Assembly (NCBI GenBank): GCA_949358305.1
Contig: OX442317.1
Location: 3,540,186-3,600,185, forward strand
Source: Strigamia acuminata
Taxonomy: Eukaryota; Arthropoda; Chilopoda; Geophilomorpha; Linotaeniidae
Direction of reading: 5' to 3'
Length of the DNA stretch: 60,000 nt
The position numbers were made by a program, and so were the translations under genes. This document shows positions 1 to 60,000 of this stretch, piece by piece (positions within the stretch are counted from its first letter, which is position 1; the number at the start of each line of letters is the position of its first letter). The notes below the pieces were generated by a model. The model ran no database searches and had not been told where the DNA came from. It worked only from the letters and a program-made list of their open reading frames with translations.

Positions 1-560
1 CGCAGTTGAGCAAGTACGATTCACAACGGCTCCGTTGGCAGCTAAAAACGGCCATTTCGTTAAAACTAACTTCCGATTTCATGTAACTACGGCTACGTAC
101 GACAATTTGCTGCGTCTCCTTCGTCGGAATTGTCCCCGCAATCGTTTTCCAAGTCGCAAACCAAATTGGTGCGAATGCAATTCCCGTTTTTGCATTGGAA
201 ATAGTTGTCTACGCAGGGGCCACTCGCTGCCGATAAAATAAAGCCGTTAAATACTCGTGTCGTTAAAATGTGACATTCTACTAGACTCACAGCATTCTTT
301 TTCGTCGGTATTGTCACCGCAATCGTCAACGCCGTCGCAGTGCAGGCCGGGAGGAATGCAAATGCCGTTTGAGCATTGAAAGTTGCCAGCGGAGCAGCCG
401 TCGTTCACTTGTCTACCTGGAAATTGTCAAATTGGGAACGGGGTTGTGGAAATATTAATAAATTAAGTGATGGTTTACCTTGAGCAGAAATGAAAGAAAT
501 AGAACATATAATCCATAGGTTTAAAGCAATAAATAAGTGGGAATAAGTAATTTGTGCCAT
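1..560 (-). CDS. Secreted LDL-receptor class A repeat protein, 5' end (partial)
   Basis: I assembled this by hand on the minus strand. Exon 1 (560-479) opens with ATG and encodes a signal peptide starting [10 protein letters not shown] and ending near FISAQ. Exon 2 (416-291) encodes one LDL-receptor class A domain with six cysteines and the calcium-binding signature DCGDNTDE. Exon 3 (226-101) encodes a second one with DCGDNSDE. Exon 4 begins at 41 and leaves the window. Each junction is GT/AG and each intron is phase 1, the one-domain-per-exon pattern typical of the LDL receptor family. Such domains bind ligands extracellularly in lipoprotein receptors, LRPs and secreted matrix or immune proteins. 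The rest of the protein lies to the left, so the subfamily cannot be named. It is transcribed divergently from the next gene. Confidence 0.8.
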
Positions 561-761
561 GTTTGGTGGAATTTCTACTCCCAATGCACGAAAGAGGAAG
601 TTGTTGTTGTAAAGTTTTGTTGGGCCACAATACATTCAATTTTTTTTGGAATTTCCGCTTGATTTTCATGTTTTTGATTTTTTTGGTTGAGGTTATGCAC
701 AATTTTTATTTGATAACACATTCATCCAGCAATTTTCAGTGTTAAAATAATAAAATTTACT

Positions 762-1200
762 AAAATAACCTAAAAAGGTGTGAAAATAACCGAAAAATGT
801 AAAATAACCGAAAATTACGTGAAAATAACCGAAAATTATGTGATAATAACCGAAAATTATGTGAAAATAACCGAAAATTATGTGAAAATAACAGAAAAAT
901 GTAAAATAACCGAAAAATATAAAATAACAGAAAATAATGTGAAAATAACCGAAAAAATGTGAAAATAACCGAAAAAATGTGAGAAAAATAATCGTAAAAA
1001 TGTGAAAATAACCGAAAACCTGTAAAAATAACGGAAAAAAGATAAAAATAACAAAAAAAAGTGAAAATAACCGAAAAAAGATAAAAATAACAAAAAAAAA
1101 GTGAAAATAACCGAAAAAAGATAAAAATAACAAAAAAAAGTGAAAATAACACCCAGAAACGTACAAATAACAGACAAAACCGTGAAAATAACACAATAAT
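762..1200. repeat. AT-rich minisatellite, gtgaaaataaccgaaaa unit
   Basis: About 440 bp of imperfect tandem copies of a 15-18 bp unit, roughly gtgaaaataaccgaaaaa, drifting from left to right. The right part (1030-1140) alternates gtgaaaataaccgaaaaaag with ataaaaataacaaaaaaaag, a longer compound unit. Long open frames on the minus strand here are Phe/Tyr-rich and follow only from the repeat, so I do not call a gene. Confidence 0.9.
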
Positions 1201-1698
1201 GGGTAAAACAAATCAAAAAAGTGTTAATTTATCAAAAAAATTGAGAGGACTAAATTCATAACCACAGATGTTTGTGCAAGCAACAAATTAGGTCAGTTCA
1301 AACTTTCCTACAATGCAAACATTGCTGCCATGACTCACCACCACTCAAGATCAAATCTTTTTTGCCTACCAAATTAAAAAAGAACAAAAAAAAAAGAGTG
1401 AGTGGCCAGAAAACATGATCTCAGGGTCACACCCAACCAACCATTTTGAAAAACCTCTTTCTTCCATTTCTTCCATCTCAAATTTCACTAAATTAATGGT
1501 GCAATTAATTAACTCGAATTCAACGTTCATATGTAACATTCTTATATCCCCCTTCCCGCGCCCTATTTTTAGTTTCAACCAGTATCCAACTGTTTTCAAT
1601 TTAATTATAGCACACTTTCTTTCTTTCCTTTCAACTCGCGACCATTTTGCATCGTTTCTGTTTACTTTTCCCCACATTCTTCCCATTCCCGCGTCGTC
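1201..1698. other. Intergenic, no gene seen
   Basis: AT-rich sequence between the minisatellite and the next start codon. It presumably holds the promoter of the downstream gene, but I see no convincing TATA box or other defined element. Confidence 0.5.
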
Positions 1699-2706
1699 AT
1701 GGGGTTAAATCTTTTGCTATTCGTCTTATTATGTCGTTACAGTAAGTAAACAAATCACATTTAATTCAAACTATTAAAGACGAGAGAATGACACGTTTAA
1801 AATCCACTCTTTAAAAACAGTCACCAGCGTCTGCTCCGTGCAAATCAGCGACGCTCTTCTCAAAACACTCGACGAAGAAATCGACGCGCAGTGTTTGTTA
1901 GACGAAGAAATCGATTTGCAAAGAGCTGTCAAATCATTAGAGCTGTGTATCAAGAACACAAAATACAGTATGGACAAAGATAAAGTCAAAGGACGTGATA
2001 AAATACAGGCTTTTAGGATCAACATGTGTAGGTAAGTCATTAGGTGTCATTGTTTCTGCATTTCGTTAATCATTTCGCGTTAGTAAATCGTTTTATCAAC
2101 ATTGTTTGTTACCGAATAAAAACGTACTGGTCAAATGCCTTCCGTCAGCGAGCAAAACTCGGCTGCATTTCGATCACTTGATGAATGCGATCTCGAGTGG
2201 GCTCGAATACACCTGTGAAAAAGACGGCGAAAAATTAAAAAGTTAGAAATATCAAAAGAAACGAAAAATAGATTAATAATTTTACCTTTTTTTCTTAATT
2301 TTTTAAGATATGAACTTCACATCGTGCGTTAAAGATGAATATCAACGCGTGTTTAAAGGTTGTGACAAGCGGAATAAAGTCTTGAAAATGGCGCAAAATT
2401 GGACCTCGTTCCCATTCGACGACGAAAACTGCCTGTAAGTATATAAAAATACATACAAATTAAATTAAAATTAATTTTATTTATTTTTGTTACAGCGCTC
2501 TGTTGGATTTCGCCAAGTGCGCAATCGTAGATTACGAAGAATGCCCGGACGAATCAATCAGTAAATTCGTTTTGGAAGTGTCAAAAAACATCCTCCAAAA
2601 TACCCCGTGTAAACATTTAGCCGCGAAGCTTAATGCAGCGAACACGGCCACATTTAACCTCTTGCTCACTACATTACTCGTTTTTACATTTACCTCAATT
2701 TCATAA
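1699..2706 (+). CDS. Small secreted, probably GPI-anchored cysteine-containing protein
   Basis: Five exons: 1699-1741, 1821-2031, 2084-2241, 2308-2434 and 2496-2706. They join in frame to exactly 250 codons including TAA, which supports the model. The donor of exon 3 (GTTAGA) is weak, but it is the only choice that keeps the frame. The product starts with a short signal peptide (MGLNLLLFVLLC). The mature part carries about ten cysteines and is rich in charged residues. It ends in a hydrophobic tail (LLLTTLLVFTFTSIS) after a small-residue stretch (NAANTA), as in GPI-anchor signals; a single C-terminal membrane helix is the alternative. I do not recognise the family. Introns are 52-79 bp, like the neighbouring genes. 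No functional link to the Dscam cluster is visible. Confidence 0.7.
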
Positions 2707-3399
2707 TAATAAATTTAATTTCTAACAACAATAACGAATTAAATATTACAAAACTAACACAACTGTAGCAGTGCTGCCAAACAGACGATATCTCGGCATT
2801 TCAAGACCCACCACACCACCAACACATGGCCCTGAGTGCATCCAAAATCTCAACATCAACAAATGATTAAATGTAGTGTAACGAGCATCAAAATCGACAA
2901 TGGCCATCAACTCGAGTGTCAACAATCTTCAATGCGTGCTTACACATGTACTCGTTGCGCATTGCGCAGTCCACTAACAACCATATCTATTAATTAGAAA
3001 TTAAAATTTTAATTAATCACCGCAACAATATTTGCCACCGATTTTACATTCATCTTTGATAGTTTCAAGTGACTCCATCTATGAACGATTTATCAAACTA
3101 CAATTTATTCAATATTTTTACTTTTACCACATAAAATAATTATGTCAACAAATTCGTGAACAACAAATTCCATTTCCATTAATAAATTAAATTGAATTGC
3201 ATAATTCAGGAAAAATAAAAAATAGAGAAATTTTAATTGATTTGATTAAACTGCAAATGTATATCAATTCCCAACACTACTGTTCCATCGTGTCTGTGTT
3301 ATTCAAACAATAATAATTACGATTTTCGAATAAAATAAAATACAATGAGAATTTTTGCTATTGGCTGAATCACACAGTCACTGAACGGCTATCTTCGCA
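2707..3399. other. Intergenic, no gene seen
   Basis: AT-rich stretch between the small surface-protein gene and Dscam copy 1. It should include the 3' end of the former and the promoter and 5' UTR of the latter. I see no repeat, RNA gene or clear motif. Confidence 0.5.
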
Positions 3400-6300
3400 A
3401 TGGCCTTCAATTCACTGCCCTTGCTATTAATTATTCTCGGGTCAATCACCGATTCAGGTAAGAAAAAGTATTTTCCGAACTATTCATTCGTAGAAATATT
3501 GAGGAATAAAGACGGGTTAATGACCCCCCATGTATCCTCCTCGTGTTAACATCTGTTCTGCTCCTGGCAAACGAACCACGCTGCTAAACCGCACGAAAGA
3601 ACAAAAGAAAATCGCCGTAAAAGAGTGCGGATGCCTTCATTTGTGTCTGAAAATGTTGCCGGATGTTTCACTAAATTATTTCAGCCTCTAAAGAACGAGA
3701 AACGCAAATAATTACCCTCAGATAATCGCAACAACAGCATCCCATCCAACCCGACGGATAAAGCTCTTACTAGTTTAGTCATCAGATGGCGCCAGTAGAC
3801 CAGTCAAAATCAAAAAGAGCGGGGAATATGAAGTCACTTATGATTTTTTTTGTAAAAATAGGTATTGCCGATATTTCAAAACCTCCAGAATTCGACAATG
3901 AACCACCTTTTCGCGTCGAATTCTCAAACAGCACCGGAACCAAAATACCATGCACCGCAAACGGGTTTCCTCCGGTTAACATTACTTGGATTCTGGCTGA
4001 TGGAAATCCCGTACCAAAAATGAACCAACTGAGACGCGTTACGGATGAAGGAACCTTGGTTTTCCCATCTTTTGAAGCTAAAAGTTACCGACAAGACATG
4101 CACGCAGTTACATACAAATGCACCGCATCAAATGCAGCTGGGACGATCATCAGCAGAGAAGTTCACGTGCAAGCAGGTTGAACACGAAAGATGAGGTAGT
4201 ATTTGATAAAATTCTTACAGTTTTGCCATTTCAGTCATGGACCAATTATTTGAACCCCATGTTTATGATGCGTTTGCTACTAAAGGAAGTACGGCGGCCA
4301 TCAAATGCGTAATATCGGGAACAGTCACTAAATACGTGATCGTTGATACGTGGATTAAAGACAACCAGAAAGAAATTAAAACTTCCTTCTTTGATGGTAC
4401 GTTATCTTTCTGAATGCGCTTTTTACATATATGTTTGCCACTTTATTTATACGGTTTAATTACTGTCAAGATAAAAAATATGCTATCACAAAAACTGGTG
4501 ACCTATTGATATCGAACGTGGACAGTTCAGATGCCGGTAGAACTTATCGATGTATCGCTAAACACCGGCTTACTGGAGAAATTAAAACCAGTTCAACAGC
4601 TGGAAAACTCTTTGTCACTGGTAAGAACGTTAATACGTTAACAGAAGTCACTTAATTAAATTTATGCATCCCCTATTTCAGAATTGCAAGGCAATGTTCC
4701 ATCAAAGATTTTGGAAATCGAACAAACTGTGTCTGCCGTTTTGGGGACTCGAGCTGCCATGCCCTGTGTGAGCCAAGGACATCCAACTCCTACCATCAAG
4801 TGATAAATATCTGTGTTTAGAAAGTAAGCCTATGACCAACATCGTGCAATTCTCCATTCCAGATGGTTCAAGAAAAGCAATAAAGGAACAATTCTTCCCA
4901 TCGACTTTGACAACCGTGTAAAGACAACCGTGTTGGCGCTCATCGTATCAAACATTCAAGAGAGTGATTCTGGATTGTACGTGTGCGTTGCAGAAAATTC
5001 TATAGGAACTTCAAGAATGGAATTAATATTAAACGTGCAAAGTAAGTGTGAATAACGAAATTGAGTTTCCAATACCGTAGCCTAATTATTTCAACGGAAA
5101 AGCTATTTCCACCGATATTTAATCATTTTGAAAAAGTATATAGCCCATGAGCTATTTCTACCGACCTTTTCAAAATGATTACAGAAATCGGTGGAAATAG
5201 CGCGTGAATACAGAAATTTCTGTAATCATTTTTTTTAAAAATGAATACAGAAATCGGTGGAAATAGCCCATGAGCTAATTCCACCGATTTCTGTAATCAT
5301 TTTGTAAAAATCGGTGGAAATAGCCTCGGCCTTATTTCAAACTTTGCTTGTTTAGAGCCCACAGAAATTACATTGACTCCTTCGCAAATAAAGTTGGAAC
5401 CAAACGAAAATCAGAATTTAATTTGTGATGTAAAAGCTACATCCGAATTCACCGTTTCATGGTACAGAAATGGTGATTTAATGCCAGAAAAGAATGGAAT
5501 TGAGCAATTGCATCCAGAACTAAGTGGTGTCTATCAGTGTTTTGCTAAATCTGAAGATGATATGGTCCATGCATCGGCTGAAGTTACATCTGGCGGTAAG
5601 AATAACATAATAAAAGTGAAGACTTGAAGGGGAGAATTGATGTCCAATATTAATTACAGCAAATAAACCGCACATAATCAGAAGATTTGAAGAAAAGATT
5701 TTAAACCCTGGAGATAGCATTAATCTTGAATGCACTGCCGCTGGAAATCCCACTCCAACAATAATATGGTACTTGGAAGAAGAAATTATGGCCAAATCGA
5801 ATTCGATTGATATTAAGGAAAAGATGGAAAGTAGTGATGTTGTAATTAGTGAGTTGACACTGAACAAAGTGTCGGTAACCAGCGGTGGAGTATACACGTG
5901 CGTAGCAAGAAATAATTTAGGAAGTAGCAGCTACAGTGCAAGAGTAAATGTTTATGGTAAAACCCATTTATTTATAGCTTTAGTTATTGCTTTGACAAAC
6001 CAGTTTTTATAAATATTTACTTATTTCGTTCAGGAAAGTTAGGTGTACGACCAGTGCCACAAAGAACAGTCGTGGCTGGTGACAATTTAACTATAAATTG
6101 TCCATATTATGGTTATCCAAAACGCAATATTGAATGGGAAAAAGGTATGGTGTTTGAAATTATTAGATTAATTCACTACTTGATCATTGAATGCTCATTT
6201 AGATTCAACAGAAGTACCAGGAATGTTTCATCAGAGCGTGTTTCCAAATGATACACTAGTTGTAAGCAATGTTAAAAAAGGCCAGGATGATGGCACATAT

Positions 6301-9300
6301 TCCTGCAAAGTGTCTAACATTCAAGGTGAAACAGTAACCGGAACGGTAGAAGTGGTGGTAATGAGTAAGTAATAACTATTGTACATACGGAGTATTTTGA
6401 ACCTAATCCTATTGCATATTAAATAAAATGCAATTTGGAATTACCAATTCTGTATTAATGCATGAACTGTGCACTGCATTTAAGTGAAAATATATTTTCA
6501 AAATTCAATTGGATAACACCAAAAAGAACCACACTTGGAGTTTCATTCACTAACTTTTTCAGTTGCACCAAAAATAATGCCATTTTCATTCCAAGAAGAT
6601 TTATTGCGTGAAGGCATGAGAGCTAGACTTCAATGTGTCGTGAGTGAAGGAGACTCACCCATCACGATTCAATGGCTCAAAGACAATGCTGTAATTCCAA
6701 ATGAATTAGATATTAAAATTCAGCAATTAGACGAATTTTCAAGTATCCTCAATATAGGACAAGTAACTCCAAAACATAATGGCAACTACACTTGCAAAGC
6801 TAAAAATGCAGCCATAACCGTGGAACATTCAGCCGTATTAAATGTCAATGGTAATGGTTTTCTTTTCTTGTATTTTGCTTGCAGTTCCTCCAAAGATTAT
6901 TCCTTTTGCCTTTGTGGATGATCAATTCTACAAAGGAATGCGTGCACATATCACATGTGCTGTGAGCCAAGGAGATCCGCCGTTGACATTTCAATGGTTG
7001 AAAGACGATCGCCCGATCCCAACTTCTTTGCAAGATGTGGCAACGCGTCAATACGACCAGTACACCAGTTCTCTAAGTATTGACAGTGTTTCTTCCGTCC
7101 ATACGGGAAACTACACCTGTGTTGTATCAAATCGGGCGGTGACAGTCAGCCACACGGCGCAACTTCTGGTTCACGGTAATTAATCCATTCATTGATTTAA
7201 TCCATTCGGGGGTTTCTTTTCCAGTTGCGCCCAGGATCATTCCCTTCTCGTTCCAAGACAAATCTGTGGTGGAAGGCAGACAAGCGAGGGTTATGTGTGG
7301 GCTAATTGAAGGAGATGCTCCTGTCACATTTAATTGGTTGAAAGATGGATTGCCAATAGAGCAAAACGATATCGAAGTTTCTCGAGTTGTTGATAACTAC
7401 TCAATCCTCTCCATCCACAGTGTGACTCGTGGCCACACTGGAAACTACACGTGTGTGGCTACTAACCGCGCTACCAGTTCTGAATACACTGCCACCTTAA
7501 TAGTTAATGGTAATTGCTAATGAAACTGTTTCAATTGTTTTCAGCTGCTCCAAAAATCATTCCATTCTCCTTCCACGATGGTCAATTATTCGAGGGAGTT
7601 TTAGTGAAGGTTACGTGCGTAGTCTATCAGGGAGACCTCCCAATTACTATAAAATGGCTGAAAAATAACCAACCGTTACCCAATTTCGACAGTATTAATG
7701 TCCGACAAGTTGATCAATTTTCCAGCATGCTAACCATAGAGAAAGTGCAACAAATTCACAGTGGCAACTACACTTGCACAGCGACAAACTCCGCAGCCTC
7801 CGCCAGTTCGACGGCAATCCTTGTTGTCAATGGTACGACAATCAAGTGATTTTTTTATTTGTTCATTTTGCAGTCCCTCCAAAAATTGTACCATTTACGT
7901 TCCAAGATGGGCATTTACTCGAGGGCATGCAAGTTCGAATGTCTTGTGTAGTCAGCCGAGGAGATTTACCATTGAACATATCTTGGTTCAAAGACAATAA
8001 AATTGCTTCCCAACAACCTTCTGTTAGCGTGCATAACTTAGACGATTACTCCAGTGTCCTGTCAATTGACCCAGTAACTAAACAACATGATGGCAATTAC
8101 ACATGTGTTGCTAAAAACATGGCTGGAACGGACACGTTTGTTGCATCAATAACTGTTAATGGTAAATTATTGTTCCAGCAGTTAAAGAAGTTATGTTGCC
8201 ATGTTATATCTGAAATCAACACAATAGATACTGTACATCTAAAACATTAAGTTGTAGACGTAATTAAAATTTAACTGTATCTTCAGTATATTATTCTACA
8301 ACTGGTACTCCAAGTACTTGGATCAGTTACAGATTAAAAACTAAGTAGAAAGTAATATAACTTTGTAGGAGCTTCATGACTACTTTTTTAAGAGTGTTTT
8401 TTCTTCCTCAAAAATTGCGTTTTCATGTGTTTTATTTTTGAACTAATTTTTTCAGAATTACCTAAATGGGTTGTTAAACCCAGTGACACTAAAATTCCAA
8501 TTAGAAGTTCAACTACCATTCCTTGCATAACCACAGGATTTCCAAAACCAACTACTACTTGGTACAAAGTAAAAGGTTGTTCGAACTAATCCATACGTAC
8601 AAACATTCCCATTATTTCAATTTTTTTTAATGATTTTAGGCTCTGATCTTCGAGGAACGAAAAATGTTGTGCAAAATGGAAATGGCTACAAACTGTTGGC
8701 AAATGGTTCACTTCATATTGAAAATGTCAACATGCAGCACGCTGGATATTACTTCTGCGTGTCAAGCAATACAATCGGGAGCATTAGTGAAAAGGCTCTA
8801 CTGTCAATAAGTTGTAAGTGACTAAATTACTCAATCAAATAAAATCATAATAAAATAAAATGTACTTTTCAGCAGTTCCCCCTCAACTACACAAAAAAAT
8901 TCAAAATGACACCGTTAAATATGGCGATTCAGTACATTTTAAATGTATTGCACACGGAGATAAACCCATGACATTTGCTTGGTACATTAATGGGCAATTA
9001 GAGAATGCGACTAATGGAAATAATGGGTAAGTCCACACAAGTAGGGATTGCAGTACCGGACGGTTTTCATGGTACCGGTATTCGGTACTGAAATTTTTTT
9101 CCGGTACTAAATTCGGTTCTGGTCCCAAATGAAAAATGGGCACCGCTATTGGGGCCGGTACTACTATCAAAAGCAGTACTGGCACCGGTATTAGTACCGG
9201 TTGTTGCGTTCCTGACGGTTCCAATTGAATTTTCACAACAACACTAAATTTATATTTAGTCACTATGGGATTTTTCCAATTGCAAGAGATCCCAGCGTTC

Positions 9301-12300
9301 ACCTGTGGAAGCAGTTGAATGCCGTTTATAGGTCTTCTATCGGGTGGGTTAGCCGTTAAGTCGGTGTCTAGGGATTTGATCTCGAATAAAGGCTAGTTTA
9401 GTTATTTTAAATCAAACAGTTAATCAATTTATTGAGCGTTAAGTACAGGTTCTATTGAAGAGAATGTTAACAAGATGGGTTCTATGAGGATAAGATCGTC
9501 GGCGTAGAAGGCGACGTGCTCGAAGCAGCGCGGGACTCCTTCGGGCGGGAAAAAGCAGTGCAGAAATGGCGACTCGTCGCCGCGCAAATTCTGCGAAGTG
9601 AGAAAGGAAGCGTGAAGCCGAAAGACTTCACAAAGAGTGTCGGCTGTTAAGCCTGACAAGACGGGAAATCTTGGGTTAAACCCTAGATTGCAACGGGAGA
9701 TTTCCGTTGGAGACAAGTAGTCAAACGGCGGGTACCGCCGATCGTTAAAACCTGACTGGAGATCCGCTGCAATCTGAATCGGAATCGTCGTCAACAGGTC
9801 GAGGAGCGGCGACGATGGCTCTGCAATCCTCGGCGGCTGGCTGGCGTCGATCTTCAACGGCGTGGGCGCGTTGGTCTTCGGGCGGCGGCGGGAACGACGG
9901 TGGTTTGGGCCGTCGTGCGTCGTCTTCGCGGCTCGGAAAGTGATTCGTTTGAACGTTGGTTCAAACAAATCGGGTTGAAACTTGGCAAAACTCACGAGTC
10001 ACGGACAAAACAGTGTTTTTGGTTAGTGAACAAAGCTGTGTCGGTGTGAACGGTATGAGTGTGATGCAAAGAGTGAGCAATAATTCGAATTATTGCCCGG
10101 AATATGGCCGGAAAACGGCCAGTGCGCAGGCGTGGCGTGTGCCAAGGCACGCTTCAGCCCTAGCAACGGTGCAAAATTTGGGGATTGTCTTAGCAACGCC
10201 CCAATCCAGGGCTCAAAATGCCAGGGCAGCCGTTACAGCTTCTGGGCCAATTGCCCAAAAGCGCAACAGGTGCCTGGCAAAAAACACAATTCTAATGATT
10301 ATGGTTAAAATATAAATAATATTTCAAAAACGTGGTAGAAAAACTTCTCCACAAATGAAGTGAACATTTGAGATCGCAACACTTCCCCCCAATTAACTTT
10401 TACAATTTCTTGTTTGTTTTTTAGTTAATTACAACACGATAAAATTTCTTTCTAAGTTTGATATAATGATAAGTCGAATTTATTTTATATAAAAGAAAAT
10501 ACATGCATTAAGAAAAACATTGGCGATTAAATGATTGGATAAACTGATACATATGAAAGTAAACGTTTCTCGAAAAGACTTATTTTCGGGAACCACCAGA
10601 TTTGTTTCTGTTCTCTGGCCGCAATCGGCCTACTCGGGTGTTTTAGGTGAAGGTAAGTCTATTGACATCATGTCCGTCTCGTCGGACAACGGATTTCCGC
10701 TCTCGTTAACATTGATGAACGGTTGTCCCGTATTCGGCCCAGATGACAGGCCGGGGTTGACGTGTATCCAAACACTTCGGATGAGTCGGGATAAGGCGTC
10801 ATCTCCAAACGCCATCTCGTAAAATTCTTGCGGGTTGGACGGGCGTCGGCGAGCTCGGATCAGCCGTTGATGCAACATCCACGGCCTCTTCTTTCGTATC
10901 TTCCGCTCAAGCCAGTTGAAAACGTGGTGGCAAAGCTCCACGTTGTGTTTGAGCAAAATCCTCGTATGCGGATGCATCTCGAGTCTTGGGTACGTTCTTC
11001 GCAGCTTAATGTAAATTGGGCTGCTTTCCTGCTTCTTGGTTTCGGCAGCTCCGGCCGCCGGTTGAATCTGCATCTTCGGATCGTCTTTTCCGGGCGATGG
11101 TGTGGGTGCACGAATAGGTGAATGCACACTCCTTGGTGGTGTCGGCGGGTTGGGCGCCGCAGCTGACTCGTCTGGACGTTTTACGTGACAAGATCGGCCC
11201 CCGGGCCGGAGTATCAAAGCTCCGCGTGGTTTCGGTCGAGTTTTGGGTCGCGCCCCTAAATTGGTGTTTTCGACGTGCGTAAAAAACGTGGTTGAACTTG
11301 AGGTCGTAGCTCGACCTCGACTCGGTCCGGGTCTTGGATCGTCGAAATTTTCTATCTCCATGGCGACGTGACTGTTGGACGGTTCAGTCGTGGTTTGGGC
11401 AACAGCATGGCTCTCGATCGCAGCTGCAGTTGGTGTGTAAGTGGCTTCTGGCATCTTTCTTTTAGACGTCTGATCCCTCGGCGGCATTCCTGCCGGTCGA
11501 ATTGTTTTCAGTTCTTGCTGAAAAGTGATTTTGCGCATGTCCCACTCGCGTCGGAGACGAATGGCCGATGCGGCCGGGTTTTCTCCAATAACGGCAACTT
11601 GGCGCATCAACTCGCTGCACATGGTGGGCGGATCCAATTGGATGGACCGCCAACATTCTAGAAGTTCAGGTTTAACGGCCATGGCGGCCGTTCTTAGGCA
11701 CGTGGTGGCAGCGAAGCCTGGTCTCGGGCTATCAAATACCCCGGGAAATAAAATTCTCCGATAACTCGGCACAAGCTGTCGCTGTAACTCATTCAAACGT
11801 GGGTCGTCGGGTCCCGTCGGCTCCATTCGGTTCAGCAAGCCAGCGACACGACGACTACCTTTCAAACTCTCGGTGACTTGAGCTATTTGGTATAAGTCCA
11901 TGTCAGACAACTCAATCTCCTGAGTCTCTAACGGTGCTTCGCAGAACCCCTGCCACATGGCGTCATAATGCTGATCGAATCCCTTTTTCAAAACTTGGGA
12001 TACCATCCCGAATTTTCTCGTGGGCAATCGAGGCTCTGGAAGACTCGGGTCTGGGTTTATCGAATCCGTGTACTCTCTACACTCTACAGGAATCGGCCCT
12101 TCGATTGGCCGGTGGTTGGCCTGGTCATTCGAATTTTGTGTGTTTGGAAGGCTTTTCCATTCACAGGCCGTGTTGTCGGCCATTGTTGGGGGCGAAATTC
12201 TGTAGCTTCGGTCTACGATGTGGACTTCCGCGGAACTTCCTCCCTCCAAGGCGGACACTGACGTTGGCGTATTTAACATCAAAGTCTCATTAGATCCTAT

Positions 12301-15300
12301 CGTTGGTTCTTCTGCATCAGGCGATTGGAAACAGGCATCCCAATCGGCTTGCTGTTGCTCCAACGCTGCTTTCTTGCGAAGGGTGACTTGCATGGAATGC
12401 TCTTCGACTTCGCGATCCCATCGGCCAGGCAATTCGTCGTCCTTGGGCGGTGGTGGCATCAAGGCCAAGCGTTCGCGCTCCAACTTTTCACGGTTTTGTC
12501 GGCCTGCACGATGCTTGAGTCGGCCGTTGGCACGAAGCAAATCTGGTCTGGTTCCTGGGCGAGCGGCGTACGGATCCACTCCTCCAGGGTATCGGCAAGC
12601 CGCGTCCCATCGTGAAACTCTGGCTTCCAAAACATTATCAACGGCTCTTGAAGCCGTATTGTGGTGATTGCCACAGGTCATCTTGGCACGTGGTTCGTTT
12701 GATGCAACTGAACTCGACCGCTCTCGCTTATCATTGCGTTCTTGGTCGTGATATGCGTCTCTTTGACGTTCCCAGTCACGGAATCGGGCACGAGCGTGGC
12801 CGAAATGTCCAGCCATTCCCAGAATGTGCATCTCGTATTGTGAACTGGCGAGATCTGCTAAGTCGTAATGTTTATGTCGATCGGCCCACCACGCTTGCTC
12901 TTCTTGTAGCTTTCGCATAACTTCATCCTTCCGGGCCTTGAGTTTCTCCCAGATGGCATCCAAATAATCGTTCCTTTTGGCATGGGCAATTCGGAAAAAC
13001 CCGTAGAAGTCCGTGTCTTCCTCCTCCGTGGGAAAGAGCCAGCCAAAAAGCAATCTGGATCTCAACGGTGATGGCGGATCGATCCTTAGGTTCCAGGAAA
13101 CGGGGTCGGCTACCATTAGCCGTCCACAAATTCGGCATCTACAGCCCCAATGTGCGGCGATGGCATTTGAGAACTCTTGTCTCACGTCTTCCCACGTCTG
13201 ACCAAGTTGTCGTAAACGTCGGACTTCGGCGGATAATTCGCCTCTAAAGATTCCTGTTACCATGGGTACGTAATCGGGTAACGCATACGGCTGATTGATT
13301 GCCATTAATATCTACAGAAACGTTTGAAAGTTTTAATTATTAACTGGTGAATAATATTTTTGTTTAAATATTTTTTAGCAAAAGGAAATTGAGCGCGGTC
13401 GTCATGGCAACTCCCTCACAACGCTTACTAGCCGTCGGGCGAAGTCACATGATCATAAAAATGGCGCCATTTAAAATTGGTTAAGTGATTTTTTGAACTG
13501 ACAAAGTTTTTCTTGAATTTTCTCGGCCTTTTTAGCCAACTTTTGTGATAGAAAAGTGGAACGTAACTACGTGAAATTCAACGAGCTATTCGTTTAAAAT
13601 ACTTTCAACACGATCTGACTCAGTTTTCACGAACTTTCGGTATTTTTCGAGCGTCCGTCGGGCTTGGTTATAAATTCGTTTGTCAGCCGATTTCAACATT
13701 TCAACGGCTTTTTTAATTTTTTCAATGGCGATATTCACCTGATTTTGCAGATCGAAATCTTCATTTAACATTTCGTCGGGCGGATTCATCACGAGATTTC
13801 TTTCAGGCTCCGAGTCCGAATCGATGTTGGGCGGTCCTTCGCCACCTTCGGCCATGATTCTGTGAATGGGCCGTTTGTTTTTCATGACAAATCTAATCAT
13901 TTCAAACTAACTGTTTCACTTACGAAGTTGAATCTATTCTTTTCCTTCGTTAATCGGCGGATCGTCCCAATCAGTGTGTTGTCGGAGTGGTTTCACTTTG
14001 GAAAGTAACAAATTTTTGCAAAGTCCCCCAACTTGATGCTGATTGGTCGCCGTATGAACTACGTCATTTTAATTACTATTTTTAGAATGATGTGACATCA
14101 TTATGTCTCCATCACTCACTAGAGTACTGTCTTGTCGTCCGCGTTCTGCGCAGAATCGACTAGTTACTCTCTGTTTTGGTGATTTCCGGCTTCTCAAGTT
14201 ATATTTTTTAGCCGTTTTTTCAGTATTTTTGTCACCATCTGAATTTTTTGGTACTACTGGGTGTAGCATGGATCTGCGCCTTGCTTTTTTCGGCTTTGTG
14301 GCCGGTTCCAACGTGGTTTGTAGATCATCCTGGGCTATTTGAATGTTTTCAAAACTAACTGCCACGTGTTCAACTTCGTCATCGGAATTTGGCAGCGACG
14401 GTAAAGTTTTTACTTCGTCTTCAAATAATGTATTAATTTTATTTTCAGTGGGTTGTCCCACCACCTCTCCCCTCCGCCAAATTTCCTGAGTAAATTGAGG
14501 GAAATATGGTGTAAGTTCGGATGCGTGGATAGACGGGAATTTTGCATTATCTTCTAGGCGTTTTAACTCGAAGGCATTGCCTTGATGTGCTCGAATAATT
14601 GCAAAAGGTCCAGTTCGGCGATCAGCGATTCCTGCCGAAATTCCTTTAACAGCGCTGGATAATACGTGAGAATTTTTCCAGACTAAGTCGTTCACTTTGA
14701 AATTATCGAATTTCTTCTCTGATTGGTGATCTTGCACTCTCTTTTGTAGATCAAATACATGTGACATCATGTGCTGATATGTGCTTGCGAGCACTTTCTC
14801 CAGTTGATGAATATAAATATGAGGATTTTTTGGGTCTACAACAAGAACTTCATCCGGCAAGCGCGGATCCCACGGCACTCTCAATTCTCTGCCGAAATTT
14901 AAATAAGCCGGTGAGAATTCTCTTCCGGCTGCAACCGTAGTTCGCAGACTAAAGGCGAATTCTCGTAAATATTCATCCCAACGGGTGTGAACATCAGTGT
15001 ATAAAGCAATCAAATATTTAATATCTCTGTTGGTTCTTTCAACAGGATTCGCCTGAGGATGGTATGGCGAAGTATAAGCCGGTAACATTTTGAATTTCTC
15101 GCAAAACTTCTGGTATACTTGCGATCTAAATTGCGAGCCATTATCAGACAGTATTTTGCGTGGAAAGCCAAATTGCAGTGACAAGTTATAAATGCAATCA
15201 GCTATTTTAGCCGAAGTTGGTTTCGACATTGGCCGCATCTCCGGCCATTTTGTAGCGACATCGATTATAACGAGTATGTGAGTGTTACCTCGTGGAGTTT

Positions 15301-18300
15301 TTGGTTTTGGCCCCATGAGATCAGCACTCAAGCAATCAAAGGGAGCATACGGACCCATTTGAGCTGCTTCAATTTCTAATTTTTGCCTTGGCTTGCAAGC
15401 CTGGCAGCGTTGACAATGTTTGATAAAGCGAGTAATATCTCGTTTCATCGTCGTCCATGCGTAGATTCTTCTAGCTCGATACATCGTTCGAGTAATACCA
15501 CTGTGTCCTGACAACGGGTGTCCGTGAGCTGTCCAGATGACTCTGTAAACGAGATTCTCCGGTACAACGACTTTCAACGCTCTTCCATTTTCTCCTAACT
15601 CATCAGTTAGAGTCGGATGGAATTTTAGAAGTAGATCTTCTTCAATTAGATAAGCGGACGCCTTTCGTTTAAAACGTCTCTTGCTCATCGCGTGCTTAAG
15701 TTCAGGAGGGTAACAACCATTGAGCAGAAAATTTCGAATTTTTTGGCATTCCTTATCTTGTTTTTGCCCAACAATAATTTCTTCTCTTGTAGGCGGCTCA
15801 CATTCTAATTTCTTCACAACGTTGGCTGCAAAAGCGTGGACGAGGACATTTGATGACGGGAATTCAAACTCTTGAGTCATCATGAGATGAATTTTTTCAT
15901 TGGATTCCACATTAGGAGGATCATAAGCATGCGACCAAAAATTGATTATTCTCTCGTCTTCAATAACTTCCGATGTGGGAAGCTGATTTGGTCCCCCCAG
16001 CTTCCAGTGTCGATATGGCGATGGACAATACGCCAATAAATCGTCATCTTCACCGTCTTCGTTATCTTCTTCGGGCGTGCAGACAGGAGCTCGAGACAAA
16101 GCATCGGCCAATACGTTTAACGGCCCTTTAATATACTGGATTTCAAATGTATACGCCATTAATTCGAGTTGCCATCGCGCCAGACGTCCTGCCGGTTCTT
16201 CCAGAGACATTAGCCATTTCAAGGCCTGATGATCCGTTTGAACGGTGAATTTGGTAAATTCGATGTAAGGGCGATATTTTCTCAGCGCCCAAACAACGGC
16301 CAAACACTCTAATTCAGTAGCCGTGTAATTTACTTCAGCCGGCTGCAAGCTACGGCTTGAATAAACGCAAGGTAGTTCTTCTTGTCCACCTTTTTCAGGT
16401 TGGATTTGCATTAATGCGGCGCCCAATCCTTGACGACTGGCGTCCGTATGAATTATGAAAGGTTGATACAGATCTGGCATGGCCATTGTTCCTGAATCAG
16501 TGAGGGCTTTTTTAATTTTTTCAAAAGCCTCTTGATGACTGGGTTGCCAATTGAAATCCATATCCTTTTTCAATAAAGGCCTCAATGGTTCGGCCATGAC
16601 TGATAAATTTTTTAAAAGTTGATGGAAAAAGTTAACCATTCCCAAAAAACGCTGAAGTTCTTTTAAATTGGTTGGGGTTGGAAATTTCGTAATTGCATCC
16701 AACTTCTTGGGGTCAACGGCGAGTCCGCCGGTCCCTAATTTGTACCCAAGAAAAATCAATTCTTTTCTACAGAATTTCGACTTATCCGGGTTGACACACA
16801 AATTAGCTTGTTCTAATTTTCCTAAAATTTTGTCGACATTGATTAAATGTTCTTCATATGTCTTAGAAACAGTTATGATATCGTCCAGGTACGCCCAAGC
16901 TTGTCGCCTATACATTTCATCGAGGACCTTCTCAATTAAACGTTGGAAACTAGTCGGCGCATTTTTCAGTCCAAATGCCATAACTAAAAACATCAATCGG
17001 CCTATAGGGCTCCAAAAAGCCGTTTTCGGCTGTGCAGACGGGGTTAAACCTATCTGCCAGTAGCCTTTTGTCAAGTCGACTGTGGTGACCCACTCAAATG
17101 AACCAATCTCTCTTAAAATTTCTTCGATTGTCGGCATCTGAGGGGGATCATATTCTGTATGTTCGTTTAATGGCCGGTAATCTACACAGAGGCGTGGTTC
17201 GGCCCCCGGTTTGACCACTAAAACAATTCGCATGGCATAATCTCCAGTGGCAGGCACAGCAATTCCCTTGTCCACCATATCCTGACAGATTTGCCGAATT
17301 ATTTCCCTTTTCTGAGGGTTATAACTTTTAAATGGTACCCTTATAGGTTTATCAGTTGTCAGCTTGATATCGTGCTGCACTATGTGTGTACGTCCAGGAA
17401 CTCTTGATAGAATTCTCTGTCGTCTCTTTAATACTTCCGCCAATGAGAGTCCTTGCTCCAATGTCAGATTGGCATCATTCACCATTTTGGTGATATCATC
17501 TCCCATTTTCAGAGTAGCTGCGCCAGCCAAAATTCCTTCTTGACACACAAATGTAGCATTGTCTGGCGGTAATTCTTCAATTTTGGTTTTATATCTGTCC
17601 AAAACTGACTGCGGTATATATGGTAAAGTTTCGATCAATGGAGTAATAAAATTCCATGACATCGTTTTTGGATTCGGCTGTATACTTAGCCGCTTCATGA
17701 AATCATTTCCCAATAAAATCATCGGGAAACGGTGTTCAATAACTATGAAAGGATGCACAAGGACTCCATGTGTCCATCGAAATGACAGCAACAGGGTTCC
17801 GACTGGTTGAATATCTTTGCCAGCCGTTCCAATACAGAGACTTGGCGAGATGTACTGTAATTCTTTTTCTAATTTCAGATTTTCCATTACTGAAGCCGCC
17901 ATAAAGCTTCTATTGGCTCCAGAATCTAACAATCCAGTAATTGGTCCTTTCATGGTCTGTAGTTGTATTTTCGGAATTCCCGTAAAATCTTCCATGTTCA
18001 AATTGCAGGTGACTCTACGTATCCGATGTTCTAAGGCAGGATAATCAATAGGAAGTTCGTCCATTTCATCGTTATATGACAGAACGACTCTTTCCATAGC
18101 TCTAGTCATTTCTTCAATTTCATCGACCTCTTTCGACTTGGGACGGAATTTTTCCCAAAGTTTATCCATCCAGTTTTTACTTGGTTTGGGGTAGCACTGT
18201 AACGCTTTCCTAACGTGATATTGAAAGTATCGTTTGTCGGCCGTTTTTTCGGCCAATACTTCGTTAAGTTTTGTAAGGTCAACTTTAGGAAATTTCAGGT

Positions 18301-21300
18301 CACATGGTTTAAACTGAGCTACCATCAAATGTTTTTTATCTACTGAATCCCAGTAGTCTAAATAGTTTTTATCCAATGGTTCACGGTAATCATGAGTTAC
18401 TTCAATCTTGGGACAAACGTCGGCGTCTATCTCCTTAATTGTTTCCGAGGCAACGGGCGCGAGTTTCAGCGTATTCGCTGCCAAACCCGCGCTCACAAGT
18501 TTTTTCGGAGCAGTTCCCCCAACTTGCTGACAAGACCTTCTATCTCGGCAGCTACTGGACTTCTATCAGGACATTGATTCGACCAATGCCCCAACTTTCC
18601 ACATCTATGGCACGGATCGGTTTCTGGTGATTTGCGCCTAGGACCGTTTCCTGAAGTGGGCGACTTTGAGCGAGGTTCTACGGCTTTTTTATCTGTAGCC
18701 GATTCCTTTTCAGTATCCGGAATCACTTCGGGCTTGATGGGTAGCGGCAAAGGTGATTTTGATCGAGCATCTGTATTAAGGTTTGCTGTATTAAAAGTAA
18801 CGTTTTTACCAACCATTTTTGGTCTGAATTTATTCTCAGTGACATGCTTCGCGAGTAATACAATAGCATTCTCAACTAAAGGGTCTAGCCCTGGGTCGTC
18901 ATCTTCGACTACATCAGTGCTGTCTTCCGACAAGGCAAGATTCGCGTAAGCTCGAGAATTTTTGGGTAGTTTGTGAGGGTTCGGAGGTCCGGCACTTGTA
19001 GTTTTATCCGTCTTCTCCGCAAAGTAATCCCCTCGATCTCGGGGTTGCATTAAAGGAGCTTGTCCAAGTCTAGCTTCTTTCACATATTCTTTAATGCGTA
19101 ACTGCCGTTTTTTAATAGCTGCAGTCTCCTCCGGAGTCAAATATTCATTATACTTTTCTTCAATTCTCAGGTCATTATCCCTTAAAAATTGGGAGAGTTC
19201 TTTGAACGATCCGACTGGCGGTGCATCAACATTTTGCAGAATACTTCGGGAATATGGTGTCATCGCCTTTCGAAATTTTCTGTCCACATCATGGTCAGTA
19301 GATGGCGTTGGTAATGATGACAACAAATCTTCGGTTCGGCGAAGATAGGAACGAATGTCTTCTCCCGCCGATTGAGCTAAATTGTCCCATAATTGATAAA
19401 TGTCTTCAGTGGGTTCAGCGTATTCTCGCATGAACGCTTCTACAAATTGATTCCAGTGCACGAATTCTCGTTCAACGAACCAATTTTCGGCGCGTGCCAC
19501 CAATGATTTTGGGACTAACTTCTCCAAAGTATCTTGAGGTGTTATACCATTTAGTCGAGCCATTCTGGTAATTTCTTCCAAAAAGGTTGATCCCATTTGG
19601 AATTCTCCATTAAAACGATCAGGGACTAATCGATCCCATCGAATTGTTTTCACATCGGCAATTTTATGCCGCCACTTATCAGTGGTGTATTTTGCAATTT
19701 TGCGCTTCAAGTCGAATTTACGTAACTCTGCTAGCCGTGTGGTTCGACTTGCTGACTGCGCTTGTTTTTGAAACATCGCGTCGATCTGTTCAGCGGTGTA
19801 ATAACGTTCGTCGCTTGACTGAGATCTTCTTGATCTCGTCCTTGAACGACTCTTTCGCTCTTTCCGCGTCTCGGATCGAGTAGATTTTTCGCCTTCCGAA
19901 AGGGATTCGTCTTTCGATCCTCGTGGTGGAGGTACATCGTCATGGTTCCGACGTTCATCCCCCTTGTCACGATCTTCGGGATCTGGAGACGCACTTCGAC
20001 TTCCAGGTTGGTCGTAATTATCGTTGGACCGATGCGAATCGTTTTGTATCTTCATACGATTTCTCTCATCCATCATGGTCATGAGTTTGTCGCTATTAGT
20101 GAAAATTTCGGCATCTGAAGCGCCGTTCTTTTTTGATGTAGGCCCCTCAGCATTGGAACATCTTCTTTTGCGCGACTGTCGCTCATCTTCACTTGATGTT
20201 TGAGACGATTCGTCGGTTGCAGAATCTTCTAGCCGCACGACTTTCTTTTTTACTTTGGCGGCTGGACCTTTCTGTTGTGAGGCGAATTCAGCAACACGTA
20301 TTCGTTCTTGTTCCTCCTCAACTTCCTCTTGTTCTTTCAGCAATTTGGCTCGCCGCAGCTCATCTTCAGTTTCTTGAGCTTTTTTGTCGGCGGCTGCCAT
20401 TTGTCTACGGAGTTCTTCATTAGATGATTCCTGTTGTTTTATGGAATCCCAAGCAATCTTCTGTTCTCTATTAAAGACTTCATTCTCTTTTTTAGACAAA
20501 TGTTTCTTCCGAGCATCGAATTCCATGCGTTGGCGCTCCAGTTCGTCCGATTGTTTTTTCAGCTTTTCTTCACTGTGACGGTACTGAGCGTTTATCTCTC
20601 GCAAAGCTTGATTCGATTTTTCAGCAGCTTCCTTGGCTTGAGATTCTAAGTTCATTTTTCGAGTAACAGCAGCCATCTGCTCGTTCATATGATCGACCAG
20701 GCGTTTTCTTTCATGATTGGACATGGCTTCGTAAATTTCCATAATCGTCATTTGGTCAGTCACTTGTACCCCCTGGAGAATTGCTCGATCCAGAAGTTCC
20801 TTGTAACCCACCGGTTGCGTATCAGGAATCTCGATGTTGTCCAAATCCATGGAAGAATCACCCCAGTTCGTTGGTCCAGCGGAAATCGCTTCTTCGCGTT
20901 CTTCACCGCCTGTTCCAACTTTCTTAGTCGTGGCACTCTCGGCGGCAACAGCGTCAATAGTTTCGGCTACATGTTGAGCCGTTAGACTATTACGTGCCGT
21001 TCGAGGACGACCCGATCTACGGCGCTTAGCGCCCGTTTTTGTACGAGTCTGTACTCCTTCATCATCAATAGGAATTTCTCCTTCTGAGTTTGACATACTG
21101 AGTTAGACAGATAAGAGAGAAAGATGATAGGAAAGTAGGAATAAATTCTAATTTTAAACAATTGGTTATCCCGGACGGGCCCCCAAGTGTTGCGTTCCTG
21201 ACGGTTCCAATTGAATTTTCACAACAACACTAAATTTATATTTAGTCACTATGGGATTTTTCCAATTGCAAGAGATCCCGGCGTTCACCTGTGGAAGCAG

Positions 21301-24300
21301 TTGAATGCCGTTTATAGGTCTTCTATCGGGTGGGTTAGCCGTTAAGTCGGTGTCTAGGGATTTGATCTCGAATAAAGGCTAGTTTAGTTATTTTAAATCA
21401 AACAGTTAATCAATTTATTGAGCGTTAAGTACAGGTTCTATTGAAGAGAATGTTAACAAGATGGGTTCTATGAGGATAAGATCGTCGGCGTAGAAGGCGA
21501 CGTGCTCGAAGCAGCGCGGGACTCCTTCGGGCGGGAAAAAGCAGTGCAGAAATGGCGACTCGTCGCCGCGCAAATTCTGCGAAGTGAGAAAGGAAGCGTG
21601 AAGCCGAAAGACTTCACAAAGAGTGTCGGCTGTTAAGCCTGACAAGACGGGAAATCTTGGGTTAAACCCTAGATTGCAACGGGAGATTTCCGTTGGAGAC
21701 AAGTAGTCAAACGGCGGGTACCGCCGATCGTTAAAACCTGACTGGAGATCCGCTGCAATCTGAATCGGAATCGTCGTCAACAGGTCGAGGAGCGGCGACG
21801 ATGGCTCTGCAATCCTCGGCGGCTGGCTGGCGTCGATCTTCAACGGCGTGGGCGCGTTGGTCTTCGGGCGGCGGCGGGAACGACGGTGGTTTGGGCCGTC
21901 GTGCGTCGTCTTCGCGGCTCGGAAAGTGATTCGTTTGAACGTTGGTTCAAACAAATCGGGTTGAAACTTGGCAAAACTCACGAGTCACGGACAAAACAGT
22001 GTTTTTGGTTAGTGAACAAAGCTGTGTCGGTGTGAACGGTATGAGTGTGATGCAAAGAGTGAGCAATAATTCGAATTATTGCCCGGAATATGGCCGGAAA
22101 ACGGCCAGTGCGCAGGCGTGGCGTGTGCCAAGGCACGCTTCAGCCCTAGCAACGGTGCAAAATTTGGGGATTGTCTTAGCAACGCCCCAATCCAGGGCTC
22201 AAAATGCCAGGGCAGCCGTTACAGCTTCTGGGCCAATTGCCCAAAAGCGCAACAGGTGCCTGGCAAAAAACACAATTCTAATGATTATGGTTAAAATATA
22301 AATAATATTTCAAAAACGTGGTAGAAAAACTTCTCCACAAATGAAGTGAACATTTGAGATCGCAACACGGTTCTGGATAGTCAATCTATTTCTCACCAAA
22401 AAAATATTTATTTGTCATGTATAATTAGATAATACTGTAGTACTACAATTTATTCACCAGGCTGAAGTTGGCACCACATTCACATTTGCCCAAACTACAG
22501 ATAGAACAAATCCCAATTTTTTTTACCACGGATTTCAATGGTTTTTACACGAAAAGATAGAGGACATTCTCCTAAACAAACCGTAAACAGCACAAGTCTC
22601 TACTCCTCTTAGTTTTCGAGCAGCAAGCATTTGAATATGGCACAAAAAAGACTTGCACTAAATTTCCAAATCTGGTGCCACAACTTCAAACCCCAATATC
22701 TCAACAACCTGATCACGGACCTTCTCTACAAACCCTGAAAGGCACAACACTCTACCCCTCTTAGTTTTCGAGCGGTGGACACTTAAACATTGGGGAGCCT
22801 GCTGGCGAGCCTGCTGGGGAGCCTTCGCATAGCAAGCACGGAAATCAAAAACCCTGAAATCAAAAACGCTGAAATCAAAAATGCTAAAAACTTGGAATAT
22901 TTGGTTTTTGTAATTTTAGTTGCGCCAAATTCAAACGGTCGCCGCTCGAAAACCAAGAGGGGTAGAGTGTTCTGCCTTTTAGGGTCTGCAGAGGAGAAGG
23001 TCCTCTATATCTTTTGGTTTTTTAAATAAAAAAATCCATGGTCAGGTTGTTGAGATATTGGGGTTTGAAGTTGTGGCACCAGATTTGTAAATTTAGTACA
23101 AGTCTTTTTTGTGTCATATTCAAATGCTTGCTGTTCTAGTTCAGCCATTTGCCATTATTGCTATTTCCAAGTTAATTTAAAAGGAGTAAATAACGAGTGA
23201 AATAAAATTTCTCACCTCCTACATCATTAGAAATGCTGGTAGTAGTTGGCGTTGTTGTGTTGTTTATGATGATGGAAAGTACCGGTTCCGGTTCCGGTGT
23301 GAGGGACGGTTCCGGTACCAAGAAAAGCTTACGGTACTAGTACCGGCCCTCAGTACCGACAGAAAAAAACCTCGGTACCAAAACTGGTACTGAATCCCGG
23401 TACCAATACCGGTACTGAAACCGGTACTGCAATCCCTACACACAAGATCCATACAGTAAAAATCAATCAATCTCTCATCCCAACTCACTTCACAGGTATC
23501 TCATTAAGCAAACACATGACAGCGCGAGTGAAACCTCAGAGTTTGATATAATAAAAGCGGGTCGGCAAGATTCCACAACCTTCACGTGCAGTGTGGAAAA
23601 CTCCTACGGTTCAGAGAATGCAACATTCAACTTGCTGGTTTTAGGTTTGCATTTATTTATGGAACCACCTGCTTATGCTAACTAATATTTGATCATTACA
23701 GAGAAGCCCGACGCACCCGGAGATATCAAAATAATCGAAGCGAATAACCGCACGGTGGTTATAGGCTGGGCCGCACCATTTGATGGAAACAACCCGATTA
23801 ATAAATTCATCTTGCAGTACAAACTTACAACTGGTTAACAAACAGTTGCAATAGAAAATACAAAATCTGATAATCTGATTCTGATAGACAATTGGGAGCT
23901 GGGAACTCGAAACTTGACCCTTCCAGGGCGCAAATTTCAATCAGCAATCAGTAATTTGAAGCCATCAGCAAATTATCACGTTCGCATAATTGCTGGTAAT
24001 GAGATGGGACTAGGATTACCCAGTGAGGAAATAGAAGTTCTGATGCCTGATCAAGGTATTGCGTGATTTAAAAACAGTTAGACGTAGCGTATTGTAAAAT
24101 GCCTAATTACAGCACCAGCTGGACCTCCTTTAAATGTGAATGCCATCGCAACCGACTCCAATAGCTTAAAAGTATCATGGGAGGTAACAACAAACAAAAA
24201 TCCACACTTCCTCTACAGTTATTACTTATAGTTTTCAAACCATAGGCACCTCACACACAGCTCAGAAATGGCATCATCAAGGGATACAACATTGGCTACA

Positions 24301-27300
24301 AAATTGCGAGCTCATCCGGTGCTTATCAGTTTCGAATGTTGGAAGTTCCCGAAGATTACACGGCCACTCTCTCGCTGCCCATCAACGATCTGCACAAGTT
24401 CACTCAGTACAGCGTCGTTGTTCAGGCTTTCAATGATGGCGGAAAAGGACCGCTGTCGAAACAAGTGATCGCTGTCACTTCGGAGAGCAGTTGAGACTCG
24501 TCAGCTCACCATTGTAACTTAGTATTTAAAGTTTATGTTCTAGTTCCAACTAAACCACCTCAAGACATCAAGTGTTCGGTGTTGTCATCGCAAAGCATTC
24601 ATCTGACTTGGCACCCACCTCCGTTGGCGAGCATTCACGGAATGCTGCAGGGATTTAAAGTGAATTACAAACCAGTAACTGACCAAAGTAAGTCTTAACA
24701 TGCATTGAAATATTTTTCCCCATTAATAAGTTCTATTGCTTAGAGAATGTAGCGCAAGAAGTTAAATCAATGAACACGTCGACCAAACTGACACTTCAAA
24801 ATTTGGAAAAGTACACAAATTACAGTGTACAAATATCAGCAATGACTCGAAGAGGAGAGGGAGTTAAGAGCGACCCGATATTTTGCAGAACATTCGAAGC
24901 CAGTAATGACGCTGTAATTGTCAAAGAATTGTCAAAGTTAACTCAATATCGCTTTCAATATTAGTTCCAGACATTCCTTCCGATGTGAAAGTTTTGCCAG
25001 TGTCTGCTCAATCAGTTATCGTTGCCTGGAAAGCTCCAATGCAAACAAACGGCATCATCACTAAATACACAGTTTACATTCAACCATTCGGAGCAGCCAA
25101 AGAAGTGAACAATTAAAATTAATTTTTTATTTCATATTCTCATTTTATTGTGCCATTTGTAGGTAAATGTGAAGAAGCAAACTGTTGGTGGAAATACAAC
25201 TTTCTACGAAGTTAACAATTTAAAACAAAGCGAAACGTACCAATTTTGGGTAACGGCTTCCACAGTGATCGGTGAAAGCGCCAAAAGTCGAATTGTGTCA
25301 CAATCTCCCAGCAGCAAATTACGTGAGCTGAGCAATGCCTGTCAATGCTATCGGCACTACACTAATTTATTTACTAGGTGGCGCAAAAGTAGCTGGATTT
25401 GGAAGTTCTCTCGTCATCAGCCAAGGGGAAGATGTTCTCCTTCCGTGTAAAAGTGTTGGATTGCCGACACCGCAACAACGCTGGATGAGTAAGAATTAAA
25501 ACATTTGCTTTGTACGATTTATAAATTTCATTTCAATTTTTGGGAGTGGAAACATTCTTGATATGGATCATAGACGCTCAACTTTGGCTGACGGATCGCT
25601 ACTGATCAAAGACACGGATGAGATGGATTCGGACAACTACACCTGTCACGTGCAGAATGAACATGGCCTGGATTACATCACTTATAACGTAATTATACAA
25701 TGTACGAAAACTAATCCACTCAATATGGACGCACTATCTCATAATTCAAATTCAAATTCTTATCCTAAAGCGACACCGGGAACTCCGTTTGTCGAAATTT
25801 CCTTAATAACAACTTCGTCTATTGACATCCAGTGGAAAGTTGAAACAAATGGCGGCAGCCCAGTACTTGGTAATATAAAAATATAAAAAAAAGGATGTAC
25901 GATGTACCACTTGTATTTACCATGCAAAATTTTACAGGATACAAATTGTACTACAAACATGATCACAGCGAATGGCAGTTAATCGATTTAGATGCAACCA
26001 CGCATTCCTACCACTTGGACGGTTTGCACTGTGGAACAAAATATCAGATGTACATGATAGCGTATAATAAATTGGGACAGGGAAAAGCCACCCACGTGAT
26101 TGCCACTGCAACCAAAGGAGGAGGTAAACATTCATATCTGAACTAATATTCTTTTCAATTTATATTTATGCATTATTACTCACAGTTCCGACCTCTCCAT
26201 CCAAATCATCTTTGATCGAAGAAGGATCAAATTATATCATTCTCAATCTGGATTCGTGGTTCGTCGATAAATGCCCCATCAAATATTTCGTCGTTGAATA
26301 CAAAACTCGCACTTCCGCCCAATGGACTCTGCTGTCAGACGACGTGAATCCGGACAAACACAAGATCACTTTGCCCAATTTAGCACCGGCAACTTGGTAC
26401 AATCTGAGAATGATCACTCACAGCAGTGCAGGCACCGCAGCAGCCGAATACACTTTTGCCACACTCACGATTGACGGGGGTACATAAAACGGAAAATAAA
26501 TTAACACCGATCATTCACTTTTATCGCTTTCAGCAACCATAATGCCAGCAACAATGTCCGATGACGCCGGTATCAGACCAATCGCATTCAAGTTTGAACT
26601 CAAACACGTGATCGCGGTCACCTCCGGAACCTTAATACTCATCCTGGTCGTTGTGATCGTGTGGATTTGCAACCAAACTACTAAATCCAAGAAAAGTCAC
26701 CGACGAAAGTCGACTCCCAAATTCTTCCCCCAATCCGAATGCGGAAGTGACACCACCTACAATGGCACCTATTGTACTTATGGGCCGGGAAAAGCAACTT
26801 TTCAAAATACACGTACGTGATAAACAAAATGTTACTACTTTTCGTAATTATTTCAATTGCAGTGAGAAAAGGAGATGTAGCTCCATACGCCACCGGTCAT
26901 TTCTCGGATCACTACCAAGCCGAAGAACTCGAAATGCTTAATTCAAATCATCCAATGATGGGTTTCGGCAATATGATGGCTGCAACGGTATTTTAATCCC
27001 TTTTCAATTTTGCTTTTTCAATTTAAATTTAAAAAATCCAAATGCAAATATACGTAGCATTCAATATATTACAGACAGTCCCCTTCTATCCGCAGGGCCG
27101 TACCAGTATCCCACCAGGAGGAATGAGTAAATATAATATAACGTAATAAATATCTAACACTTACAACCATTAAATTCTTCTTTTGAATTTAGGCGCTGCC
27201 GAATTCGCTCACTTTCAAGCACAAAACCAGGCATTTGCTACCGCTCCACCGATGTCCGATTGCTACGGTGGAAACTGCTCTTACCCAATCAAAAGCCACG

Positions 27301-27549
27301 CTACACCTCAGCACAAAATCGATGCCGTTATTCCACCTCTTCCTCCTCCACTCCCAGCTCAAGGGTAAGTGTTTAATTTACTAAAATAAAAGAATATTTA
27401 TTTCTTATATTTTGTTTAGAGCTGTCGAGACTACATTCACATTCCCCTCTCTGCCCGAAGCAGCAGCTGCAGCTGCTAAGGAAAAGGCTCAAAAGGGAGA
27501 CAAGTACGATGCTCCGTGGGATGCGAAAAGTGCTCAAAATGTCGACTAG
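3400..27549 (+). CDS. Dscam: Dscam-like cell adhesion receptor, copy 1 (apparently intact)
   Basis: Homophilic Ig-superfamily receptor; in arthropods the family serves neuronal self-recognition and immunity. Exons: 3400-3457 (signal peptide, MAFNSLPLLLII); 3862-4176 Ig1 with the family motif EFSNSTG; 4235-4396 and 4471-4620 Ig2; 4682-4799 and 4863-5041 Ig3; 5356-5595 Ig4; 5660-5956 Ig5; 6034-6144 and 6203-6364 Ig6; five Ig7 exons 6563-8161; 8456-8575 and 8640-8813 Ig8; 8873-9026 and 23496-23644 Ig9; FN1-FN4 from 23702 to 25322; Ig10 25378-25488 and about 25547-25701; FN5-FN6 25771-26479; membrane and tail exons 26534-27549. Exon lengths equal copy 2 except Ig9a. The Ig9 intron is swollen to 14.5 kb by nested transposons, and the FN1a donor is weak (GTTAAC against GTAAAC in copy 2). 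The Ig10 internal acceptor is uncertain by one base. The match to Dscam is firm; single splice sites are my inference. Confidence 0.92.
5090..5335. repeat. Nested palindromic repeat in the Ig3-Ig4 intron of copy 1
   Basis: This intron segment is built from inverted copies of gaaatcggtggaaatagc and its complement gctatttccaccgatttc, joined by cccatgagct. Several arms can pair in alternative ways. The same intron in copy 2 (29655-29720) is only 66 bp and lacks it. Copy 3 carries a related, rearranged cluster. It looks like a small foldback transposon or its remnants. Confidence 0.8.
6563..8161 (+). CDS. Array of five complete Ig7 exons, Dscam copy 1
   Basis: Exons 6563-6850, 6885-7175, 7225-7509, 7545-7832 and 7874-8161 (288, 291, 285, 288 and 288 bp) each encode one whole Ig domain. 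The shared pattern is PPKIxPFxFxD, a cysteine in CxVSxGD, a WLKD core, and GNYTC near the end. This resembles the Ig7 domain encoded by the alternative exon 9 cluster of fly Dscam1. All five enter and leave in phase 1, so any subset keeps the frame. The introns between them are 34, 49, 35 and 41 bp, shorter than every other intron I placed. The flanking introns are 198 and 294 bp. Whether one exon is chosen or all five are included cannot be read from DNA. Confidence 0.9.
8351..8397 (+). promoter_or_regulatory. Conserved intronic segment downstream of the Ig7 array (candidate splicing element)
   Basis: The segment aatataactttgt-ggagcttcatgactactttttt is nearly identical in copy 2 (33274-33320), while the intron around it has drifted with indels and substitutions. 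In the fly exon 9 cluster, the docking site for long-range RNA pairing lies downstream of the last variant, which is the position here. I see no matching selector sequences in the very short array introns, so the role is speculative. Confidence 0.3.
9202..10381 (-). repeat. 3' LTR of element A
   Basis: 1180 bp, sense strand running 10381 to 9202. A TATA-like stretch lies near 10310 and an AATAAA signal at 9433-9428 (sense). The segment 10077-10257 is dense in small inverted repeats, including the perfect palindrome GCAATAATTCGAATTATTGC and TGGCCG-gaaaa-CGGCCA. A 188-codon open frame (9995-9429) runs in the sense direction but opens with GTG and has no ATG, so I do not call it a gene. Confidence 0.95.
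10382..10390 (-). other. Polypurine tract of element A
   Basis: The sense sequence GGGGGGAAG directly abuts the 3' LTR. This is the standard plus-strand priming site of LTR retroelements. Confidence 0.88.
10630..13311 (-). CDS. Element A third ORF, 891 aa, unknown function
   Basis: It fills the env position between pol and the 3' LTR. ATG is at 13305; the open frame extends to 13311, right after a TAG that could be a splice acceptor (TTTCTGTAG). No signal peptide or membrane helix is visible, so it is not an ordinary envelope. The N-terminal part has a CRCRICG cysteine cluster, then a charged helical region, a long Pro/Arg-rich middle, and a C-terminal block. Clear similarity to the third ORF of element B lies in three blocks: an EMHxLxMxGxFxHA motif near residue 160; a middle block with RILFPGVF and DPPTM; and a C-terminal block with WLExxI, LHQRL, PQExxEMxFG and NPGxxSGPN. 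Conservation between two diverged elements argues it is expressed. I do not recognise the family; a nucleic-acid-binding or capsid-associated role is only a guess. Confidence 0.85.
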   Translation of the reverse strand: MLMAINQPYALPDYVPMVTGIFRGELSAEVRRLRQLGQTWEDVRQEFSNAIAAHWGCRCRICGRLMVADPVSWNLRIDPPSPLRSRLLFGWLFPTEEEDTDFYGFFRIAHAKRNDYLDAIWEKLKARKDEVMRKLQEEQAWWADRHKHYDLADLASSQYEMHILGMAGHFGHARARFRDWERQRDAYHDQERNDKRERSSSVASNEPRAKMTCGNHHNTASRAVDNVLEARVSRWDAACRYPGGVDPYAARPGTRPDLLRANGRLKHRAGRQNREKLERERLALMPPPPKDDELPGRWDREVEEHSMQVTLRKKAALEQQQADWDACFQSPDAEEPTIGSNETLMLNTPTSVSALEGGSSAEVHIVDRSYRISPPTMADNTACEWKSLPNTQNSNDQANHRPIEGPIPVECREYTDSINPDPSLPEPRLPTRKFGMVSQVLKKGFDQHYDAMWQGFCEAPLETQEIELSDMDLYQIAQVTESLKGSRRVAGLLNRMEPTGPDDPRLNELQRQLVPSYRRILFPGVFDSPRPGFAATTCLRTAAMAVKPELLECWRSIQLDPPTMCSELMRQVAVIGENPAASAIRLRREWDMRKITFQQELKTIRPAGMPPRDQTSKRKMPEATYTPTAAAIESHAVAQTTTEPSNSHVAMEIENFDDPRPGPSRGRATTSSSTTFFTHVENTNLGARPKTRPKPRGALILRPGGRSCHVKRPDESAAAPNPPTPPRSVHSPIRAPTPSPGKDDPKMQIQPAAGAAETKKQESSPIYIKLRRTYPRLEMHPHTRILLKHNVELCHHVFNWLERKIRKKRPWMLHQRLIRARRRPSNPQEFYEMAFGDDALSRLIRSVWIHVNPGLSSGPNTGQPFINVNESGNPLSDETDMMSIDLPSPKTPE
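13586..13900 (-). CDS. Element A small acidic ORF, 104 aa
   Basis: It lies between pol and the third ORF. ATG is at 13900; an internal Met at residue 16 begins MAEGGEGPP, which resembles the start of the matching small ORF in element B (MEGEEPKEG). The first half is acidic and Pro/Asn-rich; the second half is predicted helical and Lys-rich. There is no known domain. The repeated position in both elements suggests a real accessory protein or the first exon of a spliced one. Confidence 0.55.
   Translation of the reverse strand: MIRFVMKNKRPIHRIMAEGGEGPPNIDSDSEPERNLVMNPPDEMLNEDFDLQNQVNIAIEKIKKAVEMLKSADKRIYNQARRTLEKYRKFVKTESDRVESILNE
14069..18505 (-). CDS. pol: Element A Pol polyprotein (about 1475 aa)
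   Basis: The frame continues from gag by -1 ribosomal frameshift at 18505-18499; there is no ATG at its start (the first codon after the overlap is GTG). Domains in order: aspartic protease with LLDSGANRS near residue 190; reverse transcriptase with YLDD near 536; RNase H with HTDASRQG near 682; integrase with an HHCC zinc finger (HGHPLSGHSG near 990, CQRCQAC near 1032); then the catalytic core with DLMGPK and SDNGSQF (about 1057-1125). The tail is charged, with no chromodomain that I can see. The order protease-RT-RNase H-integrase identifies Ty3/Gypsy. No internal stop is present. It copies the element RNA into DNA and inserts it. Confidence 0.95.
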   Translation of the reverse strand, partial: KKLVSAGLAANTLKLAPVASETIKEIDADVCPKIEVTHDYREPLDKNYLDYWDSVDKKHLMVAQFKPCDLKFPKVDLTKLNEVLAEKTADKRYFQYHVRKALQCYPKPSKNWMDKLWEKFRPKSKEVDEIEEMTRAMERVVLSYNDEMDELPIDYPALEHRIRRVTCNLNMEDFTGIPKIQLQTMKGPITGLLDSGANRSFMAASVMENLKLEKELQYISPSLCIGTAGKDIQPVGTLLLSFRWTHGVLVHPFIVIEHRFPMILLGNDFMKRLSIQPNPKTMSWNFITPLIETLPYIPQSVLDRYKTKIEELPPDNATFVCQEGILAGAATLKMGDDITKMVNDANLTLEQGLSLAEVLKRRQRILSRVPGRTHIVQHDIKLTTDKPIRVPFKSYNPQKREIIRQICQDMVDKGIAVPATGDYAMRIVLVVKPGAEPRLCVDYRPLNEHTEYDPPQMPTIEEILREIGSFEWVTTVDLTKGYWQIGLTPSAQPKTAFWSPIGRLMFLVMAFGLKNAPTSFQRLIEKVLDEMYRRQAWAYLDDIITVSKTYEEHLINVDKILGKLEQANLCVNPDKSKFCRKELIFLGYKLGTGGLAVDPKKLDAITKFPTPTNLKELQRFLGMVNFFHQLLKNLSVMAEPLRPLLKKDMDFNWQPSHQEAFEKIKKALTDSGTMAMPDLYQPFIIHTDASRQGLGAALMQIQPEKGGQEELPCVYSSRSLQPAEVNYTATELECLAVVWALRKYRPYIEFTKFTVQTDHQALKWLMSLEEPAGRLARWQLELMAYTFEIQYIKGPLNVLADALSRAPVCTPEEDNEDGEDDDLLAYCPSPYRHWKLGGPNQLPTSEVIEDERIINFWSHAYDPPNVESNEKIHLMMTQEFEFPSSNVLVHAFAANVVKKLECEPPTREEIIVGQKQDKECQKIRNFLLNGCYPPELKHAMSKRRFKRKASAYLIEEDLLLKFHPTLTDELGENGRALKVVVPENLVYRVIWTAHGHPLSGHSGITRTMYRARRIYAWTTMKRDITRFIKHCQRCQACKPRQKLEIEAAQMGPYAPFDCLSADLMGPKPKTPRGNTHILVIIDVATKWPEMRPMSKPTSAKIADCIYNLSLQFGFPRKILSDNGSQFRSQVYQKFCEKFKMLPAYTSPYHPQANPVERTNRDIKYLIALYTDVHTRWDEYLREFAFSLRTTVAAGREFSPAYLNFGRELRVPWDPRLPDEVLVVDPKNPHIYIHQLEKVLASTYQHMMSHVFDLQKRVQDHQSEKKFDNFKVNDLVWKNSHVLSSAVKGISAGIADRRTGPFAIIRAHQGNAFELKRLEDNAKFPSIHASELTPYFPQFTQEIWRRGEVVGQPTENKINTLFEDEVKTLPSLPNSDDEVEHVAVSFENIQIAQDDLQTTLEPATKPKKARRRSMLHPVVPKNSDGDKNTEKTAKKYNLRSRKSPKQRVTSRFCAERGRQDSTLVSDGDIMMSHHSKNSN
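18457..18505 (-). promoter_or_regulatory. -1 ribosomal frameshift signal, gag-pol junction of element A
   Basis: The slippery heptamer A AAA AAC lies in the gag frame at 18505-18499, followed at once by TTG TGA (gag stop). After a 6-nt spacer, the sense RNA folds: GCGCG pairs with CGCGC, then a G.U pair and GTTT with AAAC, a GG bulge, then CAGCG pairs with CGCTG around a 4-nt loop. Pol lies exactly in the -1 frame. This is the full textbook arrangement and sets the Gag to Gag-Pol ratio. Confidence 0.92.
18493..21096 (-). CDS. gag: Element A Gag polyprotein (867 aa)
   Basis: Starts at ATG 21096, about 70 nt past the primer site, and ends at TGA 18493. It is much longer than usual Gypsy Gag (about 300-500 aa). 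Visible parts: a basic N-terminus with a GRPR-type motif; a long Lys/Glu-rich coiled coil (about residues 130-280); an Arg/Ser-rich stretch (RSRTRSRRS); the retrotransposon gag/capsid domain (about 480-680, with WFVEREF and SYLRRTEDLL); and a CCHC zinc knuckle, CHRCGKLGHWSNQC, near the end. It should form the particle and bind the RNA. The N-terminal extension is the odd part. Confidence 0.93.
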   Translation of the reverse strand: MSNSEGEIPIDDEGVQTRTKTGAKRRRSGRPRTARNSLTAQHVAETIDAVAAESATTKKVGTGGEEREEAISAGPTNWGDSSMDLDNIEIPDTQPVGYKELLDRAILQGVQVTDQMTIMEIYEAMSNHERKRLVDHMNEQMAAVTRKMNLESQAKEAAEKSNQALREINAQYRHSEEKLKKQSDELERQRMEFDARKKHLSKKENEVFNREQKIAWDSIKQQESSNEELRRQMAAADKKAQETEDELRRAKLLKEQEEVEEEQERIRVAEFASQQKGPAAKVKKKVVRLEDSATDESSQTSSEDERQSRKRRCSNAEGPTSKKNGASDAEIFTNSDKLMTMMDERNRMKIQNDSHRSNDNYDQPGSRSASPDPEDRDKGDERRNHDDVPPPRGSKDESLSEGEKSTRSETRKERKSRSRTRSRRSQSSDERYYTAEQIDAMFQKQAQSASRTTRLAELRKFDLKRKIAKYTTDKWRHKIADVKTIRWDRLVPDRFNGEFQMGSTFLEEITRMARLNGITPQDTLEKLVPKSLVARAENWFVEREFVHWNQFVEAFMREYAEPTEDIYQLWDNLAQSAGEDIRSYLRRTEDLLSSLPTPSTDHDVDRKFRKAMTPYSRSILQNVDAPPVGSFKELSQFLRDNDLRIEEKYNEYLTPEETAAIKKRQLRIKEYVKEARLGQAPLMQPRDRGDYFAEKTDKTTSAGPPNPHKLPKNSRAYANLALSEDSTDVVEDDDPGLDPLVENAIVLLAKHVTENKFRPKMVGKNVTFNTANLNTDARSKSPLPLPIKPEVIPDTEKESATDKKAVEPRSKSPTSGNGPRRKSPETDPCHRCGKLGHWSNQCPDRSPVAAEIEGLVSKLGELLRKNL
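21168..21185 (-). other. Primer binding site of element A (tRNA-Pro like)
   Basis: The sense sequence TGGGGGCCCGTCCGGGAT starts 2 nt after the 5' LTR. It matches the 3' end of tRNA-Pro in all but one base as I recall it. Element B has the identical 18 bases. Confidence 0.85.
21188..22367 (-). repeat. 5' LTR of element A
   Basis: 1180 bp, the partner of 9202-10381, with one visible difference. The sense strand runs 22367 to 21188. As the 5' copy it should carry the promoter that drives the element's RNA. Confidence 0.95.
22621..23137. repeat. Foldback element with roughly 165-200 bp inverted arms inside the hAT element
   Basis: The left arm (22621-22785) starts cagcaagcatttgaatatg, and the right arm (22932-23137) is its inverse with small indels. 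A partial extra copy of the inner arm lies at about 22531-22620. No coding frame. The rest of 22368-23438 is hAT internal sequence with nothing else recognisable. Confidence 0.75.
22792..22886. repeat. Short tandem repeats in the foldback loop
   Basis: Three copies of a 12-bp unit (GGGGAGCCTGCT and variants) at 22792-22827 are followed by three copies of a 15-bp unit gaaatcaaaaacgct. The 12-bp unit is the complement of the 50-copy array at 55670 except for one base. Confidence 0.8.
26534..27549 (+). CDS. Transmembrane and cytoplasmic exons of Dscam copy 1
   Basis: Exon 26534-26812 encodes the single membrane helix (HVIAVTSGTLILILVVVIVW) followed by a basic stop-transfer segment (KSKKSHRRKS). 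Exons 26863-26987, 27075-27126, 27193-27364 and 27420-27549 encode a tail with Pro-rich (PPLPPPLP) and Ala-rich parts, ending DAPWDAKSAQNVD. If the intron at 26988 is retained, translation stops after three codons (ACG, then GTA TTT TAA), giving a short tail. Copy 2 has the same arrangement (37490). Confidence 0.85.
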
Positions 27550-28022
27550 AATTTTTACTCCCTCGTTATTCACCACTTCTTATTCCAATCTTAAATTACT
27601 AAATATTGTGAGTAAATTAGTTGAATTAAACTTTTCTCTGTGACGTCAAGTTAGCGAAGCAAAACAATTATGCGTGATAGTTAGTATTTAATACTTTAGT
27701 TTATTTATTATAACTATTTATTGTAATGTTTGTGTAAAATGTGTTTTTGTACGTAATGTATGAGATGGGTTTATATTATTCACTAATCATTCACTAATTC
27801 ATTAGTTTAACTATTAGCAGGTTTTTTAAACATTTTTTCTACAAAATATATGTCGCTGAACTTCGTTTATATTCATGTAGTAGCAGAAATTCAATAGTTA
27901 CACGAATTAAAACAACTGTTCCAAATTCCAACTTTTTTCATTCAAATTTCGTGCAAATTGTAAGAAAGATTGCTATTGGTCAGATCTCACGGTTTCCTCG
28001 TGTACCGAAGGTCACTGCCATC
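27550..28022. other. 3' flank of copy 1 and 5' flank of copy 2
   Basis: This 470-bp spacer recurs after copy 2 (38057-38509) with high similarity, so it belongs to the duplicated unit. It must contain the copy 1 3' UTR and the copy 2 promoter. An ATTAAA lies near 27623; I see no canonical AATAAA or TATA box that I would defend. Confidence 0.6.
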
Positions 28023-31000
28023 ATGGGCTTCTTTTCAAATTCCCGAGTAGTAATTATACTCATGACCACTTTCTGTAAGGGTAAGTCGTACCATTTGCAT
28101 GTTCTAAATTGTTAAAATCACCAAACTAATCGGGCAACGACCTTCGACGAGCATCCGTGCAGAATGAACAACAGTGAGTGGCTATGACAACCAACAAAAG
28201 ATAAAATAATTCCACATGGCTCCACATTCTGCTGAAATCACGAACCACAAACTACAATTCTCCCTATATACCTCAAATTCCCAAAGCGTCCAAAAAACTG
28301 TAGGATATATTGAATTTTGCAGTTAATGTATCCCTACTTGCATCGTGCTGTTACGAAGTTAAATTTCCGGCGTCTAGTTCTCGTCACTAGATGGCACCAC
28401 TGTCTCTACGATGGCGAATACACAAAAGCAGCGGAAAATTCAAATAAAACTAAAAACTTAAATTTCTATTTAAGGTTTTGCTAAAACTTCGAAACCTCTT
28501 GCATTCAACGATGAACCTCCTTTCCGCGTGGAATTCTCAAACAGTACCGGAATCAAAATACCATGCACCGCAAACGGCTCTCCTGCGATTAACATCACTT
28601 GGATTCAAGCTGACGGAATTCCCGTACCAAAAATGAACCAACTGAGACACGTTACGGATGAAGGAACCTTGGTTTTCCCATCATTCGAGGCTAAAAGTTA
28701 CCGACAAGACATGCACGCAGTTACATACAAATGCACTGCAACAAATGCAGCGGGGACGATCATCAGCAGAGAAGTTCACGTGCAAGCAGGTTGAACACGA
28801 AAGATGAGTTAGTCGTTTATAAAATGCTTACAGTTTTGCCATTTCAGTGATGGACCAACTATTTGAACCCCATGTCTATGATGCTTTTGCCACTAAAGGA
28901 AGTACTGCAGCCATCAAATGCGTAATATCGGGAACAGTCACTAAATACGTGATCGTTGATACTTGGATTAAAGACAACCAGGAAGAAATTAAAACCTCTT
29001 TCTTTGATGGTACGTTATCTTTCTGAATGGTCTTTTAACATGCATGTTTGCCACTTTATATATACTTAATTACTTTCCAGATAAAAAATATGCTATCACA
29101 AAAACTAGTGACCTATTGATATCGAACGTGGACAGTTCAGATGCCGGCAGAACTTATCGATGTATCGCTAAACACCGGCTCACTGGAGAAATTAAAACCA
29201 GTTCAACAGCTGGAAAACTCTTTGTCACTGGTAAGAACGTTAATACAGTAATAGAAGTCACTTAATTAAATTTATGAATTCCCTATTTCAGAATTGCAAG
29301 GCAATGTTCCATCAAAGATTCTGGAAATTGAACAAACTGTGTCTGCCGTTTTGGGATCTCGAGCTGCCTTGCCCTGTGTGAGCCAAGGACATCCAACCCC
29401 TACCATCAAGTGATATATATTTGTGTCTAAAGAGTAAACATAACAAATAGCTTGAAATTCTTCCTTCTAATGTAGATGGTTCAAGAAAAGCAATACGGGA
29501 ACTGTTCTACCTATCGACTTCGACAACCGTGTGAAGACGACTGTATTGGCTCTCATCATATCAAACATTCAAGAGAGTGACTCTGGATTGTATGTGTGCG
29601 TTGCTGAAAATCATATAGGAACATCAAGAATGGAATTAACATTAAACGTGAAAAGTTAGTCTAGATAACAAAATGAAGATTTCATTTTCCAATAACCTAA
29701 TTCTGACTTCGCTTATTTAGAAACCACAGAAATTACATTGATTCCTTCGCACATCAAGTTGGAACCGAACGACAATCAGAATTTAATTTGTGATATACAA
29801 GTTACATCAGAATTCACCGTTTCATGGTATAGAAATGGTGATTTAATACCAGAGAAGAATGGAGTAGAGCAATTGCATCCAGAACTAAGCGGCGTCTATC
29901 AGTGCTTTGCTAAATCTGAAGATGATATGATCCATGCTTCGGCTGAAGTTACTTCTGGCGGTAAGCGTAATACAGGTTGTTTCAGAATTCATGTTAGACA
30001 GAAACAGGGGGTATAGAAGGGGACCAGGAGATCACGTTTCCACTAATCAAAATTTCCAAAAATATTTCTTACTTAATGCCATGTTCACAGCCCCAAAAAC
30101 AATGGAAGATTTCAAATATCGCGTGTCACGCATATCGCTACCAGCTGTGCATTGATGCACATGGTGGACATGTAGAGCATCTCTTGTAATAAACTTCTGC
30201 TGTTGCTACCGATTGTGTGTTTTTATTGAAAGCATCCATTGTTTTTGGGGCTGTGACTAAGTGGGAATTTTTTTTTGGAATTTTTGATTAGTGGAAGCGT
30301 GATTTCCTGGTCCCCCACTATACCCTGTTTCTGTGTAACATGAATTCTGAAACACCCTGTATAATGAAAGTGGAGAATGAAAGTGGAAAATTGATATCCA
30401 ATATTGAATTTAGCAAATAAACCTTACATAATCCGAGGATTTGAGGAAAAAATTTTGAATTCCGGAGATAGCATTAATCTCGAATGCACAGCTGCTGGGA
30501 ATCCCACTCCAAAAATTAAGTGGTACTTGGAAGAAGAAATTATGTCCAAATCAAATTCCATTTACATTAATGAAAAGATGGAAAGTAGTGATGTTGTAAT
30601 TAGTGAGTTGACACTGAACAAAGTGTCGGTATCCAGCGGTGGAGTATACACGTGCGTAGCAAGTAATAATTTAGGAAGTAGCAGCTACAATGCAAGAGTG
30701 AATGTTTATGGTAAAAAAAACTCATTTAATTATAGCTTTAGTTATTGCTTTGACAACCAAGTTTTTATAAATATTTACTTATTTCGTTCAGGAAAGTTAG
30801 GTGTACGACAAGTGCCACAAAGAACAGTTGTAGCTGGACATAATTTAATTTTAAATTGTCCATTTTATGGTTATCCAAAAAGCAATATTGAATGGGAAAA
30901 AGGTATATGGTGTTTAAAATAATCAAGTTAATTCACAACTTAATAACCAAATCTTCATTTAGATTCAAAAGTAGTACCTGCAATGTTTCACCAAAGTGTG

Positions 31001-34000
31001 TTTCCTAATGATACACTAATTGTAAGCAATGTTAAAAAAGGCCAGGATGACGGCAAGTATTCCTGCAAAGTGTCCAACATTCAGGGTGAAGCAGTAACAG
31101 GAAACGTAGAAGTGGTGGTAATGAGTGAGTATAACTATTCTAGTACATGTTTTGAGCATATTCTTTTTACATATTAAATAAATACACTTATTAATTGCTA
31201 CAAAATGAAATTCCATCCTGTGCTATTGTATGAAGTACGAAAGAAATAATTTAGTTGCAAAATTCAATCAGAAAAAAAACCAAACAGAACACCACTTGGA
31301 CTTTCATTCACTAGACCCCAGTCAGAAAGTCGCTTAAACTTGTTTAAAATTTAACACTACATTTGAACTACTTTAAAAAAAGTAAAACCAGTTAAAATGA
31401 CTTTATAAATTCGCCTACTAACTTTTTCAGTTGCACCAAAAATTATGCCATTTTCATTCCAAGAAGACTTATTGCGTGAAGGCATGAGAGCTAGACTTCA
31501 ATGTGTCGTGAGTGAAGGAGACTCACCAATTACGATTCAATGGCTTAAAGACAATGCTGTAATTCCAAATGAATTAGACATTAAAATTCAACAGATCGAT
31601 GAATTTTCAAGCATCCTTAATATAGGACAAGTAACTCCCAAACATAATGGCAACTATACTTGCAAAGCTAAAAATGCGGCCATAACCGTGGAACATTCAG
31701 CCGTTTTAAATGTCAATGGTAATGCTTTTCTTATCTCGTCTTTTGCCTTGCAGTTCCTCCAAAGATTATTCCCTTTGCCTTTGTGGATGATCAATTCTAC
31801 AAAGGAATGCGTGCCCATATCACATGTGCTGTGAGCCAAGGAGATCCGCCGTTGACCTTTCAATGGTTCAAAGACGATCGCCCGATCCCTGCTTCGTTGC
31901 AAGATGTGGCAACGCGTCAATATGACCAGTACACGAGTTCTCTAAGTATTGAGAGCGTGTCTTCCGGCCACACGGGAAATTACACCTGTGTTGTATCAAA
32001 TCGGGCGGTGACAGTCAGCCACACGGCGCAACTTCTGGTTCACGGTAAATAATCCATTCATTGATTTAATCCATTCGGGGGTTTCTTTTCCAGTTGCGCC
32101 CAGGATCATTCCCTTCTCGTTCCAAGACAAATCTGTGGTGGATGGCAGACAAGCGAGGGTTATGTGTGGGCTAATTGAGGGAGATGCTCCTGTCACTTTT
32201 ACTTGGTTGAAAGATGGACTGCCAATAAAGCAAAAAGATGTAGAAATTAAACGTGCTGACGATAACTACTCCGTTCTTTCCATCCACAGTGTGACTCGTG
32301 GCCACACTGGAAACTACACTTGTGTGGCTACTAACCGCGCTACCAGTTCACAATTCAGTGCCACATTGATAGTTAATGGTAATTGCTAATGAAACTGTTT
32401 CAATTGATTTCAGCCGCCCCAAAAATCATTCCATTCTCCTTCCAAGACGGTCAATTATTTGAAGGAGTTTTTGCGAGGGTTTCGTGCGTAGTTTATCAGG
32501 GAGATCTTCCAATTGCCATAAAATGGCTGAAAGATAACAAACCATTATCCAACATTGAGGGTGTTAATGTCCGACAAGTTGATCAATTTTCCAGCATGCT
32601 AACCATAGAGAAAGTGCAACAAATTCACAGTGGCAACTACACTTGCACAGCGACAAACTCTGCAGCCTCCGCCAGTTCGACGGCAATCCTTGTTGTCAAT
32701 GGTACGACAATCAAGTGATTTTGTTTATTTGTTCATTTTGCAGTCCCTCCAAAAATTGTACCATTCGCATTCCAAGATGGGCATTTACTCGAGGGCATGT
32801 TAGTTCGAGTGTCTTGTGTTGTCAGCCGAGGAGACTTACCATTGAATATAACCTGGCTCAAAGACAATACATTTGCTTCCCAACAACCTTCTGTTAGCGT
32901 GCATAACTTAGACGATTACTCCAGTGTCCTGTCAATTGACCCAGTGACTAAGAAACATGATGGCAATTACAAATGTGTTGCTAAAAACATGGCTGGAACT
33001 GACACTTTCGTTGCATCAATAATTGTTAATGGTAAATTATTGTTCCAGCAGTTAAAAAAGTTATGTTGCAATGTTATTTTCCAAAATCAACATTTAATTC
33101 ATCTAACTAAACGTTTAGTTGGATATGTCAATAAATATTAACTGAATCTTTTTCAAATCAAGACTAAAATCTAAATAGTATACCTAATGATTAGATATTA
33201 TTCTACAACTGTTACTTCAAGTTTTTGCATTTTGAACCTTGACAAGTTGTACGGATAAAAGATTTAGTAGGACATAATATAACTTTGTTGGAGCTTCATG
33301 ACTACTTTTTTATAAAGTGCTTTTACTTTTTCCAAAATTAGGTCCTAACATCTTTTTTTTTCTAAACTTATTTATTCAGAATTACCAAAATGGGTTGTTA
33401 GACCCAATAACACTAAAATACCAATTAGAAGTTCAACTACCATTCCTTGCATAACCACAGGATTTCCTAAACCAACAACCACTTGGTACAAAGTAGAAGG
33501 TTGTTCGAACTAATCCACAAACACAAAAACATGCACAATAATACATTCTGTTATTAAAATTATAGGTTCTAATACTCGAGGAACAAAAAATGTTGTGCAA
33601 AATGGGAATGGCTACAAACTGTTGTCAAATGGTTCACTTCATATCGAAAATGTCAACATGCAGCACGCTGGATATTACTTCTGCGTGTCAAACAATACAA
33701 TCGGAAGCATTAGTGAAATGGCTCTACTATCCATCAGTTGTAAGTGACAAAATTACTCAACCAAATAAAATCATAATAAAATAAAATGTACTTTTCAGCA
33801 GTTCCCCCTCAACTACACAAAAAAATTCAAAATGACACCGTTAAAAATGGCGATTCAGTGCATTTTAAATGCATTGCTCACGGAGATAAACCCATGACAT
33901 TTACTTGGTACATCAATGGTCAACTGAAGAATGTGAGTAATGGAAATAACGGGTAAGTTCACACAAGATCCATACAGTAAAAATCAATCAATCACTCATC

Positions 34001-37000
34001 CCAACTCACATCAAGGTATCTCATAAAACAATCGCATGACATTGCGAGTGAAACCTCAGAGTTTGCTATAATGAAAGCAGGTCGGCAAGATTCAACAAAC
34101 TTCATGTGCAGTGTGCAAAACTCCTACGGTTCGGAGAATGCAACATTCAACTTGCTGGTTTTAGGTTTGCATTCATTTACAGAACCACCTGCTTATGCTA
34201 ACTAATATTTGATCATTACAGAGAAGCCCGACGCACCCGGAGATATCAAAATAATCGAAGCGAATAATCGCACGGTGGTAATAGGCTGGGCGGCACCATT
34301 CGATGGAAACAACCCAATCAATAAATTCATCTTGCAGTATAAACTTACGGAAGGTAAACAAACAATTATAATAGAAAAATAAAAAATTTGATAATCTGAT
34401 TCTGATAGACAATTGGGAGCTGGGAACTCGAAACTTGACCCTTCCAGGACGCAAATTGCAATCTGCAATCAGTAATTTGAAACCATCAGCAAGTTATCAC
34501 ATTCGCATAATTGCTGGTAATGATATGGGACTAGGATTACCCAGTGAGGAAATAGAAGTTCTGATGCCTGATCAAGGTGTTGCGTGATTTAAAAACATTG
34601 AGACGTACCGTATTGTAAAATGTCTAATTACAGCTCCAGCTGGACCTCCTTTAAATGTGAATGCCATCGCAACCGACTCCAATAGCTTAAAAGTATCATG
34701 GGAGGTATCAAACAAACAAAAATGCACACTTCCTCCACAGTTGTTGCTTATAGTTTTCAAACAATAGGCACCTCACATACAGCTCAGAAATGGCATCATC
34801 AAGGGATACAACATTGGCTATAAAATTGCTAGCTCATCCGGCGCTTATCAGTTTCGCATGTTGGAAGTTCCCGAAGATTACACGGCCACTCTATCGCTGC
34901 CCATCAATGACCTCCACAAGTTCACTCAATACAGCGTCGTTGTTCAGGCTTTTAATGACGGCGGAAAAGGACCGCTGTCGAAACAAGTGATCGCTGTCAC
35001 TTCGGAGAGCAGTTGAGACTCGTGGCATTTCCAAAGTATCGATCGTATTTAGAGTTTATTTTCTAGTTCCAACTAAACCACCTCAAGACATCAAGTGTTC
35101 GGTGTTGTCATCGCAAAGCATTCATCTCACTTGGCACCCACCCCCGCTGGCGAGCATTCACGGGATGCTGCAGGGATTTAAAGTGATTTACAAACCAGTC
35201 ACTGACCAAAGTGAGTGTTCACAAGTATTGAAAAAAAATTTCAAATTAATAATCTCTATTGAATAGAAAATGTAGTTCCGGAAATTACAACTATGGACAC
35301 GTCGACTAAACTAACACTTCAAAATTTGGAAAAATACACAAACTACAGCGTACAAATTTCAGCAACGACTCGAAGAGGAGAAGGAGTTAAGAGCGAACCC
35401 ATATTCTGCAGAACATTCGAAGCCAGTAATGGAATTATTATAGGAAATAAATTTTCAAACGTTAATTCAATATTGCACCTCAGTTCCAGACATTCCTTCT
35501 GATATCAAGGTATTGCCAGTGTCTGCTCAATCAGTTATCGTTGCCTGGAAAGCTCCAAATCAACCGAACGGCATCATCAGTAAATACACAGTTTACGTTC
35601 AACCATCCAAAGCAGCAAAAGAAGTAAATAATTAAATTATTCATATTTCATTAATATGAAAGTGTCACTTGTAGGAAAATGTGAAGAAGCACACTGTTGG
35701 TGGGAATACAACTTCCTACGAAATTAACAATTTGAAACAAAGCGAGACGTACCAATTTTGGGTAACGGCTTCGACAGTGATCGGAGAAAGCGCTAAAAGT
35801 CGAATGGTGTCACAATCACCGAGCAGCAAATTACGTGAGTTCAGTGGTTAAGACAGTCCAAGCAATAAATTTGACATTAATTTACCAGATGCTGCAAAAG
35901 TAGCTGGATTTGGAAGTTCTCTCGTCATCAGCCAAGGGGAAGATGTTCTCCTTCCGTGTAAAAGTGTTGGATTGCCAACACCGCAACAACGCTGGATGAG
36001 TAAGAATTAAAACATTTGCTTTGTACGATTTATGAATTTCATTTCAATTTTTGGGAGTGGAAACATTCTTGATATGGATAATAAACGCTCAACTTTGGCT
36101 GATGGATCGCTACTGATCAAAGACACCGATGAGATGGATTCGGATAACTATACGTGTCACGTGCAGAATGAACACGGGTTTGATTACATCACTTTCAGCG
36201 TAGTTGTACAATGTACGAAAACTAATCCAATTAAAATAAATACTCAACTTATAATTCAAATTCTTATCCTAAAGCGGCTCCCGGAACTCCGTTTGTCGAA
36301 ATTTCCTTAATTACAACTTCGTCTATTGACATCCAGTGGAAAGTTGAAACCAATGGCGGCAGCCCAGTACTTGGTAATATAAATAAATATATTTTCATTT
36401 CAACCAAGTGTATACAATTCATCATATTCAAATTTTTAGGATACAAATTTTACTACAAACATGATCACAGCGAATGGCAGTTAATCGATTTAGATGCAAC
36501 TACAAATTCCTTCCACTTGGACGGTCTCCACTGTGGAACTAAATATCAGATGTACATGATCGCCTATAATAAGTTGGGACAAGGAAAGGCCACCCACGTG
36601 ATTGCCACTGCAACCAAAGGAGGAGGTAAACATTCATATCTGAACTAACATTCTTTTCAATGTAAGCTTATGCATTATTACTCACAGTTCCGACCTCTCC
36701 ATCCAAATCATCTTTGATCGAAGAAGGATCAAACTATATCATCCTCAATCTGGATTCGTGGTTCGTCGATAAATGCCCCATCAAATACTTCGTCGTGGAA
36801 TACAAAACTCGCATTTCCGCCCAATGGACTCTGCTGTCGGACGACGTGAATCCGGACAAACACAAGATCACTTTGCCCAATTTGGCACCGGCAACTTGGT
36901 ACAATCTGAGAATGATCACTCACAGCAGTGCAGGCACCGCGGCAGCCGAATACACTTTTGCCACTCTCACGATTGACGGGGGTACATAAAACGGCAAAAT

Positions 37001-38056
37001 AAATTAACACCGATCATTCACTTTTATTGTTTTCAGCAACTACAATGCCAGCAACAATGTCCGATGACGCCGGTATAAGACCAATCGCATTCAAGTTTGA
37101 ACTCAAACACGTGATCGCCGTCACCTCCGGAACCTTAATACTCATCCTGGTCGTAGTGATCGTGTGGATTTGCAACCAAACAACTAAATCCAAGAAAAGT
37201 CACCGCCGAAAGTCGACTCCCAAATTCTTCCCCCAATCCGAATGCGGAAGTGACACCACCTACAATGGCACCTATTGTACCTATGGGCCCGGAAAAGCAA
37301 CTTTTCAAAATACATGTACGTGATAAACAAAATGTAATTGCTTTTCGTAATTACTCAAATTGCAGTGAGAAAAGGAGATGTAGCTCCGTACGCCACCGGT
37401 CATTTCTCGGATCACTACCAAACCGAAGAACTCGCGATGCTTAATTCAAATCACCCAATGATGGGTTTCAGCAATATGATGGCTGCAACGGTATTTTAAT
37501 CCCTTTTCAATTTTGCCTTTTCAATTTAAATTTAAAAAATCCAAATGCAAATATACGTAGCATTCGATATATTACAGACAGTCCCCTTCTATCCGCAGGG
37601 CCGCACCAGTATCCCACCAGGAGGAATGAGTAAACAAAATATAATGTGATTAATATCCAACATTTACAAACATTAAAATCTTCTTCTGAATTTAGGCGCC
37701 GCCGAATTCGCTCACTTTCAGGCACAAAACCAAGCATTTGCTACCGCTCCACCGATGTCCGATTGCTACGGCGGAAACTGCTCTTACCCAATTAAAGGCC
37801 ACGCTACACCTCAACACAAAATGGATGCCATTATACCACCCCCTCCTCCACCACTGCCAATTCAAGGGTAAGTGTATAAATTACTAAAGAAAAATAAAAT
37901 TCTTCTATTTCTTGTATTTTGTTTAGAGCTGTCGAGACTACATTCACATTTCCCTCTCTGCCCGAAGCAGCAGCTGCAGCTGCGAAGGAAAAGGCTCAAA
38001 AGGTTGACAAGTACGACGCTCCATGGGATGCGAAACGTGCTCAAAATGTCGACTAG
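28023..38056 (+). CDS. Dscam: Dscam-like receptor, copy 2 (complete exon set, one frameshift)
   Basis: Same architecture as copy 1. Exons: 28023-28080 signal (MGFFSNSRVVIILMTTF, unlike copy 1); 28475-28789 Ig1; 28848-29009 and 29081-29230 Ig2; 29292-29409 and 29476-29654 Ig3; 29721-29960 Ig4; 30414-30710 Ig5; 30792-30902 and 30963-31124 Ig6; Ig7 array 31431-33031; 33380-33499 and 33566-33739 Ig8; 33799-33953 and 34016-34164 Ig9; FN1-FN4 34222-35834; Ig10 35889-35999 and about 36058-36212; FN5-FN6 36275-36981; membrane and tail 37037-38056. Every exon matches copy 1 in length except Ig9a, which is 155 instead of 154 bp. That extra T shifts the frame and gives TAA before the exon ends. It is either a recent break, a polymorphism or an assembly error. 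Confidence 0.88.
29973..30359. mobile_element. MITE with TA target duplication in the Ig4-Ig5 intron of copy 2
   Basis: Inverted ends (CAGGTTGTTTCAGAATTCAT on the left, CAGGGTGTTTCAGAATTCAT read inward from the right) extend over at least 64 bp and weakly to about 120 bp. TA flanks both ends (29971-29972 and 30360-30361). There is no coding frame. The size of about 387 bp and the TA site fit a Tc1/mariner-type MITE. Copies 1 and 3 lack it. Confidence 0.85.
31431..33031 (+). CDS. Array of five complete Ig7 exons, Dscam copy 2
   Basis: Exons 31431-31718, 31754-32044, 32094-32378, 32414-32701 and 32744-33031, each pairing one to one with copy 1 in order and length. Introns are 35, 49, 35 and 42 bp. 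The array therefore predates the gene duplication, and both the exon number and the tiny introns have been kept. All five frames are open with phase 1 at each end. Confidence 0.9.
33899..33904 (+). other. Single-base insertion (frameshift) in the Ig9 exon of copy 2
   Basis: Copy 1 reads ATG ACA TTT GCT TGG; copy 2 has four T's in the run, so the frame moves and a TAA follows within the exon. The exon ends still match copy 1, so splicing cannot correct it. Homopolymer miscalls are a known cause of such differences. Confidence 0.8.
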
Positions 38057-38509
38057 AATTTCTACTCTATTCACCATTTCTTATTCCAATTTTAAATTCC
38101 TAAATATTGTGAGTAAATTAGTTGAATTAAACTTTTCTCTGTGAAGCAAAACAATTATGCGTGATAGTTAGCATGTAATACTTTAGATTATTTATTACAA
38201 CTATTTATTGTAATGTTTGTGTAAAATGTGTTTTCGTACGTAAATGTATAAGAAGAGTTTATATTATTCACTAATCATTCACTAATTCATTAATCCGTGT
38301 TTAACTATTAGCAGGTTTTTTAAACATTTTTTCTACATTGTCGCTGATGTTCGTTTATATTCATGTAGTAGCAGAAATTCAATAGTTACACGAATTAAAA
38401 CAACTGTTCCAAATTCCAACTTTTTCATTCAAATTTCGTGCAAATTGTAGGAAAAGTTTCTATTGGTCAGATCTCACGGTTTCCTCGTGTACCGAAGGTC
38501 ACTGCCATC
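38057..38509. other. 3' flank of copy 2 and 5' flank of copy 3
   Basis: A near copy of 27550-28022. It marks the repeat period of the cluster: start codon to start codon from copy 2 to copy 3 is 10.5 kb. No other element is seen. Confidence 0.6.
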
Positions 38510-39986
38510 ATGGGCTTCTTTTCAAATTCCAGAGTATTAATTATACTCATGACCACTTTTTGTAAGGGTAAGTCGTACCATTTGCATGTTCTAAATCGTT
38601 CAAACCCCCAAACTAATCGGGCACAGACCTTCGACGAGCATCCGTGTAGAATGAACAACAGTGAGTGGCTATGACAACCAACAAAAGATAAAATAATTCC
38701 ACATGGTTCCACATTCTGCTGAAATGACGAACCACACACTACAATTCTCCCTAGATACCTCAAATTCCCAAAACGTACAAAATACTGTAGGATATATTGA
38801 ATTTTGCAGTTAAAATATCCCTACTTGCATCGTGCTGTTACGAAGCTAAATTTCCGGCGGCTAGTTCTCGTCACTAGATGGCACTACTGTCTCTATAATG
38901 GCGAATACACAAAAGCAGCGGAAAATTCAAAAAGACCTAAAAACTTAAATTTCTATTTAAGGTTTTGCTGACACTTCGGAACCTCTTGCATTTAACGATG
39001 AACCACCTTTCCGCGTGGAATTCTCAAAATACCATGCACCGCAAACGGCTCTCCTCCGATTAACATCACTTGGATTCTTGCTGAAGGAAATCCCGTACCA
39101 AAAATGAACCAACTCAGACACATTACGGATGAAGGAACCTTGGTTTTCCCATCCTTTGAAGCTAAAAGTTACCGACAAGACATGCACGCAGTTACCTACA
39201 AATGCACTGCAACAAATGCAGCGGGGACGATCATCAGCAGAGAAGTTCACGTGCAAGCAGGTTGAACACGAAAGATGAGGTAGTCGTTGATAAAATGCAA
39301 CAGTTTTGCCATTTCAGTCATGGACCAACTATTTGAACCCCATGTCTATGATGCATTTGCCACTAAAGGAAGTACGGCGGCCATCAAATGCGTAATATCG
39401 GGAACAGTCACTAAATACGTGAACGTTGATACGTGGATTAAAGACAACCAGAAAGAAATTAAAACTTCCTTTTTTGATGGTACGTTATTTTTCTGAATGC
39501 CTTTTTTACATGTATACTTGCCACTTTATTTATACGGTTTAATTACTTTCAAGATAAAAAATATGCTATCACAAAAACTGGTGACCTATTGATATCGAAC
39601 GTGGACAGTTCAGATGCCGGCAGAACTTATCGATGTATCGCTAAACACCGGCTCACTGGAGAAATTAAAACCAGTTCAACAGCTGGAAAACTCTTTGTTA
39701 CTGGTAACAACGTGCGGCGATCCGGGTTTTTACTTATTAAATTATGTAAATTCAATAAGCAATCGTCGTAGAGATGCCGTACAGGACTTCTACTCTGTGG
39801 CCAAATGTTTGTCTAGGGGAATGATTTTACACAGAGTAAAGGAAAAATTAGATAGTTTTAATCGTTCAAAATACAAAGGAGGTATTATTTAAAATGTTTG
39901 GGGTCGATCTGGCTTCTTCTTCAAATGTACACTCACAGTTGACCGTTGGCTCCAAGATGGCGTCGATGGCGTCGTGTGAGCGCGGG

Positions 39987-40272
39987 ATTTTAGCGGAGTA
40001 AACTCGACGCTAAAATACTTTGCTAAAATATACTAAAAATCCTCGCGGAGCAAGCTCAACACGAGAATACGTCTTGCACACAGCGGTTTGATTATTACGG
40101 AGCAAGCTCGACGTAACAATCCGCCTTAACACAATTCGCTTTGTGGAGTTAAACTCAACACAAAGCCTTCAAACTAACAGAGTAAACTCGATGTTAGTTT
40201 CACACAGATTTCTTTGTGGAGCAAGCTCGACACAAAGAACTACAAATTGACAGAGCAAGCTCAATGTCAATT
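39987..40272 (-). repeat. Array of seven hairpins with constant loop and covarying stems (3' LTR copy)
   Basis: Hairpins: 39987-40016, 40039-40068, 40090-40121, 40138-40166, 40171-40200, 40210-40239 and 40245-40272. On the sense (minus) strand each has an 8-10 bp outer stem, then UC or UU, then GAG(C/U)-loop-(G/A)CUC. The core reads UCGAGCUUGCUC, UUGAGCUUGCUC, UCGAGUUUACUC or UUGAGUUUAACUC. Outer arms differ in every hairpin (for example AATTGACA, TTCTTTGTG, AAACTAACA, GCTTTGTG) yet each pairs with its own partner. Five are perfect. The other two deviate only by G.U pairs, which exist on the sense strand and not on the other. The inner closing pair also switches C-G to U-A together. Confidence 0.9.
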
Positions 40273-40688
40273 CACACACAGAAATGGCTTAAATTACGTG
40301 TAGTAATTCAAGCTAGAAAGTTGCTATTCCGTACAGTGGGTACAGACCAGCGATGAAACTCAATTCGTCCAAGAATCACAGATCACACTTTGCAGTTTTG
40401 GCAGAAGTTTGACACGGTTGTGAACAGTTTGGAGGTGGAATCAAGAGTGCGGGAAGAGTGGGCCAAAACCGTTTGGCTCACTTCTAAATCTGCTCAGAAA
40501 AGCTGCGCAGATGACGAGTTGCACAAAGATCACACACGGCCGCCTTCGGGTCGTGTGCAACAATTGAGCCGGGCACGCGCGAGGGGAAGGGATGCTCCGC
40601 CCAGGCACACGCCTAGCAGCATCATCAAAGCAATGCACACTGCAGCGCGATTGGTTGACGCTGTTGCTGGGCCAAAACTTGCTGCAAA

Positions 40689-40774
40689 ACACAATATTAT
40701 TTGGGTAATATTGTGTCTTGTTTTATATTTTATTAATGTATGTTTTATTTCAATTTACATTGAAACAAAACATA
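40689..40774 (-). repeat. Two further large hairpins in the element B LTR
   Basis: 40689-40716 has perfect 11-bp arms (ACACAATATTA) around a 6-nt loop. 40739-40774 has 16-bp arms (TATGTTTTATTTCAAT on plus) around a 4-nt loop with a single mismatch that is a U.G pair on the sense strand. They fall next to the likely transcription start and polyadenylation signals. The second LTR carries them at 52482-52567. Confidence 0.8.
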
Positions 40775-40851
40775 TAAGCTTGTTGAATATGTTTATAAGA
40801 CAATTTGGAAATATGGTGCGCACTCAAATAGGAATATTTGAGGTCACCACA

Positions 40852-40862
40852 CTTCCCCCCCC
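40852..40862 (-). other. Polypurine tract of element B
   Basis: The sense sequence GGGGGGGGAAG directly abuts the 3' LTR. Confidence 0.88.
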
Positions 40863-41024
40863 TTTAAGAAAGAATCTTATTCTTTTCCAAAAAGAGACAA
40901 GTAAGTATAGGAATAAATACACAAGGTTTCAAAGTAAAATGGAACAGGATATATATTTATTCTTTTTTATTACAGTGTAAAAATAAAAAAGGAATTATTT
41001 TTAATGAACGGGCGTGTTCCCTAA

Positions 41025-43244
41025 TTATTTAGGCAGCATGTCCGTTGAATGATCGTTGGGATCTTTGTGCTCTGTGACGGTGCACAAAGGTCGGCCGGCG
41101 TTTGGTCCTGACCGGAAGCCAGGGTTGATGTGGAGCCACACTTGCTTTATGCGGTCCACACCATCCCTTCGTCCAAAACCCATCTCGAAATACTCCTGCG
41201 GGTCTTGAGGCGTAATTCGAGCGAACACCAGGCGTTGATGTAGGATCCACGGCTGCTGTTCCTTGATGTGGTTTTCCAGCCACGCGAGGACTCGGTTGCA
41301 TAAATCCTCGCTGTTCTGGAGAATCATTTTCGTCGCGCTCGTTATGTAGCAAAAAGCGTATAATGAGCGCAAACGTTGATAGGCGGTGAGGTGGGTGGCC
41401 ATACTCGATCCCCTATCTCTTGGCGGCGAATCCTTTGGAGGAGGCGGCGGTGGCGGCGACTTCTTGCAGATCGAGAGGGATCTGGATCTGCGCAAAGCCG
41501 GGGTGCGCGTCTTTGGTCTGGCACCGCAGGCCACAGGCACGACGAACTCGCGATCGTCGCTGTCGAGCCACTCCATCGGAGACGAGATGTTGCAACTCGG
41601 TGCCTCGGTTGCACGGGAAACACTCGACGTTGCCGTGATGGCAGCGTGGAGTGGAGCTGCGGATGACGGTGGTGCGCCAGCGGGACGGGCGGTAGCTCGT
41701 TCCGCCGCGCGCCGCTGCTTCAGCGCAGCCCATTCCTGCCGTAGTCGAATGGCGGATCCAGCCGGAGTTTCGCCAGTCGCCTCGGCTTGTTGTGTCAATT
41801 CGGCGAGCATCGTTGGAGGATCGGGGCGAACTGACTCCCAATCGTCCAGCAAGGCTCGTGGAAGCCCTAACGGCACGGTCCACAATCGAGTGGCGGCCGC
41901 CAGAGCAATCTGTGGGTCGGGAAAGACTCCTTGGAACAGGATTCGAAGAAGTCCCTCCGACAATTTCCTGTTCATCTTCTGCAGCGTCCGTTGCAGTTGC
42001 TTGTCGGACTTGCACGACGCAAGCTCTCGGGCAAGCCATTGCCATTCCTTCTCACCTTCGCGGATCTGAGCGAGTTGGTATTCGTCCAGATGCGCGAGGT
42101 ACATCGCTTGGGCTGTCTCGGGAAACGATGAGAATCGCCTCCAGAGATCAGCGCACTCTTGTGCGGGAAATGGTTCTTGAGAGATGTATCCCTCAAAACG
42201 GATGACCGATGTCACTTGTGGCACGGGCACCGATGGATCTGGTCGCATGTCGCTGGTGACTGGACGGCAAGCGAACGGCAAAGAGGTGTTGACGTCTCCT
42301 TGACCGGCTTGCAATGCGGCGATGCGTCGATCTTCTTTTGCTATCTCGTCCGACCAGTCAATCCGGCCGGAGGAGGAAGCGCTAAGCTGTGAAGCGTTGG
42401 ACTTTTCTTCACGCGACGAGAGTGAACTCCTCGTGGAAGATTGGCGCGATTGTACTCGAGGTCGGCTTCGGGATGTGGGTCTCGACACGGACTTCGAATG
42501 TCTTTTTGGCGGCGTCGACTCGCGTCGGTGATGTGAGCGATGACGAGCCTTCTGGAGTGGAGGCAACCCTCCAATGTCGCCTTCCCCCGACGACTGTGTT
42601 GGGGAGGAGCGACGGCCACTGTAGGGCGACCTCGAAGAACGTGACCTCGACGTGGAGCGCGGTGGCACCACGTGGATGGTGGAAGCGACCTGTACCCGGG
42701 GCTCAGGCTCTGGATACGGGTTTGGCACGAAACCAGCATGGAAACATCCGCCCATGGCTAGTTGATGCATTTCCGACTGGCATGTCGGCACCCAACGTTT
42801 CTTTCCGTCTGTAGTCACACGGAAGGATTCGTGGTAGAGGCGCACAACCTCGGCTTTGGTTTGGTCCAAGCGTTGGAAAATGTCCTCCAAAATCTGTCGA
42901 CGCTCCCACGCAGGAGCGTTGAAGTAGCGGCGATGGTCTCGCGTTTCTTGAGCGATCACTGTGAAGGCAAAGTCAAGCAACACGTTTCGCAGTGGTCCGA
43001 AGGTATCGCGCTTCATGGCCCACTCGAGGGCGTCGCGATGACCGAATCCATCGATTAAATAGGCGATCCGAAACTTCGTTCCCCATCGCTTGTTGATGGC
43101 TTTGGAGAACTTGTGTCGGGCCGCCCAAAACGTCAGTCTTCCTTTAGACTTTATGATTTCTGGCGGCAATGCATGTCGCCAGACACCAGGAGCTGTCGGA
43201 ACATCGGGATGCAGTTCGAGATGCGTCTCCCGAAGTTGGATGAT
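41025..43244 (-). CDS. Element B third ORF, about 740 codons, unknown function
   Basis: Open from 43244, directly after a good splice acceptor (TATTTTACAG), down to the stop at 41025. There is no ATG near its start; the first usual Met is well inside, which suggests expression by splicing. It shares three blocks with the third ORF of element A: EMHxLxMxGxFxHA; RILFQGVF with DPPTM and a GExPAGSAIRLRQEW segment; and WLExxI, LHQRL, PQExxEMGFG and NPGxxSGPN near the C-terminus. Between them lies an Arg/Ser-rich region. No signal peptide or membrane helix, so not an envelope. I do not recognise the family. Confidence 0.8.
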   Translation of the reverse strand: MIQLRETHLELHPDVPTAPGVWRHALPPEIIKSKGRLTFWAARHKFSKAINKRWGTKFRIAYLIDGFGHRDALEWAMKRDTFGPLRNVLLDFAFTVIAQETRDHRRYFNAPAWERRQILEDIFQRLDQTKAEVVRLYHESFRVTTDGKKRWVPTCQSEMHQLAMGGCFHAGFVPNPYPEPEPRVQVASTIHVVPPRSTSRSRSSRSPYSGRRSSPTQSSGEGDIGGLPPLQKARHRSHHRRESTPPKRHSKSVSRPTSRSRPRVQSRQSSTRSSLSSREEKSNASQLSASSSGRIDWSDEIAKEDRRIAALQAGQGDVNTSLPFACRPVTSDMRPDPSVPVPQVTSVIRFEGYISQEPFPAQECADLWRRFSSFPETAQAMYLAHLDEYQLAQIREGEKEWQWLARELASCKSDKQLQRTLQKMNRKLSEGLLRILFQGVFPDPQIALAAATRLWTVPLGLPRALLDDWESVRPDPPTMLAELTQQAEATGETPAGSAIRLRQEWAALKQRRAAERATARPAGAPPSSAAPLHAAITATSSVSRATEAPSCNISSPMEWLDSDDREFVVPVACGARPKTRTPALRRSRSLSICKKSPPPPPPPKDSPPRDRGSSMATHLTAYQRLRSLYAFCYITSATKMILQNSEDLCNRVLAWLENHIKEQQPWILHQRLVFARITPQDPQEYFEMGFGRRDGVDRIKQVWLHINPGFRSGPNAGRPLCTVTEHKDPNDHSTDMLPK

Positions 43245-43577
43245 CTGTAAAATATTCGAAGAAATAATTAAAATCCATTTTTTCGTGTAAGATAATTATT
43301 TCCGAGTTTTCAGTGAATAAAATCACGGGCGAGATTTCATTCGACGGTTTAGATTCGTTAAATTTTTCAAAATATTTGAAAAATCGTGAAAAACGTTGTT
43401 TCCGACGGCTATGTTTCAATGTTGGAGCGTTACCGTAGCAACGCCTCAAAAACGAGACACAGCGCCATCTGATGATAAAAATGGCGGCGCCTTCTTGCGA
43501 AGGCGTTACCAACGAACTTTTCGCTTTTTCCGAGTGAAAATGCACTTTTAATTACTTTTCATGACTGAAAGGTAATT

Positions 43578-43859
43578 TTATTTTAATTTATTTACCCGGT
43601 CGTGTCTCTGTGCACGAGTTTCGCCGTTTGGGTCGGCGAATAGGCCTCCTCGAAGTTGTGGTCGGGGCGGCGTGACTGGCAAACGGGCAGCAGCGTCAGC
43701 CAGAGCGGCTTGAGCTTCGGCGGACGCTTCGGCGGACTCTTTGGTGACATCCACGGATGTGTTCGAAGTATTTGCGGAACCAAGCAGCGTCGAATTTGTT
43801 TCTAATTCGAGGCTGTTGGCGCCGGCTTCGCTTCCTTCTTTCGGTTCCTCTCCTTCCAT
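43578..43859 (-). CDS. Element B small acidic ORF, 93 aa, possible first exon of the third ORF
   Basis: ATG at 43859, first residues MEGEEPKEG, matching in position and character the small ORF of element A. It is Glu/Ala/Ser-rich. Near its end, after CGG at 43596, GTAAAT could serve as a splice donor in phase 0; the acceptor before 43244 is also phase 0. Splicing the 351-nt intron (43595-43245) would fuse this ORF to the third ORF in frame and supply the missing start codon. This is inference from the junctions only. Confidence 0.5.
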   Translation of the reverse strand: MEGEEPKEGSEAGANSLELETNSTLLGSANTSNTSVDVTKESAEASAEAQAALADAAARLPVTPPRPQLRGGLFADPNGETRAQRHDRVNKLK

Positions 43860-44063
43860 TTGAACGACTAATCCAAATGGAAAAGAAAAAACGAAAATTA
43901 ATTTATTAGTTTTTCCTTGGAAAATTCCAAAGAAAAAGCTACTTACAATTGAAGATTCGGGAGAATTAATCCAGTTGTTTCGCTTTTGGTTTGGGATGCA
44001 CTTAACACACGTGTGAGATCGAAGTGAACTCAGACGCGAAGTGATCAGTTCAAATACCGGAAG

Positions 44064-47000
44064 TTACGTTTGGGTAACGTCGCGGTTAGTGACGTCATCC
44101 AATCTTACTGTTTGATTGGTTTGAGTATGGCTTGAGGAATTGCTCCTTACGTCATACGGCTGATCCCTGGATCTCGAGGTTATCGAGGGGAGAAGACACA
44201 TGTTGTTTTTTCCTCTCGGTTTACGAGTCCGAAGATTATATCTCTTTGTCGGCGAGGGATTTATTGTATTTAAATCGCCGTCTTCATTGTCATCGGAGAC
44301 TGAGTCAGATGAGTCTTTTATTTCAGATGTTTTTTGTTTCTTTTCTAAAAACACCTTTTTATTTAATTTTTTAGCAATTTCAAGCTTTTTGAAACTGTTA
44401 CGAAGTTCAACGTCGTTATTCACGAGGTCTGACTCCATTTGTGGTTTGGATGAATTATCGACAGGTATTTTCTTTAATTCATCGTCATCTAACGTATTAA
44501 TTATATTTTCAGTCTTTTGACCGACTTCTTCGCCTTCTAACCATATTTCCTGATCGAAACTCGGGAAATACGGAGTTAATTCCGACGAATGGACAGCTGG
44601 AAATATTTCGTTATTTTCTAGCTTTCTCAATTCTACCGATCCTCCCTGTAATACTTTGGTTATTACATAAGGTCCTGTTCTTTTATCAGCGATGCCAGCT
44701 GCAATGCCGCGGGCAGCGCTCGACAAAACATGAGAATCTCTCCAAACTAAATCGTTTAATTTAAAATTGGAGAACTTCTCACCTTCTTTTTTAAGATTAA
44801 CTCGTCTACGCAAATCTAACACATGTGACATCATGTGCTGATATGTTTCGGCGATAACGGCTTCTAATTTTTGCACGTATAAATGTGGGTTTTTTGGATC
44901 TACGACCAAAATTCCTTCAGGTATTCTTGGATCCCAAGGTACTCTGAGTTCGCGAAAAAAGTTAAGAAATGCGGGAGAGAAGTCTCTTCCTCTCGTCACC
45001 GTAGTTCTCAAACTAAATGCAAATTCACGCAAATATTCGTCCCATTTGGAATGAACAGATGAATAAATTGCAACCAAATATTTGATGTCACGGTTAACCC
45101 TTTCAACCGGGTTAGCTTGTGGGTGATACGTTGAAGTTGGTGTTGGAACCATCTTGAACTTTTCACAAAATTTTTTAAAGACTTGGGCACGAAATTGCGG
45201 GCCGTTATCAGAAATAATTTTTCGAGGGAATCCCATGCTCATGGAAAGGTGATAAATGCAATTTGCCACTTTTCCTGCAGTAGGGTTACACATTGGATAT
45301 AATTCTGGCCAATGAGTTGCTACGTCAAGTATGACTAAAATGTGTGTGTTGTTTTTTCGAGTCCGAGGTTTTGGGCCAGTCAAATCAACACTTAGGCAGT
45401 CAAATGGGCTGTAAGGACCCATTTGCGCTGCTTCAATTTGTCCTTTCGTTCGAGGTTTGCAAGCTTGACAGCGCTCGCAGTGTCGAATGAATCTCGTAAT
45501 GTCCGATTTCATGCCTTTCCAGGTATAAATTCGGCGTGCTCGATAAAGAGTCCTTGCAATTCCTGGGTGGCCCGAAAGTGGGTGGCCATGCATTAGCCAA
45601 ATAATTTTATACTTCAATGTCTGAGGTACAAAAACTTTGAGTGCTCTCCCATCCTCCCCCAATTCATCAGACATTGTGGGATGAAATTGCATTAATAAGT
45701 CATCTTCAATTAAGAAGGTGGTTGCGTATTTTCTATATTGTTTCCTCTGTAGTCGCGTTGTGACGTCTGGCGGAAATTGATTACAATTTAAAAAATTACG
45801 CACCAATTGGCAAACTTTATCTTCTTTCTGTGCCTTAATTATGTCTTCCCTTGTGGGAGGTTCACAATCAAGACGTTCTACAATTTTGGCGACAAATGCT
45901 TTTATTAAAACATTTGACGAAGGAACTTGGAATTTCCTTGAAATTTGCGCTCTCATGACGTCATCTGATTCCTCAGAGGGGTCATAGATTTTAGTCCAAT
46001 AGTTGACGAATTCATGATCTTCCTTTTCCTCCAGTGTGGAGACAGGAAGTTCATAAAATTTTCCCATTTTCCAATTTCGTTGAGGTGATGGACAGTAAGA
46101 TAATAATTCATCATTATCTCCATCATCTTCAGGATTTTCCGGTTTGTCAATCGGTGATCTGGATAAAGCATCCGCTAAAACATTTAGTGGACCTTTAATA
46201 TATTGTATTTCGAAAGAGTAGCGCATCAGCTCCATTTGCCAACGCGCTAACCTTCCGGCAGGTTCGTCTAACTGCATCAACCATTTTAGTGCTTGATGGT
46301 CAGTCCTAACTATGAATGTGGTAAATTCCAAATAATGTCGGAATTTACGTAATGCCCAGATTACCGCAAGGCATTCTAATTCTGTGGCGCTGTAATTTAT
46401 CTCAGCAGGTTGCAAACTTCTGCTGGCATAAACACAAGGCACTTCGATATTTTGATCATCGATTTCCCTCATTTGCATAAGCGCGGCGCCTAGTCCTTTC
46501 CTGCTAGCGTCGGTATGCACAATAAATGGTTCTGTCAAATCAGGCATGGCCATTGTTTCTGCATTCGTTAAAGCATCTTTTATTTGATCAAAAGCTTCTT
46601 GATGAATTTCTGACCAAATAAATTCCACATCCTTTTTGAGTAAAGGACGTAGAGGTTCTGTCATGACTGCAAGATTCTTGAGTAATCAGTGAAAAAAGTT
46701 CACCATTCCCAAAAATCTTTGCAACTCTTTCAAATTTGAAGGAGCTGGCATTTCTTTAATGGCGGCGACTTTTTTAGGGTCGACACTAACTCCTTGAACA
46801 CTTAACTTGTAACCAAGGAAAGTTAATTCTTTTCTGCCAAATTTCGATTTTTCTGGATGAACATGAAGATTTGCATTTTCAAGTTTACTCAGAATTTCTT
46901 CTAGATGACTCATGTGTTCTTCAAAATTTTTTGATATAATAATTATATCATCGAGGTATGCCCATGCGAATTTTCGATAGGCATCCCCCAAAATTTTTTC

Positions 47001-48545
47001 TATCAACTTTTGAAAAGTTGACGGCGCATTTACGAGGCCAAAGGGCATGACTCGAAATTGTAGTCGACCCAAAGGGCTCCAAAACGCAGTTTTAGCACGG
47101 TCGTTTGGATGAACCTCTATCTGCCAATAGCCTTTTGACAAATCTATTGTTGTGACCCATTCAAACTTTCCGAGTTCTCGCAAGATTTCCTCAATGCTCG
47201 GCATTTGAGGAGGATCGTATAATGTATGTGCATTGAGTGGTCTAAAATCAATGCAGAGTCTCGGATCACAATCCGGACGCATCACTAGAACTATTCGCAT
47301 CCCATAGTCTCCAGTGGCTTGTTCAACGTACCCATTATCCAACATATCTTGACAGATTTGACGGATAATTTCACGTTTCTGTGGATTTACGCTTTTAAAC
47401 GGAACTCTAATTGGAACTTTAGTGTCCAGTTTAATTTCATGCCTAACGAGGTGTGTTCTACCTGGTCGGCGTGATAAAATCTTTTCATGTTTCTTTAATA
47501 CTTTTTCAAGCATTAAATTATTTTCCATTGACAAATTAGCGTCGCTAACAAGTCTTTGTACTATATTTTCTTCATCGGCAACTTTAGCTTGACATGCAGT
47601 GGCGGAACCAGCTTTCATGTGATTTACTTTAATAAAGTCGCTTTTCATGATTTCTTCGGGTGGATCAAGGAACTCTTGATAACGATCAAGAATCGCTTGA
47701 GGAACAAAAGGTAAATCTTCTTTCAAAGACTTGACAAAATTCCAAGACATGGTCTTAGGATTTGGTTGAATATTGAGTCGATTCATGAAATCACATCCTA
47801 ATAAAATAATAGGATATTTATTTCTTAAAATTATGAATGGATGACTTAACATCCCGTGTGTCCACGCAAAAGAAAGTAGGAGAGTTCCTTCAGGGACTAC
47901 ATCTTCGGAAGCAGTCGTAACTCTCACATCCGGTCCTATTGGTCGAATTTCATCTTCCAGTTTCAGCGAAATTACTACGGAGTAGGCCATGAAGCTTCGA
48001 TTAGCTCCAGAGTCTAACATCCCTGTTATCATACCGTTTGCCGTCTGCAATCGAATCGTCGGCAAATCATTGCTGTTTGGTATGTCCGCGTACTTGCATT
48101 TAAAACGTCGCGGTGGCTTAATTTCTATCGGCGGATCCAATGGTAATTCGTCCAATAAATCATTAGTGACTAGCGTTGTAGCCATTAATTTTTCAATGCA
48201 TTCGTCAAGACCAGGTAAATCAATTTTATCTGATCTATCAGTAATTTCAGGTGTTGGCCTAGTTTTTTCATCAAGTAAAGTAACAGCATCTTTTATTTTA
48301 GATTCCCAATCAACTTTTATTTGTTGAACTTTTTCTTTAAAAAATTCTTCTGTGATGTTTTCATTTTGCAGCACAAGCTTTAAACTGGAAACATCAATTT
48401 TTGGAAATATTAAATTATTTTCTAATTCTAATTTAATCTGTGTATTTAAAAATTCATCTAAAATTTGAGATGGTGTTAGTTCATTTTCCGAGGCGGTAGG
48501 CGTCGCATCCACTAGACCGTCTGGATGCGCGCTTACAAGTTTTTT
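44064..48545 (-). pseudogene. pol: Element B Pol, interrupted by one in-frame stop
   Basis: The same domain order as element A: protease with MLDSGANRS; reverse transcriptase with YLDD (about 46950); RNase H with HTDASRKG; integrase with HGHPLSGHPG, CERCQAC, DLTGPK and SDNGPQF. A TGA at 46688-46686 splits the frame just after the FLGMVNFFH segment at the end of the reverse transcriptase region. The frame resumes at once on the other side with no shift. The rest, down to 44064, is open. A single nonsense change is the whole visible damage. Confidence 0.9.
48504..48545 (-). promoter_or_regulatory. -1 ribosomal frameshift signal, gag-pol junction of element B
   Basis: The heptamer A AAA AAC (48545-48539) is followed by TTG TAA, the gag stop. 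After 9 nt comes a perfect 8-bp stem, CGCATCCA with TGGATGCG (48529-48522 and 48511-48504), around a 10-nt loop. Pol is in the -1 frame. The heptamer and its place next to the stop are the same as in element A, but the stem-loop sequence differs, so structure rather than sequence is kept. Confidence 0.9.
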
Positions 48546-51413
48546 AGAAGTTCGCCGATTGATTTCATCGATTTCTCGAACTCTTCTATAATCTTGTCTT
48601 TGCTTGATTTCCTATCAGGACATTCTTTAGCCCAATGTCCCAATTTTTTACAAATATTACACGGGTCAGTAGCAGGTGATTTCGCGACTTTTGGCGAAGG
48701 CGAACTCGAACGTTTGGCTTCATCCTTTTTAGGGGTCGGTGACTTCGATCTACTGAGCGCGTCTGTTTTTGGTGAACCAAAAGTAACGTTTTTAGGCGCC
48801 ATTTTTGGTCCAAATTTTCGAGCTACTGCGTTATTACAGGCTAATAAAGCAGCTGCAGCCTCGCTTTCTGGTTCCGAGTCAGATTTCTCCGGTTCAGAAG
48901 CAGTTTCCATTTCGGTCACTTCAGCTAAGTGAGCTTTAGGGGTTGGATGTGGGTTTTTCCCATCCGATCCCTTTTTAGATTCCTTAGCAGTTTCTGCCAA
49001 AAAATCTCCTCGTTTTGGGGGTTGCAAAAGAGGGGTATTAGCAAAACGTGTGTCTTTTGCCAATTCCTTTCTCCTTTGCTGTCGCTTAGCATACGCAACT
49101 TTTTCATCAGCTGGTAAGTAAGCTTTGTAATTTTCGTCAATCCTTATCTGATTGGCTCGCATAAATTTGGCTAATTCAGCGAAACCACCCGGATAAGGTG
49201 CTCGTACTGAAAGTAGAACATTCTTCGAATAATCTGTCAATCCACGTCGGAATTGACGATCAATGGCTGCGTCTCCCATCGTATAAGGGAGAGTGACCAA
49301 TAAATCCTCAGTCCTTCTTAAATAAGAGCGAAGACTTTCGCCTTTATTTTGAGAAAGATTATCCCACATTTGTAGTAAGTCTTCACTTGACTCTCCATAC
49401 TCAGTCATGAATTCTTCTACAAAGTGGTTCCAATTTTGAAATTGTTTAGAATAAAACCATTTCTCAGCTCGGTCTATAAGAGCTTTTGGTACTACTCTTT
49501 TCAAAGCAGTGTGACATGCAATGCCATTCAACCTTGAAATTCGTAAAACTTCATCTAAAAGAGTGGATCCAGCTTCCCATTCTCCATCGAATAAAGCGGG
49601 TTTGATGTGATCCCATCTAATAGTTCTTTCATCAACTAGATCGTGAGTCCAGTTGTTGGCAGTATATTGTGCAATTTTTTGTCGTAATGCAATGTCAGCA
49701 TTATCGGCAGTAGCGTCAGATCGATCGGAAGATCGACGATCAGCTAATAATCGATCAATTTCTTCAGCAGTGTAATAATGTGTATTACGCCGTGAAGAGT
49801 GGCCTCGATGTCGACGTCGATGAGATCGATGTCGATTATCGCGTTCTTGTTGTGCATTCGCATCAGAATCCGACCTTGAATCAGATTGTGTTGAAATGTG
49901 GTGTTTCAGGTGGGTCGGGTGGGTCGCCGTCATCGTCTGGCGGTCGACGTCCACCTCCAGGTGGTCCATCTCCATGTCCGTCTGGATTTCCTCCATCTGG
50001 CGGATTTCTCCTATACTGACCCCCACCTGGCGGGCTTTCATGTCCGTCCGGCGGTTCGCGTGCTGGATTGGTGTCTCGTCGACTTCTTTTCGACGAATCT
50101 TGCTGCTGAGCCAGTGGTATCGTTCGGGCAACGTGAATACCTGTTTCATGTCGTCTGTTTCGATCGTCTACCATTCCCAACAGTCGGTCACTATTGTGAA
50201 AAATAGGGTTTCGATTACCAGGGAGCGGATTGCGATCAGCTCTCCGTTCCTCAGAATCTGAAGGACGTTTTCTTTTTGAGCGATGGCGACGACGCGAACG
50301 TTGGTCGTTATCACTTGATAATCCAGATTGGCTACTTAACTCTGAAACAACAGAAATTGTTATTGTTTCGGGAGTCAAAATAGGAACAGTTGGCGCAGCC
50401 ATTTCTGGTTGCACCAATTGGTCAGTATAATTTCTTGCTTGCAAACGATCTTTCATTTCTGCAAGCTCTTCTTGAGCGCGCAACAAATCAGCTCGGAGAA
50501 TTTCATTCTCATTTATTTGATTTTGCGATTCTTCTGGTTGTAATCGCTTAGCAGGGCCGCTAGACTCGACTTGTCCGCTCGTACTGGGTTGATCCAGCGA
50601 GTGGAAAATCTCGTCTTCACGCTTAGCTATTTTGCTTTCGCGAGTACGCTGTGTTTTAGCACGTGTGTCTAATTCAGCAGCATATCTCACTAGTTGATTA
50701 TGATTGCGTTGGTAGTGATCTGCCAAATCAATCAACTCTTTATTTTTCTGCTCCAGCTTACTTTTGGTAAGCTCGAGCTGTCTTCGCGCCTCTTGGTGTG
50801 AGCGAATTGAAAGTTCATTTCTAACATTCATTTTAGAAAGATCTTCCACTTCACCTTTTAATCTGTATTCTCTAGCTTTTTGGGCTAGAAATTCCTCATT
50901 TTGTCGATTGAGTTCCATGTGTTGAAGCTCAACCTCCGCTTTTTGTTGTTGAAGCTCTGCTTCTTTTCATTCCATTTCAAATTGTAAATTTGAAACGGCA
51001 CGATCAGTGTGAAGTCGTATCATGGCGCGATGAATCTCTTCCACCGTCATGTCGTCCGTTATTTGGGCGCCATCCTGGCGTGCTTGATTTCTCAAAGCAT
51101 CCAGCATGGTCATGCGAGGAGGTGATTCGTGAGACGATTCACTTTCCATTTCACGTAACGTATTTTCCACTTCCTCCAGTGGAAGTGGCGGGAGTTCTTG
51201 TTCGTTAGAACTCGCACTTGATGCGCTCAGGGCTCGAGCAACTTCATTTTCAGCTTCCTTAAGTTGTTTCGGATCTGGAACTGGTGTTATTTCTTCAGAA
51301 ATAATTTTTTCCATAAGCATTTCAGGCTCGAGAGCCGGCAAAACCGTCGCTGCTCGTTTCTGAGTGCTTGGTCGACCTCGCTGTCGTTTTACAATTTGCA
51401 TTGGCGTCGCCAT
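48533..51413 (-). pseudogene. gag: Element B Gag, broken by a stop and a frameshift
   Basis: Starts at ATG 51413 with a basic segment containing an RGRP (AT-hook-like) core. A TGA at 50969-50967 interrupts the coiled-coil region in frame. The frame continues to 49881, where it ends; the capsid part and the CNICKKLGHWAKEC zinc knuckle lie in another frame, open from about 50149 to the stop at 48533. So there is at least one stop and one frameshift compared with the continuous 867-residue Gag of element A. The order of parts is otherwise the same. Confidence 0.88.
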
Positions 51414-51485
51414 TTTGTCAAATTGAAAAAGAACAATGGAAATAAAGGATTTTTTCGCAAAAATCGGATTTTAACAATCAAAACT

Positions 51486-51503
51486 ATCCCGGACGGGCCC
51501 CCA
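51486..51503 (-). other. Primer binding site of element B (tRNA-Pro like)
   Basis: The sense sequence TGGGGGCCCGTCCGGGAT, 2 nt from the 5' LTR, is identical to element A. Confidence 0.85.
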
Positions 51504-51505
51504 AG

Positions 51506-52644
51506 TGCGGCGATCCGGGTTTTTACTTATTAAATTATGTAAATTCAATAAGCAATCGTCGTAGAGATGCCGTACAGGACTTCTACTCTGTGGCCAAATG
51601 TTTGTCTAGGGGAATGATTTTACACAGAGTAAAGGAAAAATTAGATAGTTTTAATCGTTCAAAATACAAAGGAGGTATTATTTAAAATGTTTGGGGTCGA
51701 TCTGGCTTCTTCTTCAAATGTACACTCACAGTTGACCGTTGGCTCCAAGATGGCGTCGATGGCGTCGTGTGAGCGCGGGATTTTAGCGGAGTAAACTCGA
51801 CGCTAAAATACTTTGCTAAAATATACTAAAAATCCTCGCGGAGCAAGCTCAACACGAGAATACGTCTTGCACACAGCGGTTTGATTATTACGGAGCAAGC
51901 TCGACGTAACAATCCGCCTTAACACAATTCGCTTTGTGGAGTTAAACTCAACACAAAGCCTTCAAACTAACAGAGTAAACTCGATGTTAGTTTCACACAG
52001 ATTTCTTTGTGGAGCAAGCTCGACACAAAGAACTACAAATTGACAGAGCAAGCTCAATGTCAATTCACACACAGAAATGGCTTAAATTACGTGTAGTAAT
52101 TCAAGCTAGAAAGTTGCTATTCCGTACAGTGGGTACAGACCAGCGATGAAACTCAATTCGTCCAAGAATCACAGATCACACTTTGCAGTTTTGGCAGAAG
52201 TTTGACACGGTTGTGAACAGTTTGGAGGTGGAATCAAGAGTGCGGGAAGAGTGGGCCAAAACCGTTTGGCTCACTTCTAAATCTGCTCAGAAAAGCTGCG
52301 CAGATGACGAGTTGCACAAAGATCACACACGGCCGCCTTCGGGTCGTGTGCAACAATTGAGCCGGGCACGCGCGAGGGGAAGGGATGCTCCGCCCAGGCA
52401 CACGCCTAGCAGCATCATCAAAGCAATGCACGCTGCAGCGCGATTGGTTGACGCTGTTGCTGGGCCAAAACTTGCTGCAAAACACAATATTATTTGGGTA
52501 ATATTGTGTCTTGTTTTATATTTTATTAATGTATGTTTTATTTCAATTTACATTGAAACAAAACATATAAGCTTGTTGAATATGTTTATAAGACAATTTG
52601 GAAATATGGTGCGCACTCAAATAGGAATATTTGAGGTCACCACA
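51506..52644 (-). repeat. 5' LTR of element B
   Basis: 1139 bp, partner of 39713-40851 with one visible difference. As the 5' copy it would place the hairpin array in the leader of the element's RNA, between the start site and the primer site. Confidence 0.95.
51780..52065 (-). repeat. Array of seven hairpins with constant loop (5' LTR copy)
   Basis: The same seven hairpins as at 39987-40272, shifted by 11,793 bp, with no change that I can see. In the sense transcript this copy would lie upstream of the primer binding site and gag. Confidence 0.9.
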
Positions 52645-53099
52645 AACGTCAATAATAAAAATTACTTATTTAAATCCGTTCATCCCTAATTTCAGAATTG
52701 CAAGGCAATGTTCCATCAAAGATTCTGGAAATCGAACAAACTGTGTCTGCCGTTTTGGGGGCTCGAGCTGCCTTGCCCTGTGTGAGCCAGGGACATCCAT
52801 CTTTAACCATCAAGTGATAAATATCTGTGTTTAGAAAGTAAGCCTGACAAACATCGTGCAATTCTCCATTCCAGATGGTTCAAGAAAAGCAATAAAGGAA
52901 CAATTCTACCCATCAACTTTGACAACCGCGTAAAGACAACCGTGTTGGCGCTCATCATATCAAACATTCAAGAGAGTGAATCTGGATTGTACGTGTGCGT
53001 TGCTGAAAATCCTATAGGAACTTCAAGAATGGAATTAATATTAAACGTGCAAAGTAAGTGTGAATAACAAAATAAAGTTTCCAATACCTAATTATTTCA

Positions 53100-53495
53100 A
53101 CGGAAAAGCTATTTCCACTATATTTAATCATTTTTCAAAATGATACAGAAATCGGTGGAAATAGCCCATGAGCTATTTCCACCGATTTTTCAAAATGATT
53201 TCCTGTTAAGTTCTAAATCGAATGTCGGAGCGGCCGTAATGAAAGAAACAAACTCGGAACGATTTCTTAACCTAAAACTGCTTTTCTCTCTCGGTTGCCA
53301 ACAGCAACCCAAGAGAACAATAATGTGCTCTATTCTTATTAACAGCGTAATCATAAAATAACTTACAGGTACTTGTTGTACGAACACAACATTACAGAAA
53401 TCGGTGGAAATAGCCCATGAGCTATTTCCACCGACCTTTTCAAAATAATTTCTGTAATCATTTTGAAAAAATCGGTGGAAATATCCTCGGCCTTA
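53100..53495. repeat. Nested palindromic repeat in the Ig3-Ig4 intron of copy 3
   Basis: Inverted copies of gaaatcggtggaaatagc, as in copy 1 (5090-5335), here split by about 200 bp of unrelated sequence (about 53205-53390). It shares its outer ends with copy 1 but is rearranged. Copy 2 lacks it. Confidence 0.75.
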
Positions 53496-55080
53496 TTTCA
53501 CACTTTGCTTGTTTAGAGTCCACAGAAATTACATTGACTCCTTCGCACATGAAATTGGAACCGAACGAAAATCAGAATTTAATTTGTGGTATAAAAGCTA
53601 CATCCAAATTCACCATTTCGTGGTACAGAAATGGTGATTTAATGCCAGAAAAGAATGGAATAGAGCAATTGCATCCAGAACTAAGCGGTATCTATCAGTG
53701 TTTTGCTAAATCTGAAGATGATATGGTCCAAACCTCGGCTGAAGTTACATCTGGCGGTAAGCGTAATGTAGTTAAAGTGAAGAATTGAAGTGAATACTTG
53801 ATAGCCAATTTTGATTCCAGCAAATAAACCTCACATAATCAAAGGATTTCAGGAAAAAATTTTAAACCCTGGAGATAGCATCAATCTTGAATGTACTGCT
53901 GCTGGAAATCCCACCCCAAAAATTAAATGGTACTTGGAAGAAGAAATTATGTCCAAATCAAATTCCATTTACATTAATGAAAAGATGGAAAGTAGTAGTG
54001 ATGTTTTAATTAGTGAGTTGACACTGAACAAAGTGTCGGTAACCAGCGGAGGAGTGTACACGTGCATAGCAAGAAATGTTTTGGGAAGTAATAGCTACAG
54101 TGCTAGAGTAAATGTATATGGTAAAAACAATAGTAATAGCTGCCGAAACAGTGTAAAGAATGTTTACTTTCATGTAGGAAAGTTAGGTGTGCGATCAGTG
54201 CAGCAAAGAACTGTCTTAGCTGGAGATAATTTAATAATAAATTGTCCATTTTATGGGTATCCGAAAAACAGTATTGAATGGGAAAAAGGTAACTTATAGT
54301 CCTTAAAATTTCAAATTAATTAACAATATAATAATTACATCCCTATTTAGATTCAAAAATGGTTTCAAGAATGTTCCACCAAAGTATGTTTCCTAACGAT
54401 ACACTGCTTGTTAGTAATGTTAAAAAGGGCCAGGATGATGGCACGTTCTCCTGCAAGGTGTCTAACATTCGGGGTGAAACAGTAACAGGGACAGTAGAAG
54501 TGGCGGTAATGAGTAAGTAATGCAATTACACCTATTTTGAGCCTATCTATTTGTAAGTTGTAATACTTCAAAATGAAATTCAATTCTGTGTTAATGCATG
54601 AACTGTACAATGAATTTTAGCTGATAATTTATTTACAAAATTCGATTGGAAAAAACCAAGTGTAGTGATTGTGTTGATTTGCAACCAAACTACTAAATCC
54701 AAGAAAAGTCACCGACGAAAGTCGACTCCCAAATTCTTCCCCCAATCCGAATGCGGAAGTGACACCACCTACAATGGCACCTATTGTACCTATGGGCCGG
54801 GAAAAGCAACTTTTCAAAATACATGTACGTGATAAACAAAATGCAATTGCTTTTCGTAATTATTCAAATTGCAGTGAGAAAAGGAGATGTAGCTCCATAC
54901 GCCACCGGTCATTTCTCGGATCACTACCAAGCCGAAGAACTCGCAATGCTTAATTCAAATCACCCAATGATGGGTTTCGGCAACATGATGGCTGCAACGG
55001 TATTTAAATCCCTTTTCAATTTTGCCTTTTCAATTTAAATTTAAAAAGTGCAAATGCAAATATACGTAGCATTCCATATA

Positions 55081-55668
55081 CAGGGTGGAACAAAAGTCTG
55101 TTCCCCTCAAATATTTCCTGAGCAATTGCATCTAGGCCAACTTTGATGAAGCGATCGTATAGGAAGTTGGGTGAGAGCAATCCAATGATGTCATCAAATT
55201 TGACCTTGAAGGCCATTTTCAAGGTTATTCACTTGCTAACTTCTAAACCAATCAGGTTAGAGCAAAAAAGTCAATTACAAAGTTGTAGAGCATCATCAAA
55301 TTAGTACTATCCAACTTATCTTAGTCATCTTAAGTTAAATGTTTTCCTTTTAAAAAGAAGACAAATCAGCTGAAATAAAGCCAGCCATTGTGACAAAACT
55401 TAAATTTCTATCACAAAAATACTGAATTACTTAAATAAACATATTCAAATGTGTATCATTATGCAAGTAAACAAGAACAACCACTGCCTTTTTTTAATGC
55501 CCTAATAATTATTTTATCACAAGAATAAAAAATTTCACTTTGCTGATTTTTTTCTGATTTGTCTCCTTTTGAAAAGGAAAACATTTAACTTAAGATGACT
55601 GAGATAAGTTGGATAGTACTAATTTGATGATGCTCTACAACTTTGTAATTGACTTTTTTGCTCTAACC
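55081..55668. mobile_element. Foldback / mariner-like repeat replacing the 3' end of copy 3
   Basis: It begins CAGGGTGGAACAAAAG right after TATA, like a Tc1/mariner-type end, exactly where copy 3 stops matching copies 1 and 2. Inside are 115-bp inverted arms (55255-55369 and 55554-55668) that pair closely. No matching right terminus is seen; the minisatellite starts at the end of the right arm. No coding frame. Confidence 0.65.
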
Positions 55669-55669
55669 C

Positions 55670-56274
55670 AGCGGGCTCCCCAGCGGGCTCCCCAGCGGGC
55701 TCCCCAGCGGGCTCCCCAGCGGGCTCCCCAGCGGGCTCCCCAGCGGGCTCCCCAGCGGGCTCCCCAGCGGGCTCCCCAGCGGGCTCCCCAGCGGGCTCCC
55801 CAGCGGGCTCCCCAGCGGGCTCCCCAGCGGGCTCCCCAGCGGGCTCCCCAGCGGGCTCCCCAGCGGGCTCCCCAGCGGGCTCCCCAGCGGGCTCCCCAGC
55901 GGGCTCCCCAGCGGGCTCCCCAGCGGGCTCCCCAGCGGGCTCCCCAGCGGGCTCCCCAGCGGGCTCCCCAGCGGGCTCCCCAGCGGGCTCCCCAGCGGGC
56001 TCCCCAGCGGGCTCCCCAGCGGGCTCCCCAGCGGGCTCCCCAGCGGGCTCCCCAGCGGGCTCCCCAGCGGGCTCCCCAGCGGGCTCCCCAGCGGGCTCCC
56101 CAGCGGGCTCCCCAGCGGGCTCCCCAGCGGGCTCCCCAGCGGGCTCCCCAGCGGGCTCCCCAGCGGGCTCCCCAGCGGGCTCCCCAGCGGGCTCCCCAGC
56201 GGGCTCCCCAGCGGGCTCCCCAGCGGGCTCCCCAGCGGGCTCCCCAGCGGGCTCCCCAGCGGGCTCCCCAGCGG
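55670..56274. repeat. 12-bp minisatellite AGCGGGCTCCCC, fifty perfect copies
   Basis: Exactly 600 bp of identical 12-bp units plus 5 bp. It is GC-rich inside AT-rich DNA. Because 12 is a multiple of three, long open frames (QRAP, WGAR, SPLG repeats) exist in several frames on both strands; these are artefacts. Perfect identity over 50 units suggests very recent expansion, and the true length may differ from the assembly. Confidence 0.95.
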
Positions 56275-59200
56275 AGATATCTGTGAAAAATCAAGTTTTC
56301 CGACATCTTTTTCTCTTGAAAAATTCCGTTTTTTTACCACAACTCTGCAACCGTAACAGATAGGCATATGCATGTGATGTTTAATCGCTTTTCTAGCTCA
56401 TTTCCGATTGATTTAGCTTATTTCTGGCACTTCTTCAATTTTGGACCGATTTGGCCATTTCTCCATAGGTTAGCCTTTGGGTTTTTGACAAAATTGGCAA
56501 AAATTGAAAATGCCCCGAAATGAGCTCAATCGATCGGAAATGAGCTAGAAAAGCGATTAAACGTCACATGCATATGCCTAACTCCTACAGTTGTTGAGAT
56601 ATCTGTGAAAAATCAAGTTTTCCGACATCTTTTTCTCTTGAAAAATTCCGTTTTTTTACCACAACTCTGCAACCGTAACAGATAGGCATATGCATGTGAT
56701 ATTTAATCGCTTTTCTAGCTCATTTCCGATTGATTTAGCTTATTTCTGGCACTTCTTCAATTTTGGACCGATTTGGCCATTTCTCCATAGGTTAGCCTTT
56801 GGGTTTTTGACAAAATTGGCAAAAATTGAAAAAGTCCCTGAAATGAGCTCAATCGATCGGAAATGAGCTAGAAAAGCGATTAAACGTCACATGCATATGC
56901 CTAACTCCTACAGTTGTTGAGATATCTGTGAAAAATCAAGTTTTCCGACATCTTTTTCTCTTGAAAAATTCCGTTTTTTTACCACAACTCTGCAACCGTA
57001 ACAGATAGGCATATGCATGTGATGTTTAATCGCTTTTCTAGCTCATTTCCGATTGATTTAGCTTATTTCTGGCACTTCTTCAATTTTGGACCGATTTGGC
57101 CATTTCTCCATAGGTTAGCCTTTGGGTTTTTGACAAAATTGGCAAAAATTGAAAAAGTCCCTGAAATGAGCTCAATCGATCGGAAATGAGCTAGAAAAGC
57201 GATTAAACGTCACATGCATATGCCTAACTCCTACAGTTGTTGAGATATCTGTGAAAAATCAAGTTTTCCGACATCTTTTTCTCTTGAAAAATTCCGTTTT
57301 TTTACCACAACTCTGCAACCGTAACAGATAGGCATATGCATGTGATGTTTAATCGCTTTTCTAGCTCATTTCCGATTGATTTAGCTTATTTCTGGCACTT
57401 CTTCAATTTTGGACCGATTTGGCCATTTCTCCATAGGTTAGCCTTTGGGTTTTTGACAAAATTGGCAAAAATTGAAAATGCCCCGAAATGAGCTCAATCG
57501 ATCGGAAATGAGCTAGAAAAGCGATTAAACGTCACATGCATATGCCTAACTCCTACAGTTGTTGAGATATCTGTGAAAAATCAAGTTTTCCGACATCTTT
57601 TTCTCTTGAAAAATTCCGTTTTTTTACCACAACTCTGCAACCGTAACAGATAGGCATATGCATGTGATATTTAATCGCTTTTCTAGCTCATTTCCGATTG
57701 ATTTAGCTTATTTCTGGCACTTCTTCAATTTTGGACCGATTTGGCCATTTCTCCATAGGTTAGTTAGCCTTTGGGTTTTTGACAAAATTGGCAAAAATTG
57801 AAAAAGTCCCTGAAATGAGCTCAATCGATCGGAAATGAGCTAGAAAAGCGATTAAACGTCACATGCATATGCCTAACTCCTACAGTTGTTGAGATATCTG
57901 TGAAAAATCAAGTTTTCCGACATCTTTTTCTCTTGAAAAATTCCGTTTTTTTACCACAACTCTGCAACCGTAACAGATAGGCATATGCATGTGATGTTTA
58001 ATCGCTTTTCTAGCTCATTTCCGATTGATTTAGCTTATTTCTGGCACTTCTTCAATTTTGGACCGATTTGGCCATTTCTCCATAGGTTAGCCTTTGGGTT
58101 TTTGACAAAATTGGCAAAAATTGAAAAAGTCCCTGAAATGAGCTCAATCGATCGGAAATGAGCTAGAAAAGCGATTAAACGTCACATGCATATGCCTAAC
58201 TCCTACAGTTGTTGAGATATCTGTGAAAAATCAAGTTTTCCGACATCTTTTTCTCTTGAAAAATTCCGTTTTTTTACCACAACTCTGCAACCGTAACAGA
58301 TAGGCATATGCATGTGATGTTTAATCGCTTTTCTAGCTCATTTCCGATTGATTTAGCTTATTTCTGGCACTTCTTCAATTTTGGACCGATTTGGCCATTT
58401 CTCCATAGGTTACCCTTTGGGTTTTTGACAAAATTGGCAAAAATTGAAAAAGTCCCTGAAATGAGCTCAATCGATCGGAAATGAGCTAGAAAAGCGATTA
58501 AACATCACATGCATATGCCTAACTCCTACAGTTGTTGAGATATCTGTGAAAAATCAAGTTTTCCGACATCTTTTTCTCTTGAAAAATTCCGTTTTTTTAC
58601 CACAACTCTGCAATCGTAACAGATAGGCATATGCATGTGATGTTTAATCGCTTTTCTAGCTCATTTCCGATTGATTTAGCTTATTTCTGGCACTTCTTCA
58701 ATTTTGGACCGATTTGGCCATTTCTCCATAGGTTAGCCTTTGGGTTTTTGACAAAATTGGCAAAAATTGAAAAAGTCCCTGAAATGAGCTCAATCGATCG
58801 GAAATGAGCTAGAAAAGCGATTAAACGTCACATGCATATGCCTAACTCCTACAGTTGTTGAGATATCTGTGAAAAATCAAGTTTTCCGACATCTTTTTCT
58901 CTTGAAAAATTCCGTTTTTTTACCACAACTCTGCAACCGTAACAGATAGGCATATGCATGTGATGTTTAATCGCTTTTCTAGCTCATTTCCGATTGATTT
59001 AGCTTATTTCTGGCACTTCTTCAATTTTGGACCGATTTGGCCATTTCTCCATAGGTTAGCCTTTGGGTTTTTGACAAAATTGGCAAAAATTGAAAAAGTC
59101 CCTGAAATGAGCTCAATCGATCGGAAATGAGCTAGAAAAGCGATTAAACATCACATGCATATGCCTAACTCCTACAGTTGTTGAGATATCTGTGAAAAAT

Positions 59201-60000
59201 CAAGTTTTCCGACATCTTTTTCTCTTGAAAAATTCCGTTTTTTTACCACAACTCTGCAATCGTAACAGATAGGCATATGCATGTGATGTTTAATCGCTTT
59301 TCTAGCTCATTTCCGATTGATTTAGCTTATTTCTGGCACTTCTTCAATTTTGGACCGATTTGGCCATTTCTCCATAGGTTAGCCTTTGGGTTTTTGACAA
59401 AATTGGCAAAAATTGAAAAAGTCCCTGAAATGAGCTCAATCGATCGGAAATGAGCTAGAAAAGCGATTAAACGTCACATGCATATGCCTAACTCCTACAG
59501 TTGTTGAGATATCTGTGAAAAATCAAGTTTTCCGACATCTTTTTCTCTTGAAAAATTCCGTTTTTTTACCACAACTCTGCAACCGTAACAGATAGGCATA
59601 TGCATGTGATGTTTAATCGCTTTTCTAGCTCATTTCCGATTGATTTAGCTTATTTCTGGCACTTCTTCAATTTTGGACCGATTTGGCCATTTCTCCATAG
59701 GTTAGCCTTTGGGTTTTTGACAAAATTGGCAAAAATTGAAAAAGTCCCTGAAATGAGCTCAATCGATCGGAAATGAGCTAGAAAAGCGATTAAACGTCAC
59801 ATGCATATGCCTAACTCCTACAGTTGTTGAGATATCTGTGAAAAATCAAGTTTTCCGACATCTTTTTCTCTTGAAAAATTCCGTTTTTTTACCACAACTC
59901 TGCAACCGTAACAGATAGGCATATGCATGTGATGTTTAATCGCTTTTCTAGCTCATTTCCGATTGATTTAGCTTATTTCTGGCACTTCTTCAATTTTGGA
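56274..60000. repeat. 323-bp satellite array, eleven full units and a partial twelfth
   Basis: Units start gagatatctgtgaaaaatc at 56274, 56596, 56919, 57242, 57564, 57891, 58214, 58537, 58860, 59183, 59506 and 59829. Spacing is 322-323 bp, with one of 327 caused by a 4-bp duplication. Units are almost identical. Each contains 57-bp inverted arms (first unit 56361-56417 and 56524-56580, three mismatches) about 106 bp apart. The array continues beyond the window. Confidence 0.97.

Follow-up and report, generated by a model that had tools for sequence, protein, structure and literature searches.

A tandem array of hairpins with a common bulged tip in the leader of a Ty3/gypsy-type retrotransposon of Strigamia acuminata, a candidate multivalent docking site

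Structured retroelement leaders are known, and those of gammaretroviruses carry several GACG hairpins on different stems. The locus described here likewise has leader hairpins with a common short tip, comparable to the gammaretroviral GACG-tetraloop hairpins that serve packaging and dimerization (PMC516450, sections consulted). It differs from them in that the tip is GAG(YUUR)CUC with a 5' pyrimidine bulge, present in five or seven copies in the long terminal repeat (LTR) upstream of the primer binding site, and none of the loops found in its LTR family (family 1) is a GACG tetraloop. The constitutive transport element of Mason-Pfizer monkey virus also serves as a structured recognition element in the RNA of a retroelement, and it too repeats a module, its two internal loops, but according to the sections consulted of PMC7551171 it forms one long stem of 150 to 175 nt, whereas the hairpins here are separate, about 30 nt each, and lie in the 5' leader. 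Ty3 belongs to the same broad group as the present element, and its genomic RNA leader has a well-structured 5' end with cis-acting signals; the sections consulted of PMC11381356 contain no array of like hairpins, and state that the localization and packaging sequences of Ty3 are not precisely defined. The proposed kissing hairpins of the Ty1 leader (PMC5454406) are likewise a 5' leader structure for dimerization and packaging in an LTR element. Compared with Ty1, the present locus repeats a single tip many times, and its loops are too small to kiss in the ordinary way. In the open-licence literature searched, no report of such a hairpin array was found, and neither the tip nor its tandem arrangement is described there.

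The array belongs to a Ty3/gypsy-type element that runs from LTR to LTR over positions 39713-52644 on the minus strand of the window, by which we mean the whole 60-kb stretch of DNA analyzed. The parts of the element are as follows.

39713..40851, minus strand: 3' LTR, 1139 nt, TG...CA
51506..52644, minus strand: 5' LTR, 99.8% identical to the 3' LTR
39709-39712 and 52645-52648: 4-bp target duplication AACG, flanking both ends of the element
51486..51503, minus strand: primer binding site TGGGGGCCCGTCCGGGAT, 18 nt, 2 nt after the 5' LTR
51414..52412, minus strand: AUG-free sense stretch containing the array, 999 nt, LTR positions 233-1231
51411..51413, minus strand: first AUG 3' of the array, in AAAATGGC context, opening a 148-codon open reading frame (ORF)
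48533..50167, minus strand: ORF with gag domain and zinc knuckle (Pfam)
44064..48611, minus strand: two pol ORFs, one with reverse transcriptase (RT), one with RNase H and integrase (Pfam)
41025..43295, minus strand: third ORF, 756 aa, without Pfam match

The element was classified by the order of its Pfam domains on the minus strand (gag, RT, RNase H, integrase), together with its near-identical LTRs, both starting with TG and ending with CA, the target duplication, and the primer binding site. The last of these we take to resemble the tRNA-Pro type of murine leukaemia virus, the primer tRNA itself being a candidate only. The LTR end and the bases past the primer site could pair (CCCGGA ... 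TCCGGG, sense; 51480-51512), so that the primer binding site would sit in a hairpin loop. Gag and pol are divided among several ORFs. The 148-codon ORF after the leader gave no Pfam match; its last part is similar to the start of the gag ORF of a sister element, collinear over 13 of 33 residues (E=2e-4), and the likeness falls at an equal distance from each AUG. For this reason the AUG at 51411..51413 is probably the gag start.

The window holds other repeats as well. A second, related Ty3/gypsy-type element lies on the same strand at 9202-22368, with LTRs that are 99.9% identical and a pol that is 55 to 62% identical. No sense AUG starts between its LTR positions 17 and 1272, and LTR 601-825 of its leader shows strong sense structure (z of -4.3 and -4.4, versus -2.8 and -2.0 antisense). 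Duplicated blocks with short exons occur at 39000-39712, with repeats at 3941-4630, 23439-29240, 30361-31182, and 53393-54659; read by eye, the exons resemble immunoglobulin-domain coding sequence, Dscam-like, and the element is inserted a few bases behind one of them. A perfect 12-bp tandem repeat (55667-56274) is followed by a tandem array of ∼323-bp units from 56274 to 60000, the end of the window.

Seven hairpins, H1 to H7 in sense order, lie inside the 3' LTR at 39987-40273 (LTR positions 579-865) on the minus strand, which is the element's sense strand.

40244..40273, minus strand: H1, stem GAATTGACA / TGTCAATTT, core TTGAGCTTGCTC
40210..40239, minus strand: H2, stem TTCTTTGTG / CACAAAGAA, core TCGAGCTTGCTC
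40171..40200, minus strand: H3, stem AAACTAACA / TGTTAGTTT, core TCGAGTTTACTC
40138..40166, minus strand: H4, stem GCTTTGTG / CACAAAGC, core TTGAGTTTAACTC, 5-nt loop
40090..40121, minus strand: H5, stem GATTGTTACG / CGTAATAATC with one G.U, core TCGAGCTTGCTC
40039..40068, minus strand: H6, stem ATTCTCGTG / CGCGAGGAT with two G.U, core TTGAGCTTGCTC
39987..40016, minus strand: H7, stem ATTTTAGCG / CGCTAAAAT, core TCGAGTTTACTC
51780..52066, minus strand: second set of these seven hairpins, in the 5' LTR of the element
40287..40313, minus strand: extra hairpin just upstream of the array (sense), GCTTGAATTAC / GTAATTTAAGC with one G.U, without the core, its loop varying between copies

Each unit consists of an outer stem of 8 to 10 bp, an unpaired U(C/U) bulge on the 5' side, GAG, a loop, and CUC. 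The CUC stacks directly on the 3' arm, and the tip reads GAG[CUUG/UUUA]CUC. H4 combines a longer loop (GAG UUUAA CUC) with just 8 outer pairs, and the stem of H1 can be extended to 12 bp with three G.U. In the window copy, departures from Watson-Crick pairing within the nine outer pairs are confined to the outermost pair of H1, a single pair of H5, and two of H6, and each is a G.U when read on the minus strand. Four hairpins close the loop with C-G and three with U-A, so that this pair covaries. The first-pass annotation of this DNA had reported seven inverted repeats with this core, outer stems of 8 to 10 bp, imperfect stems that deviate by G.U on the sense strand, and a coordinated inner closing pair, all of which we recovered. 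The tip, presented there as constant, is not fully so, since the loops of family 1 are CUUG, UUUA, UUUAA, CGUG, UUCA, UCUA, and UCUAA; in those of the variant CGUG, UUCA, and UCUA loops that were seen, the C-G or U-A closing pair was kept.

The check proposed with that annotation, a covariance model of the seven hairpins, matched 14 sites in the 60-kb window, seven in each LTR, of which the seven used for building match by construction; up to E=10 nothing in the window matched beyond these array hairpins, and related copies show the compensated and G.U changes detailed below. When 306 nt of sense strand are folded in silico, all seven hairpins appear, but a 291-nt cut is predicted to join parts of H2 to H6 instead. 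CUUG forms a known tight tetraloop, its own C and G pairing inside the loop, and this suits the sense strand. A search of Rfam 15 over 39700-40900 returned 8 matches at E=10 or lower, none of which reached its gathering score (the highest at 22 bits versus 50), and among viral contigs searched with a piece of the RT three stretches matched a pattern and none was a relative.

Among the seven hairpins, 98.9% of the 91 pair cells pair, and sliding the partners by 1 to 3 columns reduces this to 40 to 49%, a comparison biased toward this structure, which was derived from the seven sequences themselves. Nine of the 13 pairs change on both sides, a number reached by 14 of 500 shuffles, and the 26 two-sided cells (shuffle mean, 8.6) were reached by none. 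No shuffle of 500 reached the covariation score, and 34 reached the number of pair types. In an alignment of H4 to H7 from 49 loci (24 distinct rows), 99.7% of 1,224 cells pair, the cells being 1,151 Watson-Crick, 69 G.U, 2 A.C, and 2 other. Two pairs change on both sides there, both in H7, from A-U to G-C in 4 rows and from G-C to A-U in 2 rows, which gives six two-sided cells against a shuffle mean of 0.8. No shuffle among 500 reached these six cells, the percentage paired, or the covariation score. The remaining two of the five covariation measures are weak, since 46 of 500 shuffles reached the number of two-sided pairs (2) and all 500 reached the pair types.

The nine outer pairs were also tallied over 299 hairpins from 50 family-1 loci, with five-base loops and altered cores taken in, giving 2,436 Watson-Crick, 204 G.U, 0 A.C, and 51 other cells. 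The ninth position of H4, outside its 8-bp stem, accounts for 48 of this last class. By hand count, 14 distinct stem positions in this set carry G.U. The ratio of G.U to A.C positions is 14:2 if one counts both A.C cells found outside the nine outer pairs (the tenth pair of H5 and the core of H6), for which the one-sided binomial probability would be about 0.002 under an independence that copies of one family do not fully have. In the control, the LTR outside the array, G.U-type and A.C-type changes are balanced (93:86), and over the entire array including linkers they stand at only 32:22. Selection thus seems to keep the fold, through changes that are compensated or, read on the sense strand, of the G.U type. 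Matched arms might instead be kept without any RNA function, by template switching in reverse transcription or repair, with one arm serving as the template for the other. Quasi-palindromes are known to mutate by template switching, which yields two-sided changes, and the array has grown by duplication. It predicts fully matched arms, however, and not the excess of G.U over A.C seen in the array and missing outside it, and it leaves the near-constant tip, the bulge, and the recurrence in a second LTR family unexplained; we consider it very improbable.

A DNA search scored at least 40 candidate loci, the window's two LTRs included, and all 40 were compared. With strict cores, 25 have seven hairpins, one has six, 13 have five, and one has four; when one core change and a five-base loop are allowed, 26 have seven and 14 have five. 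Arrays of five and of seven hairpins therefore coexist in the genome, and the elements with either size are young, to judge from their LTR pairs, 14 of 15 being 99.7 to 100% identical. The other pair, at 94.3%, owes its low value to an untrimmed row (L017), whose 70 mismatches are confined to alignment columns 1 to 138, and was kept among the 15. It had been argued that the stems are unrelated, so that simple tandem duplication could not explain them. That argument goes too far: H1 (AATTGACA/TGTCAATT) and H3 (AACTAACA/TGTTAGTT) differ by two compensated pairs, H2 and H4 have CTTTGTG/CACAAAG in common, and H1-H2 align with H3-H4 as a duplication, so that the two blocks look like the products of a tandem event. 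The seven-hairpin form in turn looks like a fusion of the two five-hairpin forms, because five-hairpin arrays start with either an H1-type or an H3-type hairpin. A simple tandem repeat was rejected, as the stems differ yet stay paired and duplication alone leaves paired differences unexplained. Duplication followed by compensated divergence is a better history than unrelated stems.

The 999-nt stretch that contains the array has no sense AUG, versus 15.1 expected from dinucleotide shuffles (0 of 1000 shuffles reach zero), and its antisense strand has 15. Because the array lies within this AUG-free sense stretch, which ends at the AUG of the first ORF (LTR-based position 1232), it is, on this pattern, part of the RNA leader and would be carried in transcripts. 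Among 49 aligned copies, AUG is frequent at LTR positions 79, 92, 227, 230, 328, and 448, and after 448 it occurs only at 875 and 974, in one copy each; 22 AUGs at position 1139 lie past the reference end in untrimmed rows. This distribution suggests a transcript start after LTR 448, with which TATAAA at LTR 55 and 125 and AATAAA at LTR 103 and 118 disagree. Short pieces of the second LTR family show a similar strand difference, 8 of 10 being without a sense AUG and two having one and two, versus 5 to 9 antisense. The simplest reading is that ribosomes scan the long leaders of these elements and that what is conserved in such leaders is structure. Internal ribosome entry was set back, the AUG-free leader up to the first ORF suggesting scanning.

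Folding energy does not choose the strand, since both strands beat all 200 dinucleotide shuffles (z of -4.0 sense and -5.3 antisense). Windows of 150 nt from LTR 526, 601, 676, and 751 likewise do not separate the strands over the array, with z of -2.5, -2.9, -2.9, and -0.1 sense and -3.0, -3.3, -2.5, and -1.0 antisense. Hairpins possible on both strands, with a core and an arrangement that are repeated, could also belong to a DNA-level element, namely, palindromes in tandem that a transcription factor or insulator protein would bind. The arms differ by unit, so only the core could be such a site, the compensated changes and G.U bias would not be expected of duplex DNA, and the array lies in an AUG-free stretch ending at the first ORF. 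We regard this as the least probable of the explanations considered, a shade below template switching.

The 12-letter core pattern has 1,156 matches in the genome, versus 494 for a reversed control; about 100 of the 1,156 were listed and fewer inspected. Twenty loci were hand-picked among the matches listed, and 14 of them have such hairpins, comprising 10 family-1 LTRs (nine five-hairpin arrays and one of two hairpins), three loci of a separate LTR family (family 2), and one of a third group. Thirty core-pattern loci were fetched automatically, and the 20 with family-1 hairpins represent six distinct arrays, five of them already among the nine five-hairpin arrays and one being the two-hairpin locus. 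In family 2 the leader runs up to a primer-site sequence similar to the family-1 one, and the copies come in pairs some 7 to 13 kb apart. The Gag encoded between one such LTR pair is only 26.9% identical over 223 aa to that of the window's element.

The family-2 hairpins resemble those of family 1 in the bulge and the GAG/CUC tip, not in the loop or the lower part. On different outer stems, P2 and P4 of this family have a common 22-nt inner block, CACCTGCGAGCTTTACTCCGGA, which folds as CUG, a bulged C, GAG, CUUUA, CUC, and CGG. The last stem, P4, occurs in two forms, TATCTGTAAAC/GTTTACAGATA and TATTCGTAAGC/GCTTACGAATA, that differ by three compensated pairs (13 rows). Loci L125 and L133 carry the three altered pairs fully matched, and L090 carries two of the three. 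Distinct states in the 13 rows, a damaged copy included, are 43 Watson-Crick, 12 G.U, 3 A.C, and 2 other. A recurring C.A mismatch in one stem of family 2 and the third group (GAGTCCCG with CGAGACTC or CGGAACTC) counts against pairing. The third hairpin position of family 2 (L125-L133) reads GTGAGTCYCG...CGAGACTCAT or GTGAGAGCGCCA...TGGTACTCTCAT in different copies, as if whole hairpins had been exchanged. The third group (L093 with L105-L124; 21 loci) consists mostly of diverged copies with damaged stems and matches the family-2 leader; it was used for core recurrence only and left out of the pair counts. The model scores of 22.3 and 28 bits in family 2 and the third group are biased upward, the loci having been found via the core, and the outer stems are the independent part.

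The compensated changes, the G.U bias, the AUG-free sense strand, and the recurrence in family 2 agree with the first-pass view of a sense-strand RNA element in the LTR whose pairing is kept. Changeable stems bearing a near-fixed tip five to seven times over are the pattern expected of a multivalent docking site. We propose that each unit would be a presentation stem, free to change in sequence, for a near-constant tip made of the 5' pyrimidine bulge and GAG-(YUUR)-CUC, and that the five or seven copies would together dock one protein. The most likely ligand would be the element's own Gag, which would bind the array to recognize and collect genomic RNA, perhaps switching it from translation to packaging. 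We infer the protein binding at the tip, its identity as Gag, and the packaging job, and hold the whole tentatively, at somewhat less than an even chance. Gag and packaging are the first choice because of the leader position, the absence of such hairpins elsewhere in the window, and the likeness to the retroviral GACG hairpins. Judged by sequence alone, the array has the structure and the location, in the 5' leader ahead of gag, that a packaging signal should have, and the gag domain with its zinc knuckle also counts for Gag. Against this reading, the array precedes the primer binding site, whereas the packaging hairpins best known from retroviruses follow it, and the covariance model found no hairpin with the GAG/CUC core in the second element of the window.

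The same RNA element could have as its ligand a host RNA-binding protein controlling transcript export, stability, or translation, comparable to NXF1 at the constitutive transport element. The tips are alike in two families of one host despite their 26.9% Gag identity, which a common host protein fits at least as well as Gag does, and in a leader that looks ribosome-scanned, control of translation or export would be natural. On the other side, 13 of the 14 picked loci with hairpins are family-1 LTRs or family-2 loci and the last belongs to the third group, six had none, and no host gene with such hairpins was seen among the matches inspected, of the roughly 100 listed. We rate a host ligand as somewhat unlikely. 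An RNA-RNA contact is a further explanation, in which the tips would open into intermolecular duplexes for genome dimerization; kissing hairpins have been proposed for the dimerization of Ty1 (PMC5454406). The core is nearly self-complementary, two GAGCUUGCUC copies being able to pair throughout but for two U.U positions, and the covarying closing pair (C-G or U-A) would be required by such a duplex too. Those two central positions would stay unpaired, however, the 5' bulge would be left unexplained, and the loops here are 2 to 4 nt, a size that makes poor kissing loops; dimerization is thus improbable.

More broadly, the array may represent an undescribed modular RNA recognition system of Ty3/gypsy-type elements, in which a bulged GAG/CUC tip is carried in tandem on freely evolving stems, kept across families whose Gag proteins are 27% identical, and read multivalently by one common protein; we regard this as possible, if on the doubtful side. 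Little is known of the cis-acting RNA signals of Ty3/gypsy elements, and the array is a compact, repeated candidate marked by evolution. Its tip, bulge, and stems are separately testable, in elements with nearly identical LTR pairs. The array also shows, within one genome, how an RNA structure can grow, with duplication of hairpin pairs and compensated divergence of the stems while the tip is kept.
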